Of a DNA stretch of 61,216 nucleotides, positions 1-61,216 are shown one piece after another. The position numbers and the translations under genes were made by a program. Each line of letters opens with the position of its first letter. Positions within the stretch are counted from its first letter, which is position 1. The notes beneath the pieces were generated by a model. The model worked only from the letters and a program-made list of their open reading frames with translations, was not told the origin of the DNA and made no database searches. The stretch lies in IMG/VR virus record IMGVR_UViG_3300022221_000265, positions 1 to 61,216 of that record. The stretch is one strand, 5' to 3'. This DNA is from a virus.

Positions 1-1495
1 GGACATCGAAATTACCCAGACGCAGGTCTCGAATGATCTCGATGCGCTCCACGGTATCGATGTCAGAATGCATGTAACGTACTCGTACACCATGTTCACT
101 GAGATAGTCTGTCAGGTCTTCCGCCATACGCTTGGTCAGAGTGGTGACCAGAATTCGCTCACCTTTGTCGGCTCGTTGATTAATTTCAGAAAGTAGGTCA
201 TCCACCTGGGTGGTAGCCGGTCTGATCTCTATCTTGGGATCGATGAGGCCGGTGGGTCGTACCACCTGTTCGACAATGGCTCCAGAATGTTCAGCCTCGT
301 AATCCGCCGGAGTGGCTGAGACATAGATGGTCTGGGGGGAGAGTTTTTCAAACTCGGCAAATTTGAGGGGTCGGTTATCCAGTGCCGAGGGCAAACGAAA
401 TCCGTATTCCACCAGATTCTCCTTCCTCGAACGGTCTCCCTTGTACATGGCCCCCACCTGAGGAATGGTGACATGGGACTCATCTATCACCAGCAGGGCA
501 TCATCGGGCAAGTAATCCATGAATGTTGGCGGTGGCTCTCCGGGATTACGGCCCGACAGATATCGGGAATAGTTTTCGATACCCGTGCAATAACCCAGTT
601 CCAGAATCATCTCCAGGTCGAAGCGGGTACGCTGTTCCAGGCGCTGTGCCTCCACCAGCTTGTTGGCCCCGTAGAGCTGCTCCAGGCGTTCTTTCAATTC
701 CACTTTGATGCACTCCATCGCATCGAGCAGGGTCTGGCGAGGCGTCACGTAATGGGTTTTGGGATAGATGGTGGCCCTGGGCACCTTTTTCAGCACCTCG
801 CCTGTGAGAGGATCGAAAAAGCTGATGGTTTCGATCTCATCATCGAACAGTTCCACTCGCACCGCATCTCGGTCCGAATCAGCAGGGAATATATCAATCA
901 CCTCGCCACGGACCCGGAAAGTACCTCGGTGCAGCTCAACGTCATTACGCTTGTACTGTAATTCGGATAAGCGGCGGAGTAGATTACGCTGGTCAATTTG
1001 ATCACCCCGATCCAGGTGTAACACCATGCCAAGATAGGATTTTGGATCACCCAGACCGTAGATGGCGGATACCGTGGCCACAATGATGGTATCTCGTCGT
1101 TCCAAAAGCGCCTTGGTGGCTGACAAACGCATTTGCTCAATATGCTCGTTGATCGAGGCGTCCTTCTCGATATAGGTATCCGAAGATGGAACATAGGCCT
1201 CGGGCTGGTAATAATCGTAATAGGAAACAAAATACTCGATCGCATTCTCGGGAAAGAACTCACGCATCTCACCATAGAGTTGAGCTGCCAGAGTCTTGTT
1301 GTGAGCCAGGATCAGGGTCGGCCGCTGAACTTCGTTGATGACATTGGCGATAGTGAAGGTCTTTCCGGAACCGGTCACCCCTAGCAGGGTCATGCCGGCC
1401 TCGCCATCATTCAGTCCTTCAACAAGGCCTTTTATGGCCAATGGCTGGTCACCAGCCGGTTGATAATCAGATTTGAGGATAAATTCTTTATACAT
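1..1495 (-). CDS. uvrB: UvrABC system protein B, 3' end cut by window edge
   Basis: Excinuclease subunit B: the DNA-damage-verifying helicase-fold ATPase of nucleotide excision repair, which loads with UvrA and recruits UvrC in the cytoplasm. The minus strand reads from ATG at 1495 as [18 protein letters not shown], followed by the Walker A motif GVTGSGKT, the motif [13 protein letters not shown] and the beta-hairpin region. At the window edge the helicase motif [19 protein letters not shown] is being read. About 498 of the usual ~670 residues are present; the C-terminal helicase end and UVR domain lie outside. An ATG at 1500 is out of frame. It is divergent from the aminotransferase with only ~75 bases between the starts, so the promoters overlap. 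Confidence 0.97.
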
Positions 1496-1569
1496 ACCAT
1501 TTAGTCCGGGCGCGGATTCAAGTATATTACACGCCGTTGAAAACCCGCTGGAGAATCGAGGACACCCTG

Positions 1570-2748
1570 TTGGATATCAAACTTGCTGACCGCGTGATGC
1601 GCGTCAAACCATCGCCCACGCTCGCTATCACTGCCAGAGCAGCCGCTCTTAAAGCAGCGGGCAAGGATATCATTGGTTTGGGGGCAGGCGAACCCGATTT
1701 TGATACGCCGGAGCATATTAAGCAGGCCGCTATCCAGGCTATCAATGATGGATTTACCAAATACACGGCCGTGGATGGTACTGCAGAACTCAAACAGGCC
1801 ATTATCAATAAATTCCAGAATGAAAATGGCCTGAGCTATAAACCGGCCCAGGTGCTAGTTTCCTGTGGTGGTAAGCAGAGTTTTTACAATCTGGCCCAGG
1901 CCCTGCTCAACCCGGGTGATGAAGTCATTATCCCGGCCCCTTACTGGGTGTCATACCCGGATATGGTACTGTTGGGTGATGGCAGACCTGTCATTATCGC
2001 AACCAGCTATGAGCAAAACTTTAAAATCTCACCAGAACAACTGGAAGCGGCCATTACGCCAAAGACCCGCTTACTGGTACTAAACAGCCCATCAAACCCA
2101 ACGGGGCAAACCTACTCTAATGCAGAACTGGCGGCGCTGGGTGAGGTTTTACGTAAACACCCTGGTGTCCTGATTGCTTCAGATGATATGTACGAACATA
2201 TCCTCTGGGGAGATGAAGCTTTTTCAAATATCGTGACAGTATGCCCCGATCTCTATGAGCGAAGCATCGTCCTGAATGGTGTCTCTAAAGCCTATTCCAT
2301 GACCGGATGGCGGATTGGATATGCAGCAGGCCCTGAAAGCCTCATCAAGGCTATGAAAAAGATCCAGTCACAAAGTACTTCCAATCCAACTTCGATTGCT
2401 CAGGTTGCCGCACAGGCTGCCCTCGAAGGCGATCAAAGCTGTATTCAAACCATGCTCAAAACATTCAAGGAACGGCATGATATGCTTGTCGATGGTTTGA
2501 ACAAAATTGACGGGATTGAATGCCTGCCTTCTACAGGGACTTTTTACGCCTTTCCAAAAGTTGAAGGTTTGATTGAGAGACTCGATGGCATTTCAGATGA
2601 TTTACAACTGGCTGAATACCTGATCGAGCATGCAGGCCTCGCTCTGGTACCAGGTTCAGCTTTTGGAAGTGATGGCTATATGCGACTTTCCTATGCCACC
2701 AGCACTGAAAACCTGCAGGAAGCTATTAAACGCTTATCCGGTCTGTGA
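1570..2748 (+). CDS. Class I/II PLP-dependent aminotransferase, aspartate aminotransferase type
   Basis: Transfers the amino group of aspartate to 2-oxoglutarate, linking amino-acid and TCA metabolism; cytoplasmic PLP enzyme. The family N-terminus [17 protein letters not shown], the motif [12 protein letters not shown], the NSPSNPTGQ segment, the PLP-binding lysine in [18 protein letters not shown] and the substrate arginine in [10 protein letters not shown] are all present, giving ~392 residues, normal for the subgroup I-gamma enzymes. The frame is open from a TTG at 1537, but the TTG at 1570 matches the usual family start and has GAGG eight bases upstream, so I chose it. Other keto-acid specificities within the family cannot be excluded. 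Confidence 0.92.
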
Positions 2749-2801
2749 AATAAATCATCGTCAGACATATCCTACATAACATCGCTGCAACGTCCTACAG
2801 A

Positions 2802-2849
2802 CCCCCACATCCCAAATCGGTATCTTAGTTACCAACAAGGATGTGGGGG
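2802..2849. promoter_or_regulatory. 11-bp inverted repeat upstream of the pseudopilin gene
   Basis: CCCCCACATCC at 2802-2812 is repeated inverted as GGATGTGGGGG at 2839-2849 with a 26-base loop. It lies in the 190-base gap between the aminotransferase and the pseudopilin gene. It could be an operator or the stem of an RNA leader. No clear T-tract follows, so a terminator is unlikely. Confidence 0.4.
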
Positions 2850-2873
2850 GTTGACAAGGATGTCTTTTAAAAT

Positions 2874-2899
2874 CCCATGGCCGATGGAGTGGCCATGGG
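2874..2899 (+). other. 9-bp hairpin in the aminotransferase-pseudopilin gap
   Basis: CCCATGGCC and GGCCATGGG form a perfect 9-bp stem with an 8-base loop, 40 bases before the pseudopilin ATG. The bases after it (taccttcttt) are only mildly T-rich. It may terminate the aminotransferase transcript or shape the pseudopilin leader; I cannot decide. Confidence 0.4.
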
Positions 2900-2938
2900 T
2901 ACCTTCTTTACAATAAACAGCATATAAAGGGATTTCAC

Positions 2939-3541
2939 ATGGACGTTAAAACAAGTCACAAGACTGGCGACACCCGTATTACTTTTCAACAAACCCTCAT
3001 TTCAAATTACTGCAAAGGGCTGACCCTAATTGAGTTGGTCACGATCCTTGCTATCACCAGTATCACTTTAATGATAGGTGCTCCTGCCCTGGCTGGAGTG
3101 GTAAACAGTAATCGTGTTGCAACTGAACTAAACCATCTCAGTGCAACTTTACGATATGCTTGGTCTGAAGCAATTACAACCAACCAGATTGTTGTTGCAT
3201 GCCCTTCTTCAGATGGAAAGACATGCTTAAAAACCAAACAGTGGGAAAAGGGCTGGTTAATATATGTGGATAAGAATGATGATCGAAAACTTGATGCCGA
3301 TGATGAGATAAAAAGGGTTTTTGAGGCCATGCCGAAAGGCTTTTCTGTCACGTATAACGCATTTGGGCCACCTAGAAGGTATATTCCATTTTATCCTACG
3401 GATGGTATGCGTACTGATGGCACTTATAGTTTCTGTATAAAGGGTTTTCCAGAGTTAAGCCGAGCGCTTATCGTCTCAAAAGCCCGTCCGAGGGTAAGCA
3501 AAACCCTGCGCACAGGAAAACCGGTAAAATGTGCAAGTTAG
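2939..3541 (+). CDS. GspH/FimT family type IV pilin-like minor pseudopilin
   Basis: Likely minor pilin of a type IV pilus or type II secretion machine, inserted in the inner membrane and matured by prepilin peptidase. After a long leader of ~29 residues comes the prepilin cleavage site G|LTLIEL with the +5 glutamate, then a hydrophobic helix, and a C-terminal beta-rich domain with three cysteines (VACPSS, KTCLKT, KCAS), the FimT/GspH pattern. Length 200 residues is typical for FimT/FimU. It stands alone between the aminotransferase and tRNA-Asn, unlike the usual fimU-pilVWXE cluster. Type IV pilus versus secretion role is inferred only from family. Confidence 0.85.
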   Translation: MDVKTSHKTGDTRITFQQTLISNYCKGLTLIELVTILAITSITLMIGAPALAGVVNSNRVATELNHLSATLRYAWSEAITTNQIVVACPSSDGKTCLKTKQWEKGWLIYVDKNDDRKLDADDEIKRVFEAMPKGFSVTYNAFGPPRRYIPFYPTDGMRTDGTYSFCIKGFPELSRALIVSKARPRVSKTLRTGKPVKCAS

Positions 3542-3563
3542 TGAAATTTAACCTTGAATCCTA

Positions 3564-3592
3564 TTGACCTAGGCTCAGTCCGACATTAGTAT
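3564..3592 (+). promoter_or_regulatory. Promoter of tRNA-Asn
   Basis: A TTGACC -35 box (3564-3569) and a TAGTAT -10 box (3587-3592) are separated by exactly 17 bases. The tRNA 5' end follows 12 bases after the -10 box. The bases after the -10 box are GC-rich (acggccc), as in stringently controlled stable-RNA promoters. Confidence 0.8.
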
Positions 3593-3604
3593 ACGGCCCT
3601 CATT

Positions 3605-3680
3605 TCCCCGGTAGCTCAGTTGGTAGAGCAAATGACTGTTAATCATTGGGTCGGCGGTTCGAGCCCGTCCCGGGGAGCCA
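3605..3680 (+). tRNA. tRNA-Asn (GTT)
   Basis: A 76-base tRNA with acceptor stem TCCCCGG/CCGGGGA, D-arm AGCTCAGTTGGTAGAGC, anticodon GTT at 3638-3640, T-loop TTCGAGC and encoded CCA. The 3' end from about 3662 is the attachment core reused at the right end of the integrated region. The tRNA stays complete after integration because the element's left arm restores the bases after the crossover. Confidence 0.97.
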
Positions 3681-5231
3681 CACGGCCTTACTGAGCACCG
3701 CCCCCCCTTGAGTCATAAGTTTAAGGGGGTGGTATTCAACCACGGCAATCTTGTCTTTGATCAATATCTTGTCGATAAACAGCTGGAAAAAATCCCTCGC
3801 CTTTTTTGGGCTATCCATTGTTTTAATTATGCCGGTTAACAACGATCCCAGCTCCACGAGGTCTTCTGGTTTGATTTGAAATTGTGGGGGAGTTTCATTT
3901 TCTAATACAGATCTATTTGTAGACAGAGAGGTGAGCTCGTCCTTTATCGATCTCAGTCTGCTGGTTAAATCTGACAGGTTCGGGGTGTCGGTTCCATGCA
4001 GTTCCAACACATCAAATAAATTTCGCTGTCGTTCCTTTAGCTTTTTTATTTTTTTATCAATATCTATAATTTTTTTACTTTGATCTTTATCCCATGTATT
4101 ACAAAGACCACCGATCTCCTGGGCAACATCAATAAGCCGACCGCTATTAAATAATGTGCTACAGATATCAGCAACCAAAAAAGAATCCAGATCCCTGGCG
4201 CTGATCCGTCGAGCTTTATGTTTTCTGTTTTTCAATACGTTGCTGCAGATATAATACCAGTACCGCTTGGATCTTCCTTTCGAGCTAGTAATATGCAAAG
4301 GAGAACCACACTCCCCGCAAGTCAGCAGTCCAGTAAATATATATGAACTATTAGGGGAGCCGCTGTCGGTGTTGTTTCGATCGGACTGCAGCCTTTTCTG
4401 GGTTCTTTTCCAAAGATCATCAGAAATAATTGCCTCGTGGCTGTCGACAATAATCCACCTTGATCGATCGTTTTGTTTTCCTGTTGCTCGGTTGGTTCTG
4501 CCAAATACCGACTTGCCTCTCACTGTCTCATTTTTTAATAAATAACCTATAACCGTTTTATTCCATCTGGCCCCTCTGTTTTTATAGCCATTGTCGTTTA
4601 ACCATAAAGCTATAGACTTGGCGCCCAGTCCTTTGTTTGCTTTTAATTCAAATATTTTTCGACAAGCGTCTTTTTCATCAGGGTGAGGAGTTAGTCTTTT
4701 TCTTTTTGGGTTGTCGATATCCGGGACCACCATAAAGCCAAAAGGTGGCCGCCCTCCGTTCCAGTAACCTTGTTTTGCATTTGCAATCATTCCCCGCATG
4801 GTGTCCCTGGATGTGTCTCGGCTTTTTAGTTCATCCTTCATCTGGTAAATAGTTTCAAGCACAAAACCGTCAGTGGTCTCTGGATCAATATCAACGGTTA
4901 TATATTTAATGAACGTGCCAGCAGCTCGGACCCTGTGCCTGTTTATCGGCCCGTTAACGCTGTTACGACTAAAGCGAGACGTGTCCCAGGTAATAAAAAA
5001 ATCGACCTTGTTTATTTCACAAAATCGGATGGCGTCCTCGAGTTCGGGCCGGTTACCTCTCCAAGCTGACCGTGCAGTCCCTTCGGTGAATACATGCAAT
5101 ACTTTGGCGTCAAGGTCTTCGGCACACTTATGCCCTGCCTCTATTTGAGCAGGAATAGATACTTCCTTTTCTGCCTGTTTCCGGTCACTAACTCGGGCGT
5201 GAATAATGGCGGTCTTTTGTTGGTCAGTCAT
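3639..5231 (-). CDS. Large serine recombinase (integrase), C-terminus read from the tRNA antisense strand
   Basis: Site-specific recombinase, probably the integrase of this prophage. The N-terminal resolvase domain has the catalytic serine in HARVSDRKQ and the DTSRFSRN motif. A recombinase domain, a zinc-ribbon region (CGECG ... CSN), a coiled coil (~380-420) and a C-terminal tail follow; 530 residues fits large serine integrases. The last residues (PGTGSNRRPND) are encoded by the antisense of tRNA-Asn, so the stop codon at 3639-3641 is host DNA. In a circle joined through the site at 49486-49503 the protein would end GTGSNHWPI, nearly the same length. Serine integrases using a tRNA 3' end with an extended core are uncommon, so a role for the nearby tyrosine recombinase remains possible. 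Confidence 0.93.
   Translation of the reverse strand: MTDQQKTAIIHARVSDRKQAEKEVSIPAQIEAGHKCAEDLDAKVLHVFTEGTARSAWRGNRPELEDAIRFCEINKVDFFITWDTSRFSRNSVNGPINRHRVRAAGTFIKYITVDIDPETTDGFVLETIYQMKDELKSRDTSRDTMRGMIANAKQGYWNGGRPPFGFMVVPDIDNPKRKRLTPHPDEKDACRKIFELKANKGLGAKSIALWLNDNGYKNRGARWNKTVIGYLLKNETVRGKSVFGRTNRATGKQNDRSRWIIVDSHEAIISDDLWKRTQKRLQSDRNNTDSGSPNSSYIFTGLLTCGECGSPLHITSSKGRSKRYWYYICSNVLKNRKHKARRISARDLDSFLVADICSTLFNSGRLIDVAQEIGGLCNTWDKDQSKKIIDIDKKIKKLKERQRNLFDVLELHGTDTPNLSDLTSRLRSIKDELTSLSTNRSVLENETPPQFQIKPEDLVELGSLLTGIIKTMDSPKKARDFFQLFIDKILIKDKIAVVEYHPLKLMTQGGAVLSKAVWLPGTGSNRRPND
3662..3680 (+). repeat. Left attachment core (attL) in the tRNA 3' end
   Basis: The 19 bases AGCCCGTCCCGGGGAGCCA recur exactly at 50966-50984, where they are followed by a classical tRNA terminator. 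Part of the same sequence recurs at 49486-49503, and a one-base variant at 49359-49379. This marks the tRNA as the integration site. Confidence 0.88.
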
Positions 5232-5728
5232 TTTTTAATTTTATATTTATTAATGATTCTTTGAATGTGAGTTAACGTCAGCTCCTCACCTAGTTCTGCC
5301 TTAATCATTTTTTTAATATCAGGGTGAGGCATTTCGGCCTGGGCGTAAGCCAGGATCAATTTTATCCTCTGCAGTCGTTTGAACTTTGCAAACAGTGGGA
5401 CCCTGATCCTCACTCTGTCCCTCTGTTCGCCCTCCAGGTTGACCTCGTCGAGAATCTGCCAGACAACTAGAAACTGGTCGACGCCAATCGATGCCGCGAT
5501 GCGTATCCATATCGATGACAGGCCCACCTCGGCCAATTCTGCCAGGCGAGGGTCGGCCAGAGGCGCGGCGTCGTTTTTAGTGCAGACATCCAGGTACCCA
5601 CCCCCCTCGGTGGGGGTGGGGGGGTGTGTATGCCGACCCCCCACCCCTACCCCTGAGCCTGGTGTTCTGGGGGTTGTGGGCTGCATAACGTCTGTCCTAC
5701 TGCGCTTTTGATCTTCTGCCATGGTCAT
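5228..5728 (-). CDS. Small DNA-binding protein, possible Mor/C-like activator
   Basis: 166 residues; ATG at 5728 preceded by CAGGAG. Residues 1-45 are a low-complexity Gly/Pro/Thr tract encoded by G-rich DNA. The rest is helical. The stretch IWIRIAASIGVDQFLVVWQIL, a short segment with prolines, and a C-terminal helix-turn-helix-like end (ELTLTHIQRIINKYKI) resemble the layout of Mu Mor/C-type activators. That resemblance is by eye only. It overlaps the recombinase start by four bases (ATGA type), so the two are translationally coupled. If it is an activator it is a candidate for the regulator of the three late promoters. Confidence 0.7.
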   Translation of the reverse strand: MTMAEDQKRSRTDVMQPTTPRTPGSGVGVGGRHTHPPTPTEGGGYLDVCTKNDAAPLADPRLAELAEVGLSSIWIRIAASIGVDQFLVVWQILDEVNLEGEQRDRVRIRVPLFAKFKRLQRIKLILAYAQAEMPHPDIKKMIKAELGEELTLTHIQRIINKYKIKK

Positions 5729-5963
5729 AAGCTCCTGATCTGTATAGGTCGGGGTGTGGGTCTACTGCGCTTTCTGACATTAAACGCAGTACAGAGGAGA
5801 TCCCGGAGGCTGGTGTTTTAGGCCGTTCCATAGGCGAGTTCCGGGGCCGTGCATGGCCCTGCTGCAGGCGTTGCAATCCATAGGTCTGAGGATTAAGGCA
5901 GGGGGCGGCTATCAATGTTCTAGGCGGCTGGCGGACGCGCAAATAGGCCTTTGTGCTAGTCAT
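5697..5963 (-). CDS. Doubtful small ORF bridging two genes
   Basis: 88 codons from an ATG that overlaps the stop of the tyrosine recombinase by eight bases and running 32 bases into the next gene. The gap would otherwise be 227 bases without a gene. The protein is rich in Arg, Pro and Ser with no recognisable domain, and its last 30 codons use the region holding the next gene's ribosome binding site. Coupling geometry is the only support. Confidence 0.25.
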   Translation of the reverse strand: MTSTKAYLRVRQPPRTLIAAPCLNPQTYGLQRLQQGHARPRNSPMERPKTPASGISSVLRLMSESAVDPHPDLYRSGAYDHGRRSKAQ

Positions 5964-6963
5964 TATTAATTTTCCTGATCAGTGGTGTCATGGGTGTCTC
6001 GATTTTTGCCAGTGGGCTGCTCTTATGGACCACCTGAGCCAAGCGTCGGGCAGCGACATGAGCATATATGTCTGAGGTTTTGGGGTCAGCGTGCCCCATC
6101 AAGGCCTGTATGGTTAGGGTATTAACCCCGTCCTCTGCCAGTTCGGTACCGTACAGGTGGCGGGCGGCCTTAGGGCTGAGCTCTCTCCTGGGAACACCGG
6201 CGGCCTCTCCATACTTGATAATCATTTCCCTGATAGCTTTCACCTTAATGCGGCGATTCTCTCCATGGTAGTCATGTGCTGGGATGGTCCTGTTCCTGGT
6301 TGAAATAAAAAGGACCTTCTCACCGTTATCCAGGAGGCGGTCGACCTGCTGCAGCTCAGGGTGGCCGAGATAGGCCTGAATAAATAAAGAGGCATCCAGT
6401 GGCATGGGAACCAGCCGCTCCTTGTTTCCTTTCTCAGTAATACGCACCACCAGCTGCTTATATTTTTTTTCGTCCAGGTAAAAGACCAGGTTTGACTCGT
6501 TGAGCTTTGAAACAAACGACGGGCGCAGGCCTCCACCGATAAATAATGAGAGGATCGTGGCATCCCGTAGGCCCTGGAAAGTATCAAGGTCAGGCTGTTT
6601 TAATAATTTTTCTGCACTGCTTAACTGCATCCCGAAAGGCAGGGGCCGGCCTGCTTTGGGGTAGATAAGATCCTCAGCTGGGTTTGTGTTGATCTTCTGG
6701 TTTTTAAAAAGCCATTTATAAAAACCACGGATGGCAGCAATTAAAGGTCGGCGGGTCCTGGCCGACAAACCTTGTTCATGGGCGTGCATGCTGGAAAATT
6801 GCACCAGGTCGTCCCGGGTTAACTCCAGCAGCTGTTTGTCGTTATCAGTGGACCAGTCGACCAGCCTCTCCAGGAAGTTCTTATACTTGTTAGCCGTGGC
6901 CTCAGCATTGCCAACAGTCAGCAGGTGATACTGGGCAAAGTCATTAATTAACTCTTTTTCCAT
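5956..6963 (-). CDS. XerC/D-like tyrosine recombinase
   Basis: 335 residues. An N-terminal SAM-like core-binding domain (about 1-95) precedes the catalytic domain with Arg in GGGLRPSF, Lys in RITEKGNKERLVPM, the LSPKAARHLYGTELAEDG box, LMGHADPKTSDIYAHV and the nucleophile Tyr in IYAHV. The first histidine of the usual HxLRH box is lysine (PKAARH), a known kind of variation that can leave activity. It could integrate the element, resolve replication multimers, or act on another site. Its neighbour is a serine integrase, so the element carries two unrelated recombinase families side by side. ATG at 6963. Confidence 0.9.
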   Translation of the reverse strand: MEKELINDFAQYHLLTVGNAEATANKYKNFLERLVDWSTDNDKQLLELTRDDLVQFSSMHAHEQGLSARTRRPLIAAIRGFYKWLFKNQKINTNPAEDLIYPKAGRPLPFGMQLSSAEKLLKQPDLDTFQGLRDATILSLFIGGGLRPSFVSKLNESNLVFYLDEKKYKQLVVRITEKGNKERLVPMPLDASLFIQAYLGHPELQQVDRLLDNGEKVLFISTRNRTIPAHDYHGENRRIKVKAIREMIIKYGEAAGVPRRELSPKAARHLYGTELAEDGVNTLTIQALMGHADPKTSDIYAHVAARRLAQVVHKSSPLAKIETPMTPLIRKINND

Positions 6964-7508
6964 GTGAATTTAAGCCTCATTCTCACAATAAAAAGGACCA
7001 GGGGCAGATCTACCCGTGGAGTGGTGGATTTTGCCCTTTTTTCGGGTTAAGTCTCTGATAAGTATAGGAAACTGACTACACACAAAACCCACCAAAACCG
7101 GGGGGAAGCCTGAAAAAGTGGTGGAACAAATTTTAACCAATGGGTAAAAGTGGTGGATGGCTGTTTTCGCCTGTTCTAGCCCTGCCCTTTTATATATTTC
7201 TTTCTTTTTTAATAACTTAAAAAAAGATAGATAGATATAGAGGCCTAAATTAAGAAAATAGGCATGTGTAGAAAAATAGAAAAGTGGTGTAGATATTTTG
7301 AGTTTCTGTGTAGTTTTCGCGCCGAGTCGGCATAGAAACCTGTCCAGCATCAAACACTTATAAATAAAACTAATCAAATCCACGGGTTTTAAAAAACCTG
7401 CCCGCCAATCCTTTGACGAACCGAGTCCGCCCCCGTTTTTATTGCCATGTTTTTTTTGTGGCGGCCAGCGGTAACTTTTGGGGGGCAAGGGGGGGGCGGT
7501 TCCAGGCA
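6964..7508. repeat. AT-rich region with short direct repeats, candidate replication origin
   Basis: This 545-base stretch beside the primase-helicase gene has no convincing gene. It holds direct repeats AGTGGTGGA at 7020, 7117 and 7149 and a variant AGTGGTGTA at 7283; the last three are preceded by A-runs. Several GTGTAG words (near 7266, 7287, 7309; inverted near 7074) accompany them, along with long A/T runs at 7195-7280. Iteron-like repeats plus an AT-rich tract next to a primase-helicase suggest an origin, but this is inference. A 179-codon open frame on the minus strand covers the region and looks like chance. Confidence 0.45.
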
Positions 7509-10247
7509 TTAGTGCAGCGCCTCCTCTATTAGCTCGGGGGGCGTCGCGTGCAGGCCATACTTTTCCATAGCCTCGAGCCCGATGGCCACCAGGTGACCCA
7601 CTCGGCGGTTGTTAATCACCTTCTCCACGTCGGTGGCCACCAACACCCCCGCCCTGTCCAGGGCCTCACGGAAAGGCTTATTCGACTTAATGGGCAGGCC
7701 GTCAAACTTGGCTCGCAGTCGGGTCTCCGTGCTGAGGTGGTGCATGATCTCGTTCGTGCGAAGACAAAGGGCGTCCTCACGTTCGCCTGAGTCGGTCTTG
7801 ACCGTAGTCCAAAGGAAGTTGCCCCGGTAATGTCCTCCCGCGATCTCGTGCAGTATCGTCTCCATGATCCAGACCCAGGGCTCACGATCGCCGGAGGTCT
7901 CAGCAATGTGCTTGTTCATGGCCAGCAGCATGTCAGAGATAAAGCCGCCCTGATTCTTGTCGATGCCGACAAACTCACACAACAGCGACCAGGCCACATT
8001 GATGGCGGCATAGTTCTCCACCATGCGATTGGCTCCGCTGTCCCGGTCTTTAACTCGGCAATGCTCCCAGCAATACGCCACGGCCTTGCTGTGCTTCTCC
8101 AGGATGTTCTCGCGGGTCTGCTGGGTGAGAAACTGCAGCCACTCGCGGATCGGGAACTTGGGCAGGTCCTGGGGGAGCATGGGGCCCTTACGGGCACCGC
8201 TGAGATCAGTGCCGACCAGCTTACCGATTAACGATCGTACCGGCACATCCTCCCCGGCCAGCATGACAGGGGCACAGATTAGATATTCAGTCATGGCCGA
8301 TCCGCGTTTGGTGGGTGTGTACTGGTAGGCCTGTTGAAGCATAGAAACAGCCTCGTCGATCACCTTCTGATTGTTGGCAGACATTTCCTCCCAGCCCACC
8401 GGGTGAGAGGTATAGCTGACGCTAGTCAAAAGGCGAAAGGCCGATTTTATAGACTCATTCGAGAACATAGTCATAGCTGTGGTTCGCTCAAGTCGCTTTA
8501 TCAGCGTCGACTTGCCTGATCCCTTCTCTGCCTGAATGGAGATATGTGGCCAGAAACCTAAAAGCACTTTAAGGTGGGCGCCGAGGATCCACACCAGGGG
8601 AATCGTTGCCGCGTTTTCCTTAAAGGTTTTCTGGTACTCCTCGATCACTCGCCGGGCGTTATAGAGTGAGCCAGTAGGGAAGACCAGATTATGATATGGA
8701 CACTGCTGCTCTGGTTCGGTGAAATAACAATCTGTTCCCTCATTGACAATTAAACGGCCATCACGCCAGGCCAGGCCGACAAAGTTCACCGCATCACGGG
8801 CACCGAGATCTGCCCCGCGTTCCAGAATGTTAACCATGCGCAAAAAATTAGAAGGGGCAAACACCGGGCCAAACTTTTTCCACTGGTCCACATTGTGCAA
8901 TCGTTCATCTTCAAAAACTTTACGCTGCAGCTTGTTGGCATGTCGGGGAGTTTGAACTGACACAGAGAACAACACACGCGGGGCCGCGTCCTTCTCCCCA
9001 GTCATGGTCGAGGTGGCGCTAGCTATCGATACACGAGAGATCGCAGCAATACGAAAACCACACACGTCTTTAAATTTTTTGGCCTTTTTCTGGTTGTCGT
9101 TCTCCTGGTCGACCTCGAACTCCTCGACATAATTAACAAAGTCCTCCTTGGCACGGTAACGCCAGTATTGAAAACTATCATGGATAGGAAGATAGACCCG
9201 GGCCTTGCCGTTCTGTTTGCCATAGTCGCCATGCACACCGGGCAATATATAGGGATCATATCGCTGCAGTAATTTGCGAAGCTCCTCAACTCCCTCCGCC
9301 TGCAGGATGTCGTTAACGTCGTTATGCTCCCAGTCGGTTTGATCAACAAAGTGCGCGGCAATGTTTAACGAGGCCAGCTGGTCATATAAAGCCCAGGCAG
9401 CCTTTGCACCTGGTGGAATGTTGGTTTTTTCGTCGGGCTTGTCATAGTCACCACAGATCACCACCTTCTTGCCTTGTAAAAAATGGTAATCAATATTAAG
9501 CACGTTCTCGGTACCTAAAAACGAAAAGGCCGCCGCGCCACCGATGCCGCAGGCCTCGACAGACAGGGCATTGATCGAAGACTCCACGGCATAAACCACA
9601 TGTGCATATTTAAAACGCTTTGGATCCATCACCCAGGGCGATGTCTTACTGCCCTGGTATTGTGTTTTCTGTCCGCCATTGTTTTCTGGATCAAGGTAGC
9701 GAATGTCCACGCCCACAACATGGCCAGGGTTAAGTGAGATAACCGGAAAGGCCACACCCGGGCCACCATAACCACGCTGGCCGGGTTGCTTGCTGTTGGA
9801 GGTGTAATTATTAAAGCCGACCGTCCTGTTATTGATCGCCTGTCGAACTGTCGACTCCGGGAGGCCTCGCTCCTGGACCAGGTACTCGACAGCCATCTCC
9901 AGGTTGGCAGCATCAAAGCACTTATCGACAATGAACTCAGCCAGGGACTTGTCTCGCCGTTCAGTCTTCTGGGGGGTGAGGGGGATATTATAAAACTCGT
10001 GTAATATCTTAATGGCTTCCTTTGCATCACAGTTAAAGTGATACATCACCATATCGATACAGCTACCCTTTGCCCCGTCGGTATGATCTTTAAAGGCCTT
10101 GCCGTTGTTAAAAATACTCACCGAGGGATTTTTGTCGTCTCGATGAGGGGATTTATAGTTGCCTGTTGAATCAGGTCTTACCCAGTCGAGTTTCTCGGCC
10201 AGGTCATGCAGATCGATCTGCTGTTTGAGCTCCTCAATCGTCGCCAC
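7509..10247 (-). CDS. Phage primase-helicase with Toprim and DUF927-like ATPase domains
   Basis: 912-residue replication protein expected to make primers and unwind phage DNA. Residues 1-95 resemble the CHC2 domain of DnaG-like primases (PHRDDKNPSVSIF ... GSCIDMVMYHF), but most zinc-binding cysteines are absent. A Toprim domain around residues 210-310 has VESSINAL and the acidic GDYDKPDE motif. The C-terminal third is a DUF927-like helicase with Walker A AEKGSGKST and a Walker B-like GWEEMS. ATG at 10247. It is the first large gene of the early operon and lies beside the repeat region at 6964-7508, consistent with origin-directed replication. Confidence 0.9.
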   Translation of the reverse strand: MATIEELKQQIDLHDLAEKLDWVRPDSTGNYKSPHRDDKNPSVSIFNNGKAFKDHTDGAKGSCIDMVMYHFNCDAKEAIKILHEFYNIPLTPQKTERRDKSLAEFIVDKCFDAANLEMAVEYLVQERGLPESTVRQAINNRTVGFNNYTSNSKQPGQRGYGGPGVAFPVISLNPGHVVGVDIRYLDPENNGGQKTQYQGSKTSPWVMDPKRFKYAHVVYAVESSINALSVEACGIGGAAAFSFLGTENVLNIDYHFLQGKKVVICGDYDKPDEKTNIPPGAKAAWALYDQLASLNIAAHFVDQTDWEHNDVNDILQAEGVEELRKLLQRYDPYILPGVHGDYGKQNGKARVYLPIHDSFQYWRYRAKEDFVNYVEEFEVDQENDNQKKAKKFKDVCGFRIAAISRVSIASATSTMTGEKDAAPRVLFSVSVQTPRHANKLQRKVFEDERLHNVDQWKKFGPVFAPSNFLRMVNILERGADLGARDAVNFVGLAWRDGRLIVNEGTDCYFTEPEQQCPYHNLVFPTGSLYNARRVIEEYQKTFKENAATIPLVWILGAHLKVLLGFWPHISIQAEKGSGKSTLIKRLERTTAMTMFSNESIKSAFRLLTSVSYTSHPVGWEEMSANNQKVIDEAVSMLQQAYQYTPTKRGSAMTEYLICAPVMLAGEDVPVRSLIGKLVGTDLSGARKGPMLPQDLPKFPIREWLQFLTQQTRENILEKHSKAVAYCWEHCRVKDRDSGANRMVENYAAINVAWSLLCEFVGIDKNQGGFISDMLLAMNKHIAETSGDREPWVWIMETILHEIAGGHYRGNFLWTTVKTDSGEREDALCLRTNEIMHHLSTETRLRAKFDGLPIKSNKPFREALDRAGVLVATDVEKVINNRRVGHLVAIGLEAMEKYGLHATPPELIEEALH

Positions 10248-10290
10248 GGTGCTGCCTCTTTAATTATTGTCATCGGCTGATCGCCTTGGG

Positions 10291-10503
10291 TTAATCTTGT
10301 CTTATGTTTTTTTCTGCCAGCCTTTTAACAAGGCTGTTTATATTCTCAATTAATTGTCGGCGCTCCTGCAGGAGGTCGGTTATCCATGCCAGCATCTGCT
10401 GGTTAGCATCTATCTGCTTAAGAATGAGCAGCCTTACATGAGCATGAGTAAGTCCGTTTTTCTCTGCAGCTTCGCGCAGTGAGACCCTGCCCTGGTTATC
10501 CAT
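10291..10503 (-). CDS. Small helical protein of unknown function
   Basis: 70 residues, mostly amphipathic helix. The N-terminal part (VSLREAAEKNGLTHAHVRLLI) looks like the start of a helix-turn-helix; a helical tail follows (NINSLVKRLAEKN). Its ATG overlaps the TGA of the upstream gene (ATGgaT / TGACATG geometry), so it is part of the early operon. No family recognised. Confidence 0.65.
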   Translation of the reverse strand: MDNQGRVSLREAAEKNGLTHAHVRLLILKQIDANQQMLAWITDLLQERRQLIENINSLVKRLAEKNIRQD

Positions 10504-10504
10504 G

Positions 10505-10822
10505 TCAGCCGCTAATACTTGAGGCCAGATCCTTAGCCTGTTTTAATTTTTTAGGGGAGAGCCAGCTGGCAGTCGTTAACAAATCGATCGCAAGGTGCAG
10601 CTCTTTTAATTCCTGTTTCAGGTTGGCCACGTCGTCCAGGTCAATGTTAAAGGCTGTCTCCATTTGTTCGACCACCAACTCGCAGCGCTCCCGATCCGCT
10701 GCAGAGAGTTGATCATAAAAATCCATAGATCCGAGACCTTTCTCGGCGTACTCCTTACCCCATATCACCACGGCCACCCTGGCCGGCTTGGTGGGGTTAA
10801 GGTTTCGGGTTTGGTCATTCAA
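10505..10822 (-). CDS. Conserved-looking early phage protein, unknown function
   Basis: 105 residues starting at a TTG (10822) that has AAGGAGG seven bases upstream; a nearby ATG at 10818 is out of frame. The sequence is acidic and helical in its second half, with no known motif. The start overlaps the stop of the upstream gene. Neighbours are small early genes of the same operon, so a replication or host-takeover accessory role is likely but not shown. Confidence 0.7.
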   Translation of the reverse strand: MNDQTRNLNPTKPARVAVVIWGKEYAEKGLGSMDFYDQLSAADRERCELVVEQMETAFNIDLDDVANLKQELKELHLAIDLLTTASWLSPKKLKQAKDLASSISG

Positions 10823-11013
10823 AGTTTGCCCTCCTCCTTGTTGTCATGTAATTTTTTATAAGCCTCCCAGCCAAGCCTCACGGCACTAAGATCTTTTTTA
10901 GCCCATAGGTCAGCCGGCAGCTGTTCCACGAAAGCGCGAAACTCAGGATCGCGGGTGTAAAGAAAATCACCCGCAATAAGTTGATCGATGGTCTCTTTGT
11001 TTTTATCAGGCAC
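10819..11013 (-). CDS. Small early protein, GTG start
   Basis: 64 residues, MPDKNKETIDQLIAGDFLY onward. The open frame extends to 11187, but that upstream part is the shadow of the next gene. GTG at 11013 overlaps the upstream stop as GTGCCTGA, the coupling used throughout this operon. Trp-containing helical protein; no family recognised. Confidence 0.65.
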   Translation of the reverse strand: MPDKNKETIDQLIAGDFLYTRDPEFRAFVEQLPADLWAKKDLSAVRLGWEAYKKLHDNKEEGKL

Positions 11014-11269
11014 GCCAGGCTGACTCCTGTATATCATCCAGTCGATAATGGCCCGGCTGGATCTGCCTGGCCTCGGCGATGGCCTCCAGTAAAACAAACT
11101 CACCGGCGGGCACTTTTTGAGCCAGGCGCAGCGTCTCCTGCTCGGCGTCTGACTTATAAAACCAGCAAACCCTGGGGGCACAGTCACGGTCTACTCTCTC
11201 GACAGAAAACTGAGAGATCACATCCTCAGTGGATGCAACATTGATCACCATCCAGAATTTATCTGTCAT
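11006..11269 (-). CDS. Small early protein of unknown function
   Basis: 87 residues, MTDKFWMVINVASTEDVIS onward, predicted mixed alpha/beta. The layout (VCWFYKSDAEQETLRLAQ ... GEFVLLEAIAEAR) is one seen in small prophage proteins of unknown function. ATG at 11269 overlaps the stop of the HNH gene by four bases. No catalytic motif seen. Confidence 0.7.
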   Translation of the reverse strand: MTDKFWMVINVASTEDVISQFSVERVDRDCAPRVCWFYKSDAEQETLRLAQKVPAGEFVLLEAIAEARQIQPGHYRLDDIQESAWRA

Positions 11270-12057
11270 ACATTCCTCTGCAGTTTAAATCGTTTTGTTT
11301 CAACCTCTGACAAAGCAATCATAGAGGCCCGAAGTTCTGCAGGCAGATCCTTGTATCCATGTTGGTTTAAATATAAGTTTTGAGCTCGAGTAATTAATGT
11401 CAGGTTTTCCAGTTTACAGTTGAGCTTGTTGCTGTCGAGAAATAAAAGGCAATGACCATCAGGGATCGGCCCGTTTACTTTTTCCCACACGACTACATGC
11501 TTATGCCTATACCAGTTATTTATCCCGGTCCATGGGTTAACCTCTTTTACTTTGATAAGAATATATCCATCTTTTTTGCAAATCCGCTCATGACCGACTG
11601 GCTTTAAGTTTGCAGGAATCCCTCCTTTTTTAAAATTCCCACTGTTTGGTTTTACGAGCCCCTTAGTTCCGGTGTTCCATGGCTTATGATCTTTTTTAAA
11701 GTGTCCAGTCCGGCCTGTTAGCCATCCATATTTCTGACAAATAGTTGCTAGTGCCTCGGGATGTTTGTCGGTTTTGAATTTTTTATTAAATTTATCGGCT
11801 CTCTCTTTTTTAGAGAGCTTTCTGTTTTTCTTTAACCATGCAAGCTGCACCTTGCTATAAGCGATCGAGGTGCCTTTGGGAAAACCAGGCTTTCTCCCGC
11901 AAGTAAATCCGTAATTCCTCAGGGCTGACCTTATGGCCTTTTCTGTTTTCTGCTTCTTAAAATAATTATTAAAGGCCGACGTTAATTTAGGGATTGTCTT
12001 TTTTTTATAACCATCCCGTAAAAAAGCCAGTTGCTTGTCGGTGTATCTGGACTTCAC
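11266..12057 (-). CDS. HNH endonuclease
   Basis: 263 residues starting at GTG 12057, which overlaps the upstream stop (GTGA). The C-terminal half has the HNH_3-type nuclease pattern: YRHKHVVVWEKVNGPIPDGH, then FLDSNKLNCKLENLTLITR. The basic N-terminal half contains repeated RxxxYGFTCGR / KYGWLTGR segments, probably a DNA-recognition module. Such enzymes occur as free-standing homing endonucleases or as phage packaging or host-DNA nucleases. Its place inside the early operon, far from the terminase, favours a homing or mobile nuclease. Confidence 0.85.
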   Translation of the reverse strand: MKSRYTDKQLAFLRDGYKKKTIPKLTSAFNNYFKKQKTEKAIRSALRNYGFTCGRKPGFPKGTSIAYSKVQLAWLKKNRKLSKKERADKFNKKFKTDKHPEALATICQKYGWLTGRTGHFKKDHKPWNTGTKGLVKPNSGNFKKGGIPANLKPVGHERICKKDGYILIKVKEVNPWTGINNWYRHKHVVVWEKVNGPIPDGHCLLFLDSNKLNCKLENLTLITRAQNLYLNQHGYKDLPAELRASMIALSEVETKRFKLQRNV

Positions 12058-12287
12058 TTCGAATCGCTCTCCAGCATAATGGGGACCTGTTTAATATCTC
12101 CAAGGCCAAAGGCTTTTTGGGCCTCCAGGGCAAGCTTTCCTGTGTTGATTATTTCCCTGGAGACATTGGCGACCTGTTTGGCCCGTTCGAGCTCCTGTTT
12201 TAATTCGTCGCCCTTGAGGTCCTCATCTGATAATCGTTCCAGCTGCGTAAATAAGTGATTATTTAGATCCAGAATTTTATTTTTCAT
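12054..12287 (-). CDS. Small helical phage protein
   Basis: 77 residues from ATG 12287; the frame also opens at a TTG six bases earlier. Sequence is strongly helical (DLKGDELKQELERAKQVANV), with a C-terminal segment LEAQKAFGLGDIKQVP. This resembles a short conserved protein seen next to phage replication genes, but I cannot assign a function. Four-base overlap with the HNH gene. Confidence 0.65.
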   Translation of the reverse strand: MKNKILDLNNHLFTQLERLSDEDLKGDELKQELERAKQVANVSREIINTGKLALEAQKAFGLGDIKQVPIMLESDSK

Positions 12288-12289
12288 AA

Positions 12290-12682
12290 TCAAGCCTTTT
12301 TATTAATCAGTTTTAACTCACCAAGCGACAGGCCTCGGCCCTGATAGATGGCGCACTGTGACCAGCCCAGCCAGCGATCGGCCTGTCTTATGTTTTTATA
12401 TTCCCTATATTCAATCCTCAGCAGCAGCTGCTCGATATGTTCCGGGCTGGTTGCCGGTAGGTCGTCGGTCATAAAGACCGCGCCGCCAACATATAACTGG
12501 GTCTCACGCGCGGCGGCCTGTATGTTCATGGTCGAACCGTGCGGGGCGTTCCATTGATCGACGGGGATCCATATAAATTCTTTAGATAAATAACAGGCAA
12601 GGTTTGTGCATTTCACTTTTTCACGTCCGCCCATCTTTGGGAATTTAGATCCGCATAAAGGGCAAGGGCCTGGTGTCGTCAT
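12290..12682 (-). CDS. Zinc-ribbon protein, Lar-like N-terminus
   Basis: 130 residues. The N-terminus PCPLCGSKFPKMGG ... KVKCTNLACYL is a CxxC-CxxxxC zinc ribbon like that of restriction-alleviation (Lar-type) proteins. A longer C-terminal helical part (EQLLLRIEYREYKNIRQADR) is not known to me. Anti-restriction is possible by similarity of the ribbon only. ATG at 12682; precedes the small helical gene with a two-base gap. Confidence 0.65.
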   Translation of the reverse strand: MTTPGPCPLCGSKFPKMGGREKVKCTNLACYLSKEFIWIPVDQWNAPHGSTMNIQAAARETQLYVGGAVFMTDDLPATSPEHIEQLLLRIEYREYKNIRQADRWLGWSQCAIYQGRGLSLGELKLINKKA

Positions 12683-12707
12683 ACCTTAAACTCCTTTTGT
12701 TTCTTAG

Positions 12708-12962
12708 TTAAAAAATCGGACAAAACTCCAGCACACCAAAGCGCTGGTTAAAATCCTCGATGGCCAGGTCGGGATAAGAAAATTTATCCGAGCTGGCATT
12801 GCATCCGTAACAGAACACCACCCAGGTGCGCGCATCAAAATCAAAACTGATATCGGGCTTGTCTTCACAGCCACACCTGCAGGGCAGGCGCTCGGGCAGG
12901 TCTGGCAAAGTGGCCAGCATGTCGCCGAGCTTCTCGTTAATAAGTTGTTGGGTATTACTCAC
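12708..12962 (-). CDS. Lar-like zinc-finger protein
   Basis: 84 residues with LPCRCGCEDKPDISFD ... VVFCYGCNASSDKF ... AIEDFNQRFG. The paired CxC and CxxC and the AIxxWN-like ending follow the restriction-alleviation protein Lar family, which modulates type I restriction. Function inferred from this pattern. ATG at 12962, directly after a terminator hairpin, so it may be the first gene of a transcription sub-unit. Confidence 0.65.
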   Translation of the reverse strand: MSNTQQLINEKLGDMLATLPDLPERLPCRCGCEDKPDISFDFDARTWVVFCYGCNASSDKFSYPDLAIEDFNQRFGVLEFCPIF

Positions 12963-12984
12963 TTAAGCCTCCAAAAATAAAAAG

Positions 12985-13022
12985 GACCGCGCCGACATTT
13001 TGGGAGGAGGTCCGGCGCGGTC
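12985..13022 (-). terminator. Strong rho-independent terminator inside the early region
   Basis: On the minus strand GACCGCGCCGGAC pairs with GTCGGCGCGGTC (12 bp, one bulged base), then the T-rich run CTTTTTATTTTT. It separates the J-domain gene from the Lar-like gene, so expression of the replication genes downstream needs readthrough, antitermination or another promoter. Confidence 0.75.
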
Positions 13023-13108
13023 AATACGCATAGTAATGACAGGAGTCTCCAGGGCTGCAGAGACAAACCAACACCGCCCTGGGATGTGTTGATTGTTTGA
13101 AGTTGTGA

Positions 13109-13696
13109 TCATGATCCAAGCTCCTGCTGGGCCTGTTCCCATGCCTGGTTGACCTCGTTAAATTTATCGACAGTACCCTCGAAAGTATCGGGGTGGGTCT
13201 CTGCCCGTTTCTTTTTCCAGGCTTCCCTGGCTTCGGATAACACCCTGCAACCAGGCACTCCCAAAACATCGCGCCAGTCCGCTGGACGGCTGAGATCAGG
13301 CAATGCCGTAAAACCAGAAAAGGCCCGCTCCATCATGTCACCCGTGCCCCAGCGTTTAATGCCACGCAGGGCCTCAATGGTTAGAGCGACTGCCCGGAGG
13401 TTATCGCCCACCGTTTTGTATTTGTCGCAAGCGAAACACATTTGCTTTTTCTTGTGCATAAAATAAACGGCCACGCCGGGATCTTCCGGTGTTCGCTGGT
13501 TGGCCATTGGCAGATTGTCCTGCCTAACTCTTAAATTTGTTGAAAGAACAACACCAGCACAGCCCAGTCGATCCAGTTCCTTAAGCAAACCGTCCCGCGC
13601 TTTGGTGAATGTTGTTTTAAATTGTGATCGCTGCCTGTTCCAGGCCTGCGTGCGTGCACGCCCTGGTGGCCACGATAATGGATATGCCTCAGCCAC
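13109..13696 (-). CDS. J-domain-like phage protein
   Basis: 195 residues starting at GTG 13696, which has AAAGGAG upstream and overlaps the stop of the previous gene as TAGTG. N-terminus MAEAYPLSWPPGRARTQ is typical of a prophage family. The C-terminal ~60 residues have the layout of a DnaJ J-domain (WRDVLGVPG ... AREAWKKKRAETHPDT ... FNEVNQAWEQAQQ), with the HPD motif intact as HPDT. It may recruit host DnaK to phage replication, by analogy with lambda's use of DnaJ/DnaK; that role is inference. Confidence 0.8.
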   Translation of the reverse strand: MAEAYPLSWPPGRARTQAWNRQRSQFKTTFTKARDGLLKELDRLGCAGVVLSTNLRVRQDNLPMANQRTPEDPGVAVYFMHKKKQMCFACDKYKTVGDNLRAVALTIEALRGIKRWGTGDMMERAFSGFTALPDLSRPADWRDVLGVPGCRVLSEAREAWKKKRAETHPDTFEGTVDKFNEVNQAWEQAQQELGS

Positions 13697-13874
13697 TATT
13701 TTCTCCTTTCTGTTTCCGTTCATCTTCACGCGCCCGCTGCGCTTCGGTTTCTATCACGTTGCCAAAGAACGCACGGGCCTGGCCGAGTTCGCCCTGCTCT
13801 ATCAGGCTGGATAGATAAACAAAAGATCCATCCATTCGTTGCTGCAGGCAGTTGTTGCAATCTTCACAAGCCAT
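13689..13874 (-). CDS. Small Cys-containing protein
   Basis: 61 residues, MACEDCNNCLQQRMDGSF at the N-terminus (CxxCxxC) and a helical, charged C-terminus ending in KQKGENSG. Overlaps the J-domain gene's GTG start and begins where the upstream gene stops. Probably a small metal-binding phage protein; no family recognised. Confidence 0.6.
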   Translation of the reverse strand: MACEDCNNCLQQRMDGSFVYLSSLIEQGELGQARAFFGNVIETEAQRAREDERKQKGENSG

Positions 13875-14260
13875 CAGGCCAGCACCTCCACCAGTGTGAT
13901 CTCATTGATCAGTTGCTGCTGTTCTTTCGCTGACAGGCCTTTATGATGTTTAAGCACCCAGGCCGTGGCGTGGGGTTCGGCCATGGTCTCCAGCCACATA
14001 GCAAACTGGCCGGCATAAAGGCCCACCGCCTGCACTGGGGTGCGGTCGTGGACCATGGCATGGATATACTGGTTAACTTTTTGAGATAGCCCGTAATACA
14101 TCACCACCGATCCCTCCTTGTGCTGGCTTTTCTCGTAACGAGCATCAAGCCATGAACGATAGCCGCCCACCTTCTCCGCCGGCGAGAACATGGTGCCCCG
14201 GCCGGGCCGGGTGTCGACCAGGACCGGGTCCGAGAACATGGTCGGCTTTTCGATAATCAC
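13874..14260 (-). CDS. Early phage protein of unknown function
   Basis: 128 residues. A central helical part (YYGLSQKVNQYIHAMVHDRT) and a C-terminal segment (LKHHKGLSAKEQQQLINEI) are visible, with no known motif. It overlaps both neighbours by one to four bases, so it belongs to the tight early operon. Function unknown. Confidence 0.65.
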   Translation of the reverse strand: MIIEKPTMFSDPVLVDTRPGRGTMFSPAEKVGGYRSWLDARYEKSQHKEGSVVMYYGLSQKVNQYIHAMVHDRTPVQAVGLYAGQFAMWLETMAEPHATAWVLKHHKGLSAKEQQQLINEITLVEVLA

Positions 14261-14466
14261 TCAACCACCTCAACCAGGCAGGCCACCGGGCGCAGGCGTT
14301 TGTACTGGGGTTTTAATATCTCCACCGGCAGCACCTCCTCCAGTGGCACTTCGTGACCCTCGTCCACCAGGTGCACATTAACGCCCAGGCTTTTTAAATG
14401 GTTGGCCAGCTCTCTGCCCATGGTCGACTTACCCTCGCCTTTTAATCCCTGAATGGTAATGATCAT
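14257..14466 (-). CDS. P-loop mini-protein
   Basis: Only 69 residues, but the N-terminus MIITIQGLKGEGKSTMGREL is a clear Walker A nucleotide-binding loop after a beta strand, like adenylylsulfate-kinase-type or zeta-toxin-type P-loop kinases. A second strand (VNVHLVDEG) follows. It is far too short for a complete kinase fold. It may be a domain fragment kept for another purpose or a subunit acting with a neighbour. Overlaps both neighbours by four bases. Confidence 0.65.
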   Translation of the reverse strand: MIITIQGLKGEGKSTMGRELANHLKSLGVNVHLVDEGHEVPLEEVLPVEILKPQYKRLRPVACLVEVVE

Positions 14467-14915
14467 TTTTTAAAATCCTCCACATAAAGCTCGACGTGTG
14501 CATCAAATCGTTTTTGTATTTCCAGCACGACAGGATCCTGCAGGAGCGCAGCATGGGCTGGGTGTCTTTCTTTCAGGCATCGCCAGGCAAAGTTTGCCGC
14601 CTGAATATCCAGCGACAGCTTGCGCTGTTCATCGATGCCAACAGAATGAAACTTGTCTTTTGCTTTTCTTGCCAGCTCGATAACGTGGGTAATGTCGAAC
14701 GTCGCTCGATCGTCACCTTTAACAAAGTTAATACCCTGCAAGGAGACAGGCTGAGGGAGATCATCGAAGGGAATGATCGACGGCTTTTTCTGATCCGAGT
14801 ACCAGACCTTGCACTCAAAGCGCTCACGCTTCTGGTTCCAGTAAGGGCTGTCAATTTTCCACGGTTTTGGTGCATCACCGGAAAAAATGGACACCTGAGA
14901 GCTTGTATAAGGCAA
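14463..14915 (-). CDS. Early phage protein of unknown function
   Basis: 150 residues, ATG at 14915. Mixed composition with a central segment DITHVIELARKAKDKF and a helical C-terminus (LEIQKRFDAHVELYVEDFKK). No motif recognised. Its stop overlaps the start of the P-loop mini-protein, so the two may work together; that is only a positional argument. Confidence 0.65.
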   Translation of the reverse strand: MPYTSSQVSIFSGDAPKPWKIDSPYWNQKRERFECKVWYSDQKKPSIIPFDDLPQPVSLQGINFVKGDDRATFDITHVIELARKAKDKFHSVGIDEQRKLSLDIQAANFAWRCLKERHPAHAALLQDPVVLEIQKRFDAHVELYVEDFKK

Positions 14916-14919
14916 GATC

Positions 14920-15216
14920 TCAGCCCTCCCCTTGTGTTGCTATGGTCTGCTTTTGGATCGCTCTTTCCTTAAAACCAAAAACAACAAAACCATGCTTTTG
15001 CTTAAAGTCCGTTACATAAGTTATAACTCCGTGAAAAAGTCGGCCGGTAAATAGGGGGTCCTGATAAAGTCCCTCGTCCGGGTTCGTCTCATGTAGGGTA
15101 AAGGTGTCGCCTTTTTTAAAATGGCGATCTCTGTTAAATCTGATCTCAAAAAGTTTGTGACCATCGACCACCGGTTGGAAATAACAAGGCCAGGCCTTTA
15201 GATCATGATGTGCCAT
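14920..15216 (-). CDS. ASCH/PUA-like protein (DUF3850 type)
   Basis: 98 residues. MAHHDLKAWPCYFQPVVDG, then KLFEIRFNRDRHFKKGDTF, follow the DUF3850 pattern (HxLKxWPxYF, GxKxfEIRxNDRxF, GD). This is a small ASCH-like beta barrel thought to bind RNA or nucleotides. Common in phage genomes; precise role unknown. The start overlaps the upstream gene. Confidence 0.75.
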   Translation of the reverse strand: MAHHDLKAWPCYFQPVVDGHKLFEIRFNRDRHFKKGDTFTLHETNPDEGLYQDPLFTGRLFHGVITYVTDFKQKHGFVVFGFKERAIQKQTIATQGEG

Positions 15217-15637
15217 TGGCTCCCCCTTCGATCAACTTCACCAACTCAGCCAGCCCAGCACAGCCGGCATCGTGTTCGTTAGAACTATTGAGTAATCGTT
15301 TTTGAATATCCGGCAAGGCCCGGCGGGCCATTACACCCAGCCAGGCATCCTCTGGCGTCACTTCGACAGGAATGTGATCTCGTTTACAAACAGCAATAGA
15401 GTGTTTAGTGGTGCCCTCTGGGAACAGAAAAAAACACCCACCCGATACACCAAACAGATCCCTGGTGTCGTAAGTAATGGCTGACGGGTGATCCATAACA
15501 AACTGATCCAGGTGGCTGGCGCAGGCACTACAGCATCCCTTGTTAGTCTTTATGTCCACGGCGAGCCAATAGCAGCCACTGGGTGGAATAGAACAAGCTC
15601 TCTCGTCAGTACAACCGCAGCCTATGCAAGTGTTCAT
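15203..15637 (-). CDS. Cysteine-rich early phage protein
   Basis: 144 residues. The N-terminal third has seven cysteines (MNTCIGCGCTDERACS ... GCYW ... GCCSACASHLD), the pattern of a small phage zinc-binding domain. The C-terminal part is helical and ends with LVKLIEGGANGTS. Probably structural zinc; function unknown. It overlaps both neighbours. Confidence 0.65.
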   Translation of the reverse strand: MNTCIGCGCTDERACSIPPSGCYWLAVDIKTNKGCCSACASHLDQFVMDHPSAITYDTRDLFGVSGGCFFLFPEGTTKHSIAVCKRDHIPVEVTPEDAWLGVMARRALPDIQKRLLNSSNEHDAGCAGLAELVKLIEGGANGTS

Positions 15638-15804
15638 GGGGCCTCATCCTCATTTGAACTGCATGCCTCACAAATATCTGTAAATGCAAAAGCAAAAGGA
15701 ATTAGGGACCACCAGGGATTATCGGTTATTACCATCACCGTACCGCTGACAATACACGCAAGCCTAAAAACAAACAGGCCAGTTGCTAAGTTGATTTTTT
15801 TCAT
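15634..15804 (-). CDS. Small membrane protein
   Basis: 56 residues from ATG 15804 (GGAG 11 bases upstream; the frame opens at 15822). One or two hydrophobic segments (TGLFVFRLACIVSGTVMVI and WWSLIPFAFAF) suggest an inner-membrane protein. Short enough to be missed by annotation. No family recognised; an exclusion or host-envelope role is possible. Confidence 0.55.
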   Translation of the reverse strand: MKKINLATGLFVFRLACIVSGTVMVITDNPWWSLIPFAFAFTDICEACSSNEDEAP

Positions 15805-15865
15805 TGTGAAATCTCCGGGCATCTATAGACAGCTGCCACCAGCTAACGCCGGTGACAGCGATTGG

Positions 15866-16144
15866 TTATGCCGTTATTTCTTCTTCGGCCTGTTCTGCCT
15901 TTTCGGCCTGTTGTTTCTGATAAGGCATCCAGCAGCACTGGCCCACAGGGCACTCATCCGCATCACCATGGAACAGTAAGATAGAAGTCTGTCCGTACTG
16001 GTTACCGTTTTGATCCGACACAGACAAATTTACACATTCATCGCTATGCACATAACAAACTAAAGCTGGGTGCATTTGATCGCAGCCCTCTGCCTTAAAC
16101 CAAACAACTCGACCAATGGTCGGCTTTATAACTACATCACTCAT
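15866..16144 (-). CDS. Conserved small phage protein (IKPTIGRVVWF type)
   Basis: 92 residues from ATG 16144, with AGAGGA eight bases upstream. MSDVVIKPTIGRVVWF, ALVCYVHSDECVNLSV, DQNGNQYGQTSI and CCWMPYQKQQAEK match a small protein seen in many tailed-phage genomes, function unknown. The frame is open back to 16300 and would add a Cys-rich N-terminal segment (MMEQCPYDEPTTCSN). That could be a real fusion with a zinc-binding piece, but the ribosome binding site favours 16144. Confidence 0.7.
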   Translation of the reverse strand: MSDVVIKPTIGRVVWFKAEGCDQMHPALVCYVHSDECVNLSVSDQNGNQYGQTSILLFHGDADECPVGQCCWMPYQKQQAEKAEQAEEEITA

Positions 16145-16312
16145 TGACTGTTTCCTCTTTGTATAATCACGGCGAAAAATTAAAGCGTCACTCTGGCCGT
16201 GTTCAGGGTGTTGCTTTGGGTAAAAAAACCGACAGCCAGAACAGTCCGCATGGATGTTGCTGCAGGTCGTTGGCTCGTCGTAAGGGCATTGCTCCATCAT
16301 GTCAGTCTCCCA

Positions 16313-16507
16313 TCAATCAGAATCCCTTTTGTCAATCTCCCGCTTTACCTTCGGCCAGCAATTAGGGCAATAATGAAAAGAATCCTCGCTTGGATCTTGT
16401 TCCCATTTACTGAAACGAATCGAAACTTCTGGCGTATCGCACTCATCAATATCCATACTGTTAAAACAGTCAAGGCCATCGCATTCGATTGAAATTTTGA
16501 TAGTCAC
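16313..16507 (-). CDS. Small zinc-ribbon-like protein
   Basis: 64 residues, acidic, with cysteines in IECDGLDCF and YCPNCWPKVK. This looks like a minimal zinc ribbon. ATG at 16507 overlaps the upstream stop. Function unknown. Confidence 0.6.
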   Translation of the reverse strand: MTIKISIECDGLDCFNSMDIDECDTPEVSIRFSKWEQDPSEDSFHYCPNCWPKVKREIDKRDSD

Positions 16508-16860
16508 TTTGTAGTCTCCTTACCGGCATTATCGTCAAACCTAAAAACGGGCACCTTTGTGCCGTCGCCCTTAATTACTTCGGCTGTATGAATCTGAAAG
16601 AAACCGCCGAGAGTCCAGTCGCAACCTCTGCCCACTACTTCCCTGCCAATACAGGAAAAAAATACTTTCTGATTTCCTTTTTCGATCTCAGCCTCAGCAA
16701 AGTCCTCCATAGTCTGAACTTCTCCACAATGAGCACATACAAAACGCCACTTATTAAAGTCCTCGCCAAAAAGTTCTTTTCCTTTGTCCCACCACTCGGC
16801 ATGAGACATTGTTAAAATTTCAGGATTTACAGGCTTAATTCCTACTTTATGTTTATTCAC
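16504..16860 (-). CDS. VVA0879-like phage protein
   Basis: About 118 residues starting at GTG 16860 with AAGGGG six bases before; the open frame begins at 16890. The sequence MSHAEWWDKGKELFGEDFNKWRF then CAHCGEVQ and GCDW resembles the VVA0879-type family of small zinc-containing phage proteins. Role unknown. Part of the Cys-rich gene cluster in the early operon. Confidence 0.65.
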   Translation of the reverse strand: MNKHKVGIKPVNPEILTMSHAEWWDKGKELFGEDFNKWRFVCAHCGEVQTMEDFAEAEIEKGNQKVFFSCIGREVVGRGCDWTLGGFFQIHTAEVIKGDGTKVPVFRFDDNAGKETTK

Positions 16861-16935
16861 TTTATTCCCCTTAAGAGTTAATCCATCCACCGCTCTCGGC
16901 GTCCTGCCTTCGCGGCATTAGTGCATCCCTGCACG

Positions 16936-17550
16936 TCACCCCACCCCCTGCATCGTTTCCAGCACCGACTCAAGATCCGGCCCGGCATAGATCGCGGCGT
17001 TGTTTATGTTGGTAATGCCCAGCACGGTCATGACCACCAGCAGGGGCTGCTCGGCGTTGCTGGTTTTCATAATCTGTTTGGCCAGGGTATGGCGGAACCA
17101 GTGCGGCGAACCGCCTCGGCGCAGGCCTGCCAGCTTCACCCACTCGGCCAGGCGCTGCTCAAAACTGCGAACCGATAAACCATCGCCGCGACGGCTGAGG
17201 ATCAAAGGCTCGTCTGCTACCTCGGCAAAGCCCATCTGGCGACGAATAGACAACAACGATCGCAAGGCCCGGCTGGATTGTTTGTTAAGAAAAACGTGAT
17301 AAGTGCGGCCGCCCTTATTAATGGCACCGCGCACAGTAAACTTGTTCTCCCTTAAGGCCTGGCGGGCATCGTCGCAGGTCATGCCGGCCAGCACGCTCAC
17401 CCGCACACCCGTGGCCAGGTCGAACTGCATCCAGGCCAGATCACGCTTGGCCAGCACGTCGTCCACCCGGCGCACGGTCTTGAGCAGGTCGCGCCGCTCA
17501 TGGGCTAAAAAATAGCGATCAAAAACTTGTCTGGGTTTTTTATATGTCAT
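16936..17550 (-). CDS. Catalytic-domain-only tyrosine recombinase, atypical active site
   Basis: 204 residues. The catalytic core is recognisable: Arg in LATGVRVSVL, a beta-hairpin lysine in NKGGRTYH, the SPHWFRHTLA box with His and Arg, and Tyr in AAIYAG. The usual LGH is LGI (VLGITNINNA), so the second histidine is lost, and no core-binding N-terminal domain exists. It may be a regulator derived from an integrase, a recombinase with a small site, or inactive. This is the third recombinase in the element. It stands far from both ends, in the middle of the early operon. Confidence 0.8.
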   Translation of the reverse strand: MTYKKPRQVFDRYFLAHERRDLLKTVRRVDDVLAKRDLAWMQFDLATGVRVSVLAGMTCDDARQALRENKFTVRGAINKGGRTYHVFLNKQSSRALRSLLSIRRQMGFAEVADEPLILSRRGDGLSVRSFEQRLAEWVKLAGLRRGGSPHWFRHTLAKQIMKTSNAEQPLLVVMTVLGITNINNAAIYAGPDLESVLETMQGVG

Positions 17551-17573
17551 GGCTTAAGTCGCCTCTTAAAAAA

Positions 17574-17912
17574 TTAAAGTAATGATTGGATAACGCGAGT
17601 CACATTGACCGACTCAATAAAACAACGCACTGGCCGATCTCCGTTCCAGTGAATGGCCATCAGCCTGATCATCTGATCAGAGTGCATACTAAAATCAGCA
17701 AAGCCATTACCCGGCAGGGTGCGCTCTATCTTTTGCAGGCCAAAGAAACCGATTAACGTGTACTGATAGGCCTCGTCCTGTCGATCAATCTCCAGTCGAA
17801 AAGGTACATGGTCCAGCAAAAACACCTCGCCCGGCTCAATCCAGCGACGTGACCGGTGGCCCTGGGTGTTCTCGTTTTTCTCCTGCGGCATTAACTCAAT
17901 GATCTCCGCCAT
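17574..17912 (-). CDS. Early phage protein of unknown function
   Basis: 112 residues from ATG 17912 with GGAGGG six bases upstream; the frame is open to 18035 but that part lies inside the neighbour. The sequence (WIEPGEVFLLDHVPFRLEID ... YQYTLIGFFGLQKIER) looks like a small beta-barrel. Unknown function; it sits between the small recombinase and a group of tiny genes. Confidence 0.65.
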   Translation of the reverse strand: MAEIIELMPQEKNENTQGHRSRRWIEPGEVFLLDHVPFRLEIDRQDEAYQYTLIGFFGLQKIERTLPGNGFADFSMHSDQMIRLMAIHWNGDRPVRCFIESVNVTRVIQSLL

Positions 17913-18084
17913 GGTCTGCCCTCCTTTTTTGTCTTTCCCTTGCGATGATCTGCAGGCACTTGTTGACAGGCTCATTTTGTAAAGCGTGATCAAACGATCC
18001 AACAGCCTCGCGCATCTTCGGACCCGCCAGTTCATAAGCGACCCTTAGATCCAGATCGTCCTGATTGTTTGCCTTGTCGCTCAT
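17896..18084 (-). CDS. Tiny helical protein
   Basis: 62 residues, MSDKANNQDDLDLRVAYELA onward, ending in a basic segment ARERQKRRADHGGDH. It overlaps the next gene by 17 bases. The ATG at 18084 falls inside the upstream gene's end, as elsewhere in this operon. No family recognised. Confidence 0.5.
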   Translation of the reverse strand: MSDKANNQDDLDLRVAYELAGPKMREAVGSFDHALQNEPVNKCLQIIARERQKRRADHGGDH

Positions 18085-18217
18085 GTAACGCCCTCAGCAA
18101 TTCATCACCAAAAAAAGCCATGACCAGCGAACCCTTAAGCACAAACTGATCGCCCGGCTGCAGGTTGTCGTCGACCTGGGTCAGGCCGATCCGTTTTAAA
18201 GCAGCGGGTGCTTCCAT
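18032..18217 (-). CDS. Small protein with VMAFFGDEL motif, paralogue of 49523-49717
   Basis: 61 residues from ATG 18217 (MEAPAALKRIGLTQVDDNLQ). It contains DDNLQPGDQFVLKGSLVMAF followed by FGDELLRAL. The small gene at 49523-49717 has SDNLKPGERVNVSAKMVMAF followed by FGDELMREL. The two are clearly related, so one copy is inside the early operon and one beyond the prophage's right core. Function unknown; likely a small regulator or inhibitor with a beta-hairpin and a helix. Confidence 0.65.
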   Translation of the reverse strand: MEAPAALKRIGLTQVDDNLQPGDQFVLKGSLVMAFFGDELLRALHERQGKQSGRSGSKGRL

Positions 18218-18384
18218 ACCTTTTCCCACCAGTAAAGCCAGGCACCGATCACGGCCACCACCGACATCACAATCAAAAAAGAAACCAGCCCCGAGAACAG
18301 CGAGGCCGCGCACACAAAGAACAGGCCGGCCATTAAAAGACCTAACAAAAAATCCTTAAGCATATCGACAAATAATTTTTTCAT
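18196..18384 (-). CDS. Small integral membrane protein
   Basis: 62 residues, nearly all hydrophobic: two predicted membrane helices (FLLGLLMAGLFFVCAASLF and SFLIVMSVVAVIGAWLYWW). Cytoplasmic N-terminus MKKLF. Typical of phage superinfection-exclusion or holin-like proteins, but it is far from the lysis cassette. Overlaps the CII-like gene's stop by four bases. Confidence 0.65.
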   Translation of the reverse strand: MKKLFVDMLKDFLLGLLMAGLFFVCAASLFSGLVSFLIVMSVVAVIGAWLYWWEKVWKHPLL

Positions 18385-18875
18385 CGTTTGCTTTCCTTGC
18401 CCTGTTGGTGCATGTTTTTCAGTCGGTCGAGCAGCTCCAGCTTGGTGCGGATCCCTTCATTAATTGACGCCTCAAGCTTGATCATTTCCTTGTCGTTAAT
18501 GTCGCCGTCCTCAAGTGACTCGCGCATCACCTTGGCCGTGTGACCATCGGCCTCTGCATTCTTGGCCCAGATATCCAGCAGGTGCTGGTCAGACACAAAT
18601 TTAAGATCGGGGTAACGAATGAACACACCGCCCAGGGTCAGGCAATAGGCATCAGCTATCTGATAATCATCAGCAACGAGTTGAACAGTGACCGACTCCT
18701 CCAGGCCGAGCTGGGCGTCGTTTTCGGGGTTGGCTTTGTTGGATAGATAACCGGGGGACTTCATGTTAGCGCGGGCCGCCATGGCCACCGCACCCTCCAT
18801 CCCACTGAATTTATAATTATGGATCGTGTTATAAATCGCCGTCTTTAGATGGCTTGCCTTTAAGTGGCTAAACAT
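18381..18875 (-). CDS. CII-like phage regulatory protein
   Basis: 164 residues from ATG 18875 (the frame opens at 18899). MFSHLKASHLKTAIYNTIHN, then AARANMKSPGYLSNKANPEND, correspond to the HTH region of the phage regulatory CII/YmfL family; a long helical C-terminus follows. It is the first gene of the early operon, directly next to the repressor region, as expected for a lysis-lysogeny activator. Its binding site is probably among the repeats at 18935-18967. Activator versus replication-licensing role is not resolved. Confidence 0.75.
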   Translation of the reverse strand: MFSHLKASHLKTAIYNTIHNYKFSGMEGAVAMAARANMKSPGYLSNKANPENDAQLGLEESVTVQLVADDYQIADAYCLTLGGVFIRYPDLKFVSDQHLLDIWAKNAEADGHTAKVMRESLEDGDINDKEMIKLEASINEGIRTKLELLDRLKNMHQQGKESKR

Positions 18876-18934
18876 TGTGAGCTCACCTCCTCCATTCACT
18901 TTTAACGTGGTCGGTGACTGGCTACACTCACTCT

Positions 18935-18967
18935 GGTGTTACAATAAACACCGAGGTGATAAGGTGA
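18935..18967. promoter_or_regulatory. Candidate operator cluster of the early operon
   Basis: GGTGTT and AACACC form a 6-bp inverted repeat with a 6-base centre (18935-18952), followed by two direct AGGTGA copies at 18954 and 18962, eight bases apart. This lies 60-90 bases upstream of the CII-like start codon. The pattern suits an early promoter controlled by a repressor and by a CII-type activator. Which protein binds is not visible. Confidence 0.45.
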
Positions 18968-18987
18968 CTCAAACCAGCAACCTCAAA

Positions 18988-19027
18988 GAACCAGCCGGGG
19001 GCGCAATCCCTGGCTGGTTCGTTTTTT
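18988..19027 (+). terminator. Terminator between the CII-like and RHH genes
   Basis: GAACCAGCC (18988) and GGCTGGTTC (19012-19020) form a 9-bp stem followed on the plus strand by GTTTTTT. It ends any short plus-strand transcript starting near 18925 and also lies just after the stop of the minus-strand RHH gene. It may therefore serve both directions. Confidence 0.6.
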
Positions 19028-19193
19028 ATTTCTGTTCCTGCTCCTGTTTTTCACTAAAACTTGTTTCCAGTCGCACAATCACCTCGCTATTACGGCTCCG
19101 GCTATTTTTTTTGGCCGAGGCATCAATCTGTTTTAAAAGTCCCTTTGGAAAGCGAATGGACTGGCTTTTATCTTTTGCAGTAGCTCGTTTCAT
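19026..19193 (-). CDS. Ribbon-helix-helix (Arc/CopG-like) regulator, early side
   Basis: 55 residues from ATG 19193. The strand KDKSQSIRFP, the helix LLKQIDASAKKN and the motif SRSRNSEVIVRLETSF form the short RHH fold of Arc-type repressors. The upstream open frame reads through the promoter region and is not used. It faces away from a second RHH gene on the other strand with a palindrome between them, so the two probably form the phage's genetic switch. Confidence 0.75.
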   Translation of the reverse strand: MKRATAKDKSQSIRFPKGLLKQIDASAKKNSRSRNSEVIVRLETSFSEKQEQEQK

Positions 19194-19253
19194 AATTAAA
19201 TCATTCTCTATATATATAAGAGTCGGCTTATTTAGTAGCCCTAACATGCCCCT

Positions 19254-19268
19254 ATTATGGCCCATAAT
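19254..19268. promoter_or_regulatory. Palindromic operator between the two RHH genes
   Basis: ATTATGG C CCATAAT is a perfect 7-bp inverted repeat around one base, extended by partial GC symmetry. It lies 61 bases from one start codon and 42 from the other, in an AT-rich divergent promoter region. Arc-type dimers bind such short palindromes, so it is the likely operator for one or both RHH proteins. Confidence 0.65.
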
Positions 19269-19309
19269 GGGCTATTGCTGTCAAGAGGTAAAACAAGGAA
19301 AATTTCATC

Positions 19310-19687
19310 ATGCCCGATGACCCCCTATATTTCCGTTTAAGAATCCCCCCAAACTTAAAGGATGAATTAAATGAAATAGCAGGGAGTAATGATCGAAGTC
19401 TTAACGCAGAGATATTGCAGCGTCTGCGCAACAGCCTGGCCCCTGGTGTTAATGAATCCGCCGAGCAATACCGGGCCAGCAAAAACTCCACCACATTAAA
19501 GGACGCCGTGGTCCTGGGCGAAGCCCTGATCAAAGAAACCGGCAAACCCATGAACCCCGAAAAAAAGGCCGACTTTATCGATACGCTTTACGATCTGCTG
19601 GTCATGTATGGCGACGAGGAAAGGGTCAAAGAAAAGATCAACAACGTGATCGACATGGAAAGTTATTTAAAAAATGAAACCGGCTAA
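19310..19687 (+). CDS. Arc family DNA-binding protein, candidate lysogeny repressor
   Basis: 125 residues. MPDDPLYFRLRIPPNLKDEL and SNDRSLNAEILQRLRNSL give the Arc signature (beta strand with FRLRIP, helix, RSLNAEI turn, helix). A longer C-terminal half with LGEALIKETG and a helical DTLYDLLVMYGDEERVKE follows, presumably for oligomerisation. It is the first gene on the plus strand and starts a rightward unit with the lipoprotein gene, which begins 14 bases before its stop. It is likely the maintenance repressor, expressed in the lysogen; inferred from position. Confidence 0.8.
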   Translation: MPDDPLYFRLRIPPNLKDELNEIAGSNDRSLNAEILQRLRNSLAPGVNESAEQYRASKNSTTLKDAVVLGEALIKETGKPMNPEKKADFIDTLYDLLVMYGDEERVKEKINNVIDMESYLKNETG

Positions 19688-20282
19688 CTTATTATTTTTA
19701 TCCGTCATGCTGTCAGGTTGTGGATCCCTGGTCACCTACCAGCCCCCCGCTGCGCCAGACGTCACCCACCCCACCAGCCTGATCATCAACAAAAGCAAAA
19801 ACCAGCTATGGCACCAGCTGCTGCAAAAACTGACCAGTGATTTTTTTGTGGTCAACAACATCGAAAAGGCCTCGGGGTTTATTAACCTCAGTTTCAGCGC
19901 CGAGCCGACCGAGTACCTCGACTGTGGTCAGCTCAATATCTCCGACCCCATCGACCACACCCAGATCACCCCGTTCCCAGGGGCAACCCCTCACCTGGTC
20001 TATAACGAGAGCGTCGACATCCTGGCCCCGCGTCGAATAGACAGAAAGATAGCCCTAAGCGGCCGGGTAAATCTGCTACTCACCCAGCTGCGCAACAAAC
20101 AAACCCGCCTGGCCATCAATATAAAATACATCGTCAGCAAGTCCGGCACCATTAACCGCTATGCCTTTAATGACACCATCACCTTTAACAGCAACCAGCA
20201 AAAGCAATTCCCCGGCGCCCCCACGGTCTGCCAGTCAAATGGCAAGCTGGAGCAGCGACTGCTCGACCTAACTCGACTCTGA
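19674..20282 (+). CDS. Phage-encoded lipoprotein
   Basis: 202 residues. A short signal peptide ends with the lipobox LSGC, so Cys16 would be lipidated. The mature part has two further cysteines (YLDCGQL, TVCQSN) and is beta-rich (LSGRVNLLLTQLR, LAINIKYIVSKSG). It is cotranscribed with the Arc-like repressor and overlaps it, so it is probably expressed in the lysogen. Receptor masking or superinfection exclusion is a reasonable guess. Its end overlaps the convergent receiver gene by 15 bases. Confidence 0.75.
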   Translation: MKPANLLFLSVMLSGCGSLVTYQPPAAPDVTHPTSLIINKSKNQLWHQLLQKLTSDFFVVNNIEKASGFINLSFSAEPTEYLDCGQLNISDPIDHTQITPFPGATPHLVYNESVDILAPRRIDRKIALSGRVNLLLTQLRNKQTRLAINIKYIVSKSGTINRYAFNDTITFNSNQQKQFPGAPTVCQSNGKLEQRLLDLTRL

Positions 20283-20633
20283 CGCAAACCGATAAAGCAC
20301 CTCCGCCAGCTTTTCAAAGGTGGTTCGCTTGCGTTGATACTGGCCATACTTTTGCAATATCGCGATATTGGCATCATCCTCCAGGCCCGTAATAAACAGG
20401 ATCGGCAACTCGGGCCGCATTTCACGCAAGGCCCTGGCCACGGCCACCCCGTCCAGCTCACTGGTGTGCAAAAACACATCCAGCACCGCGCAATCATAAA
20501 GATCAGGCATGCCCCGAAAGCTGCGAATAGCATCCTCCGCCAGGGTAAAGCTGCCGACGCTAATATCATGAACATTTAAAATGGACCGATAAAAATCAAC
20601 ATATCCCGCATCATCGTCCAGCACTAAAACCAT
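20268..20633 (-). CDS. Stand-alone response-regulator receiver domain
   Basis: 121 residues, a single CheY-like receiver. LVLDDDAGYVDFYRSIL gives the acidic pair, CAVLDVFLHT the phospho-acceptor aspartate, and LPILFITGLE the switch Thr. The conserved lysine of the usual KP motif seems replaced by a QRKR segment. No output domain and no histidine kinase gene are near. ATG at 20633. It is convergent to the lipoprotein gene and lies under a palindrome at 20667-20684. It may tap a host phosphorelay. Confidence 0.8.
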   Translation of the reverse strand: MVLVLDDDAGYVDFYRSILNVHDISVGSFTLAEDAIRSFRGMPDLYDCAVLDVFLHTSELDGVAVARALREMRPELPILFITGLEDDANIAILQKYGQYQRKRTTFEKLAEVLYRFASESS

Positions 20634-20666
20634 AAATTTATAACCGTATTAATGTGGCTTTGTCCT

Positions 20667-20684
20667 TGTAGGACATTCCCTACA
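20667..20684. promoter_or_regulatory. TGTAGG-N6-CCTACA palindrome
   Basis: A perfect 6-bp inverted repeat with six-base spacer, the geometry of NarL/GacA-type response-regulator sites. It lies 34 bases upstream of the receiver-domain start on the minus strand and ~210 bases upstream of the plus-strand small membrane gene. It could control either or both. The 20634-20891 gap holds no other gene. Confidence 0.5.
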
Positions 20685-20891
20685 GAACCAATATCGGCAA
20701 GCCCCCTATATTTTACAGGTTAAAAAGCTAAGTTATTGCAAACATTAACGTTTTTAACTTTGTGTGGCATAAGATTAATTTGTGCAAAATCAGACAAAGC
20801 TGACTGTCAAATATGGGGGGTTTTGCCTTGTTTTGTGGGTTTAAATAACCTTTTATTAAAAATGCACAATAAAAAAAAGGGAGGGCTTTCA

Positions 20892-21128
20892 ATGAATGAT
20901 CGTCAGGTGCATCTGCTTCAAAAAATAAAAACACAAATGGGGGAACAATCACAAAGGAGAGACTACTGGCTCCCGGCGCTGGTGGCGCTGATCCTGTCAG
21001 TGCTCATCACAGTTCAAATTGTAAAAATAAAAATCAGAAACCACGGCGGGCACTGTGTGGTCCAGCAAAGTCAACTCACTGGCATGCCAGTGCAGATCCG
21101 CTATGCTTCCCCGGAGAAAACAAGGTAA
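20892..21128 (+). CDS. Small single-pass membrane protein
   Basis: 78 residues from ATG 20892 with GGGAGG eight bases upstream. A helical N-terminus (RQVHLLQKIKTQMGEQS), one membrane segment (LPALVALILSVLITVQIV) and a short basic end. It lies 10 bases before the PagL-like gene, so they form one cargo operon. No family recognised. Confidence 0.7.
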   Translation: MNDRQVHLLQKIKTQMGEQSQRRDYWLPALVALILSVLITVQIVKIKIRNHGGHCVVQQSQLTGMPVQIRYASPEKTR

Positions 21129-21138
21129 AGGGGAGACT

Positions 21139-21636
21139 GTGAGACATAGAACATTAATTGCTTATTTGCTGTTGATTTTTTCGTCACCCGCCACGGCGAT
21201 CGAGCTTCACCTGGAACATGGCCCCTCGACCAGCTTCATGGCCCGTCCAGAGCACTATCAAACAAGCACCTATACAGGCTGGACAGTCAGGTATGGCGGT
21301 GGTTTCTTTGCCGAGCTTCATCAGGGCGGGTGGGTTGGCGAGGCCTTTGGCAGGTTGTCGGCCCTGTCGGTGGGGCTTCGCTCCCGTGGCCGGTTTTTTG
21401 CCGAAACTACACTGGGGGCGGTCAGCATGCACAATTACGATCCGGAGCAGTTAGACGGCAATCGTCAGGTCATGTTCATGCTTGGGGTGGGGGCTCGAGT
21501 CGAGGACCTCTTTGTTACCCTCCGCCTGCGCCATATATCCAATGCATCGAGCGTGACCGGCTCATCCGACCAAAGGCAGGACGAAAGAAACAACGCCGCC
21601 GACTTTGTCGTGCTCTCGGTTGGTGTCGACTTCTAG
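21139..21636 (+). CDS. PagL-like outer-membrane lipid A 3-O-deacylase
   Basis: 165 residues from GTG 21139, with AGGGGAG just before. A signal peptide (HRTLIAYLLLIFSSPATA) is followed by eight beta strands of an outer-membrane barrel ending in a terminal Phe (VLSVGVDF). The motif RHISNASS carries the His and Ser of the PagL/LpxR-like catalytic site, and a Glu follows in RQDERNNAADF. PagL removes the 3-position acyl chain of lipid A. Prophage carriage suggests lysogenic conversion of the cell surface. Activity is inferred; the barrel is short, as PagL is. The last bases overlap the convergent tail-fibre gene. Confidence 0.75.
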   Translation: MRHRTLIAYLLLIFSSPATAIELHLEHGPSTSFMARPEHYQTSTYTGWTVRYGGGFFAELHQGGWVGEAFGRLSALSVGLRSRGRFFAETTLGAVSMHNYDPEQLDGNRQVMFMLGVGARVEDLFVTLRLRHISNASSVTGSSDQRQDERNNAADFVVLSVGVDF

Positions 21637-22616
21637 CTCCTCAATATCTCCACAGAGGCTGAAAACAGCTGAAACTGAGTCAGCGGATCAGCCGTTGATG
21701 CCATTTGAACACCGAACAACAAAGTCTTGGCTCCAGCCCAGGACACGTTATAGGATCTATAGGCAATGCGATCAGCAAGCAAGCTTTGGAATTGCCCCTC
21801 ACTCAAGGTCGAAAAATCACCAAGCTGGGCGCGGGTCACGGCGTTGCTACCGCTGGCCCCTATGTTGATCACTGTCTCAAGGTTGAAGGGCGCCACCTCC
21901 AGCCCTCCCCCGCCAACTGTGACAAGGGTGTTACTGTCGACTAATTCATAAATGCCCAAGGCTACTCGAATATTTAAAGAGATAGTGCTTATGTTTTCGT
22001 TGTAATACGTCCCCGTCACTTTAAGCCGCAATATATCCCCGTCTTTTGTCTCACCCTCGGGAATGTTGTAACTAAACAGAGTGTTCATGGCTGCATTGTT
22101 AGAAAGCAAGGTCTTGCCAGAAAAACTATCCAGCACCTCCACCAGCGGTGTGGTGTTGACAACCAGCCCCCGCTCATCTTTGATCTCGGCATTGGTTGCC
22201 GACTGTGCACTATTGGAGATCGTCGTCGTGGTGTTTTCCAGCCGAAACTGACAAACAGGATAATGGTGGGGGAGATAATCCAGCGGCACGGGGCTGACCG
22301 CTTCCACTCCCTCCCTGATAACCAGGTCACCAGTGGTCATATCGATGGCGATCCGGTCAATCCGTGGGTTAGTCGTTGGCGCAGTAAAGGCGGCGGTTGT
22401 CTGCCTGCCCTTCACAGTATGCGCAAGACCGGAGAATATCTTTCCCCCTTCGATAACAACCTGCATATTCGGCGTGTCCGACTCGTGCGGACTAAAGTTA
22501 TTGGCCACCTCACTCATTGCACCAGTCGCCCGCTCCAGTCGGTCCTTATAATCACTGGCATTGGTGTGGGTGGTGTAGTCTGGATTCTCATCCTGTTTAA
22601 AGGTTTTAACTGTCAT
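21633..22616 (-). CDS. Tail appendage / putative fibre protein
   Basis: 327 residues, last gene of the late operon, directly after the tip protein J. Residues 1-110 resemble the part of phage appendages that attaches to J (VVIEGGKIFSGLAHTVKGR ... NPRIDRIAIDMTTGDL). The C-terminal part is beta-rich with repeated NIGASGSN-type turns and ends in a helical/beta cap. Receptor binding is the expected role. Since the adjoining gene modifies lipid A, LPS could be the receptor; that link is inference. Confidence 0.75.
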   Translation of the reverse strand: MTVKTFKQDENPDYTTHTNASDYKDRLERATGAMSEVANNFSPHESDTPNMQVVIEGGKIFSGLAHTVKGRQTTAAFTAPTTNPRIDRIAIDMTTGDLVIREGVEAVSPVPLDYLPHHYPVCQFRLENTTTTISNSAQSATNAEIKDERGLVVNTTPLVEVLDSFSGKTLLSNNAAMNTLFSYNIPEGETKDGDILRLKVTGTYYNENISTISLNIRVALGIYELVDSNTLVTVGGGGLEVAPFNLETVINIGASGSNAVTRAQLGDFSTLSEGQFQSLLADRIAYRSYNVSWAGAKTLLFGVQMASTADPLTQFQLFSASVEILRS

Positions 22617-22618
22617 AC

Positions 22619-25600
22619 TTAAGCGCCCTCCGCTTTCACGTCCACAACGGCCGCCACCGCGACGTCCGACTGATAAACTTTAATATCCACGCTGGTCTCG
22701 GTCACATTCGTGCGGCTAAAAGTCAGGGATCGACTGTCATCGGCCTGCACGGTCACAAACGGCGGCTTATGAAACTGGCGCGGAAAGTTGTAAGTAATCC
22801 CGCTGGCCGGCACGTTGATCCCTTGCCATGTGTATGGCTTGTCTGGCATGTCGACCAATAAGGTAAAACTGTCGAGAGCAGCTGGCCCGTGGGTCAGGTT
22901 GTCGTGTTCCACTCTCGCCTTGATATATCTGGCAGTCACATCACCAATGGCCCATGGCTCATAGCCATCATAAGCCCCTGTCGCAATCCTATAATCAATC
23001 GAATAAACGGGCCGGGGTTCGTCCCCAGTGCCGCCCAGATATTTAGCGCTGCCGGTCACCGAGGTGCGCATGGTATCGTCAAAATTATGATCGGTTTCTG
23101 GGGCCTCAAAATAAAAACTGTCTACCGGGTCAGGCACCGGCTCGTCAAACACTCGCCAGCCCAGAGCGGCATTGTTCGAGGTGCTGCTAGGCACCAGCAC
23201 ACCGCTCCAGTGGCGAATGCAGCCGCTGAGCGTCCCCTGCCAAAGGGGGGCATAATCAAATTCAAACAGCACATCTTGGGTGTTATCCACCACCAGATCA
23301 TAAGTGGCCACATGGGGAGACCACAGGCCCGAGGTGTCTTTGTGCTTGGCGAGAAACGTCCACGCCCCTGGGGGCACATCCTTGGTGGTGGTGTTGGTGC
23401 CCTTTTTATCTTTCACGGGGGTGGCGTCTTCAAAGGTGCCGCCACGTCCCTGCGGCTCACGGCGTATATAGGTGCTTTCGATGTCGACATCCGGAGGCAG
23501 GTCCCAGATATAGCTGATCGTGCTGCCATTCTGAAAGGCCTTGAAACCGGTTACATCCCCGGGGCGCTTGCGCTTGCCCAGTATCTCATGGGTCTGGATC
23601 ACCCTGCCCCCGGTGCCAATCTGTCCCGCCTCGTTAAAAACCGTCAGCTCCACCCGGATAATGCCGACCGGATCCCAGGGAAATGAAAAACGGCGGTCAA
23701 AGGTTTTTCCTACGGGCTTAAACTCTCCGCTCTCCGTGGCCACGCGAATGGCGGCGGCTTCATAGGGCCCCGACACGTCCCACACCATATCAATGCGGGT
23801 GGCATAAACATTGCCGATACGGGTCAGCGTGTCATAAACCTGCAAAAGGTCGATAGAGGGAGTGGTGCTGTCCTGGGTGATCGGCACATGGGTATAGCTG
23901 TTGTTTTCGGCCAGGTAATAATTGTCGTCCTCATCGGTGGCGGTGATGGTCACCTGCTTGTCCCCGGCCGGGCGAATGCTAACAATCTTCACCTTTTTGC
24001 CCGGCGTGACCTGGGGCGCAAAAAACCAGAGGTAATCCAGCGGTGGGTGGTTTGGGTCGTCATCTGGCGCACTGGGTAAAAAGCCCCCCCCCGCCAGGTC
24101 GATCACGTCCCGATCGCTGGCTCCCGGAAAAAAACAATCGTATATGTCATAGCTACCATTCGGGAATCTCACCCCGATGTAATAATTATTTCCCGCCTCA
24201 AAGGTCACCTTGCGGTCCAGCGTCAGCTGGGTGGTGGTGCCAGCCACCAGGCGCCCCGAGTTGCCCCACTGGGTCAGGTCATGGCTCAGGGTCACCACGT
24301 CCCCCCGCTGCACAATCAGCCCCTCCATGTCCGTCTGCCAGCTCACAAACCGGCGCCGGTATAACTGCTGGGCGGCCAGCAGGTTGGCCTCTTTGCCAGC
24401 CATCACCTTGTCGGTACAGCCGAGCAACTTCACCGGGACCGGGTTAACGGGGGAGACCACGCCCGGCACAGTGGCCCTCACCGTGTCCGGCTTCCAGCCC
24501 AGGGTCGGGTTAATGAACTCCACCACCACCTCGTCGGCCAGGTGGCCGGTGACATATTCCACCGAGAAAGAATTGCGGACAATGTTGCTCATGCCAAACA
24601 GGGCCGTGACCGGTTGCCCCCCCTGGTCATAAATCACGCCCAGCTTGCCATTGCCCCAGGTCAAAGTGGCCCGGCCACAGCGTGCCACGGTGGCCAGCAT
24701 CTGGCTGACGCTTATGGCTTTGTCAAACACCAGGTTAACCGTCAGCCCCTTGGTGACACACCACAAACCCCAGGCCTTTATGGTATCGATATCAATGCCA
24801 CTATCGGGCAGGCCTGCCCCATAAAGGCGCTGGCCATTGCTGTCAAATTTGCCCCGGGCTAGCCACAAAAACCACCAGCCCGGGTTGCTGGTGGGGCCGG
24901 TGATCCAGGTCGAACCATTCCACACCGGAGCGCTGGCACTGGCCAGGGCGTTAAACTGGCTCACCTGGCCATTGAGTTGGCCCGTGGCGCGGATACGCAG
25001 ACCGACCTTTTTTTGACCCTCAAAAAGCTGGGCGTCCGGTTGATATGAGAGCAGCGCGGCCCAGCTGAGGTTGACGGATAAAGATAAATTACTCTCAACA
25101 ACATTATTGTAATGTGTGTCGGTGTAATCGATATATTCATCCAGCTGACAGTTATTATTTTCCAAAGGACAATAGGAATGCAGGTGGTGCTCTATCCATT
25201 CATAAGATCGCACCCTCACCCTTACCTCATATTGCTCCTCGGGCACATCGATCTTATGCGCCCAGCGAAACCCCTCTCGGCCCTTGTGGTAAACATGAAA
25301 CTCGGCGGTATCATAAAAAGGCAGCCAGGTCACATCCCCCACCCGCCGATATTCCATCCCAAACAGCACCCGCACCTCGTGCTCGCCATCGCCGTCGATA
25401 TAAAACACATAGCCAGCCAGGTGTACCGCCAGGCCATTGGTACCCACCGACGAGGTGCGCAGCACCCAGTCAGTGGCAAGGTCCAGCGGCCCCCCTGCCA
25501 CCGTGTCCACGTTACCGGGGAACTGGGTCAGCACCCCATCGGGGCCCGACTCCTCGAGGGTGTAATCCTCATATTCTGTTATCAGCGTGTCACCGATCCG

Positions 25601-26233
25601 ATACTCACTAAGCGTGATATCGGAGAGCCCAAAATGGAAAGCCTGGTTAAGATATTGATCATTGCCCTCGATCTCGCTGTAGGTCTGGGCCGCCAGGTCC
25701 GGCACCACCCGGTGCTGGCCAAGCACCAGAATCATGGGAGCATAATGCCTAAAGCGATTGGTCCCGCCCGAGATGGTATAGGTCGGGCTGTTCTGGTCAT
25801 CGATGACCCCATCGGCCCCCGGTATCTTGGGGGGCAACATGGCATTGATCAGCAACATTCCACCCACGGTATAAGCCGTATAGGCCCCATAGCCGATGGT
25901 CCCCGCCTCGTAATAATTGCCCGCCGCAATCAACAGGGCGATGATCAACATGGTGCGCAGGGTTTTGTTTTTGTCCTGGCTGTCGCCCCCGGCCACCGCT
26001 GCCCGCAGGTGCACCACGTCCCCCTCGGCCAGTTTTTTCAGTCCCCAGTGTTCACAGTCCAGCGGGGAGTTGTTCAGCAATAACAGATAAGGCCGGTTTT
26101 CATTTAACGAAAACCCGCCCTTGATCAGCAGGTCCAGCACGCTGGCCCCTGCTTTTAAATCCAGTTCGCTGATCTCCCGATCCACCGAGGGCAGCAAAGG
26201 GTGAGGGCTGTGGATCAGGCTTACCGTCGCCAT
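22619..26233 (-). CDS. Tail tip attachment protein J (host specificity)
   Basis: 1204 residues, the largest gene of the element. An N-terminal beta-grasp-like domain (1-85) is followed by two hydrophobic segments near 95-150 (TMLIIALLIAAGNYYEAG, AYTVGGMLLINAML), as in D3/lambda-family J proteins. The central part holds the phage tail hub domains (GIDIDTIKAWGLWCVTKGL), and the C-terminus has fibronectin-like domains (GDVTGFKAFQNGSTISYIWD) and a receptor-binding end. It forms the tip of a long flexible tail and decides host range. ATG overlaps the NlpC/P60 gene by 13 bases. Confidence 0.92.
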   Translation of the reverse strand: MATVSLIHSPHPLLPSVDREISELDLKAGASVLDLLIKGGFSLNENRPYLLLLNNSPLDCEHWGLKKLAEGDVVHLRAAVAGGDSQDKNKTLRTMLIIALLIAAGNYYEAGTIGYGAYTAYTVGGMLLINAMLPPKIPGADGVIDDQNSPTYTISGGTNRFRHYAPMILVLGQHRVVPDLAAQTYSEIEGNDQYLNQAFHFGLSDITLSEYRIGDTLITEYEDYTLEESGPDGVLTQFPGNVDTVAGGPLDLATDWVLRTSSVGTNGLAVHLAGYVFYIDGDGEHEVRVLFGMEYRRVGDVTWLPFYDTAEFHVYHKGREGFRWAHKIDVPEEQYEVRVRVRSYEWIEHHLHSYCPLENNNCQLDEYIDYTDTHYNNVVESNLSLSVNLSWAALLSYQPDAQLFEGQKKVGLRIRATGQLNGQVSQFNALASASAPVWNGSTWITGPTSNPGWWFLWLARGKFDSNGQRLYGAGLPDSGIDIDTIKAWGLWCVTKGLTVNLVFDKAISVSQMLATVARCGRATLTWGNGKLGVIYDQGGQPVTALFGMSNIVRNSFSVEYVTGHLADEVVVEFINPTLGWKPDTVRATVPGVVSPVNPVPVKLLGCTDKVMAGKEANLLAAQQLYRRRFVSWQTDMEGLIVQRGDVVTLSHDLTQWGNSGRLVAGTTTQLTLDRKVTFEAGNNYYIGVRFPNGSYDIYDCFFPGASDRDVIDLAGGGFLPSAPDDDPNHPPLDYLWFFAPQVTPGKKVKIVSIRPAGDKQVTITATDEDDNYYLAENNSYTHVPITQDSTTPSIDLLQVYDTLTRIGNVYATRIDMVWDVSGPYEAAAIRVATESGEFKPVGKTFDRRFSFPWDPVGIIRVELTVFNEAGQIGTGGRVIQTHEILGKRKRPGDVTGFKAFQNGSTISYIWDLPPDVDIESTYIRREPQGRGGTFEDATPVKDKKGTNTTTKDVPPGAWTFLAKHKDTSGLWSPHVATYDLVVDNTQDVLFEFDYAPLWQGTLSGCIRHWSGVLVPSSTSNNAALGWRVFDEPVPDPVDSFYFEAPETDHNFDDTMRTSVTGSAKYLGGTGDEPRPVYSIDYRIATGAYDGYEPWAIGDVTARYIKARVEHDNLTHGPAALDSFTLLVDMPDKPYTWQGINVPASGITYNFPRQFHKPPFVTVQADDSRSLTFSRTNVTETSVDIKVYQSDVAVAAVVDVKAEGA

Positions 26234-26613
26234 GAATAGAACCCCTCCACCTTGAGACCGGTCAGGGCCTCAAGTCGACTCAACCGGTGCAGGCACACCT
26301 GCCCGGCGGAGCGCTGGGCATGCAAAACATAAAACTCCGATTCAATGATCAGCAGCGTTCCCAGGTGGTTAAGGTGGCCCCGGCCAAACATCAGCACCAG
26401 GTCCCCGTCCACCGGGTCGTCGGTTTGTTGCACAAAGTCGTCACGGCACTGGGCGATCTGCCGACTCCAGCCCCGGTAATTGTTGGCCCGGGCCGTGGGC
26501 AGGCAAAGCTGGCGACCAAACTGCTCGCGCTGCACCTGTTCGGTGAGGCTGGCACAGTCTCGATCCCCTTCCACATAGGGCAGGCCGACATATTGCTCGC
26601 ACCAGTGCCCCAT
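26221..26613 (-). CDS. NlpC/P60-like tail tip peptidase
   Basis: 130 residues. YVGLPYVEGDRDCASLTEQV gives the catalytic Cys, and GRGHLNHLGTLLI the His, of an NlpC/P60 papain-like cell-wall peptidase (lambda K equivalent without the JAB part). It would cut peptidoglycan during DNA entry and helps build the tip. Start ATG overlaps the upstream stop (TGATG). Confidence 0.85.
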   Translation of the reverse strand: MGHWCEQYVGLPYVEGDRDCASLTEQVQREQFGRQLCLPTARANNYRGWSRQIAQCRDDFVQQTDDPVDGDLVLMFGRGHLNHLGTLLIIESEFYVLHAQRSAGQVCLHRLSRLEALTGLKVEGFYSWRR

Positions 26614-27089
26614 CAGAACAGTCCCGGGGCCGTGTCCGGCCGATAGGTGAGCGTCACACCGGGGCGGTTGAGCAAATCCTCAAAGCCCAGCCGGCCCGTC
26701 ACCTCCAGCATGGTGGCCTTGACGTTCGACAGGTCCATGGTAATTTCCCACTCCACCGTATCCGGGGCACTGCGTAACAGTTGAATGATCCGCACCTTGG
26801 CCCCGGCGCCACCGTCCGAGGCCTCCAGCCATTGCATCATCTCCCGGCCCACGTTATCCACCGCCAGCCGTGCCTGGGGCAGGCCGCGATCTTCATCGGT
26901 GGGCAGGTCGATGCGAAACGCCATGGCCACAAAGGTCTCCGTCAGGTGCACCAGGTCCTGGTTGTCGTTCACCACCCGGATCGGTGTCACCAGATCCGGG
27001 TGAGTAATCTCCAAAGCAATCAGCGGGGCCTCGGCGGCCCCGGTGCTATTAACGGTTTCTTTGTAAATATTGCTGACTGACTTGGGCAT
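26613..27089 (-). CDS. Tail protein of DUF1833 type
   Basis: 158 residues. APLIALEITHPDLVTPIRVV, VAMAFRIDLPTDEDRGLPQA and GRLGFEDLLNRPG fit the DUF1833 family, found between tape measure and tip genes in siphoviruses (lambda L-like position). Probably a minor tip protein. Confidence 0.8.
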   Translation of the reverse strand: MPKSVSNIYKETVNSTGAAEAPLIALEITHPDLVTPIRVVNDNQDLVHLTETFVAMAFRIDLPTDEDRGLPQARLAVDNVGREMMQWLEASDGGAGAKVRIIQLLRSAPDTVEWEITMDLSNVKATMLEVTGRLGFEDLLNRPGVTLTYRPDTAPGLF

Positions 27090-27092
27090 GGC

Positions 27093-27455
27093 TTACTCCA
27101 GGGTCTCCAGGTTCATGGACACATGCCAGCCGATCTCGCTGCCCTCGCCGGTGTTGGTGGTCAGGGCTTCATATTTGCCGTCGACAATCCTCGCCTGTTT
27201 GGTGGTGCCGGTTTGTGGGTCCAGCCAGTCGAACCAACTGGCCCCCCGGTTGCATTCGGATCCCTTAAACCAGATCTTAAAAGTCTCAAACTCTGCCCCG
27301 GTAAAAAACAAACTCACCCGGCGCTGCACCGGTGCCAGGCTCTGCACCTTGGCCTGCTTGGCTGGGCCGGTTTCCATTTCCGTGCGCAGGACAGAGGAGT
27401 CCGGGTTTTCGGAATACTGCCGAAGGATTAACTCGCCATAAGTGGGAAAAGCCAT
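27093..27455 (-). CDS. Minor tail protein
   Basis: 120 residues, directly after the tape measure (one-base overlap), the place of lambda M. SLFFTGAEFETFKIWFKGSE and GASWFDWLDPQTG are typical of this small distal-tail family. Probably part of the distal tail complex. Confidence 0.75.
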   Translation of the reverse strand: MAFPTYGELILRQYSENPDSSVLRTEMETGPAKQAKVQSLAPVQRRVSLFFTGAEFETFKIWFKGSECNRGASWFDWLDPQTGTTKQARIVDGKYEALTTNTGEGSEIGWHVSMNLETLE

Positions 27456-29506
27456 TATCGAATGTTCCTCCCCCGGCCGGTGGAACTCAGGGCGAAGTCA
27501 ATCGACCCGCCGCGCTTAATGTCCTCGACCACCACCGAGATGATCATATCCTTGCCGTTGACCTGGGCGGTGGAGTCTGTCACCTCTTTGGCCCCGCCCT
27601 TGTTTTCAATCACCACGCTGACATTTTTCATGCCGCCACCGTTCAGGGAGTGGCGTGGGTCGTGACGGGTCAGCACCTCCTCGCCCTGTTCGGCGATGAT
27701 CGGCACCTCGCCAGAGCGCAGGCCGGGAATGGTCCCGCCACGGTGATAACGCCGGGCCCCGGCAAACACATAAGGCGACACATTGCGCCGGGTGGTTAGC
27801 GAACCCACCTGGCCGCCACCGTGGGCCACGGCCGTCCCTGGCCCATAAGACTGCACCGGCGTGGGGCTGGTGCCCGGGGCCGTTTGTGGCCCGGGGCCAG
27901 GGCCGGCCAGGCCCACCAGCTGCTGATAAACCCAGATCCGGATCAGATCCTTAATGATGGCCTTGCTCATGTCTTTCCATTGGGCCTTGCCATCCACCAC
28001 CATGTCGGCCACGCCCTGGCTAAAGCTGTTCATCCAGCCACGTTGTGCCGCCTTGAGGCGTTCAGTGTCTTCGATGGCCTGATCGGTAAATTCAGAATAT
28101 TCGACGGTGGCCTGGTTCAGGGCACGGGCAAAGGTTTCCTCGTTAATGACTCCCTCTAGTAGCAGGGTGTTAAGCCGTTCCAGCTCGGCGTTGTAGCGTT
28201 CGGCCTGGGTGCGGGTTTGCTCATACACCTGCTGGCCCTGCTGGCGCAAAGACTGGGCCTCGCGCTCGGCCTGGGTGGCTGCAATGGCCGCCCGGGCCCG
28301 CTGCAGGTCGGCCTCGGAGGCCTTGAGGTTTTCCAGTTTGTTAAGGGCAGTCTGTTCCTTGGTTTTGCCCTCGGTTGCGGCCTGGTCTTCCAGGGCCTTA
28401 ACCAGCTTTTTAATGGTCTCGAGGCGCTTTTGCTCCTCTGGGGAGATCGTGCCGCCGGCCTCCTTGATGATCTGCTGCTGCTTGGCCATTTGCCGGTTAG
28501 CCGCAATGATCTGGGTGTCCAGGGCGTTAATCTTATCCAGCAGATCCACCATGATCTTGCCCTGGCGATCGGCCCCGTCGGCCACCAGCTGCTGGTAATA
28601 ATTCATTGCCTCGCCCCGTTCTCGCATCAGGCGATCCAGTTCCGTCTCTCCCAGTCGGTCGGCCCAGTTGTCCAGGCTCTGGGTGACCAGTTGCATCACC
28701 TTGGCCAGGTTACCGGTGCCATTGGCCGCCTGATCCAACTGTGAAAGGAAACGAGCAAAGGAATTGCTCAAAGACTGGCCGGAGCGGCGCACCGAGTCGG
28801 GCAGTTCGGCAAACTGTTTCGCTATATCTGCGGTCTGTCCCAGCAAGGCCGTCATGACATCCTTGGAAAGCAGCTTGCCATCGATCACCATTTTGCGCAG
28901 TTCGCCGGTGCTTTTTCCCAGCCCGGTGGCAATGGCTTTTGCAACGGCGGGCATGTTTTCAATAATCGAATTAAACTCCTCGGCCCGGAACACGCCGGCC
29001 GAGAGGCCCTGACCAAACTGCAGCAGGCCGGCCGACAGGGCCGAGTCCGTGGCGCCACTCACTGCCCCCAGCTTTTGCACATTGTCGGTGAGCTGGATCA
29101 GTTGGTCATTGGTGGCGCCCAGGTCTTGCCGGGCCAAACTGAGGCGCTGGAACACGTCCACCGTGTCGCGCATGGCGGCCCCGTTCTGATTGCTCACGTC
29201 ATAGAGTTGCCTGGAGACTTTGACATAGTCCCCGGTTTCCCGGGTGGCGTTTTTGATGCGGGCCTGCAGCTGAGTCCAGGCGTCGGCCTGCAGGATCAAC
29301 TGCTGGGCCATGCGCAAGGAAAGATAGGCCGCGCCCAGCTTGACCAGCCGGTCCATGCCCTTTTCCATTTTGCCCATGTCATTGGCGGACTGTTTGGCAT
29401 GCTTGCCGGTGTCCTTAACCTCACCGGTCAGGCGTTTGAGCTCCTTGACACCCTGCTGTATATCAGCACGGACACGGATCAAAAAATCTTTATCAATCTC
29501 GGCCAT
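27455..29506 (-). CDS. Tail tape measure protein
   Basis: 683 residues. N-terminal helices (DFLIRVRADIQQGVKELKRL), a tape-measure N-terminal domain (LGKSTGELRKMVIDGKLLSK, LLGQTADIAKQFAELPDSV), long coiled coils (~310-440), a hydrophobic-poor C-terminal half, and a Gly-rich end. At ~1.5 A per residue the tail would be roughly 100 nm. ATG at 29506 overlaps the stop of the frameshifted GT product by 14 bases. Confidence 0.93.
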   Translation of the reverse strand: MAEIDKDFLIRVRADIQQGVKELKRLTGEVKDTGKHAKQSANDMGKMEKGMDRLVKLGAAYLSLRMAQQLILQADAWTQLQARIKNATRETGDYVKVSRQLYDVSNQNGAAMRDTVDVFQRLSLARQDLGATNDQLIQLTDNVQKLGAVSGATDSALSAGLLQFGQGLSAGVFRAEEFNSIIENMPAVAKAIATGLGKSTGELRKMVIDGKLLSKDVMTALLGQTADIAKQFAELPDSVRRSGQSLSNSFARFLSQLDQAANGTGNLAKVMQLVTQSLDNWADRLGETELDRLMRERGEAMNYYQQLVADGADRQGKIMVDLLDKINALDTQIIAANRQMAKQQQIIKEAGGTISPEEQKRLETIKKLVKALEDQAATEGKTKEQTALNKLENLKASEADLQRARAAIAATQAEREAQSLRQQGQQVYEQTRTQAERYNAELERLNTLLLEGVINEETFARALNQATVEYSEFTDQAIEDTERLKAAQRGWMNSFSQGVADMVVDGKAQWKDMSKAIIKDLIRIWVYQQLVGLAGPGPGPQTAPGTSPTPVQSYGPGTAVAHGGGQVGSLTTRRNVSPYVFAGARRYHRGGTIPGLRSGEVPIIAEQGEEVLTRHDPRHSLNGGGMKNVSVVIENKGGAKEVTDSTAQVNGKDMIISVVVEDIKRGGSIDFALSSTGRGRNIR

Positions 29507-30118
29507 AGTCTCTCAACAGTTTCGAAGCGGGGTGTGTGGGCTTTTCTAAAAACACCATCGCCAGGTTGTCCAGGTGGTCCGCCCGTTGGCCCAGGTCACG
29601 GCGCTGGGCGTATTTATAAAACAGCTCCAGCTGGCGCCGGGTGTAATGGGGCAGCTGGTGGCGTTGGTGACCGTGGGCGATCAGGGTGGCGTAGATTTCT
29701 CCGACAGATCCGCCACGGCCTTGATCGCTTCTGGATCCTGCTCCAAGGTTTGCACGACCACCCGTGAGGTAAAAAAATAACTGTTCACCGCCCAGAAGGT
29801 CATGGTTAGCAGTTGACCGTCTTTACCTTTCAGACTCCGGATCCAGTCCTCCGGCTCACCGGTGGCGATGGCCTCCAGGCTCACCAGTGCGGCGTGGTGT
29901 TTGTAAAACAAAGCCTCCAGCTTCTGGTAACCGGCCGGGTCGCGCTCGGCCAGGGTGTCGCCCAGCCCGGCAATAATGGGCTGAGCAATGGGCAGGGCCT
30001 CAAACTCCTGGGGATAGGTGAACTCGCTCACCGTGACCTCTTTCCCTCCGATGGTGATCACGTCGCAACCTTTCAGAATGGCCAGCTCCTCGCTGTTCTT
30101 GTCCTGGATTTCAGCCAT
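29493..30118 (-). CDS. Tail assembly chaperone GT fusion made by -1 frameshift
   Basis: The upstream frame (30118 to 29681) gives the G protein. At 29771-29777 the mRNA reads U UUU UUU, an ideal slippery heptamer in the zero frame (TAT TTT TTT). After a -1 slip the frame stays open through FFYLTGGRANLGAG ... GEIYATLIAHGHQRHQ ... QLELFYKYAQRRDLGQRA ... ASKLLRDYGRD to TGA 29493-29495. The end reaches 14 bases into the tape measure gene. This is the standard G/GT organisation of siphovirus tail chaperones. The T part has helices suited to binding the tape measure. Confidence 0.88.
29681..30118 (-). CDS. Tail assembly chaperone G
   Basis: 145 residues. The zero-frame product (TYPQEFEALPIAQPIIAGLG ... 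EDWIRSLKGKDGQLLTMTFW) ends ADLSEKSTPP at 29681. It coats the tape measure during tail building and is made in excess over the GT form. Its ATG overlaps the upstream small tail gene (GCTGA/ATGGC arrangement). Confidence 0.85.
   Translation of the reverse strand: MAEIQDKNSEELAILKGCDVITIGGKEVTVSEFTYPQEFEALPIAQPIIAGLGDTLAERDPAGYQKLEALFYKHHAALVSLEAIATGEPEDWIRSLKGKDGQLLTMTFWAVNSYFFTSRVVVQTLEQDPEAIKAVADLSEKSTPP
29771..29777 (-). promoter_or_regulatory. Slippery heptamer for -1 frameshift
   Basis: Seven U in the mRNA, framed U UUU UUU relative to the G gene codons. Both tRNAs can re-pair perfectly after a one-base backward slip. The -1 frame is open for about 94 codons after it. No strong pseudoknot is obvious by eye downstream. 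Confidence 0.8.
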
Positions 30119-30287
30119 TGACGATCTGCCCTTTTTTCATGGCGACCAGACGATCGGCCTTGAACTTGGGCATTTTTTCAATGGTCTGCCCGGCTTCATA
30201 ATCCACACCGGCGTGGGTGTGGGTCATGCCGTCGGCCAGCTTGAAGTTGACCGGTGTCGTGTCGTTGGTTTTGTCTTTGTCAGTCAT
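30111..30287 (-). CDS. Small tail-region protein
   Basis: 58 residues, MTDKDKTNDTTPVNFKLADG onward, ending DRLVAMKKGQIVNG, with ATG at 30287 and an AGGAGAG-type site before it. Its stop overlaps the start of the chaperone gene. Similar tiny proteins sit between tube and chaperone genes in other siphoviruses. Role unknown. Confidence 0.75.
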   Translation of the reverse strand: MTDKDKTNDTTPVNFKLADGMTHTHAGVDYEAGQTIEKMPKFKADRLVAMKKGQIVNG

Positions 30288-30311
30288 GGATAACTCTCCT
30301 CAGTTAATCGA

Positions 30312-31067
30312 TCAGTTTTCGATCTGGTAGCTGTAAAACTCATCCCCGGCCGTCCGCAGACTGTCCAGCAGCACGGTGCCCTGCACCGTCATGTCGGTTA
30401 TGTCGTCGGTGATCAGGTTTAAAGAGGCGGGATCCAGCTTGGCCTTGTAGATCTCACAACGGAAAGCCTTGTCGTTGTCGGCGGTGTTAATGCCGGCCCA
30501 CACGAGATAAAGCTCGTCATTGTTCGGATCGATCTTAAAGTGACTCTGGGCGGCGTAGCTGTAATCGACATGGACCTCCTGCCCGTCGGTAATGGCTCCG
30601 CCGCTGAGAATTTCGATCAGCCCGGTCTCGGCGTCGACCACGTTGTAATCGGTGCCGGCTACATAGGTGGGCGTGCCGGTGGTGTGGGTGACCGATACCG
30701 CGCTGACCTTGACATGATCCAGGCGCAGGAGCTTGTCGTGGTATCCGTTTACCGCCTCATCGGTCACCGAGCTACCGGTTTTATCGGTGAGCACGGCGTG
30801 CAGGGCCTGGGCCAGGTGGGCAGGCTTGACCGAGCGAAACGCGATCGAAAGGGCATACTCGGCCCGCTTAATGCTGCTGGCCGCCACACCACGAGAGCCC
30901 GTGGTGTTTTCGATAATCTCGTTTTTCTCCACGTTCGGGGTCATGCCGATGCCGGTGACATCGCCCACAAAGACCAGGCCGAGGGGTTTGCCCGTGACGG
31001 GGTCACGCTGGGCCACATGCAGCGGGCCCTGGCCGCTAAAATATTTACTGTCGTATGTTTCTGGCAT
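30312..31067 (-). CDS. Major tail tube protein
   Basis: 251 residues. The beta-rich sequence (GPLHVAQRDPVTGKPLGLVF ... SGRGVAASSIKRAEY-like segment ... DDITDMTVQGTVLLDS) and the position before the tail chaperones identify the tail tube subunit of a long non-contractile tail. No sheath gene is present, so the virion is a siphovirus. ATG 31067 with GGAGAG upstream. Confidence 0.85.
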   Translation of the reverse strand: MPETYDSKYFSGQGPLHVAQRDPVTGKPLGLVFVGDVTGIGMTPNVEKNEIIENTTGSRGVAASSIKRAEYALSIAFRSVKPAHLAQALHAVLTDKTGSSVTDEAVNGYHDKLLRLDHVKVSAVSVTHTTGTPTYVAGTDYNVVDAETGLIEILSGGAITDGQEVHVDYSYAAQSHFKIDPNNDELYLVWAGINTADNDKAFRCEIYKAKLDPASLNLITDDITDMTVQGTVLLDSLRTAGDEFYSYQIEN

Positions 31068-31081
31068 GGTGTTCTCTCCTG

Positions 31082-31531
31082 TTAATGAGTGCCGGCTGCC
31101 GGCGGCGTGATATCAAGATAAGCAAGGGCCCATCCATAAGGGTGGGCCATCTGTCGAGACTGCTGGACCTGGTCCAGGGTTAAACTCACACCGGCCACGC
31201 CGGTCTGGACAAAGCTTTTCACCTCGGCAAAAAAGGCCTGCTCTTTCTGGCGCAGGGTTTTGCCGGTGTCTGTTTCGTTGACCTTGATGTGCATGAGTAA
31301 CTGGATCCGGGTGGTGCCTTTTTTGGCCACCAGTCCGGGGCTGGTCTTGTAGCCTTTTTCCCCGCTGGCGCCGAACATCACGATCCCCTTGAGCAGTTCG
31401 TCCTGCTCCTGGTTGGCCAGGGGTTTAAAGGTTTCGCTATAAACACGGCGCAACCCCTCAAAGAAAGTCTTGGCCGCTGCGTCCACGGCATCACAACGGG
31501 CCTGGGTGTCTTCGATCGGTTTGCTGATCAT
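31082..31531 (-). CDS. Tail terminator-like protein
   Basis: 149 residues, alpha/beta, in the position of lambda U, just before the tube. GYKTSPGLVAKKGTTRIQLL and LRQKEQAFFAEVKSFVQTG are its best-defined parts. It would cap the tail and join it to the head. Assigned by position more than by motif. Confidence 0.65.
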   Translation of the reverse strand: MISKPIEDTQARCDAVDAAAKTFFEGLRRVYSETFKPLANQEQDELLKGIVMFGASGEKGYKTSPGLVAKKGTTRIQLLMHIKVNETDTGKTLRQKEQAFFAEVKSFVQTGVAGVSLTLDQVQQSRQMAHPYGWALAYLDITPPAAGTH

Positions 31532-32034
31532 TGCAGTGCCCTCTCGATGGCCCGGTCAATTCGCTGCCCGGTTTTATCGATGTTTTTCTCATAGGCCGGG
31601 GCCAGGTAAGGCTGCTCCTGGGTACCGGTAAGGGCGATATTCTTGGCAATGGCCCAGGCCAGATCGTCCTGGTCATAGTCGGGGTTGTTGGGGCTGATAC
31701 CGGCCACGCCGATCCAGTCTTTGATATTTTCCACCGGGGGCAGTTCGCCGGAATAAACTCCCTCGGGGCCAAAGATCCCGGTGCCCTCCTCCACGGCCTG
31801 GGCGTAATCCACCCCGGGGGCCACGATGCCCTCCAGCCTGTTAGGTCGGGTCACGTTGATCGAGTTCACCAGGGTGCTAAAGGCCTTGGGGGCCTCGCGG
31901 CGGGCGTCCCTCGCCATCTCGTGCAGGCTGCGGTCAATGCCCCGGTCCAGTTCTTTCACCAACTTATCAGGGGCATGCAGCAGGGCCTGGATCAGTTTGT
32001 CCTGGTCAATGATGAGCTGCAGCTGGTTGGCCAT
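31528..32034 (-). CDS. HK97 gp10-like head-tail/tail completion protein
   Basis: 168 residues. LHEMARDARREAPKAFSTLV, NRLEGIVAPGVDYAQAVEEG and QPYLAPAYEKNIDKTGQRID follow the gp10-like family of tail completion proteins. ATG at 32034 overlaps the upstream stop by one base; four-base overlap downstream. Confidence 0.8.
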   Translation of the reverse strand: MANQLQLIIDQDKLIQALLHAPDKLVKELDRGIDRSLHEMARDARREAPKAFSTLVNSINVTRPNRLEGIVAPGVDYAQAVEEGTGIFGPEGVYSGELPPVENIKDWIGVAGISPNNPDYDQDDLAWAIAKNIALTGTQEQPYLAPAYEKNIDKTGQRIDRAIERALQ

Positions 32035-32672
32035 TAGTGCACCTCAACCTGGGCAATAAAGAGCTCCATGGCTTTCTCGGCCAGGGCGCCGGCGGTGCCG
32101 TTCTTGGGCATGGCGCCAGAGCCTGGGCCAAGCTGCACGGGTTTGGATACGCCATCGGCCGCCAGATCCTGCAGGGCAGCGGCCAGGGCGCGAATAAGTA
32201 ACACGTCCCTGTGCTCTGGCCTTACCGAAGTCTCGGCCGCTGTCGTGCCAACAGTGTGGCCAGCGGCATAGAAAAAGGGATAGGTCTCACCCAGGTCGAC
32301 GATCTGGGCGGCAGAAGGTGCAGGCATTAACTGCAATTTAAAGGCCCCGGCCTCCTCGTAGGTGGTGACCCGGGGCAGCACCTTAGGGAAATTCGAATCC
32401 CAGCAGTTGCGGGCCTTTCGCTCGGCCTCGCCCCAGGGGGATCGTATAAATCGCAAAAAATCCGCCGGGGCATCATAGTCGCTCACGTCGGCCTGCAGGG
32501 TCAGGTTGCCCTTTAGTTGCCGAGCCTGATAGCGGCCCAGGGACAGCGCGGCCGTGTTGAGATGGCGCTTAAAGTCGGAGCCGTTCTCAGAGGTAAAACG
32601 TGTGTGGCTAGTGCCGAGCATGCCTTTTAAGTCGCTCACCAGGTCGGCCTGTGACAGGGTGCCGGGCATCAC
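32034..32672 (-). CDS. Head-tail connector (adaptor) protein
   Basis: 212 residues. Helical N-terminus (ADLVSDLKGMLGTSHTRFT ... RHLNTAALSLGRYQARQL), a beta insertion (APADFLRFIRSPWGEAERK) and helical end (DVLLIRALAAALQDLAADG) suggest the adaptor bound to the portal. Position between lysis genes and tail completion supports this. ATG 32672 overlaps the holin stop. Confidence 0.65.
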   Translation of the reverse strand: MMPGTLSQADLVSDLKGMLGTSHTRFTSENGSDFKRHLNTAALSLGRYQARQLKGNLTLQADVSDYDAPADFLRFIRSPWGEAERKARNCWDSNFPKVLPRVTTYEEAGAFKLQLMPAPSAAQIVDLGETYPFFYAAGHTVGTTAAETSVRPEHRDVLLIRALAAALQDLAADGVSKPVQLGPGSGAMPKNGTAGALAEKAMELFIAQVEVH

Positions 32673-33025
32673 TGGCCCCCTTTGCGTTTGATGTTGACCT
32701 CGACCTCGATGCCCAGGCGTTTGAGCACCCAGCGGGCCGAGATATTGGTTGAGGCCAGCACGGCAGAACCAAACGCCCCGACCAGCACACTATTGCCAAT
32801 CAGGTGATCGGTGGTCTTTGTTTCCACCCCAAACCAGGAGCCATAAGCCAGGGCCAGCACACCAAACACCGAGCCGACAATGGCATAGGCAAAAATAAAA
32901 CTCAGTCGAGGTCGTCCACCACGCAACACGTCGTGGGCCGCCACGGCACAACCACCCAGGCCGCCAGAGATGGCGGCCAGGGCATACATTAAAACGGTTA
33001 TATGCTCGATGATTCTTTCAGGCAT
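32669..33025 (-). CDS. LydA-like holin
   Basis: 118 residues with three hydrophobic segments (VLMYALAAISGGLGGCAVAA, LSFIFAYAIVGSVFGVLALA, LVGAFGSAVLASTNI) and a basic C-terminus (VEVNIKRKGGQ). This matches the P1 LydA-type phage holin family. It would form the membrane lesion that times lysis. It overlaps the Rz1 gene by one base. Confidence 0.8.
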   Translation of the reverse strand: MPERIIEHITVLMYALAAISGGLGGCAVAAHDVLRGGRPRLSFIFAYAIVGSVFGVLALAYGSWFGVETKTTDHLIGNSVLVGAFGSAVLASTNISARWVLKRLGIEVEVNIKRKGGQ

Positions 33026-33333
33026 CAGTCAAGTCCGTAGGCTTCCCACTCTTTCACCCTGCCGGTCAGGGTGACCAGCAAAAGCTGCAGCTTTTGCTCG
33101 TCATCCGGGGCCAGGCAGCTGCTGGCGTGTTGATGTTGTGGGCTTATAAAAACAGGCAACTGCTGATCGGTGATCATCAGTGGCCAGCTCAGTGCGTCCG
33201 GTACCGGGGCAGGCACATAAACAGGCACCTCCACCTCAATCGGTTCACGCTTGATCACGACTTCCGGCTGCGGGAATAAACCACAGCCGGAGATCATCAA
33301 GATGGCCAGTCCTAGTAATAATCGGTTAGCCAT
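33025..33333 (-). CDS. Rz1-like outer-membrane spanin
   Basis: 102 residues: signal peptide with lipobox (LMISGCGLFPQ), then a proline-rich stretch (VEVPVYVPAPVPDALSWPL), typical of o-spanins. It starts inside the Rz gene (22-base overlap), as usual for Rz/Rz1 pairs. It fuses the inner and outer membranes with Rz in the last step of lysis. Confidence 0.8.
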   Translation of the reverse strand: MANRLLLGLAILMISGCGLFPQPEVVIKREPIEVEVPVYVPAPVPDALSWPLMITDQQLPVFISPQHQHASSCLAPDDEQKLQLLLVTLTGRVKEWEAYGLD

Positions 33334-33686
33334 CGGTTCAGGGCCTCGGGGCCTTTGTCGTCGGTTGTGGTTATAAGCGCGGCCTGGTCACGATGTTGAA
33401 CCCGGACCGCCAACACATCGCCGGCCCTTCGCTGTCGGTCCATGTTGGCCGATAAGGTCATGGTCTTGATCTTATTGTTCTGTTTTTCAATGGCCGACTG
33501 CAGAGACACCGCCTCGGTCTCTTTTGCCTGCAGTGCGGTCTTAAGTTCGCTCACCTGGTTAACCGCCTGCAGCATGCCATTCTCATAATGAAAAACACGC
33601 AGCTGCTGCACGCCAGCCGTTAACAAAGTTAACGACAGGCCGATCAACATAATGCCGATCTTGGTTGTGATAAATTGCTTAAGCAT
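33312..33686 (-). CDS. Rz-like inner-membrane spanin
   Basis: 124 residues from ATG 33686 with AAGGAGG seven bases upstream. One N-terminal membrane anchor (IGIMLIGLSLTLLTAG) and a long periplasmic coiled coil (LKTALQAKETEAVSLQSAIE) define an i-spanin. The frame opens further upstream at 33761, but the ribosome site fixes this start. Confidence 0.8.
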   Translation of the reverse strand: MLKQFITTKIGIMLIGLSLTLLTAGVQQLRVFHYENGMLQAVNQVSELKTALQAKETEAVSLQSAIEKQNNKIKTMTLSANMDRQRRAGDVLAVRVQHRDQAALITTTDDKGPEALNRWLTDYY

Positions 33687-33699
33687 TCGATCCTCCTTT

Positions 33700-33900
33700 T
33701 TACTTATCGCGATAAGCCTCAGCGCCGGACTTGCCGACCTCTGAGACAGCCCATAAACCAAACAGCCACTGAATGAACCCCAGCCACTCGCTCGAGGTCA
33801 TGCCGCTGCCGGATTTATAATCGAAGGTGACCAGCAGCAGCAGGAGCAGCATGGTCATAAATCGTTTTGACTTGACGCCTTTGTCCTGGATGTGGCTCAT
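33700..33900 (-). CDS. Small membrane protein of the lysis cassette (second holin/antiholin)
   Basis: 66 residues with a membrane segment (FMTMLLLLLLVTFDYKSG) and a second weaker one (LGFIQWLFGLWAVSEVG). It lies between the endolysin and Rz, overlapping the endolysin gene by four bases. It may be an antiholin or pinholin partner of the LydA-like holin. Confidence 0.65.
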   Translation of the reverse strand: MSHIQDKGVKSKRFMTMLLLLLLVTFDYKSGSGMTSSEWLGFIQWLFGLWAVSEVGKSGAEAYRDK

Positions 33901-34385
33901 GGTTCACTCCTTTTTTGTTCAACATCATCAATAAATTTTTGATAAGGAAAACCGGCCCCGGGATCGTACTTGCGCGAGGGATCAAGAAAGCTGTGTCGAT
34001 CAATAGACTGGATGTTATGCAGCAGGCACCAGGTGCAAACTACGTTCACCCCTGTGTCATAGGCGGCATCGGTCAGGTAGTTTCGTTTGATGGCATCCAG
34101 AAAAGTCTCATAGGTGTGAATTCCCGGCACCAGGAACTCGATGCCCAGGGAATTTTTATTAAAACCTCGGGCGTGATAGGCGCCCTCGTCATCTTTGCGC
34201 AGCTTGATCTCCTCGCCTCGAGGCGTGACCAGCACATGCGCAGAGAGACCTTGTTTTAATAAAAAATCCTCAGCGGGGAGAATCTTTCCCTCATGCAAAA
34301 TAAATTCACCCATGGCATGCAACACAACACGGCCCGGCGTTTGTTGCGCCGAGCCATGGGGGTTGTGTTTAATGATGAGCGACAT
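33897..34385 (-). CDS. N-acetylmuramoyl-L-alanine amidase endolysin
   Basis: 162 residues. GRVVLHAMGEFILHEGKIL, the LKQGLSAHVLVTPRGEEIKL and NKNSLGIEFLVPG segments, and HSFLDPSRKYDPGAGFPYQK follow the amidase_2/PGRP fold, with zinc ligands His in HAMG and the later HSFLDP ... DPG. It cuts the peptide from the glycan in peptidoglycan after holin opening. No signal peptide, so it depends on the holin. Confidence 0.85.
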   Translation of the reverse strand: MSLIIKHNPHGSAQQTPGRVVLHAMGEFILHEGKILPAEDFLLKQGLSAHVLVTPRGEEIKLRKDDEGAYHARGFNKNSLGIEFLVPGIHTYETFLDAIKRNYLTDAAYDTGVNVVCTWCLLHNIQSIDRHSFLDPSRKYDPGAGFPYQKFIDDVEQKRSEP

Positions 34386-34387
34386 CG

Positions 34388-34987
34388 TTAAGAACCGATC
34401 ACCTCGTTGAGGATCTCGTGCTGACGGCTGCCGTCGACCAGAGTCTCCATAACCGACGTCAGGCCTGCGTCATCCAGTGCGGTAAGTTTTTCGCGCCAGA
34501 CGTTTTCAACCATAGCCAGAGTGCCAGCATCGTCTTTGTAAACATCGAATTGATCATGCAGCTCCTGCAGTTCCATTTCCTGCAGGCTTGCGTGGAGCTG
34601 TTCGACGTTGCTCTCGATGGCCTCATCGACCCGGCGCAGTTTTTCGGCGGCAATAACCTGAGAAATACCAGAGCGTGGATTTTTCGATAGCTGCTCGCCG
34701 TCGTTGAGCTCGTCGAGTTGTTCAAGGGTTACGATATAAACACCCTCCTCGTTTTGCTCTGCGATCACTTTGGTAAAGTTTGGAATGCTGTTTTCCAGCA
34801 GGGCCAGAATGGCAGGGGCCGAGGCCGCTTTTTCTGTCTCAGGAGGTAACCCTTTTAAGTAACGATCCCGATCCTTTCCTTCCAGGTGGTCAGCGTCCAC
34901 CTCGCGAGTGCCACCGGGCATGATGGTGACCGGACCGACGTGCTTGGCAATGCCGGTGCTGTTATGTAAAGCAATTTTTTTACCCAT
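34388..34987 (-). CDS. Head-region protein of unknown function
   Basis: 199 residues. The N-terminus (KKIALHNSTGIAKHVGPVTI, MPGGTREVDADHLEGK) is a short beta domain, and the rest is helical and acidic. It follows the capsid gene after a hairpin and begins a unit that contains the lysis cassette. Possibly a head completion or scaffold-like protein. Confidence 0.65.
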   Translation of the reverse strand: MGKKIALHNSTGIAKHVGPVTIMPGGTREVDADHLEGKDRDRYLKGLPPETEKAASAPAILALLENSIPNFTKVIAEQNEEGVYIVTLEQLDELNDGEQLSKNPRSGISQVIAAEKLRRVDEAIESNVEQLHASLQEMELQELHDQFDVYKDDAGTLAMVENVWREKLTALDDAGLTSVMETLVDGSRQHEILNEVIGS

Positions 34988-35016
34988 GACTTTGTCCTTT
35001 AATTGATATGAACAAG

Positions 35017-35037
35017 GCCGCCCAGTGTCTGGACGGC
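35017..35037 (-). terminator. Hairpin after the capsid gene
   Basis: GCCGTCCAG and CTGGGCGGC pair over nine positions with one G-U pair and a 3-base loop, followed by CCTTGTT. The weak T-tract suggests a partial terminator or an RNA-stabilising hairpin that keeps capsid mRNA more abundant than downstream lysis mRNA. Confidence 0.5.
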
Positions 35038-35053
35038 TCGTGTTACGTCAGGC

Positions 35054-37645
35054 TTAACGGCCAGTGAAGCTATAAGCCAGCACAGAGGTCAGGCGGTTGC
35101 GGATAGGAGTGGGCACTTTGATCGCGCTGTACTCCTCGCCGTAGGCCTTTTTCTTGCCGATCAACTTGCCGGTGGTCGGGTTAACCGCTTCGACAGGCTG
35201 GCCCGTTACAAAAGGCTTAGCCACGGTATAGGTCAGCGTGCCGCGCTGGCCCATGATGGTGCGCTCATCGCCCAGGTCGACGCCCGGCGCATTGGTTGAC
35301 CAGGCATTAATACCCTTCACTCGATCCAGGTCACCCTGGGGAGTGGTGTCGGAGCCGTTGCGCTTGCTGTCCACCTCGAAGTTGTTGGCGTTGGTGGCCG
35401 TGTTGTTAAGGGTGTGACTCATTAACAGGAAGTCAGGCACCACATAACGATCCTGGGCCATTAATGCCTTACGCTCTCCAAAGGCACGCAGCAGGCCGTT
35501 AAGGTGCAGGCCGAGCTCGGTGCCGCCGTTGTCCAGGTCAAACTTGGCCACGTTGGTGGCGTAGCTATAGCTGATATCATCGGCGCCGGCTGTGTTTGGT
35601 GGATTGACGGGTGACCCAGTCTCATCGACAAACTGCACATACCCCAGGTTGTAGTTAGTCACCCGGTAATAGGTCGCAGCGGATTGTGTGCCGCTGCCGT
35701 CATAGGCTTGAATCGCTGCACCATTAAGGCGAACGGTGATGGCGTTTTCGGCTGAGCCGACGTTATTACCCTGCAGGTCTTTCTGCTGGTGTGGGCGGAC
35801 GATCGGATAGTTCGTCGTTTTAATGGTGCTGACAGCTCCCAGCTGACCATCAAAGCCCTCATTTACCACGTCAGTCGCCTGATAGGCGTCGGCACTGCGC
35901 TGCAGTTCATTGCAGATACGTCGAGTGATTAACTCGCGCACCACGCGGGCATTGCTTTCCACGTTACGAGCATAGGCATCCCAGTTAATCGCACTGGCAC
36001 GGGAGAAGTGGATCACCTCGTTAGTGATAATGAATGCCAATTTCATAGGCAGGATGTAAGCCAGATCCATGGCCTGCGAAACACTGGCCTCGTGGATGTC
36101 CTGTCCCTCGTAGACAATGCCATCATTCAACACGCCACTGGTGTCGCGGGTCTCGTAAGGGATGTCAGTTGTCGCTGTGGCGCTAAAGTTAGTCAGAGTC
36201 TGCACCAGTTCCAGCACGCGAAGATCCGACAGGGCCTCCATGATCACGGTACGCTGAAAACCTGCAGGCAGAGACGTGTCCGCGATGCCTGTTTCACCAC
36301 CGGCGAACTGTTTGGACTCATGAAAAAGCTTTGCGGCATTAATGCGATCAAACTCGGACAGGATCATCCGACAGAATGGAGGTAGTTTGTCCTCAGCTAA
36401 AAGCAATAGCTGGCCCGTGCCGTGGTGGCTGGTACCGCGCAGACCGTTAGCGATATCGTCCGACAGCTTTTTAATGCTGTTAGATTCATCAACAGAGATA
36501 TGCACCGTTCCGCCTCGGCTAGTTTCAAAGCCCATGCTAGACAGCTGCATCGATACGGCCATGTCGTTGCCGATCTTGATCTGGTTATCGGCCAGGCGTT
36601 TAACCTGGTCCGCTGTCATATCGGCGGTGATCACGTCAGCCGCTTCGCCCAGGGTCTTGCGCTGGTCTTCACTTAATGACTTGAGACCATCGGCCTCGGC
36701 TAGTGCATCAGTAAAGATCTTTATGTTGGCCTCACGCTTTTCGGCCAGCTGGGTGGCTTTGCTTTCATCGGCCTGTTTCTGTCTTTCCATTAACTCCAGG
36801 ACTTTGTCCTCAGTCATGCCGGTCTGGATATTCAGGCTTGAAAAGTCCAGTTTGATCTCATCACTGGCACCCTGGCCATTATCAGACAGCACTTTAGCCT
36901 GTGCAGCAAAGCCATCCATGACACCTTTGATGGCATCTTCATTATCACCCAGGGTCTTGGCTGTGGTTTCGAAGTTCTCAGCGAACTGCAGGACCACGCC
37001 CTCAGACAGTTTTAATTCAGACAGCCGCGTGCGCAGCTGTTTAAGATATTGTTCCCACATGGTATTGATCTCCTCAGATAGCAGACGCCGAGCTCTTGGT
37101 GTCAGGTTGACGGGTTTCTCGTCGTCATCGAATGAAAGTTGAACCGGATCGAGTCCTTTGACTCGCGGGCGAATGGTCAGGCCGGCACCAAACAAAAGGG
37201 CACCGTGTTTTTTTTCAGTTTCCGGGTGCAGGTAGTCCTCGGTGAAGTCCATGGACAGATAAATCATCCTGCGTTTAGTGACGGCTTCCACGCCGTACTC
37301 GGTAAACTCAACCTCGCCCCTGAATTTCTGGCCGTCCATAAAGATCTTTTTAATTTCTGCCGCTGCCCCTTCGCTGGGGTTGTGCGAGACATCAATAAAA
37401 ATCTTCTGACCATAAACGTCATCATTGAAGTTTTTGATCATCTGGTTGAATTTTTTATGAGTCAGTTCGACCTTTCCATACCATGGATCCCTGAAGGACA
37501 TGACACGGGCGAGGTTAACTATTACGGTGCGGTTCCCTTCTGCAAAGCGTTGCGCATCCACGCGGTCTGATAAAATGCGAATTGCTCCATCCGGAGCGGC
37601 ACTTTCAAACTTTAAACGTCTTGCCCTTAGTCCCATTTGCACCAC
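35054..37645 (-). CDS. Fused prohead protease - scaffold - major capsid protein
   Basis: 863 residues. Residues ~40-190 resemble the Mu gpI-type head maturation protease (FIDVSHNPSEGAAAEI, FTEYGVEAVT, MIYLSMDFTEDY, FGAGLTIRPR) with the His and Ser of the expected active site. Residues ~190-390 are a charged helical scaffold (LMERQKQADESKATQLAEKR). From ~395 a capsid shell protein follows (MDLAYILPMKLAFIITNEVI, RRICNELQRSADAYQATDVV). Normally two or three genes do this. The protease is expected to cut itself and the scaffold away during maturation. ATG 37645 preceded by AGGTGG. Confidence 0.85.
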   Translation of the reverse strand: MVQMGLRARRLKFESAAPDGAIRILSDRVDAQRFAEGNRTVIVNLARVMSFRDPWYGKVELTHKKFNQMIKNFNDDVYGQKIFIDVSHNPSEGAAAEIKKIFMDGQKFRGEVEFTEYGVEAVTKRRMIYLSMDFTEDYLHPETEKKHGALLFGAGLTIRPRVKGLDPVQLSFDDDEKPVNLTPRARRLLSEEINTMWEQYLKQLRTRLSELKLSEGVVLQFAENFETTAKTLGDNEDAIKGVMDGFAAQAKVLSDNGQGASDEIKLDFSSLNIQTGMTEDKVLELMERQKQADESKATQLAEKREANIKIFTDALAEADGLKSLSEDQRKTLGEAADVITADMTADQVKRLADNQIKIGNDMAVSMQLSSMGFETSRGGTVHISVDESNSIKKLSDDIANGLRGTSHHGTGQLLLLAEDKLPPFCRMILSEFDRINAAKLFHESKQFAGGETGIADTSLPAGFQRTVIMEALSDLRVLELVQTLTNFSATATTDIPYETRDTSGVLNDGIVYEGQDIHEASVSQAMDLAYILPMKLAFIITNEVIHFSRASAINWDAYARNVESNARVVRELITRRICNELQRSADAYQATDVVNEGFDGQLGAVSTIKTTNYPIVRPHQQKDLQGNNVGSAENAITVRLNGAAIQAYDGSGTQSAATYYRVTNYNLGYVQFVDETGSPVNPPNTAGADDISYSYATNVAKFDLDNGGTELGLHLNGLLRAFGERKALMAQDRYVVPDFLLMSHTLNNTATNANNFEVDSKRNGSDTTPQGDLDRVKGINAWSTNAPGVDLGDERTIMGQRGTLTYTVAKPFVTGQPVEAVNPTTGKLIGKKKAYGEEYSAIKVPTPIRNRLTSVLAYSFTGR

Positions 37646-37654
37646 CTCATGCCT

Positions 37655-37692
37655 GAAAAAAGAAAAGCCGGATCCCTTTGCAGGGAGCCGGC
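37655..37692 (-). terminator. Terminator-like hairpin in the capsid leader
   Basis: GCCGGCTCCCT-GCAA-AGGGATCCGGC (one internal mismatch, GNRA tetraloop) followed by TTTTCTTTTTT, ending only ~10 bases before the capsid ATG. A terminator directly before the capsid start and downstream of a promoter-like element implies attenuation or antitermination. Confidence 0.65.
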
Positions 37693-37721
37693 TTAATTCG
37701 CCTTGGCTTGCTTACGCAAAC

Positions 37722-37742
37722 AAAAAACTGATTGTCAGTTTT
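37722..37742 (-). terminator. First terminator-like hairpin of the capsid leader
   Basis: AAAACTGA-CAA-TCAGTTTT followed by TTG TTTG on the minus strand: eight base pairs plus a T-run, 45 bases after the stop of the preceding gene. A small hairpin TTGC-GTAA-GCAA follows at 37708-37720. It may end the accessory-virion operon. Confidence 0.55.
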
Positions 37743-37762
37743 GAGCCTAGAGAGCCACGTTC

Positions 37763-37788
37763 GACAAAAACAGGGCCAGAGAGGTTAT
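37763..37788 (-). promoter_or_regulatory. Late promoter element, copy 3 (capsid)
   Basis: Minus strand ATAACCTCTCTGGCCCTGTT followed by TTTGTC, then six bases and TGGCTCTCTAG. Identical over 26 bases to the copy at 41269-41294 and nearly so to 49196-49221. It overlaps the stop codon of the preceding gene and lies 118 bases upstream of the capsid ATG. Confidence 0.65.
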
Positions 37789-38105
37789 GGCTCGACCTTA
37801 AACACCGTCTCGATGTTGGCCAGGCGCTTGTCGGCACCAAAAGAGATCTCCAGCTTGCGTGTGTGATCGCCATCCATGGTGAAGTCTCCATCCTGGATGG
37901 TGTAAAGCACATGCTGATTGGCCAGATAAGTTTCCCCGTCGACAGTCAGATCGATCGGTCCTACCGACAGGCCAGTGGCCTGGGTGCGGTTAAAGTTCGT
38001 GCCATCCGGGCGGGTGATGGTCAGGCTCATGGCCGTCTGGCCGGTGAGGTCAAACTTGCAATTCAGCACCACGATCTTGCCTTTTTCGTTTTTTATGATG
38101 GGCAT
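37785..38105 (-). CDS. Small beta-sandwich virion protein
   Basis: 106 residues, MPIIKNEKGKIVVLNCKFDL then TAMSLTITRPDGTNFN and GDHTRKLEISFGADKRLANI: a compact beta-sandwich pattern like small head-decoration or tail-associated proteins. Last gene before the capsid promoter. Role unproven. Confidence 0.65.
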   Translation of the reverse strand: MPIIKNEKGKIVVLNCKFDLTGQTAMSLTITRPDGTNFNRTQATGLSVGPIDLTVDGETYLANQHVLYTIQDGDFTMDGDHTRKLEISFGADKRLANIETVFKVEP

Positions 38106-38106
38106 G

Positions 38107-39456
38107 TCAGCCTCCTGTGATGTCCGTTAATGTGGTGGCCAGGGTAGTCATGTCCCTCAGTTGCGAGTCCATGATCTCGTAAGTTGGCAGGCTCGCCACG
38201 GCTAGCTTGACCGTGGGGGCGATAGTGCTGGCAATGGCCGAGGCCGGGGCCGGCGTAATGCTGACGCTGCCCATGACCACCACCGGGTCCAGTGCCGAAC
38301 CACGGGCCGAGGCCGGGGTCGGGGTCAGGCTAACACTGCCACGAATAACGATCGGCGCCACACTCCGGGCGATGGCCGAGGCCGGGCTGGGGGTGATGCT
38401 AACACTGCCTAACACCACCGACGGCGCCACGCTGCTGGCAATGGCCGAGGCTGGGGTGGGTGTTTTGGTGATGCTGCCCGTGGTAATGACTGTCGGGGCT
38501 ACGGTGCTGGCAATGGCCGAAACCGGGGCCGGGGTGATGCTGACGCTACCCTTGATAACCGACGGTGCTACGGTGCTGGCAATGGCCGAAACCGGGCTGG
38601 GAGTAATGGTCACGCTTCCCCTTACCACCGACGGGGCCACACTGCTGACTATAGCTGAGGCAGGGGTCGGGGTGATGGTGATATCTGACGAAGACACTGG
38701 GACGCTAGTGCCCCTGGCTTTTAATACCTGATACTGGTCAGCGCGAAAAAGTAAATATTCCTCAATATCGAGGCACCGGCCCGTCCATATTGCCAGTGAG
38801 TAAACATTGCCAGACAGTTCAAAAGCAGTAGCCGGGTAGGTGTTCCAGCGGCAGCCAATAGATAAATTTACATTCAGGCGACTACTAATAACGGACGTTG
38901 ATCCCCCGTCTGATCCGTCATCCAGAAAAGAGGTTATCGAATTGGCGCCATGATCTCTGGCCATGCCTACCATGTGCTCGTTACCATCGGCCACGCTGGT
39001 GCTGCCGATGGACAAAGCTGTTGCGGCAGATCTAAACGTCAAGACGCCGGCTGACAGAAAAAACTGAAATTCCTCAATAGCCCCGTCGCGTTTGGCGCAA
39101 ATTGTGGAGTCTGTGTCACTGGTTTTTATCGTTGAAATGATCGAGAGTAAATTTCCCGAGGTATCGATATTGGTCCGGCTATTGGTGCCGCAGTCAATGC
39201 CGTCGCCCAGACCGTCGAGGGCAATGTGCGATCCACCACTATCCGATCCCCAGGCGGCATCTCCCACAAAGGAACCATGACTATTGCTGACATAGTCATA
39301 AACCAGTCCGGCCTGTTCGTTAATCAACCAGTACCCCGCCAGATTGTCATAAAAAAGATTGGTCGGATCGAGTTCGAGTTTCTGTAAGGGTTTTAAATTG
39401 CGAGAAAGCAGCGCCGGCGATCTTAGCCTTGCTCGGTAGCGATCGCGATTTAGCAT
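38107..39456 (-). CDS. LamG/concanavalin-like domain protein with seven 23-residue repeats
   Basis: 449 residues. Residues ~30-230 look like a LamG/ConA-like jelly roll (YDNLAGYWLINEQAGLVYDY, SHIALDGLGDGIDCGTN, ITSFLDDGSDGGS, FELSGNVYSLAIWTGR). About 255-415 hold seven tandem repeats of the type GSVSITPAPASAIASTVAPT. A short end follows (DMTTLATTLTDITGG). Likely a virion-surface protein that binds glycans or other surfaces, with the repeats as an extended stalk or beta-solenoid. ATG 39456. Confidence 0.8.
   Translation of the reverse strand: MLNRDRYRARLRSPALLSRNLKPLQKLELDPTNLFYDNLAGYWLINEQAGLVYDYVSNSHGSFVGDAAWGSDSGGSHIALDGLGDGIDCGTNSRTNIDTSGNLLSIISTIKTSDTDSTICAKRDGAIEEFQFFLSAGVLTFRSAATALSIGSTSVADGNEHMVGMARDHGANSITSFLDDGSDGGSTSVISSRLNVNLSIGCRWNTYPATAFELSGNVYSLAIWTGRCLDIEEYLLFRADQYQVLKARGTSVPVSSSDITITPTPASAIVSSVAPSVVRGSVTITPSPVSAIASTVAPSVIKGSVSITPAPVSAIASTVAPTVITTGSITKTPTPASAIASSVAPSVVLGSVSITPSPASAIARSVAPIVIRGSVSLTPTPASARGSALDPVVVMGSVSITPAPASAIASTIAPTVKLAVASLPTYEIMDSQLRDMTTLATTLTDITGG
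38205..38696. repeat. Seven 69-bp tandem repeats inside the LamG gene
   Basis: Seven in-frame units of 23 codons (about 69 bp, some with an extra codon), each with the plus-strand theme GGCAATGGCCGAGGCCGGG. Units differ by up to about a third at the protein level, so they have diverged after duplication. Copy number may vary between relatives by recombination. Confidence 0.75.
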
Positions 39457-39463
39457 GGGAGAA

Positions 39464-39865
39464 TTATCCCGCTGTGATCGGGACGCCGTTCAGGGTGGCG
39501 GTCAGGCCGTAGCCGATAGATTTTAGATAATAACGACAAGCTGGCGACAACAGTGGGACAGTCAAACGATATTGATCGGCTGTGGTTTTTACGCCTTGAA
39601 ACACGTTGATCAATTTGGGGTCGGAAAACTCGCCGGCGGTTTTTGAGCTGCTGCGGGCCTCGTAAAGTTCCACCCGAGTGGCTGTGGTGGGGGCAGTCGT
39701 CACGTCCAGCTCGATGTCCATGTCATGGGATCCCTGGGCATCTTTATCGGTACCCACAGAGAGATCCTCCGAGGCGACGACGATATTGCCGGCACTGCTT
39801 AAAGTGTCGGCCACCAGGGCGGTTGATGCCATCAATACCACCTCTGTTTTAAACGATTGAGGCAT
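39464..39865 (-). CDS. Accessory virion-region protein
   Basis: 133 residues, beta-rich (SHDMDIELDVTTAPTTATRV, YRLTVPLLSPACRYYLKSIG), resembling small head or tail proteins that form a single sandwich. It sits in the accessory-virion operon between the LamG gene and two further unknowns. No family recognised. Confidence 0.65.
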   Translation of the reverse strand: MPQSFKTEVVLMASTALVADTLSSAGNIVVASEDLSVGTDKDAQGSHDMDIELDVTTAPTTATRVELYEARSSSKTAGEFSDPKLINVFQGVKTTADQYRLTVPLLSPACRYYLKSIGYGLTATLNGVPITAG

Positions 39866-40347
39866 TAGCGTGCGTCTCCATACAGGGCCATGGCCAACTC
39901 AAGCCGGGATACCTTGCGCCCGAGAACAACCTCGGCTCGGCTGCCGTCGTTGCGCATGCCCAAGGCCTTAACGGCGGCATTGCTGGCGCCATATTTAACA
40001 GCAGGCAGGGCGGCATCAACCAGGGCCTGGTTGGTGCTGTCGTTCATATCCACCCCACTGCTCGCCAGGGTGATCAGGGTGTTAAGTTTTGCGGCCTCAT
40101 CAGCCAGCAGGGCATCAAAATCGGCCGGGGCAATCGCCTGCATGATGTCATTCTGCAGGGCCGCCACTCTGGGCACGATCTCGGCCCTGGGGGTGTTGAT
40201 TTCGTCCACCACGGCATTAAGGGTGCTGCCCTGGGCGGCCTTGGCCATGTCGGGCACTGGGCCATCCATAACAACGCTGTAACCGATCGCCTGGGGGTCG
40301 GTGACGACTTCATTATATAGGGCGGTTAACTCCTCGGGGGTGGCCAT
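39865..40347 (-). CDS. Accessory virion-region protein, Ala-rich
   Basis: 160 residues, mostly helical and alanine-rich (PADFDALLADEAAKLNTLIT, QALVDAALPAVKYGASNAAV). Overlaps its downstream neighbour by one base. Possibly a minor head protein or a chaperone for the LamG protein. No family recognised. Confidence 0.65.
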   Translation of the reverse strand: MATPEELTALYNEVVTDPQAIGYSVVMDGPVPDMAKAAQGSTLNAVVDEINTPRAEIVPRVAALQNDIMQAIAPADFDALLADEAAKLNTLITLASSGVDMNDSTNQALVDAALPAVKYGASNAAVKALGMRNDGSRAEVVLGRKVSRLELAMALYGDAR

Positions 40348-40350
40348 GGG

Positions 40351-40764
40351 TTAGTCCTGTGCTTTTGACTGCCTGAATTTCTGCAGGGCTTCCCAGTGCA
40401 GTAAAAACTCAAGTGATCCCTTTACGCCACTGGTGCCTTTTTCATCTTCTGCTCGCTCGGGCAGGTTGCGCAGGGCCCAGGCGTCGTTGGCTTTTTCGCC
40501 GGTGGGTTTTTCCTCGTCGTCCAGCAGCTGGGGGCTGATCAGCCTGAGGGTAAAGCCGGGGCCGATAGTCATTTTAAGATCGCGGGCCATGCAGCGGCGG
40601 GCCACTTCTACCCAATACTGGTTTTTGTCTACCCCTTCGCAGCACTCGGCCAGCTCGGCTAGATACTGAGGATAAACCACGCCGGGATCCACGATGACCT
40701 TGCCGTCATCATAAAGGGCAAAGTCTGGCAGGCGATCGATCTGTTCTTGTGTCAGGTTGCTCAT
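40351..40764 (-). CDS. Accessory virion-region protein
   Basis: 137 residues, MSNLTQEQIDRLPDFALYDD, GVVYPQYLAELAECCEGVD and GSLEFLLHWEALQKFRQSK. Mixed helical composition, no known motif. Begins directly after the stop of the first gene of this operon. Confidence 0.65.
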   Translation of the reverse strand: MSNLTQEQIDRLPDFALYDDGKVIVDPGVVYPQYLAELAECCEGVDKNQYWVEVARRCMARDLKMTIGPGFTLRLISPQLLDDEEKPTGEKANDAWALRNLPERAEDEKGTSGVKGSLEFLLHWEALQKFRQSKAQD

Positions 40765-41220
40765 TTAAGTGTCTCCCAGTCTAAATTCGGGATCTTGCAA
40801 GGTCAGGCTTTGACCCGAGGAAACCGTGACCGATGAACCCAGCGACATATGTCCGATGACCTGCGGGGCGACCTCGTCGTCACAGATCACCACATCGACG
40901 GCCGGGTTGCCTGCGCTGGGAATGGTGCCACCCGAGGCGTTCCAAACAAGATCTTTAGTCTGAATTAATGCCCGGTCGTTGGTGTCGTCCTCGGTCAGAA
41001 CGTCGAAGTCCGTCGCGTTACGGTTGAGGGCAAGCCCGCCGGCTGTGTAACCATTGCCAGCAGTGATCTCGGTCAACTCGGAAAAAAGGTTAGTGTCAGG
41101 ACCGGGGGCGACTGCGTTGGTAATTAACCGAGCAGAGAATCCCGTCGGTTCCTGGGTTACATCGGCGCGGAAGTATGCGGCTAAAAAGGCATACTTGCCC
41201 CGGTTGGTGATTCCTGGCAT
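40765..41220 (-). CDS. First gene of the accessory-virion operon, unknown
   Basis: 151 residues from ATG 41220 with GGAGG five bases upstream. Beta-rich (ALNRNATDFDVLTEDDTNDR, QVIGHMSLGSSVTVSSGQSL), similar in style to small structural phage proteins. It is 49 bases downstream of a late promoter element and so should be strongly expressed late. No family recognised. Confidence 0.7.
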   Translation of the reverse strand: MPGITNRGKYAFLAAYFRADVTQEPTGFSARLITNAVAPGPDTNLFSELTEITAGNGYTAGGLALNRNATDFDVLTEDDTNDRALIQTKDLVWNASGGTIPSAGNPAVDVVICDDEVAPQVIGHMSLGSSVTVSSGQSLTLQDPEFRLGDT

Positions 41221-41268
41221 GGCGGCCTCCGGCTATAAGCATTAGCCTGAGACTAGAGAGCCAGGGTA

Positions 41269-41294
41269 GACAAAAACAGGGCCAGAGAGGTTAT
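41269..41294 (-). promoter_or_regulatory. Late promoter element, copy 2 (accessory-virion operon)
   Basis: 26 bases identical to the copy upstream of capsid, followed by six bases and TGGCTCTCTAG, also shared. The start codon of the next gene lies 49 bases downstream. The element directly abuts the 3' end of the tRNA-like RNA, so the two signals are packed without a gap. Confidence 0.7.
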
Positions 41295-41295
41295 A

Positions 41296-41452
41296 AGTTC
41301 GGCGGTGGGTTTCGAACCCACGGACCCCGTAGCTTGGTTATCGATCAGGGTCACCCGTATAGCGCTATGAACTCGCGTGGTTGCATTTGGCCAGACGCTC
41401 CCTGTGCAGGGATTGCCCTCGGGTTTGTGCTCCCTCCTCTGCCACGCCGAAC
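41296..41452 (-). ncRNA. tRNA-like RNA of 157 nt in the late operon
   Basis: On the minus strand the 5' end GTTCGGC pairs perfectly with the 3' end GCCGAAC, a 7-bp acceptor-like stem. Just before the 3' half lies a canonical T-arm GTGGG-TTCGAAA-CCCAC. No CCA is encoded. Between them are ~120 bases, not the usual ~50: a possible D-like arm, UCCCU-GCAC-AGGGA, and a long arm with ACGG/CCGT and ACCC/GGGT pairs. No normal anticodon arm can be placed. It fills a gap between a small gene and a late promoter. Options: a phage tRNA with an insertion, a bacterial Y-RNA (YrlA)-type tRNA mimic, or a degenerate tRNA. Confidence 0.6.
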
Positions 41453-41462
41453 GGGTTAAAGC

Positions 41463-41645
41463 TTAGCACGGGCTATAAGTAACCGGTACCGGTGTCCAGC
41501 TTTTGCACCAGGTGCACTTGGCCATGCCGGTCCGGGGGTTCACCACGCGGGAACGAATCACCTCGCCATTAAAGATCGTCTTGTCGCAGTGTTGGCAGTT
41601 GACGGGGTCGGGAGAGGGTTGTGAGGCGGTCGCTGGCTGAGTCAT
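41463..41645 (-). CDS. Zinc-ribbon mini-protein (Com-like)
   Basis: 60 residues with NCQHCDKTIFNGE and AKCTWCKSW: two CxxC pairs 22 residues apart. The shape recalls the Mu Com translational regulator, though no mom-like gene is near. It ends 10 bases before the tRNA-like RNA. It may bind RNA. Confidence 0.6.
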   Translation of the reverse strand: MTQPATASQPSPDPVNCQHCDKTIFNGEVIRSRVVNPRTGMAKCTWCKSWTPVPVTYSPC

Positions 41646-41649
41646 ATCA

Positions 41650-41934
41650 CTAAATCAATCCGGCTCTCTCTAGCTTTTTGTTCTGCCACCTCAATACACG
41701 AGAAAGATAGCGATCAAGTCTGCGAGTCCTTGCTTTATAGTTTTTCACGCCAATAAAAAATATTGTAAAGCCACGAAGTGGAAATAGTTTCTTATAGCCA
41801 TAATTCATTAGCTTTTTAGTTTTTAAGTTAAGTCGATCTACATACTCAACAATGCCAGCCCCTGCATCTGGGTCGCCTATAAGGTTGTCTTTTGACTTTA
41901 GTCTTATAAAAACACGAGGCTGGTTATTTTTCAT
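41650..41934 (-). CDS. Basic protein of the late region, unknown
   Basis: 94 residues, very basic (LKTKKLMNYGYKKLF, NYKARTRRLDRYLSRVLRW). Likely nucleic-acid binding. A hydrophobic patch (GFTIFFIGV) is in the middle. AT-richer than its neighbours, perhaps acquired. No family recognised. Confidence 0.6.
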   Translation of the reverse strand: MKNNQPRVFIRLKSKDNLIGDPDAGAGIVEYVDRLNLKTKKLMNYGYKKLFPLRGFTIFFIGVKNYKARTRRLDRYLSRVLRWQNKKLERAGLI

Positions 41935-42187
41935 TTTGTAAAGATAATTTTTTTAATACAGAACTAAGCTTATCCGCTGCCAGCTTGGCCAGTCGGATCT
42001 CTTTTTTAAATCCAGCTTTAAAAGCTCGAGTTAAATTTTCGAGGGCCATGCTGTTCTCTACCCTCTCCCTGGTAATGGTTCCGGCTGACAAATCCAGGAG
42101 AGCCTCGTCTGTCAGGTGGTCGACACACTCGCCGAGATAAGATCGCAATCGTCGAACAAGCTCAACCTGATCAATTTTATTTTTCAT
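41924..42187 (-). CDS. Small helical late-region protein
   Basis: 87 residues from ATG 42187 (MKNKIDQVELVRRLRSYLGE). The open frame runs to 42298 inside the neighbour. It is helical with a basic C-terminus, overlaps the next gene by 11 bases, and shows no known motif. Confidence 0.6.
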   Translation of the reverse strand: MKNKIDQVELVRRLRSYLGECVDHLTDEALLDLSAGTITRERVENSMALENLTRAFKAGFKKEIRLAKLAADKLSSVLKKLSLQNEK

Positions 42188-42362
42188 TTGCCAGCCTTTC
42201 CGTTTTCTTCGCCGTCTCCAGCCAGTCCTCTGCCTCTTTGATGGCCGCATCCACCTCGGGGTGGCTTTCATAGGTGGCCAGTTCATCCAGCCAGCCATTG
42301 ATCTCCTCGACAGTGGAATAAGGGCCCACTGGGGGATCGATGATCATTTCCTGTCTTGGCAT
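42177..42362 (-). CDS. Small acidic late-region protein
   Basis: 61 residues from ATG 42362 with AAGGAGG seven bases upstream. MPRQEMIIDPPVGPYSTVEE then YESHPEVDAAIKEAEDWLET. The frame is open further upstream, inside the MuF gene. Role unknown. Confidence 0.6.
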   Translation of the reverse strand: MPRQEMIIDPPVGPYSTVEEINGWLDELATYESHPEVDAAIKEAEDWLETAKKTERLANEK

Positions 42363-42372
42363 GCTGTCCTCC

Positions 42373-44091
42373 TTATTCCAGCTCTTTAACCACTTCATCC
42401 ACCACGGTTTCGATAAAGTCCTCGCCGGCGGCCTGGGTTGCTTGGCGAAAAGCGCCACGGTCGTTCGCCATCGTATAATCAATAACACCAAGTCGGTGCA
42501 GTACTCGGTTGGTAATATGGGCACCGATTCGCTGGGCCTGGGTCGAGTTGACTTTTCCGGATCGGGCCGCGTCCACCAGTTTGGCCAGGACTCTGCTCTC
42601 TGTTATGTCCAACAAGTCCCGCAGGGCATCAGCGTCCAACACTGAGGCGCCGTAGTAAGTGCCATCGTGCCCCACGGCCACAATGCGTGAGACGCCCGGG
42701 GCGGTGGCCATTTTCAAATCTGGCCCGGATAACGAGCTGCTGCCGGGGTGGTTGTGTACGACCTCCAGCTTTCGCCGGGAATCATAAAAAATATTAAGCT
42801 CGTACTTATCAAAGCTGACCGAGTGCTTGCGCCTTGATGTCTTTCGGATGTATTCCGTCCGAGTCTTAAGATCATACACCACCGCGTGCTCGAAACCAGT
42901 CTCGATACCTTTTTCGGTAACATATTGCACGGCCTCCTGCTGAATATCGCTAAGAGGAACATCCCGAAAATCGGCCACGGGCATGGGCTGCAGGGCGTCA
43001 ACGTCTATACCTTTGCGCTGATATTTCTTTTTAAGCCGATTCCAGGGGGTGGTGATCTCGCGTTCGGTGAGAATGTCCCGCTGCAGGGCTGCCCGCTTTT
43101 TGCGACTGTTAAGCACACCTTCCTGCACAGCAGGGGCCTGTTTTTTGAGCCAGGCGATCCTGTCTTCCTTGCCCTCTTTGTCCTCGTCGGTGATCTCATC
43201 AATAAAGACAATTTCAACAAAGCTGAGGGTTTTGGGATGGGCAGGCCAGGGGGTGCGCTGTCGGTCTGGATACACGCCTGGGCCAAGTCCGTAACGGTTG
43301 ACGCTGGCGTGCATGTCACAAATATCCACTTTGGGGTGACGGGGGGAGAGCAGGAACTTGTGACCACCAAAGCCCTCAGCCTCCTCTGCTCCCAGCATAT
43401 AGGCCTCACCGTGAGCTCGATTGATCTCGGTTCGAAAAACTCCCAGCGCATGGGCTCGGGCGTTGCCGTCATTACGCAACAGCTCGGCCCCGGTGAGTTT
43501 GGCTATCCGGTCGGCATTGGCCATGCCCATTTTGCTGGCTAGCCCGGGCGGGAGCTTTTGCCCATTATTTAAAAACTCTGTGGCCGACGAGCTGGCGCTG
43601 TGCCCCTGGATGACCGAGGTCTGGATCGCCGTGCTCAATCGTTCCCTGGCCCCGTTGTCCAGGCGCCAGATCCGATCCGACAGCTGCAGGCCATCGTTCT
43701 CGACAAACTTCTGCACAAAGTTAACCGCCTCATCGGCCACCCGGGTCAGAAAAGCATCGTCCATGCTGCCGGTGTAGGGGTTCACCCCATAGCCGGCCGC
43801 CTGGTTCAGGGCGCTGTCGAGAAAGTCATCCCGCGCCAGGCTTAGCTGCTGCAGGCGGGCCTCGACCTGGCCGAGTAGTTGCTGCATGACCTCCAGCCGG
43901 ACAGAGCCATCCGACCCTGCATAGGCCAGGATCCGCTGGCGGATATCCTCAGCGGCCTGCTGATAAAGCTCATCAATCTGCCGCTGAGTGGCTGCGTCCA
44001 GCTGGCGCATCTGCCGCCGGGCCTGAGCGGATCCCCGCTTTATCCTGGCTCGGGTGGCAGTGCGGTCGTTGGTGGCTAGGGCTAGGGACAT
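42373..44091 (-). CDS. MuF-like head morphogenesis protein fused to a JAB-like C-terminal domain
   Basis: 572 residues. About 1-290 follow the Mu gpF/SPP1 gp7 family: helical N-terminus and the zinc-type minor-head motif (EINRAHGEAYMLGAEEAEGF, SPRHPKVDICDMHASVNRYG, PWPAHPKTLSFVEIVFIDEI). The C-terminal part has LEVVHNHPGSSSLSGPDL, close to the HxHPx6-7SxxD signature of JAB/RadC metalloproteins but one residue short, then IVAVGHDGTYYGASVL. MuF fusions with C-terminal effector-like domains are known in phages. They may be injected with the DNA. Whether it is active is open. Confidence 0.8.
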   Translation of the reverse strand: MSLALATNDRTATRARIKRGSAQARRQMRQLDAATQRQIDELYQQAAEDIRQRILAYAGSDGSVRLEVMQQLLGQVEARLQQLSLARDDFLDSALNQAAGYGVNPYTGSMDDAFLTRVADEAVNFVQKFVENDGLQLSDRIWRLDNGARERLSTAIQTSVIQGHSASSSATEFLNNGQKLPPGLASKMGMANADRIAKLTGAELLRNDGNARAHALGVFRTEINRAHGEAYMLGAEEAEGFGGHKFLLSPRHPKVDICDMHASVNRYGLGPGVYPDRQRTPWPAHPKTLSFVEIVFIDEITDEDKEGKEDRIAWLKKQAPAVQEGVLNSRKKRAALQRDILTEREITTPWNRLKKKYQRKGIDVDALQPMPVADFRDVPLSDIQQEAVQYVTEKGIETGFEHAVVYDLKTRTEYIRKTSRRKHSVSFDKYELNIFYDSRRKLEVVHNHPGSSSLSGPDLKMATAPGVSRIVAVGHDGTYYGASVLDADALRDLLDITESRVLAKLVDAARSGKVNSTQAQRIGAHITNRVLHRLGVIDYTMANDRGAFRQATQAAGEDFIETVVDEVVKELE

Positions 44092-44378
44092 TAGTCAGCG
44101 GCAGCAGGTGCCTCGGCTGCGTTCTCCGCTTCGGCTTTTTCTACCTTGGTAAAGTCCAGGTAAAACTCGTCATCCACCTCGAACTTGCCAAACAAATCAG
44201 GGTTTGCAATTTGTATTGTCATGTCAGCCGACGGAGTGAATTTTGCAAAAGTGTTATTTTCGTCAGCACCGTCGGTGTCATAAGGGCCGTTTTTCCCTAC
44301 TGCAAACAGCTGCAAGTTTTCACAGTGTGTGTGTTTTATTACGCTGCCTATTCTCATTTTTGCACGCATTAAAGTCAT
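44091..44378 (-). CDS. Conserved phage protein between portal and MuF
   Basis: 95 residues. MRIGSVIKHTHCENLQLFAV, NTFAKFTPSADMTIQIANPD and FGKFEVDDEFYLDFTKVEKA are the pattern of a small conserved phage protein seen in late regions of siphoviruses. Beta-barrel-like. It overlaps the MuF gene by one base. Function unknown. Confidence 0.7.
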   Translation of the reverse strand: MTLMRAKMRIGSVIKHTHCENLQLFAVGKNGPYDTDGADENNTFAKFTPSADMTIQIANPDLFGKFEVDDEFYLDFTKVEKAEAENAAEAPAAAD

Positions 44379-44433
44379 GGGTTGTTCTCCTTCTTTTGGT
44401 TTGGTTTAAAAAAATTAAAAAGTAATAGCAAAC

Positions 44434-44739
44434 TCAGCCCACCGCTTTTTTAGGCGGTGGAGGTGGCACATCTGGCCGGCTGGATTTGTGCTCGGCTGGA
44501 TCAACAAAAGGCGAATCGATCTCGGGCAGCTGCGGCTGCAGTGCCTGCTTAAAAGTCATCTGTGATAAAAACATCCGGCCAGAAAAAAATATTTTAAAAC
44601 GCTCTCTCCACGTTAATTTCCAACAGCTGATCACTCGGCCTTGTGGATCGTCTCGATCAATGTAGGCAGGCAAAGGCAAATATTCCGGCTGATCTTTGGC
44701 ATAGGTAACATTGCTTTGTTTAAACTCGATGGGTTGCAT
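44434..44739 (-). CDS. Conserved late-region protein, Pro-rich end
   Basis: 101 residues. YIDRDDPQGRVISCWKLTWR and ERFKIFFSGRMFLSQMTFKQ are recognisable from similarly placed phage genes; the C-terminus is PPPPPKK. Acts probably in head assembly. No function assigned. Confidence 0.65.
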   Translation of the reverse strand: MQPIEFKQSNVTYAKDQPEYLPLPAYIDRDDPQGRVISCWKLTWRERFKIFFSGRMFLSQMTFKQALQPQLPEIDSPFVDPAEHKSSRPDVPPPPPKKAVG

Positions 44740-44760
44740 GTTTTTCTCCTTTAGTCGGTT

Positions 44761-46167
44761 TTAGTTTCTTGTTGCAATAGTGGTGGCACTCTCCCCTTTC
44801 CTCTGGTTCCCCGGCGTCACGCTGACCTTGCCCGGCCGTTTGGGCGGTTTGGGTTCGCCGTCTTCATCATCAGGGTATGGGTTGATCTCTTTGCTTTGAC
44901 GTTTGAGTCGATCTTTTTCTTTGGAGGGGTCAACGCCGGCCGCTTCCAGGATGGTCTCGAAGCTAAAGCCCAGGGCTTGCCATTTGAGGGCACGATCGGC
45001 CGCCTGGTTCTGGGTCTCGGTGACACGTTCAGCAAACAGCACAGCAAAATCCTCGTTTTCTGGGTTAATGCCGTTAAGCAATAAATGCAGACGAAAACCC
45101 AGCTCGTAAACAAAGGACTGCTCATCCTGCAGGGCGTCGATCTCCTCAAAAAAATCCTTGCGTAGATCTTCCAGGATGTCCCGGCTCAGGTCTCCCACAT
45201 AACCAAACAAACCTTTGGGAGCAGGAGCACCGGCAAAGAAGGTATCCAGCAGGTGCACCACGTCGGCGATCTGGTTCAGGTTGGCGTCACCTGAGATGGC
45301 TTTGACGTCCCCCTCTCCCTGGATGACATAGTCCGCCGCCTGGTCGTACTTGTCCGCCTCGATGTCGGCTTTGTATTCGGTATAAAACTCATTGGATACG
45401 TTTTTTAGCTGGTGCACTTTGCGCTGCTGGGCCCGGGTCTTTCTCCGGATCACCAGGTCCTCCTCGGTCATGGTGAGTTTTTTCCAGGGGCCGCGAGTGG
45501 CGTCCAGATAAGGCCGACCCATGGCGCCCATGTCGTCGAAGTTGTCCGGATCAAGGCGAACCATGGACAGCCGCCAGAGGGCAAAATATTCGGTAATGGT
45601 GCCCAGGGTGAGATCATATTGCGCGTAGGCCTTGCGCGGGTCTTTGAATAAACCGGCCTCGGTAACCTGGGGCACGATGGTCTCGGAGGGCATACGCACC
45701 CCGCCCACGATCTGGTTGTCCTGGTTAAGCACCCACTGGATGGGCAGGTTCCCATCCATGATCAGCCCTCGGGCATCACTTTTGAGCTTGGCCCGTCGGT
45801 GCAGGTTGAGCCGCTGGGCGAAGGTTCGCCAGTGTTTGATCAGGGTCTTGTTGGTGCTTTCGACTTTTAACACCAGCCCACTTTTGATCGCGGTGCTAGC
45901 CATCTTGTTGTGGATACGCTTCACCCGGGTGTCGATGCGGTCCATGTGGCGAATGTCCAGGATCGCCGCCCGCAGGGTGGGGTCGACCCACATTTGCCGG
46001 GTCAGGTAGAGCATTTGATTCTCAGGGGTGGCACGTTTGCCGATCTCGGAGTTATTCACCACGATATGGCCGGCCTGGTGGTGGGCTTTATCAAGTGCCG
46101 TCTGGGGCAGTGAGCCGATCCCCAGTGTCATGTATTGTTTTTGAATGTCCAAAAGTTGTTTGCTCAT
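44761..46167 (-). CDS. Portal protein
   Basis: 468 residues from ATG 46167, which overlaps the TerL stop as ATGA. LYLTRQMWVDPTLRAAILDI, PIQWVLNQDNQIVGGVRMPS, ADVVHLLDTFFAGAPAPKGL and DLSRDILEDLRKDFFEEIDA follow the Mu/P22-like portal families: wing, stem and crown regions. It forms the dodecameric DNA entry ring of the head. Position right after TerL supports it. The track-type longer start at 46212 is not needed. Confidence 0.85.
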   Translation of the reverse strand: MSKQLLDIQKQYMTLGIGSLPQTALDKAHHQAGHIVVNNSEIGKRATPENQMLYLTRQMWVDPTLRAAILDIRHMDRIDTRVKRIHNKMASTAIKSGLVLKVESTNKTLIKHWRTFAQRLNLHRRAKLKSDARGLIMDGNLPIQWVLNQDNQIVGGVRMPSETIVPQVTEAGLFKDPRKAYAQYDLTLGTITEYFALWRLSMVRLDPDNFDDMGAMGRPYLDATRGPWKKLTMTEEDLVIRRKTRAQQRKVHQLKNVSNEFYTEYKADIEADKYDQAADYVIQGEGDVKAISGDANLNQIADVVHLLDTFFAGAPAPKGLFGYVGDLSRDILEDLRKDFFEEIDALQDEQSFVYELGFRLHLLLNGINPENEDFAVLFAERVTETQNQAADRALKWQALGFSFETILEAAGVDPSKEKDRLKRQSKEINPYPDDEDGEPKPPKRPGKVSVTPGNQRKGESATTIATRN

Positions 46168-47939
46168 GGTCCTGTCCTGAGTTTGTTTAATTGGTTGAAG
46201 TGCATAAGCCACAAATAGAACTCGGCCAGCCTGGCCTGGGCGATCGGGTCACTGGGGAGCCTGGCGGGTGCTTCGCCCAGCAGCTCCGTGCGGGTTTTCT
46301 TAATGGTGCTGATCATGGTCGGCACACCCAGGGCGCCACGGGTGACCAGGCCCCAGTTGGCTGCCATGTAGGCATCGAAAAGATCATCGCCCAGTTTGCT
46401 GTTGGCCATTTTGTAACTGGAATAGTTGGCCTTGGTGGGTTCGGGTTTGATGTTGACCAACTGCTTGCAAAGCATAAGCAGGTCGGCCACTTCCGGATCG
46501 TGGAAGTCTCTATCCTCGTAATAAGGGATCGCCGCCTGGCCATTGTGGAAAGTGGAGCGCACGGCCTGGGCCATGGCGTGCTTGACCATGCCCTCGAATC
46601 GGATCGGCGCAAAGGGCCACTCGGTCCAGGTGCTGGCCGTGCTCTCACCGTCACCGATGGCGCGACGATTAACCGGGGTCAGCCCCTCCTCGAATAATCG
46701 ATCATTGAGGCTGGTTAGCATGCCGATGCCGTAGGCATCACCCACGGCCACGTCAGGATTGAAGTATCGCCAGTACCCTAGCAGGTCCAGCTCCACCACT
46801 TTCTCGTCGGTACCTGGGGCCCACTGTTTGGAAAAGATCGGCACCGTGAACGATCCGATCTGTTCTAAAACCGTAAAGGCATACTTTGAGGACTCGGGTG
46901 TCTCGCCGTGGCCTGAGTGGTCATAGCCAAACGAGATCAGCCCGCGCTTTTTGTAAGTCTCGCCCGGCATGGGTTGCACAATTTCCAGCCCGGCCTCAAG
47001 ACCCACCTGCAGGGCCCGGCGGAGATACTTCTCCCACACCAGGTTGCGGCTGGCTGTGTTAATGCAAAGAAGCTGGCGGGTAAATTCGTCCTCACTCAAA
47101 TCGGCGCGAATGTTTTTTATAAATTGTTCCTGGAGTAGGCCGAGCTTCATGGCGTTAACCGCATTAAGCAGTGGCAGGGGGTAGTTATAGCTCTCCAGCT
47201 CCAGGTGATCCTCAGTCAACCATCCGGCCTTGATCAGGTTTTTAATGGCCGTCCTGGCTTTATTATTATGTAAGGCACCGATAACGTGATAACTCCCGCC
47301 ATCCAGCAGGTCGGTGAGTGTGTCGGCGCCCTTAAAAACACCGGTGATCCGGATCTGGGGTTTGTTCTCTGAGGTTTTGCTGGCACCCATGCGACGAGTG
47401 GACCCGAGCATGAGCAGGAAACGACTATAAAGCCGATCCTTTGGCATGTCGTCCACCTCCTCGAGGCTGGCCACTGTCAGATCGCCACCATCCACCTGGG
47501 CCATGATGCCCTCGGCAAAGGCTTTGCTCCGGTTCATAAATTCATATTTTGTATCGGCCATCTGTTGGCGGCCGGACTTATAGGCAAGGTAGTTGCTTAA
47601 GATTGAAGATCGACGAATGGCCTCCAGGTGATAGTTGAGGTTTGCGATCGACTGGGTTTGTCTGGGAGCCACAATGCCGAGCTCCTGATCGGGCTTGGTG
47701 GCGTTATGGTGCAGGGTGAAAAGTTCCTTGCAGGCAGTTTTCCCGGTACGGCGCGAGGAAAAATCGATCGTGTTCGGGTGCTGTTCCATTTCTCTCATCT
47801 TGAGAACTTGCACCGCGTCCAGTTCCACGTTGTGGACGTGCTTATGCCAGAGAGCATGATCGCCAGCGTAACGCATCACCTCAGACTCAGCGACATGCTG
47901 CATGCGGACTCGTTGCTTTGCCGATATCCGCTCGCCCAT
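46164..47939 (-). CDS. Terminase large subunit
   Basis: 591 residues. The ATPase domain has the Walker A variant SSRRTGKT and Walker B-like LTVASLEEVDDM; the nuclease half has the acidic residues FGYDHSGHG, AVGDAYGIG and GDDLFDAYM. It powers DNA packaging and cuts the concatemer. The start ATG overlaps the upstream gene by one base. Confidence 0.9.
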   Translation of the reverse strand: MGERISAKQRVRMQHVAESEVMRYAGDHALWHKHVHNVELDAVQVLKMREMEQHPNTIDFSSRRTGKTACKELFTLHHNATKPDQELGIVAPRQTQSIANLNYHLEAIRRSSILSNYLAYKSGRQQMADTKYEFMNRSKAFAEGIMAQVDGGDLTVASLEEVDDMPKDRLYSRFLLMLGSTRRMGASKTSENKPQIRITGVFKGADTLTDLLDGGSYHVIGALHNNKARTAIKNLIKAGWLTEDHLELESYNYPLPLLNAVNAMKLGLLQEQFIKNIRADLSEDEFTRQLLCINTASRNLVWEKYLRRALQVGLEAGLEIVQPMPGETYKKRGLISFGYDHSGHGETPESSKYAFTVLEQIGSFTVPIFSKQWAPGTDEKVVELDLLGYWRYFNPDVAVGDAYGIGMLTSLNDRLFEEGLTPVNRRAIGDGESTASTWTEWPFAPIRFEGMVKHAMAQAVRSTFHNGQAAIPYYEDRDFHDPEVADLLMLCKQLVNIKPEPTKANYSSYKMANSKLGDDLFDAYMAANWGLVTRGALGVPTMISTIKKTRTELLGEAPARLPSDPIAQARLAEFYLWLMHFNQLNKLRTGP

Positions 47940-48229
47940 TAGCAGCTCACAAACTTGCCGGCCCGCAGAAAGCCGTGCCAGTTGCCCACCCAGTGCAAGG
48001 ATGGCGACAACGTCGGCTTGTCTTTATTGCCGTCCCATTGCCAGCACGGATCCACTTTTGGATCGCCGATGTTAAACGAGACCAGGTGAGGAGAGCCGTT
48101 ACAGTCAGGTATGACCGCCATAAGGAAACCGCCCCGGGCAGAAAAATAAAAAGCCCCCAGTCCATGATCGAGGGCAGCCTCGCGTCTGGCCACCTTCACC
48201 GCATCAAAGCTAAGTTTGCATTCAGACAC
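47939..48229 (-). CDS. Small conserved phage protein (DUF6527-like)
   Basis: 96 residues from GTG 48229, which overlaps the TerS stop (GTGTCTGA). HLVSFNIGDPKVDPCWQWDG and KPTLSPSLHWVGNWHGFLRA follow a small protein family found in phage late regions, with one conserved Trp and His pair. Function unknown; located between the two terminase subunits. Confidence 0.7.
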   Translation of the reverse strand: MSECKLSFDAVKVARREAALDHGLGAFYFSARGGFLMAVIPDCNGSPHLVSFNIGDPKVDPCWQWDGNKDKPTLSPSLHWVGNWHGFLRAGKFVSC

Positions 48230-49169
48230 GAGAGACCTCGACCTGGTCGGTGATGTCACGGCCTCCTGATTCGTCCAGGCTGTTTTTGATCAGTTGTTCA
48301 AGCTTAGCCACCTGGTCAATTGATTTTTGTTGAAACTCCAGAGCTGATTGTTTCTCGTTTTCCTCGTTTGAAAGAAAACCCTGCATGATCTCCTGCTCGT
48401 CCTGCGCCTTGGGAGTCATCGACATATCACCCAGGGCCATGTTGTTCTTGGCCAGCATCTCGATCAGTCGTTTAAGTAAAGGGTGCTCGGAGTGTTCGAG
48501 AAGTTGCTCCTCCTCCTCGGTCTCGGGGTTAAGGTACTTAACAAAATGCACTCCCCCGTCCTTGTCGCCATGCCATACCGGCGCCACCAGATCCACGCCG
48601 TCACGGGCCAGCAGATAAATGATCTCATCCATAATCGTCTGGAACGCTGCTTGACGATGCCCCACTATTGTTTTGATGACACTCGGATCGCCGCTTTGAA
48701 ATGCGGCCGCAAACTTGGCAAACACCTCCACCTTTGAGAGACAAACCCGATAAGGCAGACAAGTCTCATCCTCCAGGTGGATACATTCATCGCATTGAGG
48801 ATAACGGCCAGGCCTGGCCGGGAAAAACATGGAGGTATTTGCATAGCTGCCATGTTTAAGGGCGTTAAGGCGGGTAAATTGCGCCTCCTGGGGAGTGGGG
48901 TGCCCTTTTAAGTTCGCCGCTGACGCGGCCCGCCCTTCGGGTGAAGTTGGCCCAGTCGCATGCGAATGGGCCTTAAAAATATTAACCTCCCAGGCAGCTT
49001 GTGCAGCCTCATGGGAGCAGTGCGGACAGGTGGCATAATATGCCCATGGATGCCAGGGCCGCTCCTCAGCGTCCTCGACACGCTCCGGAGTGGCTTCAAA
49101 CCTATGCCCACAAGAACACAAAAAATGGATAGTATCCGCAGGCTTATCATCAGATCGAGACTTTCCCAT
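48222..49169 (-). CDS. Terminase small subunit-like zinc protein
   Basis: 315 residues. The N-terminal zinc ribbon (FLCSCGHRFE ... ATCPHCSHEAA), then ATGPTSPEGRAASAANLKG, a second Cys set (YPQCDECIHLEDETCLPYRV) and a helical C-terminus are typical of small terminase subunits or their fused partners. It recognises the packaging site. First gene of the late region, with start at 49169 just 27 bases after a promoter element. Confidence 0.75.
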   Translation of the reverse strand: MGKSRSDDKPADTIHFLCSCGHRFEATPERVEDAEERPWHPWAYYATCPHCSHEAAQAAWEVNIFKAHSHATGPTSPEGRAASAANLKGHPTPQEAQFTRLNALKHGSYANTSMFFPARPGRYPQCDECIHLEDETCLPYRVCLSKVEVFAKFAAAFQSGDPSVIKTIVGHRQAAFQTIMDEIIYLLARDGVDLVAPVWHGDKDGGVHFVKYLNPETEEEEQLLEHSEHPLLKRLIEMLAKNNMALGDMSMTPKAQDEQEIMQGFLSNEENEKQSALEFQQKSIDQVAKLEQLIKNSLDESGGRDITDQVEVSRV

Positions 49170-49195
49170 CCTCCCAAGTCTGGCCAGCCCCCCCT

Positions 49196-49221
49196 GACAA
49201 AAACAGGGCCAGCCCGGTTAT
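49196..49221 (-). promoter_or_regulatory. Late promoter element, copy 1 (terminase operon)
   Basis: Minus strand ATAACC, then CGGGCTGGCCCTGTTTTTGTC. It shares 15 straight bases (GGCCCTGTTTTTGTC) with the two other copies, but differs in five bases between ATAACC and this core. The spacing GG-N10-GT also resembles a weak sigma-54 promoter. The TerS start is 27 bases downstream. Confidence 0.65.
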
Positions 49222-49228
49222 CAGGCAC

Positions 49229-49253
49229 AAAAAAAGGCGAGCCGGAGCTCGCC
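49229..49253 (-). terminator. Terminator upstream of the late region
   Basis: GGCGAGC-TCCG-GCTCGCC with seven T on the minus strand. It stops leftward transcription coming from the right end just before the promoter element, which isolates the late operon from host and passenger transcription. Confidence 0.8.
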
Positions 49254-49358
49254 TTTCCTGAAAATTAACAACCCTGTGAGGTCAGCAACAGATTACAACT
49301 ACTAAGCCACCCGAGCAAGCCCAGAGGGCAAAACCAGCCTCAATTTTTTGGTGCCCAG

Positions 49359-49379
49359 TTCGCCCGTCTCGGGGAGCCA
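49359..49379 (+). repeat. Attachment-core-like site, one mismatch
   Basis: CGCCCGTCTCGGGGAGCCA matches the last bases of tRNA-Asn except for one C-to-T change and a change before the core. It lies between the late region and the core at 49486-49503. It could be an older or alternative right end. The sequence between these two sites holds no gene. Confidence 0.55.
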
Positions 49380-49421
49380 CTTCCTAGTTACACCAAGTAT
49401 CTCAATCACTTAGTTTCTTAT

Positions 49422-49452
49422 AAAAATTTACTCCATTTCGGGGTAAATTTTT
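49422..49452. other. AT-rich 13-bp hairpin near the right end
   Basis: AAAAATTTACTCC and GGGGTAAATTTTT pair over 13 positions (one G-U pair) around ATTTC. T and A runs on both sides make it a bidirectional terminator; it could also be an arm site for the recombinase. It lies 33 bases before the core at 49486. Confidence 0.5.
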
Positions 49453-49485
49453 TTCATTCAAATACAGTGTATTATATGGGCCAAT

Positions 49486-49503
49486 GGTTCGAGCCCGTCC
49501 CGG
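49486..49503 (+). repeat. Right attachment core of the prophage (internal)
   Basis: GGTTCGAGCCCGTCCCGG is identical to tRNA-Asn 3656-3673 but is followed by ACTAGCG instead of GGAGCCA. If this is the prophage's right end, the recombinase frame in the excised circle would end after GTGSNHWPI, a natural length. Everything from 49504 to 50984 would then be a second element. Confidence 0.6.
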
Positions 49504-49522
49504 ACTAGCGTATTTCGCAACT

Positions 49523-49717
49523 ATGAACCAATTCAAGGACATGACCAAAAAGAAACGATCTCCAGCTATTAATGTTAAAAAGATGAAGGTTTCCGATAAC
49601 CTGAAACCTGGCGAGCGAGTTAATGTCTCAGCGAAAATGGTAATGGCATTTTTTGGGGATGAATTAATGAGGGAGCTTACAAAAAGGACTCAGGCAAAGA
49701 GTAAGAAAAAAAGTTAG
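49523..49717 (+). CDS. Small basic protein, paralogue of the 18032 gene
   Basis: 64 residues from ATG 49523 (an ATG at 49541 is also possible). A basic N-terminus (MTKKKRSPAINVKKMK) and the shared core SDNLKPGERVNVSAKMVMAF then FGDELMREL, ending in a KSKKKS tail. It begins 20 bases after the core at 49486-49503, on the plus strand, and has no strong ribosome site. The relation to the prophage gene at 18032 suggests one was copied from the other or both from a common helper family. Confidence 0.65.
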   Translation: MNQFKDMTKKKRSPAINVKKMKVSDNLKPGERVNVSAKMVMAFFGDELMRELTKRTQAKSKKKS

Positions 49718-49827
49718 AGTATTAGCTATTTTAAAGCGCATGCTGTAACTGCCAAACTTCGGCGGTCCATTAGCTTAGCGTATCGAAAGCTTTACTTTTT
49801 TCATTGATGACTTTACGGTAATTTAAA

Positions 49828-50745
49828 ATGGGCGTGATAAGAAAATCAGACCCTGAAACAGGGGTGGTCACAACAAAATGCGATACATGGGATGACTTCA
49901 TCTCCGAAATGAGGATCGACGAAGGACGATATATTGGTGATCATATATACCGTGGACATGGAAGCCTAAGTTGGAAACTAGCATCAGTTTTTGAGCGTTG
50001 GATTGATGGACTGAAACAAGGAAATCCAGAGCAAATTATAAGCGATCTGTTTTCAGTTGGAGCACTTGAAAAATTTAGAAATCTATATCTTAAGCCCTTC
50101 ATGTATTTTGCTCAGCGAATTCCAGGCGAACAACTTCCAGATAAAGATGATATTGACGCTTGGCTTGCGCTTGGTAGGCATCACGGACTCATTACACCAA
50201 TTCTGGACTGGAGTCGAAGCCCGTATATTGCTGCCTATTTTGCTAGTATGGAATCCTTCAAAATTGCAGCAGATAAACACCGCCTATTTATAGCTGAAAA
50301 ACACGGCGTGGATGCAGCCAATAAATACGGACCTACATTTGACAGCGTAATGATGGGAATGGGCGGTCCAACTTTACTCCCCCATGAGCCATTCACAATT
50401 TGGGCATTAGCATGCCACGACGATACCTTTATCAAGGATGAATTCAGGCTCTTAGATAAGCCAGAGTTCAGAAATGACAGACTTCACGCTCAGCGGGGAT
50501 TATTCACATTCCTCACACATGATGTACATGTCGATGTAGAAAACTACTTAGCTAGTCGCAATCTAGGCAATCGGTTAGAAAAGTTCATCGTGCCTGGCCA
50601 AGAAGCTGGGAAAGTGCTTCATGACTTGAATCTTATGGGAATCAACAAAGCTGCTTTATTCCCTGATATAACCGGAGCTGCCATGCAAGCAAATATGAGC
50701 TCACATAGATTTAATCATGGTTCAGATAGACGTCCACAAAACTAG
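49828..50745 (+). CDS. FRG-domain protein
   Basis: 305 residues. IYRGHGSLSWKLASVFERWI (the F-R-G type motif as YRGHG), ALGRHHGLITPILDWSRSPY, IAAYFA, NDRLHAQRGLFTFLTHDVHV and GINKAALFPDITGAAMQAN are the FRG signature. The family occurs in prophages and defence-rich islands; its biochemistry is not settled. It is AT-richer than the prophage and lies alone with a small paralogue gene between attachment cores. A role in phage defence or in element maintenance is possible. Confidence 0.8.
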   Translation: MGVIRKSDPETGVVTTKCDTWDDFISEMRIDEGRYIGDHIYRGHGSLSWKLASVFERWIDGLKQGNPEQIISDLFSVGALEKFRNLYLKPFMYFAQRIPGEQLPDKDDIDAWLALGRHHGLITPILDWSRSPYIAAYFASMESFKIAADKHRLFIAEKHGVDAANKYGPTFDSVMMGMGGPTLLPHEPFTIWALACHDDTFIKDEFRLLDKPEFRNDRLHAQRGLFTFLTHDVHVDVENYLASRNLGNRLEKFIVPGQEAGKVLHDLNLMGINKAALFPDITGAAMQANMSSHRFNHGSDRRPQN

Positions 50746-50965
50746 CTACTCGAATAATCATATAGCTAATGCTCTATAAACTCAGACTAAATTGGAAGGT
50801 TAATATAGTGAGGTTGTACTCTGAGTCTGTCTGACAGCTTTATTCGGAGTGATTTTATTTTAACAAGCAATTTGGCCTATGGCACACATAAAGAACGCTT
50901 AGAGCCGTCCTTATTTCGGCAGAATTGGGGGAGTAACTGAATTCTGAGGGTTTTGGTTCGTAGTA

Positions 50966-50984
50966 AGCCCGTCCCGGGGAGCCA
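50966..50984 (+). repeat. Outer right attachment core, original tRNA-Asn 3' end
   Basis: AGCCCGTCCCGGGGAGCCA is identical to the tRNA end at 3662-3680 and is followed by a tRNA-type terminator. It is thus the host side of the integration. The bases left of it (ttggttcgtagta) come from the element. The 220 bases from 50746 to here hold no gene. Confidence 0.85.
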
Positions 50985-50999
50985 AACACTAATTCACTA

Positions 51000-51024
51000 A
51001 ACCAGCTTTCAAGCTGGTTTTTTT
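51000..51024 (+). terminator. Original terminator of tRNA-Asn
   Basis: AACCAGCTT-TC-AAGCTGGTT followed by seven T on the plus strand. It is now 47 kb from the tRNA gene because of the insertion. Bases 51025-51153 after it hold no gene. Confidence 0.85.
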
Positions 51025-51153
51025 ATGGCTGAGATTTAAACTGCTCAAACCGCATCGGGGTGGGCAAACACTTCCTTTTTTATTTTTTTGAGTTATGCCA
51101 ATTTGCTAACTACACAAATTGTATATCTCGCCCGAGATAATTAACAAGATCAA

Positions 51154-51179
51154 AAAAACCAGACTAAAGCCTGGTTTTT
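51154..51179 (-). terminator. Terminator of the polysaccharide operon (galU)
   Basis: AAAAACCAG and CTGGTTTTT pair over nine bases with an 8-base loop and a T7 run on the minus strand, 44 bases past the galU stop. It also works in the plus direction. Confidence 0.8.
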
Positions 51180-51222
51180 ACTGATTGCAGACATATTTGT
51201 ATGTCGGCTTAAACTACTATTT

Positions 51223-52095
51223 CTATACAACAAGACTCTTTAAATACATCTCAAACTCTGATTTGAGTTCATCATGTTTCAAACCGTACTCTACCGTAGC
51301 CTGTAAATAGCCTAATTTACTACCACAGTCATAACGCTTACCTGTAAATGGGTATGCATATACATCCTCTTCATTCATTAACGCAGCAATTGCATCCGTT
51401 AATTGAATTTCATTCCCTGCTCCGCGCTTTGTAACTTTAAGATATTTGAATATAGTAGATGTTAGGATATACCTGCCTACAACAGCTTGTGTAGAAGGAG
51501 CTACATCTGGTTTTGGCTTTTCTACTATTTCCTGAATTTTTGCCATTCCACCATCTGTGCTAGCTGTCTTGACTATACCATATTTGTCAGTTTCATCCTG
51601 TTCAACTTCCTCAACCCCTAAAATACTGGAGTGGGTTTTTTCATATTTTGATACCATCTGTTTCATACATGAATTAGCCCCCCCATCAATTAAATCGTCT
51701 GCCAAAATAACAGCAAAAGGGTCATTACCAACTACAGGTTCAGCACATAGTACTGCGTGCCCAAGGCCTAAAGCCTCTGCTTGTCGAATATAGATACACG
51801 ATACATGTTCAGGAATAATGCCTCTAACCATATCCAGAAGCTTTGTCTTATTCTTTGCCTCAAGCTCCGCTTCCAACTCATATGCCTTGTCAAAATGGTC
51901 TGGAATTGAGCGTTTATTTCTACCTGTTACAAAAATCATTTGATCAATCCCCGCAGAGACAGCTTCTTCTACTGCATACTGAATAAGCGGCTTATCAACA
52001 ATTGGTAGCATCTCTTTAGGGCTGGCTTTGGTAGCAGGTAAAAATCTGGTTCCCATGCCAGCAACAGGGAATACGGCTTTTCTAATGGTTTTCAT
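51223..52095 (-). CDS. galU: UTP-glucose-1-phosphate uridylyltransferase
   Basis: 290 residues. Makes UDP-glucose from UTP and glucose-1-phosphate for surface glycans. The N-terminal motif [20 protein letters not shown] binds the nucleotide; [20 protein letters not shown] and ILADDLID with the metal-binding Asp follow. Last gene of the minus-strand polysaccharide cluster, six bases after ugd, feeding it substrate. Confidence 0.95.
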
Positions 52096-52101
52096 TTATA
52101 A

Positions 52102-53430
52102 TTAAACTTTACTTCTTCCAATTGAATAATACTGAAAGCCCAAATTTTTCATCATTTCGGGATCGTAAATATTCCTCCCATCAAAAATGACTGAATCAGC
52201 TAGAGATGATTTAACTTTATCAAAATCTGGGCTTCTAAAAGCACTCCACTCAGTAATAACGATTAGAGCATCTGCTCCTTCCAAAGCTTGCTCAGGTGAG
52301 TCACAAAGCCTTAAATCTTTATGATTACCATAGATTCTTGTTGTCTCCTCCATGGCTTTGGGATCATAAGCCTGAACTGAAGCTCCGCTTTCCCATAATC
52401 TCTCAATAAGAACACGACTAGGTGCCTCTCTCATGTCATCAGTATTAGGTTTAAATGAAAGCCCCCATAGAGCAAATTTTTTACCTTTCAACTTATTGTC
52501 ATAATGTTGAGATATTTTATTATATAAAACTTCTTTTTGACTGGCATTGACATCTTCTACACTATTTAGAAGACGTGGTGTATACCCGTACTGTTCAGCA
52601 GTTCTCGCTAGAGCATTAACATCTTTAGGAAAACAAGAGCCACCATAACCTGCACCAGGATATATGAAGTGATAACCAATTCGTGGATCTGAACCAATCC
52701 CAATTCTTACATTTTCAATATCTGCACCAGTCCTTTCTGCAATATTTGACAACTCATTCATGAAACTTATTTTTGTAGCCAACATGGCATTTGCAGCATA
52801 TTTGGTCAGCTCTGCAGATTTAACATCCATAATCACAAGACGATCATGATTACGATTAAAGGGTGCATACAAACTCTTAAGTATTTCTGCAGTCCTTACG
52901 TTTTCAGTACCAATAACAATACGATCAGGTTTCATGAAATCTTCTAATGCAGCACCTTCCTTCAGGAACTCTGGGTTTGATACCACGTCAAAATCAACAT
53001 TAAGTCCTCTAGTGCTTAAGACTGACTTTATCTCAGATTCAACTTTATCAGCGGTTCCTATAGGAACTGTGGATTTATCAATAACAATTTTATATTCTTC
53101 CATATGCTCACCAATACTTTTAGCAACAGCCAAAACGTATTGAAGATCAGCCGAACCATCCTCATCTGGAGGGGTGCCTACAGCAATAAACTGGAACAAC
53201 CCATGATCAACACCCTGCTTGATATCTGTAGTAAAAGAAAGGCGACCTGATTCAATATTTTTCTTCACAAGTTCATCAAGACCAGGCTCATATATAGGTA
53301 TTCCACCTGAATTCAATAGGTCTATCTTTGATTTATCTATATCAACACAGATAACATCATTCCCCACCTCAGCCAAACATGTCCCTGTTACAAGTCCAAC
53401 ATATCCTGAACCAAAGATTGTGACTTTCAT
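52102..53430 (-). CDS. ugd: UDP-glucose 6-dehydrogenase
   Basis: 442 residues. Oxidises UDP-glucose to UDP-glucuronate with [23 protein letters not shown] is the NAD-binding start; the catalytic Cys is in [16 protein letters not shown]; a C-terminal UDP-binding domain ([18 protein letters not shown]) follows. It is upstream of galU in the same unit and supplies uronic acid for the polysaccharide. Confidence 0.95.
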
Positions 53431-53589
53431 AAAATCTCCATTTGAAATTTATAAATGAACTGTTTTTTACAGCGCAACAAACTATTTCGCTATATTATAG
53501 TGCGATTATACATTAAGTAGTTTATGTAACAATATGTTAGAACAGATTTATTTAATACATATAAATATTTCGTGTTGTACAAAATGTAC

Positions 53590-55563
53590 TCAATGAAGAG
53601 GCTTTTGAGGTATAACATTACTATCCGACTTCTTTACATCTTCGCTACTCTCGGGGTGTTTTGATTTTGAGAGTTTCTGATTTTCCCAAACTGGATCTGT
53701 GGTTTGTGATTTTGGGTTAAACTCAATTACCGCATCTTTCAAAATAGCGACAACATTTTCGGCATCAAAATTCATACAGCTTTTCTCAAATAATTTAAGA
53801 TATTGAATTACAACATCGTAAGGTAACTCATTTTCTTCAGCTCTCATTATCTTCGGATGTTCAGTTCCTGAGGCGTTATCGCCTATTAGCAATTCCTCAT
53901 ATAGCTTTTCGCCCGGTCGAAGCCCTGTATATTTTATTTCTATTCCGCTTCGCCGACCCGCATCATCCTTAACATCGTGACCACTTAGATGGATCATACT
54001 TCTTGCTAAATCTACAATCTTAACTGGTTCTCCCATATCAAGCACAAATACGTCCCCACCTTCACCCATTGTAGACGCCTGTAAAACCAGTTGAGAAGCT
54101 TCCGATATTGTCATGAAATATCTTGTGATTTCTGGGTGAGTAACTGTTACCGGCCCACCTTTTCTTATTTGCCCCCTAAATAATGGTACAACAGACCCTG
54201 ATGAACCAAGGACATTACCAAATCTCACCATTGAAAAAATTGGTTTAGTATATTTCCTAGCTAAAGCCTGTAATACTAATTCAGCCATTCGTTTTGTTGC
54301 CCCCATTACATTTGTTGGACGAACGGCTTTATCTGTAGATATGAGAATAAATTTCTCGATATTCGCAGCAATTGCTGCTTCAGCACATCTCCATGTACCA
54401 ATTACATTATTCCATACTCCCTCTATAGGGTTTGATTCTACTAATGGAACATGTTTATAAGCAGCAGCATGATATATTACCTGTATATTCAGAGATTTTA
54501 ATACTGTTTCTACTTTTTCTTTATTTGTAATGGAGCCCAAAACAGGAATGATATCTATTAATTTATTTTTCTCATTCATGTTTAACTCTGAATCAATTTT
54601 ATAGAGCGCAAACTCACTTAGCTCAAACAAAACAAGTCTTTTTGGTGAAAATCTAACAATTTGTCTACACAATTCTGACCCAATTGACCCTCCTGCACCA
54701 CTAACAAATATTGACTTTCCACGAATACTAGAATCGAGCAATGGTTCTCTTGGTGAAACAACATCTCTACCTAACAAATCTTCAATTTTAATTTCTGTAA
54801 TATCACTGACATTTGCTTTGCCAGACAGCAACTCTACCATCCCAGGCACCGATTTAATTTGTACTGGGTAGGGTTCAAGTTTTTCTAAAATCTCATAACG
54901 ACGTTTATGTGTTACAGACGGCAAGGCCAGCAGAACATCTTTTACATTATATTTATCAACTAATTGTTGTAATTTATCTGAAGGATAAACTTTTATACCG
55001 TGAATCTCACTGCCATATAAATCAGTATTATCATCAAGAAAAGCAACAGGTCTGTAATCATTACCAATCTGTAAGATTTTTGTAATTTCTGCACCTGTTG
55101 CCCCTGCGCCGTAAACCACAACAGATTGTTTATAATTATCTACCGCACTAGCATGCAGCAGACTACGTATAAAAAATCGACTTCCACCTATAAATAAAAA
55201 ACTAATCCCCCAAAATAAAATAAATACCGACCTAGGTATCCCTTTTATTTCAAAGAGAATTACAAATAGAACGAACATAAATGTTAAGAGCGTAATTGCC
55301 TTGGCAATAGCTACAATCGCTTTTTGCCCTATATACCTTATTACTGCACGATACAATCCTATTCTTAAGAAAATAGGTATGCTTACGAGTGGAATAAAGA
55401 AAAACAAAGGAATGGCTTGTTTAATATTGACTGGAAACCATTCACCAAGCCTGATTGAAAAAGCTAACCATATTGCACATGACAACAATATCATATCAAA
55501 CAATATCAATATTATTTTTTTATAATTTGGCGATATGGTGGCAATTAATCCAGAGATATTCAT
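53590..55563 (-). CDS. Membrane-anchored nucleotide-sugar 4,6-dehydratase, WbpM/CapD type
   Basis: 657 residues. Four N-terminal membrane helices (1-140), a first Rossmann region (VVVYGAGATGAEITKILQIG) and a catalytic Rossmann domain (FVSGAGGSIGSELCRQI, LISTDKAVRPTNVMGATKR). In place of the Tyr of the usual YxxxK there is Met (NVMGATK), as in the WbpM/PglF large dehydratases. It converts UDP-GlcNAc to a 4-keto-6-deoxy sugar, a step to bacillosamine or QuiNAc-type sugars. Confidence 0.9.
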   Translation of the reverse strand: MNISGLIATISPNYKKIILILFDMILLSCAIWLAFSIRLGEWFPVNIKQAIPLFFFIPLVSIPIFLRIGLYRAVIRYIGQKAIVAIAKAITLLTFMFVLFVILFEIKGIPRSVFILFWGISFLFIGGSRFFIRSLLHASAVDNYKQSVVVYGAGATGAEITKILQIGNDYRPVAFLDDNTDLYGSEIHGIKVYPSDKLQQLVDKYNVKDVLLALPSVTHKRRYEILEKLEPYPVQIKSVPGMVELLSGKANVSDITEIKIEDLLGRDVVSPREPLLDSSIRGKSIFVSGAGGSIGSELCRQIVRFSPKRLVLFELSEFALYKIDSELNMNEKNKLIDIIPVLGSITNKEKVETVLKSLNIQVIYHAAAYKHVPLVESNPIEGVWNNVIGTWRCAEAAIAANIEKFILISTDKAVRPTNVMGATKRMAELVLQALARKYTKPIFSMVRFGNVLGSSGSVVPLFRGQIRKGGPVTVTHPEITRYFMTISEASQLVLQASTMGEGGDVFVLDMGEPVKIVDLARSMIHLSGHDVKDDAGRRSGIEIKYTGLRPGEKLYEELLIGDNASGTEHPKIMRAEENELPYDVVIQYLKLFEKSCMNFDAENVVAILKDAVIEFNPKSQTTDPVWENQKLSKSKHPESSEDVKKSDSNVIPQKPLH

Positions 55564-55719
55564 ATATGGCTTCTATTGATGATAATTAAAATTTGATTTA
55601 TTTTCATAGTATATATCATATTTTTACTGATGGTTTTTATCGGTATTTATATATACACAGTATACTATTGCGTGTTTTATCTATAACACATTAATAATTA
55701 TAGAATTTTTTAATAATTA

Positions 55720-56757
55720 TTACAGTTCTTGTTGCTCATCAGCACCAGCTTTATATTTTATTGCTATTATTAGAAGGGGTAAATAAGCAATTATAACGCC
55801 AAGCATACCGTCTATTCTCTTACTCGCAACCAGGTATGCCAAGGGAAACAACCAAAATAAGTTTATTGCTCCAACGGCTAGTGATACTTTAGTATGAGAT
55901 TTGTATTTACGTGAAATGTATTGATAGGCATGGTTACGGTGTGCTTTATGAAGCTTCTCTTTCCTAATTAATCGTCTGATGAGAGTAGTTGTAGCATCAA
56001 CAACAAAAACTCCAATGAGTATAATCCACCCCCAAAATAATTCTTCTGCAAACCAAGCTGCCTGTAATGAAAACACACCTAAAGTCATTCCGAGAAATCC
56101 ACTTCCAACATCGCCCATGAATATTTTTGCTGTTGGAAAGTTCCAGAACAAAAACCCTAATACAGCAAAACTTAAGATTAGTGGCATCACCCAGTTACTA
56201 GTATCAGGAAAAAACAAAAGGTAAAGTAAAGTTCCACCTAAGCATACTGTAATTGCCTCTATCCCTGCTATTCCATTAATCCCGTCCATAAAATTAAACA
56301 AATTCAACAACCACACCAGACAAATTGCAGCTAGCACATACCCCCAATATCCTAATTCAAGGGTATAGCCAAATATGACAACGGAATCCAAACCACCCTG
56401 CATGACTAATGCCATAATAACTGCAACAAAATGTAAGAGTAGTCTCCACCTTGCTTTTACATGACTATGGTCATCAAGCCAACCGACTATTGCAATAATA
56501 CTGCCAGGTGCGAAAATCATCCAAAAATTCGTCGAGTCAAGTATATTTTGCAGCCAAAAAACAACTGACATTAATAATGTCACAATAACGACTGAACCTC
56601 CTCCTCCATTAGGAGTCGCCATGGTATGTGAGCTACGATTATTTGGGATTGCAAGAAGGCTCTTATCGATAGCATAACGCCTAATAAAACCTGTAAGCAT
56701 ATATGCTACGATACTAACAAACAGACACCATACTAATATGGAAACATTATTATGCAA
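55720..56757 (-). CDS. Undecaprenyl-phosphate sugar-1-phosphate transferase, WecA/WbpL type
   Basis: 345 residues, about ten membrane helices. WLDDHSHVKARWRLLLHFVA, LFNFMDGINGIAGIEAIT and FLFWNFPTAKIFMGDVGSGF are the MraY/WecA family motifs with the catalytic Asp residues and GDVGS. It links the first sugar phosphate to undecaprenyl phosphate in the inner membrane, starting the O-antigen or exopolysaccharide unit. ATG at 56757; an AT-rich 219-base gap precedes it. Confidence 0.9.
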   Translation of the reverse strand: MHNNVSILVWCLFVSIVAYMLTGFIRRYAIDKSLLAIPNNRSSHTMATPNGGGGSVVIVTLLMSVVFWLQNILDSTNFWMIFAPGSIIAIVGWLDDHSHVKARWRLLLHFVAVIMALVMQGGLDSVVIFGYTLELGYWGYVLAAICLVWLLNLFNFMDGINGIAGIEAITVCLGGTLLYLLFFPDTSNWVMPLILSFAVLGFLFWNFPTAKIFMGDVGSGFLGMTLGVFSLQAAWFAEELFWGWIILIGVFVVDATTTLIRRLIRKEKLHKAHRNHAYQYISRKYKSHTKVSLAVGAINLFWLFPLAYLVASKRIDGMLGVIIAYLPLLIIAIKYKAGADEQQEL

Positions 56758-56976
56758 AGATCACCAGTATTGTTTAATTGTTAACATACACATCTTAACG
56801 CTATTTTGATATTCAAAATATTTCATAAAGCATAAAACTTAATGCTATTCATTATTGATTAATGTTAATGTTTTGCTATGGAATTGCTAATTCTAACTGA
56901 AAAATATCACTTATCAATTCTATTGGATGATCAGCTAACTAAGACTTGATATATAGCCATCATTTTTTTGGATTAT

Positions 56977-58095
56977 TTAATTCAGCAAGTTTTTATAGAT
57001 TTCCATATGCTCCTTGACAACATATTCCACTCTATATCTTTCTTCTGCTATCTTACGTGCATATTTACCCATATCAACCAAAATATTTCGATCAGATAAA
57101 ATACTTATAATTGAATTTGCTAAAGAAACAGAGTCTCCGACAGGTACTAACTTACCATTTTTCTCAGATTCGACAACATCACGACATCCTGGAGCATCTG
57201 TAGTCACAATTGCTCTTCCTGATGCTAGTGCATCTAATAACGACTTTGGCATACCTTCTCGGTATGATGGTAAAACTACTAAACTTGCCTCAGCATAGAC
57301 TGATGGCATGTCAGCGCAATACCCCCACCACTCAACAGGCCCCTCATTCTTCCAGACTTCAAGTTGCTCTATTGTAACTGCTGCTGGATTATCTAAATCT
57401 GCAGGCCCCACTAATGCAAACCTTGCTTTTACTCCATCTGCTTGAAGTATTTTAGCTGCTTCTACAAACTCTTTTACACCTTTATCCCATAACATCCTGG
57501 CTGGCAGGATAACTAATGGAATTCCTTCTGGTAATGGCTTCGGAACAAATTCTCTTAAATTTACTCCTGAACCAGGAATCAAAACATCTTGTCCTTCATT
57601 AAGCACACCCATATCCTGTAACAATTTTCGATCTGTTCTGTTTTGAACAATAACTCGACTATTTTTGTGCCCCAAAGAAAAACGATAAATCCAGCTAACT
57701 AGTTTTTTCACCAGGCCTTGGCGCTGTCTTGTGAATAAATAACCCATCCCACTAATAGCAATAACTACACCTTTCACACTCATTAAGCGTGATAAAATAC
57801 CTCCGTATATAACTGGTTTTATAGTTACTAAGTGTACGAGTTCTGGTTTTAATTTTCTATAGATCTTGAATAAAGCAAATAGTAACCTCAATTCAGAAAA
57901 CGGGTTTTTTCCTCCTCGTGAAATTGGAATTTTTATATAGTTTAGTCCAGCATCTGTTATTTCTTCCTCACGAAGCCCCGTACCAGTTGCAATAGTCACT
58001 TCATATCCTGCCTGTAATGCACCTATGGCTATTGGTAGGCGATGAGAAACGAAAAATGCAGAATCATTTACAACTATCAAAAGCCTTTTTTTCAA
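56977..58095 (-). CDS. Glycosyltransferase family 4 (GT-B)
   Basis: 372 residues. RLLIVVNDSAFFVSHRLPIA, the N-terminal GT4 start, and the C-terminal domain with LVILPARMLWDKGVKEFVEA and VVLPSYREGMPKSLLDALAS (the EX7E region) define a GT-B retaining transferase. It adds a sugar to the lipid-linked unit. It overlaps the asparagine-synthase-like gene by four bases. Confidence 0.9.
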   Translation of the reverse strand: MKKRLLIVVNDSAFFVSHRLPIAIGALQAGYEVTIATGTGLREEEITDAGLNYIKIPISRGGKNPFSELRLLFALFKIYRKLKPELVHLVTIKPVIYGGILSRLMSVKGVVIAISGMGYLFTRQRQGLVKKLVSWIYRFSLGHKNSRVIVQNRTDRKLLQDMGVLNEGQDVLIPGSGVNLREFVPKPLPEGIPLVILPARMLWDKGVKEFVEAAKILQADGVKARFALVGPADLDNPAAVTIEQLEVWKNEGPVEWWGYCADMPSVYAEASLVVLPSYREGMPKSLLDALASGRAIVTTDAPGCRDVVESEKNGKLVPVGDSVSLANSIISILSDRNILVDMGKYARKIAEERYRVEYVVKEHMEIYKNLLN

Positions 58096-60032
58096 TTATG
58101 ACTCTCTCTCCATGCCTGAAACATCAAAACATCCCATAAAAGATAGTGCCACCTAGCACTACCTGATATGTGTTCATTCCACTTCTTCCGTATAAGTTTG
58201 GGATCGAAAAAACCTTCATCACAGATTCTTTTCTCATCAAGCAACTCTTCTCCCCATTCTCGCAATGGCCCACGCAACCACTGTTCAATAGGTACACCAA
58301 ACCCCATCTTTGGACGTTCCATTATTTTTTGTGGTACATATTTGTAAAGTACTTGTCTCAACAGCCATTTTCCTTGTCCTGCACGAAGTTTAGATTCCAT
58401 AGGAATTTTCCACGAAAATTCTATTAACTCATGATCAAGCATAGGTACGCGCGCTTCAAGACTTACTGCCATACTTGCGCGATCAACTTTTGTCAGTATG
58501 TCATCAGGCAAGTATGTCATCATATCTAGCAACATCATTTGCCCTTTATAGTCTGATATATTGTTAATCTTATCAAACAACATTGTTATGTTATCTGGTT
58601 CTTTAGCATCAATTACAACTTGATCAGGTTTTTTCCAATGTGATATCAAGTCTTGATAAAAAGACTTTCCATCATTGTGTACTAGAACTTCTGCTAGTTT
58701 TGGCAATCTATCTGCAAGACTTGACACCCGATAACGCCTGGGTAAAATTCTTTGCATAACTTCCAGAGAGTGTCCCGGAGCCCTCAGAAGTAGCCATGAA
58801 ATAAAACGTCGCCCCATAGGTGGCACCCGCTGTAAGTTCTGCCACATGTTATAACCCATCACATAACGATTATACCCGCAAAATAACTCATCACCTCCAT
58901 CGCCTGACAGACTCACTGTTACATGTTGACGTGCAAGCTGACTCACAAGAAAGGTAGGGATTTGTGATGAATCAGAAAATGGTTCATCATATATATGTGG
59001 CAGCTTTGGGATAACTGCCATAGCCTCTTCTGGAGTAACATAAAGTTCAGTATGTTCCGTACCTAAATGCTCAGCCACCAACTTAGCATGGTCTGCTTCA
59101 TTGTATGCCTTTTCATTAAACCCAATTGAAAATGTTTTCACTGGCTTACTACTTTGTGATTGCATCATTGCAACAACAGCACTTGAGTCGAAACCGCCGG
59201 AGAGAAAGGCTCCTAAAGGAACATCAGATTCCATACGATATTTTATCGCACGATTCATTGTTACATCTAACTCATCAATCAGTTCCTTAGAATCACATTT
59301 GTTGTGTGAAATTCCATTTTCAGCTATCGCATGTATATTCCAGTAACACACTGGCTTAAATAATTGTTCAGCACCTTCTCGTACAACCAGATAGTGTGCA
59401 GGATGAAGTTTATGAATACCTTTGTATATACTCCATGGCGCAGGTACATAATTGTGTCGCAAAAACAATGTTAGTGCATCACGATCAATCTCTCCTTTCC
59501 AGCCTGGATATGCCTCTAATGCTTTTAGCTCAGAACCAAAAAGAAATACTCCTTCATGGTATCCGTAATAAAGAGGTTTCTCTCCCATTCTGTCGCGCGC
59601 AAGAATTAGGCTCTTCTCAGAGTCATCCCAAAGTGCAAATGCAAACATGCCATTTAATCTACTTAAGGCCCCTTCTATACCCCAGTGACGTAGAGCAGCT
59701 AATAATGTTTCTGTGTCAGAATGGCCCGCCCAGTCAAAGTGCCCACCCCTACGTTCTAGCTCTGTTCGAATCTCACGATGATTATAAATTTCTCCATTAT
59801 AAACAAGAACAAATCGTTTGCATGGTGATATCATTGGCTGGTGTCCTGCTGCAGAAAGATCCAGGATTGAAAGCCGTCTATGCACCAAACCAATATCTGA
59901 TTTTTTATTTAGCCATATACCAGAATCATCAGGACCACGGTGCTTGATTGCATCCCCCATCTGGGTTAAGACTTGTGGGAACTCTCCCTCAGATATACCA
60001 GTATCTCCCAAAAAACCTGCAAAACCACACAT
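58092..60032 (-). CDS. Asparagine synthase (glutamine-hydrolysing)-like amidotransferase
   Basis: 646 residues from ATG 60032, giving MCGFAGFLGDTG with Cys2 as the glutaminase nucleophile. The glutaminase domain has RHRGPDDSGIW and LVYNGEIYNHREIRTELERR; the synthase domain has the ATP loop FLSGGFDSSAVVAMM and VSLSGDGGDELFCGYNRY. Such enzymes in polysaccharide loci amidate sugar acids. Start overlaps the upstream stop as TGATG; the longer frame from 60083 would block the Cys2 nucleophile. Confidence 0.92.
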   Translation of the reverse strand: MCGFAGFLGDTGISEGEFPQVLTQMGDAIKHRGPDDSGIWLNKKSDIGLVHRRLSILDLSAAGHQPMISPCKRFVLVYNGEIYNHREIRTELERRGGHFDWAGHSDTETLLAALRHWGIEGALSRLNGMFAFALWDDSEKSLILARDRMGEKPLYYGYHEGVFLFGSELKALEAYPGWKGEIDRDALTLFLRHNYVPAPWSIYKGIHKLHPAHYLVVREGAEQLFKPVCYWNIHAIAENGISHNKCDSKELIDELDVTMNRAIKYRMESDVPLGAFLSGGFDSSAVVAMMQSQSSKPVKTFSIGFNEKAYNEADHAKLVAEHLGTEHTELYVTPEEAMAVIPKLPHIYDEPFSDSSQIPTFLVSQLARQHVTVSLSGDGGDELFCGYNRYVMGYNMWQNLQRVPPMGRRFISWLLLRAPGHSLEVMQRILPRRYRVSSLADRLPKLAEVLVHNDGKSFYQDLISHWKKPDQVVIDAKEPDNITMLFDKINNISDYKGQMMLLDMMTYLPDDILTKVDRASMAVSLEARVPMLDHELIEFSWKIPMESKLRAGQGKWLLRQVLYKYVPQKIMERPKMGFGVPIEQWLRGPLREWGEELLDEKRICDEGFFDPKLIRKKWNEHISGSARWHYLLWDVLMFQAWRESHN

Positions 60033-61216
60033 CAGCTTCCCATCACCCTCTGATACCACTGTCGGTACATCAATACAGTCCATAACTTAGCCTGTTGATC
60101 CGATCCTGCTTGATGCTTAGTCCATGTTTCACGCACTACCTTAGCATCTAAACCACAATCTTCGATATCAGCTGGATCCAGCAGACTTTCTGCCCAGTCA
60201 CGTAGTTGACTACGTAGCCACATTCCCACAGGCATACCAAATCCTTGTTTTGGTCGATCAATCATATCTTTTGGCACATATTTATAAAGTACTTCGCGTA
60301 ACACCAATTTACCCTTATCACCCGTTTCAGTCAGTTTTAACTTTGTATCAAGGCCTATGCACCATTCAACAATTGGGTGGGTAAGCAAAGGGACTCTGGC
60401 CTCAAGGGAAACTGCCATAGTAGCCCTATCTACTTTTGTTAGAATATCGTCCTGCAGATAGGCACTCTGGTCTATAAGCATCATTTCTTCTGCCCATGTC
60501 AAATCAGGATAAGCTGCTGCATCAGCGCCTAATCGTTGTTGTGGGACATAATTTGAGAGTAGACTACCTGGTTCAGACCAGATTGACATTGTTTTCGGAT
60601 ATGCATCACTTCTTTTACATCCAAGATAAGATGCAAAACGATATATCCTATTTGATAAACCCTCTGAACCTGAATAACGATATCCCAAAGCTGGGTCAAC
60701 AATTTTATCCCAAATAAATCCTGGTGAATGTTCAAGTGTAGCTGATAATAATTTTAATCCCGCAGGTGATAGTTTTTTTCTTAATTTTTCAATTCGTTTG
60801 GCCCAATAATACCTTGGATAGCCTCCAAATAGTTCATCACCACCATCTCCAGAAAGGCAAACAGTCACAGATTCTCGTGCAAATTTAGAAACTAGATAAG
60901 TGGGAATCGCGCTGTTATCAGCAAAAGGCTCATCAAATTTTCCGCAAACCTCTGGAACGAGATTTGGTATATCGTCTGCATTTAGTATTAATTCATTGTG
61001 ATCAGTACCCAGGTGTTTAGCAACCTCTCTAGCATATTTTGACTCATCATGAGACTGTTCTGTAAATCCTATTGAAAAGGTTTTAATTGGCTGCATTGAT
61101 TCAGCCTGCATTAACGCAACAATAGTTGATGAATCTACTCCACCAGAAAGGAAAGCCCCAAATGGGGCATCAGATTGCATATGCATGCTTATAGATTTTC
61201 GCAGCTTGACGTCAAG
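60032..61216 (-). CDS. Second asparagine-synthase-like amidotransferase, 5' end outside window
   Basis: At least 394 residues, open to the window edge (LDVKLRKSISMHMQSDAPFG). The synthase ATP loop AFLSGGVDSSTIVALMQ and VCLSGDGGDELFGGYPRYYW are intact, and the C-terminus ends YRQWYQRVMGS. It is a close relative of the next gene, so the two are a tandem pair, probably acting on different sugar carboxylates. The glutaminase half lies outside. Confidence 0.9.
   Translation of the reverse strand, partial: LDVKLRKSISMHMQSDAPFGAFLSGGVDSSTIVALMQAESMQPIKTFSIGFTEQSHDESKYAREVAKHLGTDHNELILNADDIPNLVPEVCGKFDEPFADNSAIPTYLVSKFARESVTVCLSGDGGDELFGGYPRYYWAKRIEKLRKKLSPAGLKLLSATLEHSPGFIWDKIVDPALGYRYSGSEGLSNRIYRFASYLGCKRSDAYPKTMSIWSEPGSLLSNYVPQQRLGADAAAYPDLTWAEEMMLIDQSAYLQDDILTKVDRATMAVSLEARVPLLTHPIVEWCIGLDTKLKLTETGDKGKLVLREVLYKYVPKDMIDRPKQGFGMPVGMWLRSQLRDWAESLLDPADIEDCGLDAKVVRETWTKHQAGSDQQAKLWTVLMYRQWYQRVMGS

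Follow-up and report, generated by a model that had tools for sequence, protein, structure and literature searches.

The window, i.e. the whole 61-kb stretch of DNA analysed, a virus record containing a prophage, carries among its late genes a 156-nt element with the geometry of a tRNA (Table 1), in which a different domain stands at the position of the anticodon arm. The preferred explanation, to which a probability of about 0.4 can be given, is that this RNA (the window RNA) is a non-decoding tRNA mimic, which would be transcribed late, be excised by tRNA-processing enzymes, and act as a decoy or scaffold for a host factor. A preliminary description had proposed a tRNA-like, non-decoding RNA among the late genes, a proposal that is supported by the geometry, a shuffle control and the position of the element.

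Structure of the window RNA

Read on the minus strand from 41452 to 41297, the order of elements is GTTCGGCG-TG-GC-AGAGGAGGGA-GC-ACAA-ACCCG-(62 nt)-CGGGT-GACCCTG-(16 nt)-CGGGGTC-C-GTGGG-TTCGAAA-CCCAC-CGCCGAAC. The acceptor-like stem of the preliminary description is perfectly paired, as stated there, but its length of 7 bp was too low, since the helix comprises 8 bp (41452-41445 with 41304-41297); counted with a 7-bp acceptor, the RNA measures 154 nt from outermost base to outermost base. The canonical T-arm is confirmed as perfect at 41321-41305, and its stem abuts the acceptor with zero spacer, in the manner of a tRNA. The bases that form the tRNA elbow are also present (U8, A14, G15, G18, G19, A21, C48, T54, T55, C56 and A58), their assignment, via tRNA numbering, being our own. 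With a 7-bp acceptor, a T-arm and elbow bases, the window RNA has what is expected of a tRNA in these three respects.

Neither folding, nor ARAGORN, nor inspection of the sequence gave a 5-bp anticodon stem with a 7-nt loop and U33, and no CCA is present 3' of the acceptor (the reading is CGCCGAA-CTTATAACC). The reported absence of a normal anticodon arm and of CCA is thus upheld, the sole candidate stem being one that closes a 62-nt loop. This possible 5-bp stem (ACCCG/CGGGT), the 7-bp stem GACCCTG/CGGGGTC and the elbow bases had previously been missed. Within the 62-nt apical region there are a hairpin, TCCCT-GCAC-AGGGA, and the segment ATGCAA (41386-41381). Folding of the complete RNA gives an ordinary free energy (z = -0.84), so the evidence for the window RNA is its tRNA geometry, not its stability.

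Table 1. Features of the window RNA and its neighbours, with the basis of each assignment
Feature	Position	Strand	Basis and comments
tRNA-like RNA gene	41297..41452	minus	Geometry and shuffle control; uncalled by ARAGORN and Rfam
Acceptor helix, 5' strand, GTTCGGCG	41445..41452	minus	8 pairs with 41297-41304
U8, G9	41443..41444	minus	Sequence
Weak D-arm, GC-AGAGGAGGGA-GC, 2 bp, with A14, G15, G18, G19, A21	41429..41442	minus	tRNA numbering; inferred assignment
Stem at anticodon-arm position, 5' strand, ACCCG	41420..41424	minus	MFE fold
CCCGAG, the phage-family D-arm motif as well	41423-41418	minus	Motif test
62-nt apical region replacing the anticodon loop	41358..41419	minus	Fold
Stem at anticodon-arm position, 3' strand, CGGGT	41353..41357	minus	MFE fold
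GGGTGAC, matching a motif of the phage family	41356-41350	minus	Motif test
Variable-arm-like stem, 5' strand, GACCCTG	41346..41352	minus	Fold; 7 bp with 41323-41329
Variable-arm-like stem, 3' strand, CGGGGTC	41323..41329	minus	Fold
T-arm, GTGGG-TTCGAAA-CCCAC	41305..41321	minus	Sequence, fold, partial match to tmRNA model
Acceptor helix, 3' strand, CGCCGAAC	41297..41304	minus	Sequence; no CCA after
60-aa four-cysteine Com-like protein, upstream neighbour	41463..41645	minus	tblastn, related loci: conserved in related prophages
Promoter-like motif, GGCCCTGTTTTTGTC-N-CTCTAG	41253..41283	minus	By-eye comparison with L069, L071, L073 and L105
151-aa late protein, downstream	40765..41220	minus	Weak match to PHROG 644 (function unknown)

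Genomic setting

The window RNA was said to fill a gap between a stop codon and a promoter on the strand of the late genes, and this holds: it begins 11 nt past the stop codon of the gene for a 60-aa zinc-cluster ('Com-like') protein, and ~14 nt separate its end from the promoter-like motif of the next gene. The term 'Com-like' denotes resemblance only, Pfam giving weak zinc-domain matches; the comparison is with Com of phage Mu. The promoter-like motif, in which GGCCCTGTTT-TGTC also occurs ~12 nt before CTAG, is conserved in the relatives named in Table 1 and in several relatives comes directly after the Com-like gene; it has no match to the sigma-70 consensus.

Portal, terminase and head genes lie upstream of the window RNA, and tape-measure and central tail fibre genes downstream. 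The terminase (46164-47939) was assigned via a homologue in Microcystis phage vB_MaeS-yong1 that is annotated as DNA packaging protein Gp17; a search for terminase homologues returned 58 loci in bacterial genomes, mostly of beta- and gammaproteobacteria, and more than 80 viral contigs. In the inspected relatives with related terminases no tRNA-like RNA follows the Com-like gene, and the site instead has a terminator, the promoter-like motif or some other gene, so that the window RNA represents an addition there. A conserved short leader (like GGCATAACGC..GCGA-AAGCCC), then a terminator, precedes post-Com-like genes in related prophages (L005, ~10530-10615; L017, ~17860-17920; L094, ~10010-10080; L095; L124, ~7130-7180) and is a candidate second structured RNA.

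Detection tools and chance controls

ARAGORN made no call for the window RNA at default settings, including its introns-allowed and tmRNA modes; calls were obtained only at reduced thresholds, one of them a nonsense overlap. Rfam likewise gave no match at gathering scores, the threshold of RF00005 not being reached and none of the Y RNA, tmRNA and intron families raised in the preliminary description being called. At E ≤ 5 the only Rfam matches were an 18-nt piece of a tmRNA model, corresponding to the T-arm, and an unrelated plastid model.

A strict pattern, consisting of a perfect acceptor without G-U pairs, a perfect T-arm and U8/R9, had 0 matches in 14.05 Mb of dinucleotide-shuffled loci; without the U8/R9 condition there were 6 matches in the same sequence. 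A scan of the same type over the first 2.19 Mb of related loci returned mainly ordinary tRNAs, and, with U8/R9 and D-loop filters added, the only clean non-tRNA matches in these 2.19 Mb were the window RNA and L054, the RNA described next.

A family of tRNA-like RNAs in phages

No close homologue of the window RNA was found by BLAST, IMG/VR patterns or model searches. BLAST matched only the T-arms of ordinary tRNAs, a few unannotated tRNA-Ser genes among them, and exact and degenerate DNA patterns returned nothing from IMG/VR. The lead from the structural scan, L054, is a 104-nt RNA in Acidovorax sp. sif1233 (13083-13186), located between portal and head genes of a prophage whose terminase and portal type are as in the window. 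BLAST with the L054 RNA led to an unannotated site in Sphingobium phage Lacusarx, and a pattern made from the D-arm region that they share gave three further members in IMG/VR. A broader pattern gave 22 contigs, 21 with this kind of RNA and one (L184) with a shorter variant; the latter (5858-5941, 84 nt) has the D-arm and T-arm of the family and a short middle, and may be a minimal form. Among the carriers are phage contigs of 323 kb and 151 kb. Covariance models added prophage members from 4 of 301 genomes of Burkholderiales relatives, one of which (L194) looks degraded. With one of these models (R2) at E ≤ 1e-9, a strict cut-off applied without a positive control, none was found in 369 genomes of the gammaproteobacterial class and 299 phylum-wide genomes.

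The family comprises about 20 distinct RNAs of 101-128 nt, which come partly from contigs. Its layout is a 7-bp acceptor, TG, a D-stem CCC/GGG with the loop GAGNGGNNNAA, TGA, a linker, a long arm, a T-arm and a discriminator; CCA is encoded in only some members. The long arm, which replaces the anticodon arm, has ~10 bp, a 3-nt bulge and a GGC-loop-GCC hairpin tip. Among 15 members, 93.8% of cells are paired in the family structure, 19 of the 28 pairs have changes on both sides, and doubly changed cells number 60, compared with 14.3 ± 3.3 in shuffles and 11-19 in slid controls. The linker after the D-arm pairs, with covariation, with the loop of the long arm (CTAG/CTAG, CTCG/CGAG, CCAAGC/GCTTGG, ACCG/CGGT, CGTATGCA/TGCATACG). 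This linker-loop pseudoknot scores 119, compared with 59 ± 12.8 in shuffles, 0 of 50,000 of which reached that score, and counting in fixed columns gives the same picture (12 versus 4.7 cells); the fit is poorer in the largest members, i.e. Lacusarx, L161 and L155. Strong structural constraint acts on the family. Compensatory changes in homologues, which the preliminary description had asked for, are abundant in the related phage family; the window RNA itself, for which the searches gave no close homologue, offers none to score.

Most of the family RNAs are found close to where the virion genes begin, with a regulator-like gene on one side and HNH/terminase genes on the other, distances to the terminase having been read from simple ORF calls. 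In many members a promoter-like site and a leader are followed by a terminator, the T-tract of which stops 0-2 nt before the acceptor. Lambdoid phages have a late leader of similar arrangement, which this setting resembles by analogy. The window RNA also sits at a junction of late genes; an upstream terminator of the family type is absent there.

The family is apparently undescribed so far. Rfam holds no corresponding family, ARAGORN misses it, a search of open-licence papers gave no description, and it is unannotated in the sole deposited phage genome in which it was found, i.e. that of Lacusarx; L189 barely passes the general tRNA model of Rfam (30.9 bits versus 29). In Lacusarx (L160, 5679-6072) ARAGORN identifies a tmRNA gene and 14 tRNAs near the tRNA-like RNA. 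In L186 the family member is followed, directly after 7368 (minus strand), by another odd stretch that is tRNA-like and contains two TTCGA motifs.

Relationship of the window RNA to the family

The window RNA and the family have in common acceptor-TG, the elbow bases, a non-decoding middle and a late-gene location, and may share the motifs CCCGAG and GGGTGAC. In the window RNA these motifs occur in order and mutually paired, but an enlarged loop separates them and a 19-nt insert precedes them; both motifs in order, chosen post hoc, are found in 0.035% of shuffles. By contrast, the 3-4 bp D-stem CCC/GGG, the long arm tipped by GGC-loop-GCC and the linker-loop pseudoknot of the family are none of them clear in the window RNA, in which the best candidate for the pseudoknot has 4 bp and falls short of that in the family. 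The two covariance models built from the family score the window RNA at 16.1 bits (R1) and 14.9 bits (R2), versus 30-45 bits for ordinary tRNA-Ser genes; the model built from the window RNA alone (R3) scores family members and tRNA-Ser genes equally high.

Common descent of the window RNA and the phage family is possible, with the odds leaning against it; in its favour are the two motifs and the presence of a genuine family member in a sister prophage. The wider proposal is that phages have an undescribed family of late-expressed tRNA mimics, whose anticodon arm has given way to a long arm that a linker-loop pseudoknot locks in place, the window RNA being either a diverged and enlarged member or an independent invention, and acting on a host tRNA-binding factor; this is tentative, its chances being somewhat below even.

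Alternative explanations

The main rival is a phage-borne class II tRNA (Ser/Leu type), with an anticodon domain enlarged by insertion, that is now a functionless pseudogene or a decaying tRNA. Such an origin, which we consider unlikely, would fit the class II cloverleaf order (acceptor, D, enlarged anticodon arm, 7-bp variable arm, T), the lack of CCA, the relatives without a tRNA-like RNA at the same site, and the equally good resemblance of the window RNA to ordinary tRNA-Ser by R3. Class II tRNAs (tRNA-Ser, tRNA-Leu) share with it the 7-bp acceptor, U8, the D-loop AGG..A, a long variable-type arm and TTCGA in the T-arm; the window RNA differs in having a 62-nt apical region where they have a 5-bp stem and 7-nt anticodon loop, and in lacking CCA. 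A drifting pseudogene would, however, be expected to lose acceptor pairs too, whereas the acceptor and T-arm are intact here, as are the elbow bases, which weakens the earlier view that a tRNA with an insertion is the simpler alternative and leaves it as the second reading. Removing one internal segment between the ACCCG and CGGGT strands recovers neither U33 nor a 7-nt loop, ARAGORN at default score with introns allowed finds nothing, and a constrained non-decoding RNA is kept in a related prophage. tRNAs with a non-canonical cloverleaf are reportedly of the translation type, with an anticodon arm present and altered acceptor or T lengths; the window RNA shares the non-canonical cloverleaf with them, but its acceptor and T lengths are canonical and it is the decoding arm that is missing. 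Several more specific candidates were rejected or set aside: an intron-containing tRNA, called by ARAGORN at reduced thresholds only; a group I intron, the surplus over a tRNA being just ~70-80 nt with no match to an Rfam intron family; GCA in ATGCAA as a cysteine anticodon, the letters differing in other members and the segment covarying with the arm loop; and the direct repeat ACTTATARCC flanking the window RNA as an insertion footprint, CTTATAGCC being found a third time nearby.

It is improbable that the window RNA is a cis-acting processing signal, at which RNase P (and RNase Z) would cleave the late mRNA and split the Com-like from the capsid message, leaving the excised RNA as waste. 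Its location exactly between two late genes is consistent with this, as is the frequent placement of the family RNA 0-2 nt after a terminator T-tract and ahead of terminase genes, where a cut at the 5' end of the RNA would remove the leader from the late mRNA. A bare acceptor-T minihelix would, however, be enough for RNase P, the long arm and pseudoknot of the family would be left unexplained, and with a promoter-like motif directly after the window RNA no cut is required for the capsid message. That the likeness to a tRNA end arose by chance is very improbable, because the match of T-arm and acceptor is too exact; the low overall fold z-score would accord with chance, but the strict pattern had no match in 14 Mb of shuffled loci, and the window RNA occupies a gap between coding sequences on the strand of the late genes. 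More improbable still is the bacterial Y RNA of the YrlA type, a type marked by binding of Ro/Rsr and PNPase, that had been suggested. YrlA RNAs are 90-150 nt long and consist of a large stem of paired 5' and 3' ends and a tRNA-like domain (PMC8394870). The window RNA has a tRNA-like domain and was counted as within the YrlA length range, and both mimic the tRNA elbow, but the placement of the paired ends differs, those of the window RNA being an acceptor joined directly to the T-stem with no separate protein-binding stem. Furthermore, no TROVE (Ro) gene is present in the window, as had been stated, or in 16 family records, the positive control having been detected. tmRNA resembles the window RNA in having a tRNA acceptor and T-arm with another domain for the anticodon arm, but the window RNA has only ~156 nt and no recognised tag reading frame. 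An identity with tmRNA, which the preliminary description had named among RNAs with similar ends, is not supported, there being no call from the tmRNA mode of ARAGORN or from Rfam RF00023 and no tmRNA-model match beyond the T-arm; a tmRNA-like reading frame from ATGCAA was rejected, the next codon being a stop in L162 and the lengths unconserved.

Possible function

Well-known cases of tRNA mimicry are those of plant RNA viruses, tmRNA and Y RNAs; for the late region of DNA phages, a search of open-licence papers gave no account of a gene for such a mimic. That the window RNA is a non-decoding mimic is favoured by the retention of elbow bases for tertiary contacts with the decoding arm gone, and by the RNA of the same type in the late genes of the Acidovorax prophage with matching terminase and portal type. 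Against it are the weak D-stem, the ordinary fold energy, family scores below those of tRNA-Ser, and the absence of a homologue, because of which its own structure is without comparative support.

We infer that the window RNA is transcribed, processed, stable and used as a decoy. It would be co-transcribed with the late genes, and its acceptor and elbow would recruit tRNA maturation enzymes, i.e. RNase P for the 5' end and either RNase Z or exonucleases for the 3' end; as CCA is not encoded, it would be added post-transcriptionally. A stable small RNA would thereby be cut from the late transcript, in which the parts read by processing enzymes and elongation factor (acceptor, T-arm, elbow) would be kept and the part read by the ribosome swapped. 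Because the anticodon arm is replaced by a different domain, the product could not decode, and most likely it would occupy a host factor or nuclease that recognises tRNA by acceptor and elbow. The window RNA and the phage family may be of the same kind, the replacement domain in the family being the long arm, whose loop pairs with the linker after the D-arm. If made, these RNAs would provide a direct test of what a phage gains from a tRNA elbow without an anticodon; it could shield the phage against defences that target tRNA, govern the ends of late mRNAs, or titrate a host factor.

Other features of the window

In the window (3605-5231) a tRNA-Asn(GTT) and an ORF for a large serine recombinase overlap at the 3' end of the latter, and 3' pieces of this tRNA (18-19 nt) are repeated at 49486 and 50966; from these recurring pieces the prophage seems to span ~3.66-49.5 kb. 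A second att-flanked segment (49486-50985, ~1.5 kb), the sole gene of which encodes an FRG-domain protein (49828-50745, plus strand), resembles a small island of cargo or defence genes next to the prophage. The region 51223-61186 has genes for UDP-glucose dehydrogenase, nucleotide-sugar epimerase and glycosyltransferase-like proteins, which are probably surface-polysaccharide genes of the host and lie outside the prophage.
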